This document shows positions 1 to 20,057 of a stretch of 20,057 nt of DNA, one piece after another. The first letter of the stretch is position 1. Every line of letters starts with the position of its first letter. Both the position numbers and the translations under genes were made by a program. Source of the DNA: a virus; IMG/VR virus record IMGVR_UViG_3300008459_005182, positions 1-20,057 of that record; one strand, written 5' to 3'. Below the pieces are notes generated by a model. The model saw only the letters and a list, made by a program, of their open reading frames with translations. It made no database searches and was not told the DNA's origin.

Positions 1-1
1 A

Positions 2-892
2 TTAAGCCACCAGGCTATAAAGTGCTAAGTCTTTCCAGTCGCTGTCATTCTCTGCACGGATCTTAGTGATCGTGATCAAAGTACGCAAGCTCACTTCACG
101 TGCCTCTGTAGCGTTGTCCTTGATCAGACGCAAAGCATCAGCCTTGTAGTTAGAAGGGACATTAGGCATAAAAGACTCAGTGTTCATGATCACACCCATA
201 CGCTCGATCTTCTGATCCAGTGTCATAGACAGGTCGATACACATTGAACGTGTACGCAAAGCCTGATCGATCTTATTCGTAGGACGGTTGCTGATGAACA
301 CAACACCACCTGTGAACTCAAACATACGTGGCAACTCGTCCTCACGAATCGAAGTGTTCCAAGTGATCAAACGCTTGTCGTAAGTATCCAAAGCACCCTT
401 TAGAAGGTTGACTGCATCCTCATCCTTGAACACGCTGTCGCAATCATCAAACACGACGATGCTGTTACGGTTCTCCCACAACACACGGAACAAGCCCTTA
501 GGAGTAGTGTAACCCTTAATCACTCGGAACGTCGTACGGGGAGCAACTGTCTCGCCTGGCTCAACATCACTGATGTCACGCAAGCCCGCAGCCTTGAGAG
601 CAGCGATCACTGTATGGCTCTTACCCAAGCCACCGTCGCCTGTCACAATAGCAGATGCTGTCTTGTTCTTGCCAACCATAGTCACAAGACGCTCCAAGAA
701 GTTGAAACGTTGGTTGATTGGAAACTTGATAGCAGCGTTGTCTTCCTCTGCCTGGGGAGCTTCCATACGAGCCATCTTTTGCTTGAGGTAGTACTTGCTG
801 GTAGACTCAGCAACAACTTTGCCGTTGAGGACTGCTACGTACTTCCCGCCGCGATATTCGATTTGCATAGTGGTTTGTGTGTTTGTTGTCAT
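2..892 (-). CDS. AAA-type ATPase, phage replication/recombination-associated
   Basis: Product of 296 residues. Walker A is GDGGLGKS at residues 85-92, Walker B is IVVFDD at 145-150, a sensor-1-like VFISN lies at 198-202, and arginines at 213 and 215 could act as the arginine finger. This is a compact AAA+ ATPase. Similar single-domain ATPases are common in T4-like marine and freshwater phages, where their exact role is unproven; DNA metabolism or a chaperone role is my inference. The frame is open upstream to 1111, but I chose the ATG at 892 because it lies directly after a strong -10 element (899-904) and the upstream extension runs through the neighbouring small gene. The first 45 residues are a small charged module resembling the neighbouring 69-residue protein in style. 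The stop codon lies at the very edge of the window. Confidence 0.85.
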   Translation of the reverse strand: MTTNTQTTMQIEYRGGKYVAVLNGKVVAESTSKYYLKQKMARMEAPQAEEDNAAIKFPINQRFNFLERLVTMVGKNKTASAIVTGDGGLGKSHTVIAALKAAGLRDISDVEPGETVAPRTTFRVIKGYTTPKGLFRVLWENRNSIVVFDDCDSVFKDEDAVNLLKGALDTYDKRLITWNTSIREDELPRMFEFTGGVVFISNRPTNKIDQALRTRSMCIDLSMTLDQKIERMGVIMNTESFMPNVPSNYKADALRLIKDNATEAREVSLRTLITITKIRAENDSDWKDLALYSLVA

Positions 893-927
893 GAGTCCAT
901 TATCTTCTGGATAGACCAAAAGGTCAA
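890..927 (-). promoter_or_regulatory. Sigma70-type promoter, possibly leaderless, for the AAA ATPase
   Basis: On the minus strand TTGACC (922-927) and GATAAT (899-904) are separated by exactly 17 bases. Six bases (GGACTC) separate the -10 from the ATG, so transcription starting 7 bases after the -10 would begin at the A of the ATG. The -35 overlaps the stop codon of the upstream 69-residue gene. The element is a near-copy of the one at 1140-1168. A weak GGA four bases before the ATG is the only alternative ribosome signal. Confidence 0.7.
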
Positions 928-1133
928 GTAGTACCTGATCGTTGTGTAAGGTTATTAAGCAATGCCTGATCTTCCTTGATGCAAGCTTCCATTGCCGCTT
1001 TAGCATCAGCTTTGTAATGATACCCATCAACGACATGCCTACCATCAGCCACGAGCTTCCAGCCATTCCTAAGAACGGTGCCGTTCTTGTTGATGGTATA
1101 CATCCGCTCAATGGTGTAGGTTGTTTTGTTCAT
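924..1133 (-). CDS. Small phage protein of unknown function (69 aa)
   Basis: A 69-residue basic/polar protein. I start it at the ATG at 1133, not at the upstream start near 1172, because 1133 lies six bases after a GATAAT -10 in the same arrangement as the neighbouring ATPase gene. The N-terminal part (short beta-strand-like segments with GK and DG turns) is followed by a helical, alanine- and lysine-rich segment (KADAKAAMEACIKEDQ), the same overall plan as the first 45 residues of the ATPase downstream. The two could therefore share a small fold. I recognise no catalytic motif. It is transcribed leftward ahead of the ATPase, 31 bases separating its stop from the ATPase start. Confidence 0.65.
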   Translation of the reverse strand: MNKTTYTIERMYTINKNGTVLRNGWKLVADGRHVVDGYHYKADAKAAMEACIKEDQALLNNLTQRSGTT

Positions 1134-1139
1134 AAGTCC

Positions 1140-1168
1140 ATTATCCTTTAGAATGACCAAACGCACAA
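1140..1168 (-). promoter_or_regulatory. Sigma70-type promoter, possibly leaderless, for the 69-aa gene
   Basis: On the minus strand TTGTGC (1163-1168), a 17-base spacer and GATAAT (1140-1145). GGACTT then leads straight into the ATG (1133-1131). The spacer shares TTTGGTC at the same place as the 899-927 promoter, and both continue as GATAATGGACTYATGA. AAGGA overlapping the -10 could act as a distant Shine-Dalgarno only if transcription started further upstream. Confidence 0.65.
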
Positions 1169-1207
1169 CCAATACCCATACACAAAAACCTGGTACTTTC
1201 TAGCTAG

Positions 1208-1236
1208 TTGCCGGTTTTCCGGTTTGGCGGGATAAT
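1208..1236 (+). promoter_or_regulatory. Sigma70-type promoter, rightward (P1)
   Basis: TTGCCG (1208-1213), a 17-base spacer and GATAAT (1231-1236). The -10 context CGGGATAATAGnnGCAT is shared with the second rightward promoter at 1342-1370. The spacer contains a CCGG-TTTT-CCGG repeat that could be an operator. The first ATG is only six bases after the -10 (1243) and opens a 24-codon reading frame to 1317, for which I have no further support. P1 may simply feed the gene at 1400. Confidence 0.55.
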
Positions 1237-1341
1237 AGGGGCATGATTCGAAGCAATGAGCGGGGTGGACGTGGAGAGTGCCCCTGCGGGCTGCTATGGG
1301 TGTATTACCCCAGTTGACCTTTTTAATAGTATGGGTACTGG

Positions 1342-1370
1342 TTGACGTATTACCCGAATGCCGGGATAAT
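1342..1370 (+). promoter_or_regulatory. Sigma70-type promoter, rightward (P2)
   Basis: TTGACG (1342-1347), a 17-base spacer and GATAAT (1365-1370). The expected start is near 1377, giving a leader of about 23 bases with AAAGGA before the ATG at 1400. The spacer carries GTATTACCC (1347-1355), which also occurs at 1302-1310, a possible repeated regulator site. This is the best promoter on the plus strand of the window. Confidence 0.75.
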
Positions 1371-1399
1371 AGACGCATAGCAAGTAACAAAGGAACAAA

Positions 1400-1666
1400 A
1401 TGAACGCAACCACATACATCGCCCGCTCCGCAGCTACCCGCAGGGAAGTCTCTCAAGCTTCTACTGACTTCGTAGATGCTGTGCGGGGCGTGCAGATCAT
1501 CAACGGCATGGACTCTATGGATGCCTCTGCATACACTCTAGGCTACCTGGAGTCTTTCATGGTTGGCATGATCACTGATCTCCCTGCAAAGTACCGCGAC
1601 CAGATCATCAACGAGATGCGCAGAGTCACTCTGGACAAGCTGAACAACACAAAGGAACTAGCATGA
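1400..1666 (+). CDS. Small phage protein of unknown function (88 aa), early-type
   Basis: An 88-residue, probably all-helical soluble protein with no membrane segment and no motif I recognise. The start at 1400 is well supported: a sigma70-type promoter ends 30 bases upstream and AAAGGA lies seven bases before the ATG. Codon use is noticeably richer in G and C than the minus-strand genes beyond 3262. Its stop overlaps the ATG of the next small gene (ATGA at 1663-1666), so the two are a translationally coupled pair. Given a host-type promoter and small size, an early takeover role is possible, but this is inference from context only. Confidence 0.75.
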   Translation: MNATTYIARSAATRREVSQASTDFVDAVRGVQIINGMDSMDASAYTLGYLESFMVGMITDLPAKYRDQIINEMRRVTLDKLNNTKELA

Positions 1667-1794
1667 GCAAAGAACAATTGGATCTTTTCCAGGTCCCCTC
1701 TGAACCTGTCTGCGACCTTGCTGAGCTGGACTCTGATCCTGCTTACCAGCGATGGTTGCTGGAGCAGGCTGAGTCATTCTGCGAGTTCGACTGA
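1663..1794 (+). CDS. Very small acidic phage protein (43 aa)
   Basis: A 43-residue ORF starting within the stop of the preceding gene (ATGA overlap). The product is strongly acidic and begins MSKEQLDLFQVP, with two cysteines (C17 and C40) and a helical WLLEQAESF segment near the end. The stop overlap, the matching composition and the absence of any other ORF in this stretch support it as a real gene. The LDLF-Q N-terminus superficially resembles short clamp-binding peptides (QLxLF), but I would not assign that function without testing. No further function can be seen. Confidence 0.6.
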   Translation: MSKEQLDLFQVPSEPVCDLAELDSDPAYQRWLLEQAESFCEFD

Positions 1795-1891
1795 GCTGAG
1801 CTGAACATTCTCTGCAGGGTGCAGAACCTTGCTGGGGAATCCTGAACCGTTGTAGATCCAAAGCTGGTCCTGGGCTATTCTGTACTACTCT

Positions 1892-1917
1892 GCTCCTTTC
1901 TGGAGCTTTCTGTGTTT
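1892..1917 (+). terminator. Weak possible terminator after the 88/43-aa gene pair
   Basis: GCTCC (1892-1896), loop TTTCT, GGAGC (1902-1906), then a T-rich but interrupted run (TTTCTGTGTTT). The stem is only 5 bp and lies about 100 bases past the last stop, so this is a weak call. Confidence 0.25.
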
Positions 1918-1923
1918 ATCTAC

Positions 1924-1966
1924 CTGATAATGCAATAATATTTCATAATACGGCTGATAATGCAAT
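1924..1966. repeat. Direct repeat CTGATAATGCAAT, two copies 30 bp apart
   Basis: CTGATAATGCAAT occurs at 1924-1936 and again at 1954-1966. The period is exactly 30 bp, about three helical turns, which would put two bound proteins on the same face of the helix. This is iteron-like or operator-like; function is inferred only from the spacing. Confidence 0.5.
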
Positions 1967-2098
1967 TATTCGCTATCCTATCATACAGGATAAAATTATC
2001 TTACATATTTTCGTTAATATTCTACTATTATTTCATCTGATTATCCCTACTAGAACCTGCTAGAAACGATCATCTCTCCTATCTAATAGTACCTATCC

Positions 2099-2106
2099 TC
2101 TAAATA
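2099..2106 (+). promoter_or_regulatory. T4-type late promoter match (TCTAAATA)
   Basis: TCTAAATA matches the T4 late consensus TATAAATA at 7 of 8 positions. The expected start about six bases downstream (near 2112) leaves a 20-base leader with AAGGGA before the ATG at 2132. The same octamer precedes the HNH gene at 17988-17995. Confidence 0.5.
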
Positions 2107-2131
2107 ATGGAAGGTTTATACAAGGGATTAT

Positions 2132-2326
2132 ATGTTATCGTTTATTGATTTTATTTCTGAGAACTTTGCTGATGGACGTAATCCTCAGGACAAAGGTGAT
2201 AGCAAGAGGTTAGGAGTTCCTACTAAGGCAAGTGTTGCTACTCTTAGGAAGGTTGCTAAACAAGGTGGACGCAAAGGTCAATTAGCTCATTGGATGGCTA
2301 ACATGAAGGCTGGTAAGAAGAAATGA
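2132..2326 (+). CDS. Small basic conserved phage protein (64 aa)
   Basis: A 64-residue protein with an N-terminal amphipathic segment (FIDFISENF) and a strongly basic glycine-rich remainder (GDSKRLGVPTKAS, RKVAKQGGRKGQLAHW, ending KAGKKK). I recall closely similar small proteins from many marine and freshwater T4-like phages, always without an assigned function. The basic C-terminal part suggests nucleic acid or virion association. The start is set by AAGGGA (2122-2127). A late-type promoter precedes it, which fits a structural or packaging role. Its stop overlaps the start of the homing-endonuclease-like gene (ATGA at 2323-2326). Confidence 0.8.
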   Translation: MLSFIDFISENFADGRNPQDKGDSKRLGVPTKASVATLRKVAKQGGRKGQLAHWMANMKAGKKK

Positions 2327-2868
2327 TTCGTATCTTCCTAGCTCATAACCCTAAGAAGCTTATTGTCACTAAGGAGACTGAGCGTGAGCTACGTTCTGAG
2401 TATAAGAGCTTTGAGTTGATTGCTACTTACAAAGCTAAGAAGGGTGTTCATGCTTTTGTTAGAGATAAGATGAAGACTTACGGTGTTCCGTTTGAGAATG
2501 TAGATGTTAGATTCTTTATGTTCTGGGGATGTACTCATAAGCTCGATCTAGTCAATAAGTCTGATGAGTATAGAGCTGAGTTCAATAGACGAGTATCAGA
2601 AGGACGTAAGGGCGTTAAGCATAGCGAAGAGACTAAAGCTAAGATGAGTGCTAGCATGAAAGGAAAGAAGAAGAACTTCTCTCCTGAGACTATCGAAGCT
2701 TTAAAAAGGAATGCGGCAGTGCAGAGAAGGAAGACTGCTGGCCATAGCACAATGAAATGGATCTACGATCCCTACACTCACGAGAATAAAAGGATCAAGC
2801 CTGGTGATCCTCTTCCCGATGGTTGGATGTACGGACGTCCTAGTATCAAGGAATGGATTGCTGGCTGA
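2323..2868 (+). CDS. Putative homing endonuclease with NUMOD3 DNA-binding motif
   Basis: 181 residues. Residues about 94-130 (SEGRKGVKHSEETKAKMS, then a GKKK and ETIEALKRN segment) match the NUMOD3-type helical DNA-binding repeat found in GIY-YIG and HNH homing endonucleases of phages. The C-terminal part has WIYDP, RI, GDPLPDGW and GRP, a pattern seen in other phage free-standing endonucleases. I cannot see a GIY-YIG, HNH or LAGLIDADG catalytic core in the first 90 residues, so it may be a divergent or degenerate nuclease, or only a DNA-binding remnant. It is coupled by ATGA to the preceding conserved gene, the typical placement of a free-standing homing gene beside a conserved phage gene. 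Confidence 0.65.
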   Translation: MIRIFLAHNPKKLIVTKETERELRSEYKSFELIATYKAKKGVHAFVRDKMKTYGVPFENVDVRFFMFWGCTHKLDLVNKSDEYRAEFNRRVSEGRKGVKHSEETKAKMSASMKGKKKNFSPETIEALKRNAAVQRRKTAGHSTMKWIYDPYTHENKRIKPGDPLPDGWMYGRPSIKEWIAG

Positions 2869-2935
2869 TATAAATGTATGCGTGAGTCACTATTGAGCAG
2901 ATCAGGATCAATGTGATAGTAAAGTAAGCAGGCTT

Positions 2936-2943
2936 CATAAATA
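2936..2943 (+). promoter_or_regulatory. T4-type late promoter match (CATAAATA)
   Basis: CATAAATA differs from TATAAATA at one base. A start near 2949 would give a leader consisting almost only of AAGGAG (2951-2956) and the spacer to the ATG at 2966, the compact arrangement usual for T4-like late genes. Confidence 0.55.
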
Positions 2944-2965
2944 TTTGTTTAAGGAGATGATGAAT

Positions 2966-3253
2966 ATGTATAAACACACAACCACCTTTGTAAGGCCAAC
3001 TGTTGACATACCATGGCATTTTGAACATCCAGGATTTCCACTAGCAACCAAACCACTGAGTTTTTTTTCTACTGCTTTTGCATTATCAGATAATAAGTTG
3101 TCATACAGAAATGTGAGAATTGCTGATAATCCAGAAGTGTTTAATGAACTCGAAGCAAATTTTAATGATGTCACCGATGAAAGACGAAACTGGATAAAAG
3201 GATATTGCGAAGGAATGGAAATAACCATTTCATTTACTTTAGAGCAGATATAA
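2966..3253 (+). CDS. Phage protein of unknown function (95 aa)
   Basis: 95 residues beginning MYKHTTTFVRP. Several in-frame ATGs exist (2945, 2957, 2960, 2966). I chose 2966 because AAGGAG at 2951-2956 lies nine bases before it, whereas 2957 abuts the Shine-Dalgarno and 2945 precedes it. The protein is mixed alpha/beta by appearance, acidic in its second half, with no signal peptide or recognised domain. It is the last rightward gene and converges on the leftward oxygenase gene with only 8 bases between the stops; no clear terminator hairpin is visible there. The late promoter just upstream suggests expression with virion genes. Confidence 0.7.
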   Translation: MYKHTTTFVRPTVDIPWHFEHPGFPLATKPLSFFSTAFALSDNKLSYRNVRIADNPEVFNELEANFNDVTDERRNWIKGYCEGMEITISFTLEQI

Positions 3254-3261
3254 CTTGATTT

Positions 3262-3894
3262 TTACATTCTTTTAAATCTAAGTGACCCAATTGGTGTAAC
3301 ACCTACTTCTTCCAGCCACCAAGTATTAAATGATAAAGTTATTCTTGTATCTTCTTGATCAACTGGTTTAACATTATGAAAAGTGGAAGAATTGAATAAT
3401 AAAATGCAATCTTCCAACTCTTCTCCATTCTTAACTATTTCCTTCAATGAATACTCATTTTTTATTGAAGGAATACCAAGATAAGGAATTTCCTGTTTAG
3501 AAAATTGGAAAGTAAGGTTGTTATTATCCTTACAGTTAGTCAAAAATATAACTCCTGATAATACGCTAAAAGCATGATAGTGTAAATGATGATGCTGACC
3601 TTTATCTGAAACATTTACCCAGGATTTTGTAACCTGTAGCCCATTATATTTAAAATTATTAAGTGTATTTGGAAAATACACTTTTCCCAAAAATTCACTG
3701 GCCTCCAATTCAATATAATCTTTTAACTTTTTAAAATCGGGGTCGTTTAATACAGAAAGATTGAATGAAATTTTATTTCCAATATTATTTCGATATTGTT
3801 GATTGACGATATTTTTTTTAATTTCACTAAAGTCTTCTATATTAATTTTTTTAATTAGAAACTGATGTGTCGGCAATGAGTAAATTTCTTGCAT
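3262..3894 (-). CDS. 2-oxoglutarate/Fe(II)-dependent oxygenase-like protein
   Basis: 210 residues from the ATG at 3894, preceded by AAGGA; a TTG 18 bases upstream (3912) is a weaker alternative. The fold signature is that of the phage 2OG-Fe(II) oxygenase family common in T4-like cyanophages (Pfam 2OG-FeII_Oxy_5): SWVNVSDKG, then HYH (residues 105-107) followed by LSGVIFL, and distally TFHNVKP (H173) and R184 in RITLSFN. The H-x-H and distal H would bind iron, and the arginine the 2-oxoglutarate. It is one of three such proteins in the window, and its substrate is unknown. It ends the long leftward gene series and converges with the rightward genes. Confidence 0.8.
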   Translation of the reverse strand: MQEIYSLPTHQFLIKKINIEDFSEIKKNIVNQQYRNNIGNKISFNLSVLNDPDFKKLKDYIELEASEFLGKVYFPNTLNNFKYNGLQVTKSWVNVSDKGQHHHLHYHAFSVLSGVIFLTNCKDNNNLTFQFSKQEIPYLGIPSIKNEYSLKEIVKNGEELEDCILLFNSSTFHNVKPVDQEDTRITLSFNTWWLEEVGVTPIGSLRFKRM

Positions 3895-3920
3895 ATAATC
3901 CTTGTTTATCAATGTTTTAA

Positions 3921-4028
3921 TTATTTCTTCTGCATCTCTATCATTACTTTCTGATGAACCAGATCAAAGACATCTGGCTCTCCATGAAAGATGAAGTACA
4001 AGAACACTAAAGATAGTATTATTCGCAT
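3921..4028 (-). CDS. Tiny membrane-anchored phage peptide (35 aa)
   Basis: A 35-residue ORF: a hydrophobic N-terminus (MRIILSLVFLYFIF), then HGEPDVFDLVHQKV and a charged end. The start overlaps the end of the upstream 64-residue gene by 10 bases, giving translational coupling. I recall many T4-like aquatic phages encoding tiny proteins with the same plan, a short membrane helix followed by a GEPD-hydrophobic motif, of unknown function. It was found by translating the gap between larger genes by hand. Confidence 0.65.
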   Translation of the reverse strand: MRIILSLVFLYFIFHGEPDVFDLVHQKVMIEMQKK

Positions 4029-4213
4029 GACTTGAACTGTTGAGTTAGTTTAAGTTGATCTATGGTCTCCTGAATGAGAAGCTTTGAGTACTTGTCAAAC
4101 TCGTTATCATAATTGCAACTCCAATCAATCATTGAATTGTTTGCATTCCATTGCTCATCCTCCCAAAAGACGAACCCAGCCTGCTTTGCAAGTTTTTCAT
4201 AAACATTGTTCAC
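4019..4213 (-). CDS. Conserved small phage protein (64 aa)
   Basis: 64 residues with the pattern LAKQAGF, WEDEQW, IDWSCNYDNEFDKYSKLLIQE. Small proteins with an LAEQAG-F plus IDWS-YD-E plan recur in T4-like phages, with no known role. The start overlaps the end of the upstream oxygenase gene by 17 bases and the end overlaps the 35-residue gene by 10 bases, so it sits in a tightly coupled run. It is acidic and soluble, with a probable helix at residues 38-55. There is no strong Shine-Dalgarno, consistent with coupling. Confidence 0.75.
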   Translation of the reverse strand: MNNVYEKLAKQAGFVFWEDEQWNANNSMIDWSCNYDNEFDKYSKLLIQETIDQLKLTQQFKSCE

Positions 4214-4775
4214 TAAATTTACCTCTTTTGTTTACAGTGTAATAATTAGTATTGAAACCAATAACAGTTTTAGTGGAAGTAGAGATATTAGGTTTAGAGC
4301 AGTGTTGTACAAAAGAAGGGAAAGTGATGATACTACCTTCTTCTATTTCAATATCAACTTCTTTACCCATAATGTTTAAACAAGTTTTAGAATTTTTTTC
4401 ACTCATTTCAACATAGTAAACATTTGTAAACATACATTCTGGGTGTACATGCCAATCATGGTAGTCACCAGTTTCATATTGTTGAAACCAACCACTATTG
4501 ATAATCATAGGAGAGGAGCCAAAATAATTAGATATCAATTTGTTATGATTTTCAAATGCTTGCATTACTAATGAACCATAAGGCCTTGCAATATCTTTAG
4601 GCAGATACCAATCGGTGTTAGAAATACTTTGAAATTTTTCAAAGCATCCATGTTTTCCCATTTCAATGATTTTTTTCAATATTTGTGGCTTGATAATTAA
4701 ATGGTCCTCCACCTTACTAACCATGATTGGAAAAGCTTGATCTACAACGAATAAATTGTTAGAGGCATTATTCAT
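4197..4775 (-). CDS. Putative 2OG-Fe(II) oxygenase-like protein
   Basis: 192 residues. The core has WFQQYETGDYHDWHVHP (H109 and H111 as the likely iron-binding H-x-H), an acidic beta strand, then FPSFVQH (H158), and K169 followed by GFN where the family usually has an arginine for 2-oxoglutarate. This reads as a double-stranded beta-helix oxygenase-like protein. The lysine substitution and overall divergence from the 3262-3894 protein suggest a different substrate or lost activity. Its start overlaps the stop of the 78-residue gene (ATGA). It forms part of the leftward run of small genes. Confidence 0.65.
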   Translation of the reverse strand: MNNASNNLFVVDQAFPIMVSKVEDHLIIKPQILKKIIEMGKHGCFEKFQSISNTDWYLPKDIARPYGSLVMQAFENHNKLISNYFGSSPMIINSGWFQQYETGDYHDWHVHPECMFTNVYYVEMSEKNSKTCLNIMGKEVDIEIEEGSIITFPSFVQHCSKPNISTSTKTVIGFNTNYYTVNKRGKFSEQCL

Positions 4776-5008
4776 CTGTAATTTCCATTTGCATAAGCAT
4801 TAATGTAATCTGAGACTTCTTGTCTTCCATTGGGATCTTGATAGTATACATCCTTTGGGAACATATCGTCAAATGCTTTGTTTGGACTGACCCACCACTT
4901 GTGGACCAACTCCTCTGATCCTATCATAGCAAACAACATAGCATCAAGTTGCTTCTTGCTCCATAGGATAGTCTGGACGTTTGTTACAGTACTCACATTT
5001 TGGGTCAT
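4772..5008 (-). CDS. Small protein with an MbcA/ParS/Xre-antitoxin-like C-terminal motif (78 aa)
   Basis: 78 residues. The second half, LVHKWWVSPNKAFDD followed by FPKDVYY and VSDYI, resembles the C-terminal toxin-binding domain of MbcA/ParS/Xre-type antitoxins (DUF2384: a WL-PN-AF-G-P pattern followed by V-x-x-L/I). Short phage proteins with this motif and no partner toxin are frequent in large phages. Whether they neutralise host toxins is not established. No RES-type toxin is present in this window. The first 65 bases overlap the end of a zinc-ribbon gene in another frame. I rate the family link as plausible, not certain. Confidence 0.7.
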   Translation of the reverse strand: MTQNVSTVTNVQTILWSKKQLDAMLFAMIGSEELVHKWWVSPNKAFDDMFPKDVYYQDPNGRQEVSDYINAYANGNYR

Positions 5009-5108
5009 TGCACTTCTCCTCTAACCATAGATTACACCTCTCACAATAGTAAGTATCATATTCTGCTGAGTACTTATTCGGACTACCACACTCAGGACAT
5101 TCATTCAT
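4944..5108 (-). CDS. Small zinc-ribbon protein (54 aa)
   Basis: 54 residues with three CxxC pairs: CPEC at 4-7, CERC at 22-25 and CEYC at 38-41, plus C33. The first two pairs make a typical zinc-ribbon core, likely binding one zinc. The start at 5108 is supported by AAAGGA five bases upstream and an 8-base overlap with the end of the upstream gene. The last 65 bases run through the start of the 78-residue gene in another frame. Such mini zinc ribbons may bind nucleic acid or RNA polymerase; the role here is unknown. Confidence 0.75.
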   Translation of the reverse strand: MNECPECGSPNKYSAEYDTYYCERCNLWLEEKCNDPKCEYCNKRPDYPMEQEAT

Positions 5109-5511
5109 ATCTATCCTTTATCTCAAATATGTAATGACCACCACGACGAGACTGAGCCCAAGTAATGAACCACAACATACTGTTCTTCTCCATAGCTCTG
5201 ATGATAGACTCATTGCCAGACCATCCAGCAGTAGAGACGTACAAGGCAGTAATCTTCTTTTCTTGGAAGATCTCATCAATCGCTTCTGCTTCCCTCCATC
5301 CCCAATCTCTCATGTACCAGATTGATTTAATAAAGTCAAACCATCCTCTTGGATCAGAGAAGTGCCAAAACCAAATTAGATCAAGAGCATACTGAGTAGG
5401 ATAACCATCATCATCCAATAGTAGACCGTGATTAATTAATTTAACACGCTCCTTGTGATCTTCTGCATCTTGATTGTACTTCTGCAATACTGCTTCTTTA
5501 TCGAATTTCAT
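5101..5511 (-). CDS. Conserved phage protein of unknown function (136 aa)
   Basis: 136 residues, tryptophan-rich, with segments DLIWFWHFSDPRGWFDFI and TAGWSGNESIIRAMEKN, ending SRRGGHYIFE. The GWSGNE and RRGGHY-FE blocks recur in hypothetical proteins of many unrelated tailed phages, so the protein is widely conserved. Its function is not known and I see no catalytic triad or nucleotide-binding loop. It is coupled to the upstream 181-residue gene by a 4-base overlap, and to the zinc-ribbon gene downstream. The pairing of these two conserved unknowns is itself a recurring phage arrangement, which suggests they act together. Confidence 0.8.
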   Translation of the reverse strand: MKFDKEAVLQKYNQDAEDHKERVKLINHGLLLDDDGYPTQYALDLIWFWHFSDPRGWFDFIKSIWYMRDWGWREAEAIDEIFQEKKITALYVSTAGWSGNESIIRAMEKNSMLWFITWAQSRRGGHYIFEIKDRYE

Positions 5512-6053
5512 CGAATAATACCTTGTTCATTTTGTTTGGGAGTACGAGGCTCAGCGTCTGAGTGCTTGTACACATACTCTTTCTTAGGTGTATAAGGAAA
5601 GGTTATGTACACTCTTGACTCACGTCCAGTGTAGTATGATTTGAATGTATCCGTTCCAGGATACCCTTTCTCATCTTCATATAAAGGACGCTCAGCCCAC
5701 TCCCAGAACACTTTGCCGTCAATGTCATATGCTACTCCATCAGAGCTATCCTTGAACACATGACTGCATCGTTTGTTCTGATAATGAATTGATCCATCAC
5801 CATTATGACGAACATCTGACCATTCCCAGTCTTCACCAGTCAACGGGACAATTGGTTCGTACATTGCTAACTGCTTGAATAAGTTGATAGCATATGGAGC
5901 TGATGATCCACTATGACCTTCTTCTGAGAATAACATCAACAGTTTGAGAACTCCTTCACAAACGATTTGTTGCATCTCATCTTTCCAGTTGCCATCGTCA
6001 TCAACCCATCCAGCAGCTCGGAACTCTAACAATGCATGGTCAAGTGTCTTCAT
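5508..6053 (-). CDS. Conserved phage protein of unknown function (181 aa)
   Basis: 181 residues. Landmark blocks are EEGHSGSSAPYA (around residue 44), PLTGEDWEW (around 75), YQNKRCSHVFK (around 91) and GKVFWEWAERP (around 113). I recall this combination from hypothetical proteins of phages infecting both Gram-positive and Gram-negative hosts. The N-terminal part is helical and the C-terminal part is beta- and aromatic-rich. No known domain name can be given. The gene is translationally coupled on both sides by 4-base overlaps (6050-6053 and 5508-5511). It lies in the transcription unit likely driven from the promoter at 6548-6576. Confidence 0.8.
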   Translation of the reverse strand: MKTLDHALLEFRAAGWVDDDGNWKDEMQQIVCEGVLKLLMLFSEEGHSGSSAPYAINLFKQLAMYEPIVPLTGEDWEWSDVRHNGDGSIHYQNKRCSHVFKDSSDGVAYDIDGKVFWEWAERPLYEDEKGYPGTDTFKSYYTGRESRVYITFPYTPKKEYVYKHSDAEPRTPKQNEQGIIR

Positions 6054-6523
6054 TTAAATACTCTCGAGACATAATAATACGCATTTGCATACGTAATCTT
6101 CAACTCATTCTGGATAGCTTTAGCAATCTCACCAGATGTACTACCTTGCATACGATCAAAAATAGCACGAGCAGCGGCTTTCTTGTCTGATACAGGAGCA
6201 GAACTAGCAACTGGTTCGCTAGTTTGGAGAATGTATGGACTGTTGTGAAGGATCTTATCTACTTTAGCCTTAGCAACAGTAATAGCTAACTCACTATTGT
6301 AGTCCTCTTTGTTGATGTATACTTGCTCAATCAAGCTCTTAGCCATCAGTTTAGCAATGACAATGTTGTCAACTTCCTGACCACCTAGCTGTTTGATCAG
6401 GAAATTAGCTTTTTCTAATGGGTAACCAGCATTATCAATCACGTCACCAGTACGAGCAATTGCATGATGAACGGTTTGATTGTAGGGAATATCGTTTTTA
6501 CGGAGAAGTTCAAGAGCTGTCAT
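6050..6523 (-). CDS. Phage protein with possible C-terminal winged-helix DNA-binding domain (157 aa)
   Basis: 157 residues. The N-terminal 100 residues are helical and lack a recognised motif, followed by a serine/alanine/proline linker (residues 103-112). The C-terminal 45 residues (KKAAARAIFDRMQGS, then EIAKAIQNELKITYANAYYYV) have the spacing of a small winged-helix or helix-turn-helix, like the 'ARAIFD' modules appended to several phage proteins. DNA binding is an inference. AAAGGA lies before the ATG. The gene is the first downstream of a strong sigma70-type promoter (6548-6576), so it may head a leftward transcription unit. Confidence 0.75.
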   Translation of the reverse strand: MTALELLRKNDIPYNQTVHHAIARTGDVIDNAGYPLEKANFLIKQLGGQEVDNIVIAKLMAKSLIEQVYINKEDYNSELAITVAKAKVDKILHNSPYILQTSEPVASSAPVSDKKAAARAIFDRMQGSTSGEIAKAIQNELKITYANAYYYVSRVFK

Positions 6524-6547
6524 AGTAGATCCTTTGTAAGAATCTCT

Positions 6548-6576
6548 ATTATATCACTCTCTACCGTAAATTGCAA
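6548..6576 (-). promoter_or_regulatory. Sigma70-type promoter with extended -10
   Basis: On the minus strand TTGCAA (6571-6576), 17 bases, TATAAT (6548-6553), with TG one base upstream of the -10 (TGATATAAT). The expected start is near 6541, leaving an 18-base leader with AAAGGA before the ATG at 6523. It overlaps the very end of the nuclease gene (stop at 6554). This is the only perfect TATAAT with good spacing that I found ahead of a minus-strand gene. Confidence 0.7.
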
Positions 6577-7222
6577 CCCTATTGTTGTCCAAATAAGAGA
6601 CCAAATCACTGTAGTAATCTGAAGTTTTCTTGTAAAAGACCTGCAAACCATCATGTTCTGTTGCAATTAGGACACAAATCCACTTAGCAAGGATCTGATG
6701 TCTCTCATATGCCATCTGTGAGTAAGCGGCACATTGCATGAAATAGTTACTGATCCACTTCTCTTCCTTAGGCTTAGAAGCAGTCTTAAAGTCAACTATA
6801 CAAGGTAATCCATGCAAACGACATATCAAGTCACACCTGCCAGCGAGACGTAGTGTATTGCTGTACATTCCAACCTCAGTACCGTAGATCAAGTCACAAT
6901 GCTCGTCCAAGTAGTCTTTGATTGGCTTGAATATGTCTGCATGAATAGGATTAACATCTTTGAGATAGTCAGGATCATTGAGAACATACTTCTCAGCAAT
7001 CAAGTGAACCTTAGTTCCTCTTGATGATGCGGCATTAGATATCTTATTAGCTTGCTCTTCACCAACACGTTTACGCCATTTAAGAATGGCGTCTTTGCTC
7101 ATGTGGGAGAGTGCAGTAGTGATGGAAGGATACTTGTTGCCCTCTGGTGTGAGGTAGTATCTCTTTCCATCCACTTGTTCCGTCGTTAACGGAATGTCTT
7201 TCACAAATTCATGTTGAAACAT
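6554..7222 (-). CDS. PD-(D/E)XK family exonuclease
   Basis: 222 residues. The nuclease core is readable: SRGTKVHLIAEKY (around residue 68), GTEV with E116, AGRCD with D131, and VDFKT with D144 and K146, the standard E-D-DxK arrangement of RecB/lambda-exonuclease-like and MGME1-like enzymes. A QCAAYSQMAYE helix (around 163) is the usual QxxxY motif. T4-like aquatic phages commonly carry such a nuclease, thought to act in recombination or host DNA degradation. The N-terminus MFQHEF and YPSITTAL are family-like. No Shine-Dalgarno is visible before the ATG at 7222, which lies 17 bases beyond the stop of the cupin gene. Confidence 0.85.
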   Translation of the reverse strand: MFQHEFVKDIPLTTEQVDGKRYYLTPEGNKYPSITTALSHMSKDAILKWRKRVGEEQANKISNAASSRGTKVHLIAEKYVLNDPDYLKDVNPIHADIFKPIKDYLDEHCDLIYGTEVGMYSNTLRLAGRCDLICRLHGLPCIVDFKTASKPKEEKWISNYFMQCAAYSQMAYERHQILAKWICVLIATEHDGLQVFYKKTSDYYSDLVSYLDNNRVAIYGRE

Positions 7223-7239
7223 TATATACTAAATTTTAA

Positions 7240-7626
7240 TTAAGTATTTTTTAATTTTTCTTTTGCTTCCCAGTATCCTGGAGGAACAGTAGCAGCAGAC
7301 AATTCATTGATAGGATCATGTTCCCCATCATAAACTTCCATCACTTCTCCATCGAAGTTTCTCATAGCAAAAACACAATAATATACAGTATGATCTTCCA
7401 AAGCTGTTATTTGATGTTGGAGTTCTTTACGGATGACAATGAAGGTAGGGGCAGTAAATTCTTTAGGTTCCTTACCTTTAACTTCAACCCTCACTCTACC
7501 AGAAACTAGCATCGACACATGATCGAATGTATGCTCGTGCCCATTGTTTTTGTCACCTGCAAACTCCAGGACATTTTGCTTTACCCAGATGTTGCCGAAA
7601 TACCCCATTGCATAAGAATTTTTCAT
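7240..7626 (-). CDS. Cupin-fold protein
   Basis: 128 residues from the ATG at 7626, chosen because GGAG lies five bases before it and it forms an ATGA overlap with the upstream gene; the frame is open to 7656. Cupin motif 1 reads GHEHTFDH (H30, H32, H36) followed by GRVRVEV. Motif 2 reads ELQHQITAL (H71) and VYYCVFAMR. This is a single small metal-binding cupin. It lies directly downstream of tail genes and upstream of the nuclease gene. Small cupins like this occur in T4-like phages near tail genes; the substrate is unknown. Sugar binding or isomerisation would be one option. Confidence 0.75.
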   Translation of the reverse strand: MKNSYAMGYFGNIWVKQNVLEFAGDKNNGHEHTFDHVSMLVSGRVRVEVKGKEPKEFTAPTFIVIRKELQHQITALEDHTVYYCVFAMRNFDGEVMEVYDGEHDPINELSAATVPPGYWEAKEKLKNT

Positions 7627-8066
7627 ATGTACTCCACTCTTGTAATTGCTCTCCACGAAACGGAACTTTCATCCCAGTAATAATTATTATCAACAAGAGT
7701 TGTGTGTGAAGATCCTAGAGGGTGATCCACAGGAGGCCTCCAACTCATATCATCCAAATTACCAACCCATGATTCATATGGTTTGCGAGCCTGGTGTTCT
7801 ATAGATTTCAATTCTAAAAATTCCTCTTCTGTCAAAACACAAATAACTCCAGGTAAATAAATATTTGAATCCTCATCACAAGTACCGTAATAACGGGGAG
7901 CAGAAGAGTACGTACCATCAGGCAAACAATCTATTGGCCACTCAGATGAATTAGACCATAAAAAATTAAAATTATTAACTTTGGGAAAAGATGGCCCAGT
8001 CCTCATTCGTTGTTGAGTACAAATGACCCCAGTTTCAGCATCTACGTGAGTTAAACAAACATACAT
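7623..8066 (-). CDS. Tail-associated phage protein of unknown function (147 aa)
   Basis: 147 residues. The C-terminal half reads like a module often seen in marine phage tail-region proteins: PYESWVGNLDDMSWRPPVDHP, then YYWDESSVSW. Here an SW plus W-x-PP-P-P segment is followed by a YxWDE--SW segment. The N-terminal half has ETGVICTQQ and a TEEEF helix. It directly follows the probable adhesin gene (23 bases) and overlaps the cupin gene by 4 bases. A role as a tail fibre accessory or assembly protein is inferred from position and this module. No Shine-Dalgarno stronger than AAAAG is visible. Confidence 0.65.
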   Translation of the reverse strand: MYVCLTHVDAETGVICTQQRMRTGPSFPKVNNFNFLWSNSSEWPIDCLPDGTYSSAPRYYGTCDEDSNIYLPGVICVLTEEEFLELKSIEHQARKPYESWVGNLDDMSWRPPVDHPLGSSHTTLVDNNYYWDESSVSWRAITRVEYI

Positions 8067-8089
8067 TTTTTTTACTTTTAAAAAGATTA

Positions 8090-8920
8090 TTAGGCGGCAA
8101 CTCTACGGACGGCACGTGTGACACGCCCTCCATATGGGCTATTTGCACTATTTTTATATGCAATACCCATGCGTGAGTCGTAAAAATCCTGAGTGTGTGC
8201 CAAATAGGGAGCAACTTCCGTGCTAGTCCACCACACGCCATCAGTGGCTTGAGCAGCACCTCCTTGAAAAATTGCGGCGGAGGTTACAGATGGGTTGGTA
8301 GCAGGGCCTGAGTTATTCGGAGCAAATGTATAATTAGTGTTTATGGGTTGCGGCGATACAGCATAAGGTGTAGCTCCAAAATATGAGTCAGAAGGTTGAT
8401 AAGGATTATTTTGTTGGTTGGTAGGTTTACAATAATAATATATTATACCTGCTTCATGTCTTGCTGGCAAATACCAATCATCATAACCCCCTGTATTGAG
8501 GTTATAAGGTTTAGGAGCAGCTGCATATGCGGGTAAATAAGTGTAGTAACTAACTAATAAATACGTGTTGTATGGCCCATCGATTAATGATGTCGCTCCA
8601 GAATTACCTCCGTAATTAGCATTGAAACCATAACCCAACCATCTACCAACAGCATTATCAGCAAGAATTAAATAATGAGATACAGTTCCATTTCCGTTAA
8701 CACTAATTTTACCAGCGTAATAACCACCCCCAAATGCTTGACCAATAGTTGTTGGAGGTCCTGTTTTACCGTAAAAACTACTAAGGGATATTGCACCTGA
8801 AGCAATTCCAGCGAGTGCTCTTACGGCTGTTGTATTCAACGCTATCGTGGCTGTTCCGGAATTTCCCAACTCAACATTAATGTTGTTCATCGAGATTTGA
8901 CCTGAAGCTTGAAGAGTCAT
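8090..8920 (-). CDS. Tail fibre / receptor-binding protein with Lcl (DUF1566)-like C-terminal domain
   Basis: 276 residues. The N-terminal 52 residues (GQISMNNINVELG, then AVRALAGIASGAISLSSFYGK) form a small module that recurs at the start of aquatic phage tail or structural proteins. A glycine/tyrosine/asparagine-rich middle follows. The C-terminal domain has DDWYLPARHE (around residue 146), WWTSTE (around 230) and RVTRAVRR at the end. This is the order W-LP--E, W-S-T-E, RAVRR of the Lcl C-terminal (DUF1566) domain, a C-type-lectin-like fold related to variable adhesins. The product is probably displayed on the tail and contacts the host. AAAGGA lies eight bases before the ATG. Confidence 0.75.
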   Translation of the reverse strand: MTLQASGQISMNNINVELGNSGTATIALNTTAVRALAGIASGAISLSSFYGKTGPPTTIGQAFGGGYYAGKISVNGNGTVSHYLILADNAVGRWLGYGFNANYGGNSGATSLIDGPYNTYLLVSYYTYLPAYAAAPKPYNLNTGGYDDWYLPARHEAGIIYYYCKPTNQQNNPYQPSDSYFGATPYAVSPQPINTNYTFAPNNSGPATNPSVTSAAIFQGGAAQATDGVWWTSTEVAPYLAHTQDFYDSRMGIAYKNSANSPYGGRVTRAVRRVAA

Positions 8921-8932
8921 TTAAGTGATCCT

Positions 8933-9289
8933 TTATTTTGTTTCTTCTACTCTTGTAAGTAGGTGATTCACTGATCTCTGTACAAGATCTGCAAATACCG
9001 GACCTTGAAGTTTATGATTGCTAATGTTATTTGGGTTGGATTTAATGGTGAATTCAAATTTAAATTTGTCACCTACCAAATTAATTGTTTGCATATTTAA
9101 CATAATTGTAACCCCATCAAACTCTTCTTCTAAAAATTCAAAACCTAGTAAGTTGTTATCTGATGGTGAAAGAATAGCCTTATAAAACTCAACGGGATCC
9201 TTCCACGCATATAGTGGGTTAAGTGTCACATCATATTCAGGGGTAAAATCAAAAGAATTATCATTTAGTGTATAATTATCGTCAACCAT
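8933..9289 (-). CDS. Probable tail/virion protein of unknown function (118 aa)
   Basis: 118 residues, acidic, mostly beta-strand-like by pattern (FKFEFTIKSNP, GVTIMLNM), with no recognised domain. The assignment to the virion is from context: a perfect T4-type late promoter (9311-9318) directly precedes it with AAGGA in a 16-base leader, and the probable adhesin gene follows 12 bases after its stop. The whole 9289-7240 segment is therefore probably one late transcript. It could be a baseplate, fibre-base or neck component. Confidence 0.65.
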   Translation of the reverse strand: MVDDNYTLNDNSFDFTPEYDVTLNPLYAWKDPVEFYKAILSPSDNNLLGFEFLEEEFDGVTIMLNMQTINLVGDKFKFEFTIKSNPNNISNHKLQGPVFADLVQRSVNHLLTRVEETK

Positions 9290-9310
9290 TTTTTTTTCCT
9301 TTACATAATA

Positions 9311-9318
9311 TATTTATA
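9311..9318 (-). promoter_or_regulatory. T4-type late promoter, perfect TATAAATA
   Basis: The minus strand reads TATAAATA, identical to the T4 late consensus. A start about six bases downstream (near 9305) leaves a leader of about 16 bases containing AAGGA before the ATG at 9289. It lies at the very 3' end of phoH, separating early/middle-type genes upstream from the tail genes downstream. Confidence 0.7.
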
Positions 9319-10069
9319 CAGTATCCTCATACCATAATTTAGCTAAAATATAATCTTTAACTAATGAACTGCGAACAATATCATCAGGAGTAAACTCAAT
9401 TCTAGTAAAAGCAGACATATGATATGCAATATCAAAGAATTTTAAGATACCACTCATATCGTTTTTCTTCTTATTTAAATCTGTTTGGCGGTAGTCACCA
9501 CACCATAAGATCTTTGATCTGTAACCTACTCGAGTCATCACAGTATCAATCTCTTCAAATGTTAAGTTCTGCATCTCATCTACTATAATAATGGCATCAT
9601 CGAATGACATTCCTCTAATGAAAGATGTAGAAATAAACTCAATGAACCCTTGCTCTTCAAGTCTATCCCAAGCATCCTTACGATCAAATAGAGTCTCACA
9701 TATCTGTCTATAAGGTTGTTGATAGATTTCCATCTTCTCATGAACATCACCTGGAAGATGTCCAACCTCTCTAGATTGAACAGCAGAACGAACAACAATA
9801 ATCTTTCTAAAAGGATTACTCTTATCCATCACTTCTTCTAATGCTTTGTACAAAGCACAGAATGTTTTACCTGTTCCAGCTACTCCGTGTAATGCTACGA
9901 AGTAGTCTCCTCTTTTATATGCATCGAAGAATAACTTTTGATTGTCTGTTAAAGGATCAAAAGTCTTAAGATCATCGATTCTGAGTTTAAGCGAATTGTT
10001 CACAACTCTGAGTCGTTCTGTATTCGCTGATTCTGCCTCTGTTGATTTCAATGCTGCTTTTCTTGCCAC
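9314..10069 (-). CDS. phoH: PhoH-family P-loop ATPase
   Basis: About 251 residues. Walker A is GVAGTGKT (about residues 62-69), then the PhoH signature VVRSAVQSREVGHLPGD, FIRGMSFDD, Walker B IIIVDE (about 160-165) and LWCGDYRQTD. This is the PhoH family widespread in aquatic phages; suggested roles include phosphate-stress or RNA metabolism, none proven. There is no ATG at the 5' end. A TTG at 10084 has no Shine-Dalgarno, while the GTG at 10069 has AAGGA five bases upstream and gives MARKA, so I use 10069. The preceding gene ends in the same frame just upstream. Confidence 0.9.
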   Translation of the reverse strand: MARKAALKSTEAESANTERLRVVNNSLKLRIDDLKTFDPLTDNQKLFFDAYKRGDYFVALHGVAGTGKTFCALYKALEEVMDKSNPFRKIIVVRSAVQSREVGHLPGDVHEKMEIYQQPYRQICETLFDRKDAWDRLEEQGFIEFISTSFIRGMSFDDAIIIVDEMQNLTFEEIDTVMTRVGYRSKILWCGDYRQTDLNKKKNDMSGILKFFDIAYHMSAFTRIEFTPDDIVRSSLVKDYILAKLWYEDTV

Positions 10070-10087
10070 AGGCTTCCTTAACAAGTT

Positions 10088-10318
10088 TCAAAATGTGTTG
10101 ATAGAGTTTCTCCTACCACTACCTGCTTTGACTTTACGAAGCAAATCTCTAAAGCCATCATCCGGCTTTTTACCAGTAGGACTATAGACCAGGGAGGGAG
10201 CACCCATTATTGACTCAAGATCTGGATTGTCTGATAAGTAACCGTCTTTTGCTCCCATAGACATAAACTTATCAAACACTTCACCAGTTTTGATATTGCG
10301 AAAACTGTAAGTAGGCAA
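10088..10318 (-). CDS. Small conserved phage protein, FmdB-like N-terminus without cysteines (76 aa)
   Basis: 76 residues beginning MPTYSFRNIKTGEVFDKFMS, the same strand pattern as FmdB-type zinc ribbons (MPTYxYxC) but without any cysteine, so it cannot bind zinc in that way. The rest (GAPSLVYSPTGKKPDDGFRDLLRKVK, ending RNSINTF) is typical of a small protein conserved in T4-like aquatic phages. The start is a TTG directly after the stop of the upstream gene (TAATTG), with AAAGG eight bases before it. Conservation of MPTY supports that start. Function unknown. Confidence 0.75.
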   Translation of the reverse strand: MPTYSFRNIKTGEVFDKFMSMGAKDGYLSDNPDLESIMGAPSLVYSPTGKKPDDGFRDLLRKVKAGSGRRNSINTF

Positions 10319-10675
10319 TTACTTTGCCTTTACTGTTCTTACTGCTGGCTTTGCGGATGGCTTAGAGGTACCTTCAGCAGGTACATTACCAGGGAAAGGC
10401 CATCCAGTTTCTTTCTTTACTGGTTCTTTCTTAGCACGAGGCTTGCGAGGAGCTTTAGGTTTAGCTTCTACAATCGCTTCTTCAACCTTTACTGCAACTG
10501 CTTGAACTTCAGGAGCTGGTTCTGCTACAACTGTAACAGTCTCGACCTTTAGTTCAGGAGCAGGTGGAGTGCTCAATGTTTTAGCCATATTGTCAAATGC
10601 TTTCGCACCAGCATCAGCAGGTGCTGAGGATGTTGCTACTGGCTCCATACCTAATAGTTTTTTCAACCATTTCAT
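10319..10675 (-). CDS. Low-complexity Ala/Pro/Lys/Glu-rich phage protein (118 aa)
   Basis: 118 residues. A short amphipathic start (MKWLKKLLGMEP) is followed by a long disordered alanine/proline/valine/glutamate region and a lysine/proline-rich basic part (KPKAPRKPRAKKEPVKK), then a GWPFPGN motif and a basic tail. It is probably intrinsically disordered. The amphipathic start could bind membrane or a protein partner and the basic tracts could bind nucleic acid; both are inferences. AAAGGAG lies six bases before the ATG, one of the best ribosome sites in this part of the window. The short upstream gene ends within that leader. Confidence 0.75.
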   Translation of the reverse strand: MKWLKKLLGMEPVATSSAPADAGAKAFDNMAKTLSTPPAPELKVETVTVVAEPAPEVQAVAVKVEEAIVEAKPKAPRKPRAKKEPVKKETGWPFPGNVPAEGTSKPSAKPAVRTVKAK

Positions 10676-10686
10676 ATCATTCTCCT

Positions 10687-10860
10687 TTATCGATAATCAT
10701 CGTATTCTAAATTTTTAAGATCTTGAAGACTTTTTTTCTTCAATGCATTATCTATATCGCGATACATCTTGCGATCTTGAAAGCTCTGCTTGAGCTTATA
10801 AACGTGATGACTATCAAGTTCGTCATCTTTCTTTTTACGTTTATCCTGTTGCTTATTCAT
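10687..10860 (-). CDS. Small highly charged phage protein (57 aa)
   Basis: 57 residues: MNKQQDKRKKKDDELDSHHV, then helical segments with FQDRKMYRDIDNALKKKS and a LEYDDYR end. Almost a third of the residues are lysine or arginine. It fills the gap between two larger genes: its ATG lies six bases after the stop of the upstream 141-residue gene and its stop lies just before the Shine-Dalgarno of the next gene, so spacing supports a real gene. It was found by manual translation. Function unknown; small basic/acidic mixed helices of this type occur among phage early proteins. Confidence 0.65.
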   Translation of the reverse strand: MNKQQDKRKKKDDELDSHHVYKLKQSFQDRKMYRDIDNALKKKSLQDLKNLEYDDYR

Positions 10861-10866
10861 TTGGGG

Positions 10867-11292
10867 TTATTTCTCCTGTGAAATAAGTCCTGGAAATGCA
10901 GTATTGACTAGCTTGGCAGTAATACCTTTGTAAGGAATCTTTTTATCTTTAGCAGCAAGCATCAGCTTAGCATCTTCTTTGTCAATGCTTTCAATAAAAC
11001 TAATAAACAATTGCTCTCTACGAAGTGATGTAAGGTTATCGTTACCACCTTCTAAGAACAAATACAATCTTCTAGCCTCTTGATATAACATAGCTTGAGT
11101 ATCATCATAAGGACTAGGATTGTAAGGAGGATGACCTTCGGGTAACTTCCACTTAACAGTAGGATCCAAAGCACACTTTAAGATTTGTTGAAGGACAGGA
11201 GTGTTAAGCTCTTGAAGCTTTCTTACCTTCTCATCTGTAGTCTTTTGTTCAGATACAATCTTTAAGATCTCTGATATGCCAAGTTTTCTCAT
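10867..11292 (-). CDS. Conserved T4-like phage protein, DUF6433-like (141 aa)
   Basis: 141 residues. The layout is an N-terminal helix with EILKIVSEQKT, then LQQILKCALDPTVKWKLPEG, EARRLYLFLEGG, REQLFISFIESIDKEDA and AAKDKKIPYKGITAKLVNTAFP. This is the pattern of a protein family conserved in T4-like cyanophages and relatives that I recall as DUF6433. The family name is from memory and the function is unknown. The KWxLPEG and AKDKKxPYKGIT blocks are the strongest matches. It lies among phoH and rnh, in line with a role in DNA metabolism or host takeover rather than structure, by inference. Confidence 0.8.
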   Translation of the reverse strand: MRKLGISEILKIVSEQKTTDEKVRKLQELNTPVLQQILKCALDPTVKWKLPEGHPPYNPSPYDDTQAMLYQEARRLYLFLEGGNDNLTSLRREQLFISFIESIDKEDAKLMLAAKDKKIPYKGITAKLVNTAFPGLISQEK

Positions 11293-11293
11293 A

Positions 11294-11431
11294 TTATTTT
11301 TTATTAATTAAAGGACATTTAACAACGTGGTACACACATCCATTTTCATCAGCACACAAGCTAGGATCTTTTTTGCTATCAACCAACACAGCTTTGAATT
11401 TACACCAAACACATTTCATTTTTTGCTTCAT
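11294..11431 (-). CDS. Very small cysteine-containing phage protein (45 aa)
   Basis: 45 residues with CVWC (7-10), C26, C32 and C39, ending in a lysine-rich tail. The CxxC plus later cysteines suggest a zinc- or iron-binding mini-domain. It sits exactly in the gap between rnh (2 bases upstream) and the 141-residue gene (start codon at 11292, just after its stop). Tight packing without other coding capacity supports it. It could be a zinc finger for nucleic acid or protein binding. The exact role is unknown. Confidence 0.6.
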   Translation of the reverse strand: MKQKMKCVWCKFKAVLVDSKKDPSLCADENGCVYHVVKCPLINKK

Positions 11432-11433
11432 AA

Positions 11434-12294
11434 TTAAAAATCGTTGATACTCTCTATTAATGTTTTGAGCTTGTGCTTAACAAAATAATTAAATAACTTA
11501 TCTCTAGGCTTATCCTGTTGAGAGTTATACTGTTCTATTACTGCTTCGGAAATTGTCTTGGGAGTAAATGTAAGATCAATGAGAGAATTGTTTCTCATAA
11601 AATTAGCTCGGATCTCTGGATCATATGTGGAAGGATCAACTGCAAGGAGCTCAGCCATCTTCTTTGCGGTAAGTGGCTTTTGTCTAATGCCTTCGATGAG
11701 GCAGTTGTCAGGCGACAAAACGTTTGGAATACCATCCCCACGATCGCCTTTAAGGACTAACTCTTTCAAGAACTGTGCAGGATCTTTGCAAGTGATGTTC
11801 TTTTTGTGAATAGGATCATACTGGCTAACATTTACATACGACTGCAACTGAACAAAGTCCTTATCGCCAGACAAAATAAGAATCTTTTCAGCTGATGAAC
11901 TATTTAGCGGTACACCAAATTCTGCAACAAGGCTACCAATCACATCATCTGCCTCAGCTCCATCAACCTGAATGATAGGATAAGGAAAGTAATCTTTCAG
12001 ATCTTGTTTGATTGTATTAAGGGTGTTGAATAGATTTGTCCAATCGATCTCAGACTTCTCTCTATCCTTCTTACGGTTACCTTTGTAAGCTGGAAACTGT
12101 TCACGTCTCCAATACTTCTTATCATCACAAGCAATGACAAGCTGACCATAACTTTTATATTTGGTCTTTAGGTTACGGATAGAGTTAAGAACCATGTGGC
12201 GAACAAGGTTCTCTTCAATCTCTACATTGGTATGATTACCAAGTTGCTGAAGAACATTGGAAATCATTATTTGGTTTAGGTCTAGTATAATCAT
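11434..12294 (-). CDS. rnh: T4 RNase H-like 5'-3' exonuclease/flap nuclease
   Basis: 286 residues from the ATG at 12294; a TTG at 12318 would add 8 residues and overlap the upstream gene more. It aligns by eye along the full length with T4 RNase H (Rnh, 305 aa): ILDLNQI (D5), VRHMVLNSIR, WRREQFPAYKGNR, VDGAEADDVIG (acidic cluster), ILSGDKDFVQL, and KGDRGDGIPNV with the helix-hairpin-helix-like region, ending KTLIESINDF. These are the metal-binding acidic residues of the FEN/RAD2 family. In T4 the enzyme removes RNA primers and flaps behind the fork. No Shine-Dalgarno is visible; coupling to the upstream gene is likely. Confidence 0.9.
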   Translation of the reverse strand: MIILDLNQIMISNVLQQLGNHTNVEIEENLVRHMVLNSIRNLKTKYKSYGQLVIACDDKKYWRREQFPAYKGNRKKDREKSEIDWTNLFNTLNTIKQDLKDYFPYPIIQVDGAEADDVIGSLVAEFGVPLNSSSAEKILILSGDKDFVQLQSYVNVSQYDPIHKKNITCKDPAQFLKELVLKGDRGDGIPNVLSPDNCLIEGIRQKPLTAKKMAELLAVDPSTYDPEIRANFMRNNSLIDLTFTPKTISEAVIEQYNSQQDKPRDKLFNYFVKHKLKTLIESINDF

Positions 12295-12310
12295 AACATA
12301 TTGTAGCACA

Positions 12311-12598
12311 CTACACAATTTTAATCAACTGATCAGTAACGTCCTGTAGTTCATGTTTAATGTTCATTGTACGGAATACACCACTCTTAATAGCTTCTAA
12401 CACCATCCCAATGTCTTTCTCATCCTGGATGTAAAAGTTAAACGATCCTAGATGGTTTAGAAGGTCTGGTACAACTTCATCAAGAGCTGTCTCCACTGCT
12501 TCTCTTTGGTTCTCATCTATTTTAGATATAACTTCTTCTAGAGACTGAGGAGCAGTCTCTAGTTTATCTTTAGGAAAGAAAAGGACTTTATTGCTCAT
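12311..12598 (-). CDS. Conserved small phage protein (95 aa)
   Basis: 95 residues, acidic and helical. Landmarks are SLEEVISKIDENQ, LDEVVPDLLNHLGS, DEKDIGMVLEAIKSGVFRTMNIKHELQ. The last block (M/VLEAI-S-V-R---I-H-LQ) resembles small hypothetical proteins of T4-like cyanophages, again with unknown function. Its start overlaps the gmhA stop by 4 bases (ATGA), and its stop lies 16 bases before the rnh ATG, so it links the sugar operon to rnh in one probable transcript. No motif points to an enzymatic role. Confidence 0.75.
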   Translation of the reverse strand: MSNKVLFFPKDKLETAPQSLEEVISKIDENQREAVETALDEVVPDLLNHLGSFNFYIQDEKDIGMVLEAIKSGVFRTMNIKHELQDVTDQLIKIV

Positions 12599-13197
12599 AA
12601 CTTCAATTCATGTTTATCGTCTCTAGCAAGGAAATGCTTAGTACGAATAGATTGAGCAATAGAATGCATGAGGATCTGATGACAATCCTCAACAATACCG
12701 TAGTTATGTGAGGGAACGTATACAACATAATCAGCCATCTCATAGTCCATTACATAACCACCATCAAACCCAACAAACGCCATTGTCTCCAAACCCTTTT
12801 GACTAGCAGTACGGAGACCTTTAACAATGTTCTTGGAGTTACCACTAGCAGAGATAGCAATTGCTAATCCACGATTGTTGGGGAATGCTTCAATCTGTTT
12901 AGAGAAGATTTCATCATAACTGTAATCGTTTGCAATGGCTGTAATCAAAGCCATGTTAGAAGCTAAGCTGATAATGTTTGAATGCAAAGGAGTATCGTGC
13001 CTTACTCCTTTAGTATGGTCACACGAGAAGTGTTCGGACAAGGCAGCTGAACCTCCATTACCGAACACATAGATTGGTGCCTGCTCTTTGGCATACATTT
13101 CAATTACTCGATGAGCTTGACTGATACTAGCTCTATCAATCTTACTCAATGCTTCTGTTACACCTGATGCATACACATCAAAGAAAGCCGAACTCAT
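12595..13197 (-). CDS. gmhA: Sedoheptulose-7-phosphate isomerase (GmhA-like SIS protein)
   Basis: 200 residues, the usual length for GmhA. The SIS fold is shown by IYVFGNGGSAALSEHFSCD (around residue 42) and LAIAISASGNSKNIVKGL (around 111), and the C-terminal EDCHQILMHSIAQSI helix carries the E and H expected in the active site. GmhA converts sedoheptulose 7-phosphate to D-glycero-D-manno-heptose 7-phosphate. The gene overlaps hddA upstream by 4 bases. Together with hddA this gives the first two steps of bacterial heptose-nucleotide synthesis from a host pentose-phosphate intermediate. Confidence 0.85.
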   Translation of the reverse strand: MSSAFFDVYASGVTEALSKIDRASISQAHRVIEMYAKEQAPIYVFGNGGSAALSEHFSCDHTKGVRHDTPLHSNIISLASNMALITAIANDYSYDEIFSKQIEAFPNNRGLAIAISASGNSKNIVKGLRTASQKGLETMAFVGFDGGYVMDYEMADYVVYVPSHNYGIVEDCHQILMHSIAQSIRTKHFLARDDKHELKL

Positions 13198-14168
13198 TTA
13201 TTCATCTCCACAACACTACCTTGATTGGTAAAATTAAAATCAAATATATCATAGTTACTTAGGGCTTTGATAACCCTAGCATGGCTCTTAGGAGGAACAT
13301 ACATTAACAAGTAACCTCCACCACCAGCACCCAAAATCTTACCACCCAAAGCACCTGCTTTCATTGCACTACTATACATTTCATCTATTGTAGGGTTAGA
13401 AATGTTATCAGACAACCTCTTTTTGATATCCCATGATTCACCCAACAGCGAACCAAAGTCGTCTAGTTGTCCTTTGAGGAGGAACTTAAACGCGTCCTCC
13501 GCCATAGCAACCATATTAGCAGTATTATCCACGTTAACCACATTTTTAAGTCCCTTCACTTGCTTTTCTAAAACAGATGAGGCTTGTCTCGTGATCCCTG
13601 TATTAAAACAAATAAGATTATCATTCAAACGAGAGGCTGCGTCTGTTGTTATATTGACTGGAATAACAGCCACATCGTCACCTTCAAACGTAATAGCATT
13701 GAATCCACCGAATGCTGCTGCGTATTGATCTTGTTTACCAATTGGTTGCTTGCACTTATCTATCTCGATGTGGCAAGCTAGCTCAGCTAGTTCATAATTG
13801 TTGTATTGAGTTCTGGACATCTCAAGGATTGCCTTTAACAAACCAACAGTGAAGGTAGAAGACGATCCTAGTCCTGTTCCTTTTGTAGGGATGTCAGAGA
13901 ATGAAGCAATCTCTATGTGATTGTTAATACCGTAGTATTGCAATACTTCTCTTACACGATCATGCTTAAGCTGAGATGAATAATCAACAATTTCAATCTC
14001 CGAGTACATAACTTTTGTATGTGGTGTACGTGTTCCATTAGCAGCAATGTAGATTGGTCTATCAATAGTTGTTGATATAACCAATCCTCGATTGTTCTTA
14101 TAAAACTGAGGAATGTCACTTCCTCCTCCAAAGAAGCTAACCCTCAGAGGTGTCTTTGTAATAATCAT
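13194..14168 (-). CDS. hddA: GHMP kinase, D-glycero-alpha-D-manno-heptose-7-phosphate kinase (HddA-like)
   Basis: 324 residues. It begins TKTPLRVSFFGGGSDIPQFY, a close fit to HddA-type kinases, with the GHMP ATP loop GTGLGSSSTFTVGLL near residue 97, GKQDQYAAAFGG near 143, and a C-terminal GGKILGAGGGGYLL motif near 272. The predicted reaction is phosphorylation of heptose 7-phosphate at C1, giving the 1,7-bisphosphate. ATGA overlaps join it to the glycosyltransferase upstream and gmhA downstream. A fucokinase-like or other sugar kinase role is the main alternative, but the gmhA neighbour supports heptose. Confidence 0.85.
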   Translation of the reverse strand: MIITKTPLRVSFFGGGSDIPQFYKNNRGLVISTTIDRPIYIAANGTRTPHTKVMYSEIEIVDYSSQLKHDRVREVLQYYGINNHIEIASFSDIPTKGTGLGSSSTFTVGLLKAILEMSRTQYNNYELAELACHIEIDKCKQPIGKQDQYAAAFGGFNAITFEGDDVAVIPVNITTDAASRLNDNLICFNTGITRQASSVLEKQVKGLKNVVNVDNTANMVAMAEDAFKFLLKGQLDDFGSLLGESWDIKKRLSDNISNPTIDEMYSSAMKAGALGGKILGAGGGGYLLMYVPPKSHARVIKALSNYDIFDFNFTNQGSVVEMNK

Positions 14169-15160
14169 TTTACTTTATAGTGAAACATCGGACCATCATC
14201 TTTAGGAGGCTTGCGATTCTCTTCAGGATAACGAGCTTTCAACGAGTTTAACACATCTTCCCATTGACCAGAGATCTTACTCCAGTTGTATCTGCTATCA
14301 GCATACATCTTAACAAACTTTAAGTAGTTCTGCATATCATCGTTGTTAACAACTTCAATGGCATGATCCAAAGCATGGTAGAACTTATTGACGTGCACTT
14401 GAGGATCTTGATCCCATTGGTATTGGAATGTCAATCCACCAGCAGTATCAGACAAACCAGCTAGGTTAGGATGAACACACATCAGTCCAGCACTCATTGC
14501 CTCAATAACGCTGCGACTGTTGCACTCAGACCAAATAGAAGGATAAGCAAGGATGTGGCTTTTCTGTAAATGACTACGTACAGTGTCATTATCAGCGAAT
14601 CCATGATAAGTGACTTTCGGATGGTTTTTAAGTTTTTCAAACAAGCTAGCATATCGCTTATCAGCTTCATCCCAACCGTAAATTGCAAAACTAGAAAAAA
14701 CATCAAGGTGGATGTTGTCATACTTTTCACATAGCTTCTCAAAAACAGGATATAACAGTTCCAACCCACGTTGCGGGGTTGATGTATAGATCAACCGAAT
14801 TTCTTCCTTAGACTTAGGAATAAGCGGGATAGGATCGATTGGAGTCTCGATCACAACACACTTATCATCTTGAGGAATACCTAACTTGGTGATGTACTGA
14901 TTGTATTGCCAATGGCCACAGAATACTAATTTGTGGAAACGGTCACGACTAGACTCATCCTTCAAGTGACTAGTTTCTGGATCTTCTGGTAAGTCGTGTA
15001 ACCAGTAAACACGAATCTTATCTTCTTCGATCTTACGAACACGTGAGCAGATCACCTGAAAGTCATCAGCTAGTCCTTCCGGTAGACGTTCTGCCAGTCC
15101 ACGCTTAACCATTTCAGTCCCACCTTTGGACTTAATCGAAATTTCATTCTCTTCAAACAT
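14165..15160 (-). CDS. Glycosyltransferase, GT4-like (GT-B fold)
   Basis: 331 residues. An N-terminal acceptor-domain segment begins SIKSKGGTEMV. The C-terminal nucleotide-sugar domain starts near residue 120 (IRLIYTSTPQRGLELL) and contains YHGFADNDTVRSHLQKSHILAYPSIWSECNSRSVIEAMSAG in pieces: the WSE and E--S-GL elements are the E-x7-E donor-binding motif of GT4 enzymes. No membrane segment, so cytoplasmic. It probably transfers the sugar made by the surrounding operon. The acceptor could be host LPS, virion protein or phage DNA. It overlaps galE by 8 bases and hddA by 4. Confidence 0.8.
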   Translation of the reverse strand: MFEENEISIKSKGGTEMVKRGLAERLPEGLADDFQVICSRVRKIEEDKIRVYWLHDLPEDPETSHLKDESSRDRFHKLVFCGHWQYNQYITKLGIPQDDKCVVIETPIDPIPLIPKSKEEIRLIYTSTPQRGLELLYPVFEKLCEKYDNIHLDVFSSFAIYGWDEADKRYASLFEKLKNHPKVTYHGFADNDTVRSHLQKSHILAYPSIWSECNSRSVIEAMSAGLMCVHPNLAGLSDTAGGLTFQYQWDQDPQVHVNKFYHALDHAIEVVNNDDMQNYLKFVKMYADSRYNWSKISGQWEDVLNSLKARYPEENRKPPKDDGPMFHYKVK

Positions 15161-16088
15161 TTAACTTCCTTGCTTCAATAGCATCATTAATCATATCTTC
15201 AATCAGATGGTGTTGGTATACGAATCCTGTATCTTCCCTGAACTTATCAGGATTAGCAACAAGATAAGCTGGATCGCCTTGACGCTTATCAACAAAGTCA
15301 TACTGACGATGTCCAGTTACATGATAGTACTTCTCAACCATCTCCAATACTGATGTACCAACTCCCAATCCTAGATTGTAAGGACGGTATCCTGGTTGTT
15401 TAATTGATTCGTAAGCATGAATCATTGCACGGCAAATGTCAACAACGTGGACATAATCTCTAACACAGGTACCATCCGGTGTATCGTACAGTTCACCATA
15501 GATCTTGAAGTTGACTTTATCTTTATGAGCCTGGATCAGTCTGCTGATTATATGAGGAGTGTTATCTTGAATTCCAACATCCCCATAGCTTCCTGCTACA
15601 TTGAAGAACCGAAAACACGTTATAGGCGTGTTAAACACGTTACAATACGCTTCAATCACCTGCTCACTCATCCACTTACTGAGTCCGTAGTTGTTAGGTG
15701 AGTCTTTGTGGAAGTCTTCTTTAATCGGAGTCTTATTGTAGTTAGGAGCATAGACAGCAGCGCTGCTTGCATAGACAACCCTAGGCATCTTATGACCTTG
15801 TCCTAATTTTACTAACATCTTGGAAGTATTACCAACATTGTTGACAAAGTAACTCATTGGATCATAAGCACTAGGACCCAGAAGACTATTAGCTGCTAAG
15901 TGAAAGATGCCATCTACTTCATGAGGAGTATATTGTGAGAAACATATGCTAAGGTCTTCATCAGCATATTCAGACTTTTTGCTGTAATCAGTGTCCATAC
16001 CAATGACATAGTATCCTTGTTCTCTTAACATCTTACAGAGAGCTGATCCAATGTAACCTCGATGACCAGTAACTAAAATCTTTTTCAT
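15153..16088 (-). CDS. galE: NAD-dependent UDP-glucose 4-epimerase-like enzyme (GalE)
   Basis: 311 residues. A short-chain dehydrogenase fold is shown by TGHRGYIG (Rossmann glycine loop, residues 7-14), YASSAAVYAP (catalytic Ser region near 106-115), YGLSK (Tyr/Lys pair near 133-137), RFFNVAG and the GalE-like C-terminal blocks RDYVHVVDI and KRQGDPAYLVA. It is most like UDP-hexose 4-epimerases, a little shorter than the usual 330-340 residues. In this operon it could instead act on a nucleotide-heptose. The start overlaps the nucleotidyltransferase stop (ATGA) and its stop region overlaps the glycosyltransferase start. Confidence 0.85.
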   Translation of the reverse strand: MKKILVTGHRGYIGSALCKMLREQGYYVIGMDTDYSKKSEYADEDLSICFSQYTPHEVDGIFHLAANSLLGPSAYDPMSYFVNNVGNTSKMLVKLGQGHKMPRVVYASSAAVYAPNYNKTPIKEDFHKDSPNNYGLSKWMSEQVIEAYCNVFNTPITCFRFFNVAGSYGDVGIQDNTPHIISRLIQAHKDKVNFKIYGELYDTPDGTCVRDYVHVVDICRAMIHAYESIKQPGYRPYNLGLGVGTSVLEMVEKYYHVTGHRQYDFVDKRQGDPAYLVANPDKFREDTGFVYQHHLIEDMINDAIEARKLNV

Positions 16089-16612
16089 TTTTTAGTGTAT
16101 CCTAAGTCAATAGCTGATGTACCATTGAGACCATTATAAAATGCTGAAGGATGCAATGGAAGATCAGAAATGTTAATTGATCCTGTTTTAGGTTTACTGT
16201 TTTCAATAGTGGATGCGATCACTCTACTTCTCAAATCTGAAGTGCTGAAGCTGTGCATCCGAGAGTTAAAAACAATGGGGTGGACATCAAGATGTCTACC
16301 AGTAAAGTCTTTATCTTTGTGATCCTCACCAACAAACCTAACACTGATTGGAAGTGTCTTTAGAAGGTCCAATAGATCTGCTTCAGTGTTGTATACAATT
16401 ACATCATCAATGTACCTAATTGCATGCAATTGGATTTGACGTTCAACAATAGATTGAACAGGCTTATTCTTTTCGGGACGATCAATTGAAGGATCATTCT
16501 GCAGTCCTACAATTAGATGATCACATTGGTTTTTTACTTCTTCAAACATTAACATATGACCAGCATGACATAGGTCAAATGTACCGCAAGTAAATCCAAT
16601 CTTATATTTCAT
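16085..16612 (-). CDS. Cytidylyltransferase-fold nucleotidyltransferase (TagD/HldE C-domain-like)
   Basis: 175 residues from the ATG at 16612, which has AGGTGAG just upstream; a GTG at 16621 is the alternative. FTCGTFDLCHAGHMLMFEE contains the HxGH nucleotide-binding motif, and HSFSTSDLRSRV near residue 123 is the ISTT-like motif of TagD and of the RfaE/HldE C-terminal domain. VGEDHKDKDFTG matches the TagD region. Such enzymes activate glycerol 3-phosphate with CTP, or heptose 1-phosphate with ATP. With gmhA and hddA downstream, heptose 1-phosphate is the likely substrate. The tail after residue 140 is of unknown role. Confidence 0.8.
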   Translation of the reverse strand: MKYKIGFTCGTFDLCHAGHMLMFEEVKNQCDHLIVGLQNDPSIDRPEKNKPVQSIVERQIQLHAIRYIDDVIVYNTEADLLDLLKTLPISVRFVGEDHKDKDFTGRHLDVHPIVFNSRMHSFSTSDLRSRVIASTIENSKPKTGSINISDLPLHPSAFYNGLNGTSAIDLGYTKK

Positions 16613-16613
16613 A

Positions 16614-16886
16614 TCACTCACCTAGACTAAAATTAACATAAATTAACGAGGAAATTTTGAATGATCTCCACTCCCCTTTATCTATATCCCAACAAGGAAC
16701 GATGTCTAGGTTTTGTACTTTAACCTTTTCTGTCTTCCTCTCATAGGGAACTGCAATGTCTTCTCTCAACGTGCAATTCATAGTACGTTCAGTACCATCA
16801 CTTTTAGTAAAAATGACTTGAACCTTATTGGTTTTCAATACACCAATAAGCCAGTCGTGAGTAGTTTTATCTGCTGTCAAAGACAT
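16614..16886 (-). CDS. WYL_2 / SH3-like small phage protein (90 aa)
   Basis: 90 residues from the ATG at 16886, chosen because GGAGAA lies five bases upstream; the frame is open to 16928 but that extension runs through a terminator hairpin. The pattern LKTNKVQVIFTKSDGTERTMNCTL, then VPCWDIDKGEWRSFKISSL, is the WYL_2 (formerly DUF2693) SH3-like fold found in T4-like phages, thought to bind nucleic acid or regulate. It is the first gene of the sugar operon by position: a strong terminator lies upstream, and its stop touches the nucleotidyltransferase start. Confidence 0.8.
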   Translation of the reverse strand: MSLTADKTTHDWLIGVLKTNKVQVIFTKSDGTERTMNCTLREDIAVPYERKTEKVKVQNLDIVPCWDIDKGEWRSFKISSLIYVNFSLGE

Positions 16887-16900
16887 TACGTTTCTCCAAT

Positions 16901-16923
16901 AAAAAAGGGACCGAAGTCCCTTT
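16901..16923 (-). terminator. Rho-independent terminator with UUCG loop
   Basis: The minus strand reads AAAGGGAC, loop TTCG, GTCCCTTT, with the T run continuing to six. The 8-bp stem (including A-T pairs) and the UUCG tetraloop make this the clearest terminator in the window. It lies 22 bases after the 84-residue gene and ends its transcript; the plus-strand reading also has an A/T-rich flank but shorter T run. Confidence 0.9.
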
Positions 16924-16944
16924 ATCATAAGCCGTCCAAATTAA

Positions 16945-17199
16945 TTAGACAAGACCCAAAGAAGCTGCGCGGTAGCCAGCTGCAATGATTGCACGACTTG
17001 GTGTGCCCAATCGGTACTTCTGAGTCACACGACCTTTAGAGTCTGTGCGAGTGTTCAAGTAGATGGACATGCCATCTTCCAAACGAAGTTGAGAAACAAC
17101 TTTAGTTGGTGATGCAATCTTGAACTGTGAACGAATTTGCTTGCTTGTCAACTCAGCACCGTTAGAGAAAGCAGAAGCGAGGCGTTGTTTTTGTGTCAT
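16945..17199 (-). CDS. Small winged-helix/HTH-like phage protein (84 aa)
   Basis: 84 residues from the ATG at 17199, with TGGAG six bases upstream. The N-terminal half (RLASAFSNGAELTSKQIRSQFKIASPTKVVSQLRLEDG in pieces) reads as a helix, then a helix-turn-helix with an ELTSKQI helix and a recognition helix SPTKVVSQLR. It is followed by a beta-wing-like IYLNTRTDSKGRVTQKYRLG. Proteins with KGRV-KYRLGTPS recur in T4-like cyanophages. DNA binding is likely but unproven. The gene has its own promoter (17248-17275) and its own terminator (16901-16923), unlike its neighbours. That layout fits a regulator made on its own schedule. Confidence 0.75.
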   Translation of the reverse strand: MTQKQRLASAFSNGAELTSKQIRSQFKIASPTKVVSQLRLEDGMSIYLNTRTDSKGRVTQKYRLGTPSRAIIAAGYRAASLGLV

Positions 17200-17222
17200 A
17201 ATAGACTCCATAATAAATTAAT

Positions 17223-17240
17223 AAAAAACTGCATGTGCAG
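17223..17240 (-). promoter_or_regulatory. Leader hairpin with T run (possible attenuator or 5' stabiliser)
   Basis: The minus strand reads CTGCA-CA-TGCAG (17240-17229) followed by six T (17228-17223). The arm length is 5 bp with a two-base centre, so a 4-bp stem with a 4-base loop is more realistic. It begins almost at the expected transcription start of the 84-residue gene, so it could be an attenuator, a 5' stabilising hairpin, or an operator. Confidence 0.35.
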
Positions 17241-17247
17241 AACGTCT

Positions 17248-17275
17248 ATTCTACTCATACTTCAATATAAGTCAA
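17248..17275 (-). promoter_or_regulatory. Sigma70-type promoter for the 84-aa HTH-like gene
   Basis: Minus strand TTGACT (17270-17275), 16-base spacer, TAGAAT (17248-17253). Both hexamers match consensus at five of six positions. Expected start near 17241, giving a leader of about 42 bases to the ATG at 17199. Confidence 0.65.
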
Positions 17276-17283
17276 CAGACCTA

Positions 17284-17481
17284 TTAAAAAGAAGTTTTCA
17301 AAAGAGTGTAACCTTCCTTTGAGAACTTCAGAAAACGAGGACCAACTTTGACAACAAAGAACTGCTTGCCGTCAATGAATTCCTCATTCACAATGTCACC
17401 ACGAGTTACTTCGTTAGTGATGTTGTTCTTAAACCTAACATTAGGTTTTACTTTATATGTTGGACGTTGGTTTGTGTACAT
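17284..17481 (-). CDS. Small phage protein of unknown function (65 aa)
   Basis: 65 residues, basic, with alternating strand-like segments (YKVKPNVRFKNN, KQFFVVKVGPRFLKFSKEG) that suggest a small beta-barrel such as an SH3/OB-like fold. No catalytic residues. The ATG lies 13 bases beyond the CCA end of the tRNA-Arg gene, and no Shine-Dalgarno is obvious in between, so it probably depends on processed read-through RNA from the tRNA. It is followed by the promoter of the 84-residue gene. Function not recognised. Confidence 0.65.
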   Translation of the reverse strand: MYTNQRPTYKVKPNVRFKNNITNEVTRGDIVNEEFIDGKQFFVVKVGPRFLKFSKEGYTLLKTSF

Positions 17482-17493
17482 AATATTAATAGT

Positions 17494-17568
17494 TGGTACC
17501 TCTACCTAGAATCGAACTAGGATCACGGGTTTAGAAGACCCGGGCTTTCTCCATTAAGCTACAGAGGT
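17494..17568 (-). tRNA. tRNA-Arg (anticodon UCU), CCA encoded
   Basis: Minus strand, 75 bases including CCA. The acceptor stem pairs ACCTCTG with TAGAGGT. The D-stem pairs GCTT with AAGC. The anticodon stem CGGGT/ACCCG encloses loop CTTCTAA (anticodon TCT, reading AGA/AGG). The T-arm is CCTAG-TTCGATT-CTAGG. Discriminator A is followed by encoded CCA (17496-17494). AGA/AGG-decoding tRNAs commonly compensate for AT-rich phage codon use. Its 5' part overlaps the end of the HNH reading frame. Confidence 0.93.
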
Positions 17569-17970
17569 GATTCTTCCACTATGTACTTTCCTATGGCAAT
17601 TTGCACAAAGAACAGTACACTTATTGATTTCTTTTAGTATTTTATCCCAAGAACCAAAAACAGTCAACGAACTTAACTCACCCTCTTTTGTTGATGGATC
17701 AATATGATGGAGATCAAGACATTCAACGGCATTTTCACCACACAATGAACATCGTTGAGTACTCTTCCATGCTTGATACCTAACCCTCAAATCTTTTTTA
17801 TATGCTCTTACACGATCTTTTTGTTTCTGATTTTCACCAGAATTATAATAGGTCTTATTGTAAGAATTATAACACTCTCTACACTTGGATTGATACTGAC
17901 CTTTTTGTTTATTTCGAAACGAAAAAAGATCTAACGATTTTACTTCTTTGCAAACAGTACATTGTTTCAT
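17554..17970 (-). CDS. HNH homing-type endonuclease next to the tRNA
   Basis: 138 residues. Two zinc-like CxxC pairs are present (C4/C7 and C30/C33), then the HNH core: CSLCG (C74/C77), LDLHHIDP (H88/H89), NKCTVLCANCHRKVH (C122, N124, C125, H126, H130). It is a free-standing phage HNH endonuclease, probably a homing enzyme. The last four codons (TCT GTA GCT TAA) lie in the acceptor and D-arm of the tRNA-Arg, so the tRNA supplies its stop codon. Upstream, a late-type promoter lies inside a hairpin covering the ribosome site (17971-18007). GGGAAG precedes the ATG. Confidence 0.85.
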   Translation of the reverse strand: MKQCTVCKEVKSLDLFSFRNKQKGQYQSKCRECYNSYNKTYYNSGENQKQKDRVRAYKKDLRVRYQAWKSTQRCSLCGENAVECLDLHHIDPSTKEGELSSLTVFGSWDKILKEINKCTVLCANCHRKVHSGRITSVA

Positions 17971-18007
17971 AAACTTCCCTTCTAATATATTTAGAATTTA
18001 GAAGTTT
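17971..18007 (-). promoter_or_regulatory. Ribosome-site-sequestering hairpin upstream of the HNH gene
   Basis: Minus strand: outer arm AAACTTC (18001-18007) pairs with GAAGTTT (17971-17977), which lies directly before the ATG. Inner arm TTCTAA (17991-17996) pairs with TTAGAA (17980-17985) around loop ATATA. The Shine-Dalgarno GAAGGGAAG is locked between and within the right arms. The outer left arm is the last codons of the RuvC-like gene, so only read-through RNA can fold this way. Confidence 0.6.
17988..17995 (-). promoter_or_regulatory. T4-type late promoter match (TCTAAATA) for the HNH gene
   Basis: The minus strand reads TCTAAATA, 7 of 8 matches to TATAAATA and identical to 2099-2106. 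It overlaps the left arm and loop of the hairpin at 17971-18007. A start near 17982 would give a leader of about 12 bases that contains the Shine-Dalgarno but lacks both left arms. Confidence 0.55.
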
Positions 18008-18555
18008 TCAAGGATATTGTTTCCGTATTTGCAAATGTAATAGCTGTCAATAATATCTGAACTAGGATTCCATTGCTTATCTGTTAAGTTAAGCTCCAAC
18101 TTAGGATTATATCCAGTTTCATTAATGAAGGCAACTTGCATATCTTCTTTGTTCGCGTTTCCTCTTCCGGTTGCGAACTTCTTTATTTGTGTTGGTGCAA
18201 TAGGAGTTACTTCATAATTGGACATCCACATCTTATATTTCAGTACACCACAGTTCTCTGCAATATGGAACACACGTCCAGTAGCTGCAAAGGCATAGTC
18301 CTCGATGTAAACCTTATCAACGTGATGAATGGAGAGACATTTTAACACCCAGTTAGAAATGTTATGATATCTTTGTTCCTGACAGAAGTAAGGCTCCATA
18401 GGTGCACCAACCAAATTGTGGTTGTAGTACTTACCATTTTTCTTTCTATCCGTTAAAAAATAAAAAGTACAATCTTTGTAGTTGAAATTATTACCAGTGT
18501 AGATACAAACAGATGGTGATGATAAGGAAAAATCAATCCCAGCTATCTTCTTCAT
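17998..18555 (-). CDS. RuvC-like Holliday junction resolvase
   Basis: 185 residues with an RNase H-like fold. GIDFS (D8) opens the first strand, VYIEDYAFAATG (E85) the fourth, and SSDIIDSYYI (D167, D170) gives the C-terminal acidic residues, the D-E-D-D pattern of RuvC nucleases. PTQIKKFATGRGNANKEDM is the conserved linking segment, and NANK is RuvC-like. It probably resolves branched phage DNA before packaging, the job done by endonuclease VII in T4. The start overlaps the end of the acidic zinc-ribbon gene by 23 bases. A poly-Glu/Lys-like GAAGAAGA run serves as a purine-rich ribosome site. Confidence 0.85.
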   Translation of the reverse strand: MKKIAGIDFSLSSPSVCIYTGNNFNYKDCTFYFLTDRKKNGKYYNHNLVGAPMEPYFCQEQRYHNISNWVLKCLSIHHVDKVYIEDYAFAATGRVFHIAENCGVLKYKMWMSNYEVTPIAPTQIKKFATGRGNANKEDMQVAFINETGYNPKLELNLTDKQWNPSSDIIDSYYICKYGNNILENF

Positions 18556-18706
18556 CTTCTTCTTCGTCTAGATCTTCTAGATCTAGTTCTGAACCACAAT
18601 AAGGACAGAAGCTGATACTATCATCAGTCTCTCCAACTGGTTCAACAACAAATTCAGCATCACATTCGTAACATACGTGTTCAATACTGTCTTTATGGTC
18701 TAGCAT
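18533..18706 (-). CDS. Small zinc-ribbon protein with acidic tail (57 aa)
   Basis: 57 residues with CYEC (12-15) and CPYCG (34-38), a two-knuckle zinc ribbon, followed by a strongly acidic tail (about 14 Asp/Glu in the last 20 residues). The start is fixed by AGGAGG four bases upstream. The end overlaps the RuvC-like gene by 23 bases. An acidic tail can mimic DNA or bind a basic partner, so a role as partner of the resolvase or of RNA polymerase is possible but speculative. Confidence 0.75.
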   Translation of the reverse strand: MLDHKDSIEHVCYECDAEFVVEPVGETDDSISFCPYCGSELDLEDLDEEEDEEDSWD

Positions 18707-18715
18707 ACAACCTCC

Positions 18716-18952
18716 TTATGCTACTGATAGTAAAGCAGATGCTACTGATACAATCCATCTACTTGCGTTTTCATCGTCAGCTAAATGCTGAGCTGCTTTA
18801 ACACTTGCAATCTCTTTGACAAGATATTCAAACTCCTCACGTGACATTAGTTGGTTATTGTATTGATCAACGATCAACATCATTTCATATGATAAAGTAC
18901 CCAACTTAGTGGGTTCTTGAGCTGCTTCTCTCAAAGCTTCTAAAGCTGTCAT
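18716..18952 (-). CDS. Conserved small helical phage protein (78 aa)
   Basis: 78 residues, alpha-helical: LSYEMMLIVDQYNNQLMSREEFEYLVKEIA, then AAQHLADDENASRWIVSVASALLSV. Similar small proteins with SREE-EYL-KEIA and LADDE-A-RWIV patterns occur in T4-like phages; no role is known. The hydrophobic C-terminal segment is not long enough for a clear membrane helix. ATGA couples it to the lipoprotein gene upstream (18949-18952), and its stop lies nine bases before the zinc-ribbon start codon. Confidence 0.7.
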   Translation of the reverse strand: MTALEALREAAQEPTKLGTLSYEMMLIVDQYNNQLMSREEFEYLVKEIASVKAAQHLADDENASRWIVSVASALLSVA

Positions 18953-19302
18953 TTTCTATCCTTCCATGCATCGACAATAGCGTCGATACGTTTTTGTTGT
19001 ACATTTAGCAATGATTTGCAAAATACAGGATTAGTAGAAGAGTATGCCTTGGTCATAGCTTCGTGTAAACCTTTAATGTTTTCTGCTTGAGGATCATTCC
19101 GGTATGTAGTATAAACTTTAAGGTGAAGAATAGTGTCTTGAATCTCTTTCCATCCGTATGCTTTTTCATCACAAGAGATCTGGCCACTAAGAATTTTTAG
19201 ATCTACAAGGTTACCAAATAGTACTGAGTCGTGAGGACGAGGCATTACAAATGTCATGCAACCCGAAAGAAGTATAACAGGTAGTAATAGTAGTTTTTTC
19301 AT
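18949..19302 (-). CDS. Phage-encoded lipoprotein (117 aa)
   Basis: 117 residues from the ATG at 19302, chosen because it gives a clean lipoprotein signal: MKKLLLLPVILLSGC, with LLSGC as lipobox and C15 as the lipidated residue; the frame is open to 19338. The mature part is helical with a DLKILSGQISCDE segment, TTYRNDPQAENIKGL, and a second cysteine pair (C44 and C95 by count) that could form a disulfide. Export to the host envelope is predicted. A spanin-like lysis role or superinfection exclusion are possibilities; no spanin partner is visible. It starts four bases after the oxygenase stop. Confidence 0.8.
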   Translation of the reverse strand: MKKLLLLPVILLSGCMTFVMPRPHDSVLFGNLVDLKILSGQISCDEKAYGWKEIQDTILHLKVYTTYRNDPQAENIKGLHEAMTKAYSSTNPVFCKSLLNVQQKRIDAIVDAWKDRK

Positions 19303-19306
19303 AATA

Positions 19307-19846
19307 TTAAACACTTTCTTTAAAAATACTAAAGCCAAAACACCATAAAATTCTAGGAACAGAGCCTTTGATTACATCAACTCTATGCTCTAATTCAGAA
19401 ACAGGATACATTAAGAGATCAGAAGGATTAGTTTCATATGGTACATCATCAATATATGTAACGCCCCCTTTGAGTGATTTTTGAGTTATTATATTACAGT
19501 GTAAAGTATAAGAACCGGGAAACCAAATAGGATCTTTATGTGAAAATATATCGCCACCATTGAAACCTATGCCGTTAACGATACCATCCTTATACCCTGG
19601 CTGATCAATTTTAATAATAGAGTGATGTGTTTTCAAATATTCCAATATCCTTTTTTTTATTTGGTAGGATACTTCAGGATAATCAAAAGCATCATCTTTT
19701 GAAAATCTGGTGCTTAGTCTTGTATTAATAATTCCCATACTTACATTAGAAAAAAAGCTTTTTTTATAATTGTTGTTTGTCCAATCATTAAGCTCTTGAA
19801 TTTCTTGATCACTAATAAAATTTTTTACAATTTGAGGTTTTATCAT
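19307..19846 (-). CDS. 2OG-Fe(II) oxygenase-like protein (third in window)
   Basis: 179 residues. Iron site: FSHKDPIW (H103, D105) and ELEHRVD (H154). The 2-oxoglutarate arginine is R165 in PRILWCFGFS. GGVTYIDD lies between. The H-x-D...H...R order is canonical for the prolyl-4-hydroxylase-like oxygenase superfamily, and this copy is the most complete of the three. Its substrate is unknown. It is preceded by the end of nrdB (10 bases) and followed by the lipoprotein gene. No obvious Shine-Dalgarno stands before the ATG, suggesting coupling to nrdB. Confidence 0.8.
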   Translation of the reverse strand: MIKPQIVKNFISDQEIQELNDWTNNNYKKSFFSNVSMGIINTRLSTRFSKDDAFDYPEVSYQIKKRILEYLKTHHSIIKIDQPGYKDGIVNGIGFNGGDIFSHKDPIWFPGSYTLHCNIITQKSLKGGVTYIDDVPYETNPSDLLMYPVSELEHRVDVIKGSVPRILWCFGFSIFKESV

Positions 19847-19855
19847 AAAAATATG

Positions 19856-20057
19856 TTAAGCTGCTTTTGCCCAAACATCATCCCATGTACCAGAGTGCGC
19901 ACCCTTAGCATAGTCTGTTGCTCGGTTTTCAAAAAAGTTAGTATGTGTAGGAGCATTTATCATTTCCTCAACCCATGGAAGAGGATTCTTCTTGACCTTC
20001 ATAATTCCCTTAAGACCAAGACTAATAAGGCGACGATCAGTAATATAGCGGATGTAA
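19856..20057 (-). CDS. nrdB: Ribonucleotide reductase class I beta subunit, C-terminal end (partial)
   Basis: The last 66 codons are present; the 5' part lies beyond the window. YIRYITDRRLISLGLKGI, KKNPLPWVEEMI and TNFFENRATDYAK are the conserved C-terminal blocks of class Ia R2 subunits as in T4-like phages. The protein ends WDDVWAKAA. R2 carries the diiron-tyrosyl radical cofactor used by NrdA to make deoxyribonucleotides; the metal-ligand helices lie outside the window. The neighbouring oxygenase gene follows 10 bases after the stop. Confidence 0.92.
   Translation of the reverse strand, partial: YIRYITDRRLISLGLKGIMKVKKNPLPWVEEMINAPTHTNFFENRATDYAKGAHSGTWDDVWAKAA

Follow-up and report, generated by a model that had tools for sequence, protein, structure and literature searches.

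What controls a nuclease gene whose ribosome site lies within a hairpin, when a promoter-like motif occupies the same hairpin and a tRNA gene overlaps the end of the gene? The question is raised by one locus on the minus strand of the window, the whole 20,057-nt (20-kb) virus record IMGVR_UViG_3300008459_005182, whose bases 1207-20057 match a stretch of a 42-kb contig (G001) at 100% identity. The gene order on this strand is a RuvC-like resolvase gene (17998..18555), an HNH endonuclease gene (17554..17970) and a tRNA-Arg gene with the anticodon UCU (17494..17568), which shares 15 nt with the 3′ end of the HNH gene. A predicted hairpin of two nested stems (17968..18007) hides the ribosome site and ends at the HNH start codon. 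The region is read here, with moderate confidence, as the control element at the 5′ side of a free-standing HNH homing cassette, whose probable targets are tRNA-Arg(UCU) genes; it would act as a late switch and, by a weaker argument, may carry an operator.

The HNH protein (138 aa) has a CxxC...CxxC N-terminus and an HNH/CxxCH signature at the C-terminus, from which catalysis is predicted, and it matches phrog_2255 (E 1.6e-32). By name, its PHROG matches belong to HNH or endonuclease VII-like families or to families without a name, and none is GIY-YIG. A Pfam search gave no match at E 0.001, nor did a comparison of the structure model with PDB folds at the same threshold; the closest solved structure by profile is Hpy99I (E 0.0072). 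With the window region as query, no match was found in the DNA of named phages. The Rfam gathering scan of the region detected the tRNA only and no group I intron, and the HNH gene is free-standing between the RuvC-like gene and the tRNA. Elsewhere in the window, a NUMOD3 (homing-type) gene is present on the opposite strand (2101-2868, plus); it adjoins a small gene with TCTAAATA upstream, kept in the relative G002.

The HNH gene is present or absent at this one site between close relatives. Three loci (L003, L004 and L005) are 81-98% alike to the window in long aligned flanks, yet have no HNH gene, and their RuvC-like frame runs into a tRNA-Arg(UCU) gene. The alignment to them breaks at window 18016 and 17485, and therefore 530 bp with the hairpin, HNH gene and tRNA (17486..18015) stand for ~82 bp with the resident tRNA, so that the hairpin is part of the inserted segment. 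The alignment places the cassette where relatives carry another tRNA-Arg(UCU); 50-51 of 69-70 aligned bases are common to the two tRNAs. At 2808-2825 of L003 and 3532-3549 of L005, the RuvC-like gene terminates within the tRNA-Arg gene, and in cyanophage S-RSM4 (L191, 894-903) cepT and tRNA-Asp have 10 nt in common. Stop codons borrowed by genes from tRNA positions 8-10 may be common.

Homologues of the HNH gene were drawn from lists of related loci with at most 80 entries each. A scoring rule (SD, ATG, CxxC) assigned their start codons, which are uncurated; the upstream set holds 141 loci with at least 45 nt upstream, and the tRNA-neighbour set 138 unique loci of 167. Among these 138 listed homologues, a tRNA starts within 60 nt of the HNH stop in 47 and is overlapped by the HNH gene in 37. 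The overlap is exactly 10 nt in 13, where, in our reading, the HNH stop codon would form tRNA positions 8-10. The HNH phylogeny agrees with tRNA identity over 43 rows (p 0.0005; rows below 95 aa, L226 and L029 left out). At 70% identity (37 rows) the p values are 0.045 for the amino acid and 0.062 for the anticodon, and at 60% (36 rows) 0.066 and 0.11, so that deep specificity between nuclease and tRNA is weak.

The hairpin itself is largely as described in the first-pass annotation. The 40 nt from 18007 to 17968 fold at -10.2 kcal/mol (z -3.67; 0/200 shuffles as good), and the 61-nt minus-strand RNA from 18020 to 17960, the stretch proposed for folding in that annotation, folds at -10.5 kcal/mol (z -2.27; 6/200 shuffles as good). 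The Shine-Dalgarno region AGAAGGGAAG (17974..17983) is enclosed by the stems and paired save for one G. Both of the nested stems that had been claimed are present, the inner with six pairs, while the outer has eight pairs including one U-G and not seven. The outer left arm (18007-18000) had been correctly assigned to the end of the RuvC-like gene, covering its last codons and the first base of the stop codon. The late-promoter match TCTAAATA (17988..17995), which had been placed in the left arm, lies inside the hairpin and spans the inner left arm and the loop. A fold of this strength is not rare by chance, being equalled by 5% of 6033 coding-strand 40-mers of the same virus; among its gene starts only 2/67 fold as well, presumably including the HNH start. 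By opening energy, the HNH start ranks 4/72 among starts. A reading of the hairpin as a terminator was rejected, as no T run follows it and the terminator scan detected none there.

The T4 late motif spans -13 to -6 according to PMC1524935, and the predicted +1 is therefore 17982. On RNA from this position, the Shine-Dalgarno is predicted to have a mean probability of being unpaired of 0.78, against 0.16 on read-through RNA, and opening the region from -16 to +2 is predicted to cost ~1.1 instead of 12.1 kcal/mol. The start codon is less often unpaired on the late RNA (0.54) than on the long RNA (0.755).

The window shows no TAAATA enrichment (15 found, 22 expected), and the case for a late promoter consequently rests on relatives. 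The T4 late sigma factor gp55 (phrog_234) is encoded in G002 (70 kb, E 6.3e-62) and G003 (160 kb, E 8e-60); it was found in 5/12 records searched and not in the 42-kb contig G001, which holds the window allele. In G002 and G003, ATAAATA is biased to the coding strand (12:0 against the other strand in G002) and to gene starts. The proteins encoded after it have starts that presumably correspond to those of T4 capsid and tail genes. In G001-G003, 45/60 coding-strand occurrences of TAAATA with an A before them lie near starts. A C at position 2 is tolerated, as NCTAAATA lies near starts in 12/20 cases against 10/54 for G or T (p 0.001; p 0.002 without the window site). Late promoters of phage Aeh1 are reported to read CTAAATA (PMC1524935). 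Two late promoters of non-HNH genes in G003 also lie in hairpins: near 21036 (L102), upstream of a gene for 521 aa, the hairpin is a terminator-like stem loop, and near 117599 (L106) the gene that follows encodes 113 aa. Among relatives of the DSL-LC02 HNH gene (L217-L222), the inverted repeat is kept and TATATAAT-like letters replace TATAAATA, as if the promoter type had changed.

Alternatively, a host sigma-70 promoter (TTGAAA-16-TATATT, 18011-17984) could drive the HNH gene constantly. This candidate has 10/12 consensus matches, but matches of this type occur in the region at chance level (6 found, 7.6 expected) and its start, as inferred from spacing, would fall inside the Shine-Dalgarno; constant expression by this route is hardly plausible.

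Other HNH genes bear on the late switch as well. The hairpin pattern was noticed first, then tested on the same data and then on held-out loci. A late motif (TATAAATA, TCTAAATA or GCTAAATA) is enclosed by a hairpin in 17/24 listed loci (12 clusters below 60% identity), with arm sequences that differ between the hairpins. The HNH genes of cyanophages DSL-LC02 and S-SRM01 are among those preceded by the hairpin. In Fisher tests, an enclosing hairpin with shuffle p ≤0.01 is present at 13/25 HNH late-motif sites and 7/69 control late promoters; at p ≤0.05 the counts are 17/25 and 15/69. The remaining 8/25 HNH sites have no enclosing hairpin at p ≤0.05, and L017, L030, L061 and L192 have none at all. 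The first-pass annotation had named loss of the stem in homologues as evidence against the switch. Diverged homologues were found to keep hairpins with different stem sequence, so that this contrary outcome did not arise, although some that bear the motif are without one. In a small homologue set (A2), the alignment has bulges and the pairing register differs between rows.

Predicted release of the start region follows the same pattern. A gain in accessibility of 5 kcal/mol or more is predicted for the late RNA in 14/17 discovery clusters against 6/37 controls (p 5e-6), and in 7/11 held-out clusters against the same controls (p 0.004). The held-out HNH proteins are <55% identical to the discovery set and come from the same collection, with queries built from discovery members. 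The +1 was set by T4 spacing in the release test and one base further on in the first opening-energy test, with like results; L061 was left out of the former and counted as two sites in the latter and in the hairpin-enclosure test. The late RNA of L270 stays closed, its opening energy changing from 12.7 to 10.1.

These homologues also bear on translational coupling, whereby ribosomes ending at the ruvC stop would open the hairpin and HNH would be made whenever ruvC is. The first base of the stop codon (18000-17998) is the last of the outer left arm, the HNH start is 28 nt further on, and because the stop lies within the hairpin's left side, ribosomes finishing ruvC could open the hairpin and weaken HNH repression in the window. 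However, in 9/17 hairpin-bearing homologues the HNH start is preceded, at a distance of 41-63 nt, by the end of a tRNA. Coupling is for this reason excluded as the general explanation and is unlikely overall, although it could still modify the window locus.

The hairpin also contains an inverted repeat, CTTCTAA-12 nt-TTAGAAG (17979..18004), which has the anticodon loop of the cassette tRNA-Arg(UCU) as its left copy and the reverse complement of that loop as its right. The stretch CTTCTAAA (18004-17997) equals positions 32-39 of the tRNA, and TTAGAAG (17985-17979) is the complement of its anticodon loop. Pairing of the two copies over 7 bp would take the place of the nested minimum fold and is weaker alone (-4.9). 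The first-pass annotation had proposed a switch like that of I-TevI, which the predicted release on late RNA and the gp55 and late promoters of relatives support in part; the cassette with its own tRNA and the inverted anticodon-loop copies had been missed.

The anticodon pattern was likewise noticed first, tested on the same data and then on held-out loci. From the matches listed, 46 and then 41 discovery loci were kept (31 clusters), and their both-strand anticodon-loop match score is 133, compared with 40.6 when tRNAs are swapped between loci and 85 for the best of 20000 shuffles. The held-out set, metagenomic contigs filtered from the matches listed (151, 112, 44, 27, 24 and finally 23 clusters), scores 68 against 35.0 (p 0.0005; forward p 5e-5, reverse p 0.0027). 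In a positional profile of 65 loci in 54 clusters, among the matches listed, shared 6-mers peak at tRNA positions 32-38, with forward positions 33-37 matched in 25-28 of 54 loci against ~6-7 expected, and a small second peak lies in the T loop (10/54, 3.3 expected). Both-strand copies are present in 25/54 HNH-tRNA clusters among the matches listed (2.8 expected) and in 3/113 non-HNH genes ending beside a tRNA (Fisher 8e-12), these controls being filtered by cysteine/histidine patterns only. As the sequences show, diverged HNH genes that adjoin tRNAs repeatedly have a palindrome with a late promoter in front of them.

The palindrome is not shown by 29/54 clusters, including L011, L063, L194 and L224. 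T-loop-like arms (GGTTCGAA) precede the HNH genes of L063, L259, L280 and L309 (4/54 clusters, 0.6 expected). At L011 (2900-2955) the arms read TACGAA, like the tRNA-Arg(ACG) group, and the next tRNA is Gln(CUG), a possible change of neighbour. Among named phages, no palindrome signal was detected in the 8 usable of 16 loci (p 0.11, 0.35 and 0.30). Two had been left out for having no downstream tRNA and six for having <25 nt between an upstream tRNA and the HNH start. The power of this test is low because few loci are usable, two have tRNAs 98 and 335 nt away and there are two pairs of near-identical upstream regions. No paper on such a palindrome was found in the literature searched, the coverage of which excludes most subscription journals.

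One possible role of the copies is tRNA sensing at the RNA level, in which the anticodon loop of a free tRNA would pair with the complementary right copy and alter the hairpin. The shared letters do drop sharply outside the 7-nt loop (positions 32-38), as such pairing would have it. Against this, when other alleles of the same tRNA are compared, the copies reach further into their anticodon stem than in shuffles (102 vs 59.5 nt), and remnants of tRNA halves favour an origin in DNA, making sensing very unlikely. In L253, L019 and L318, tRNA 5′ halves with the same anticodon are kept, ending at or just past the loop. Such remnants are clear in few loci, though 12/54 exceed the best of their own 8 shuffles, and the window allele has no clear one. 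Cassettes of this kind are inferred to have inserted at the anticodon loop, one copy being the residue of the old tRNA. Selection is required to explain the mirrored copy, and a putative binding site of the nuclease is suggested as the simplest reason. Stretches that to the eye resemble truncated tRNA 5′ halves precede HNH at L215 (1439-1462) and L224 (1439-1457), with an intact tRNA after it; the remnant score of L224 is just above its own shuffles. A direct repeat of the upstream region and tRNA 5′ half was rejected as a general insertion scar, since mostly none was found.

The same remnants and stem-ward extensions would also suit a palindrome that is purely a DNA operator or a homing-site relic, the RNA hairpin being a by-product with no effect on translation. 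Of 25 palindrome loci, 10 have no late motif; where there is one, it falls within the palindrome (8 loci), on its 3′ side (5) or on its 5′ side only (2). In others (L013, L019 and L188, for example) the palindrome is upstream of the ribosome site. The late promoter of I-TevI is reported to be overlain by a homing-site-like operator (PMC2988022). A ribosome-site switch is not universal, as the motif is 3′ of the palindrome in 5/15 motif-bearing loci and only 5′ in 2/15. However, late-motif loci far exceed ordinary late genes in predicted accessibility gain, in the held-out set too, and hairpins lacking anticodon-loop arms are nonetheless kept (L063, L224 and L194). An operator or relic without translational effect is, on balance, unlikely.

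The late switch would then operate as follows. Early read-through RNA would fold the Shine-Dalgarno into the hairpin; little nuclease would be made, and the overlapping tRNA would stay clear of ribosomes. In the late phase of infection, RNA polymerase with gp55 would start at ~17982, inside the hairpin, and because this start leaves out the left arms, the ribosome site would be free and HNH translated. At the DNA level, the mirrored anticodon-loop copies around the promoter may serve as the nuclease's own putative operator, derived from its homing target, as for I-TevI; this part is suggested by analogy and held less firmly. By a similar analogy, the overlapping tRNA would take the role that the intron has in I-TevI. 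A wider proposal, made tentatively, is that of a family of HNH cassettes which insert at tRNA anticodon loops, donate a replacement tRNA overlapping the nuclease gene and control themselves by a palindrome of two mirrored target-loop copies. The palindrome would be a DNA operator and, where a T4-type promoter lies inside, also a late-only ribosome-site switch that spares the overlapping tRNA early.

If true, the letters just 5′ of such an HNH gene name its target tRNA. Homing targets would be predictable from sequence, which would help explain tRNA gene swaps between phages. Phage tRNAs are reported to be used against host tRNA-cutting defence (PMC13096335), and what moves them therefore matters. 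The logic of I-TevI, in which the target site serves as operator, translation is late-only and an overlapping RNA gene is protected, would extend to a tRNA-linked family.

The closest parallels are the intron-encoded nucleases of T4. According to PMC2988022, I-TevI, I-TevII and I-TevIII each have a ribosome-site hairpin with a late or middle promoter. For I-TevI, the hairpin forms on read-through RNA, a late promoter within it frees the site and, when the hairpin is lost, the intron overlapped by the gene is spliced less well. The window locus resembles I-TevI in its hidden ribosome site, in the late promoter match within the hairpin and in homing-site-like sequence over the promoter. I-TevI and I-TevII are GIY-YIG and I-TevIII is HNH, all encoded in introns, whereas the window HNH gene is free-standing; its inverted repeat of a tRNA anticodon loop and a hairpin whose left side contains the ruvC stop likewise set it apart from the I-Tev systems. 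SegB of T4/T6 is a homing endonuclease in a tRNA region with a ribosome-site hairpin and a predicted late promoter. It is reported to cut at a site with the motif RAWTSGAAC (PMC13096335). In our reading this motif is complementary to the tRNA T-loop, a likeness to the arms found in the small T-loop class. SegB is GIY-YIG, while the window gene is HNH and has the anticodon loop as its main match. The mobE gene of phage Aeh1, whose late promoters share the CTAAATA form, is a free-standing HNH gene with a ribosome-site hairpin; unlike the window gene, it is described within ribonucleotide reductase genes and without an adjoining tRNA. Earlier work has noted HNH genes within phage tRNA clusters (PMC6409571; PMC3185647), and those of Felix O1 and mycobacteriophages (phrog_2255) share the protein family and the tRNA neighbourhood, although both-strand copies are found in 0/8 of the usable named loci, unlike the window. 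The hairpin switch is thus of a known kind, represented by I-TevI, SegB and mobE, while the anticodon-loop palindrome suggests an operator derived from the homing site.
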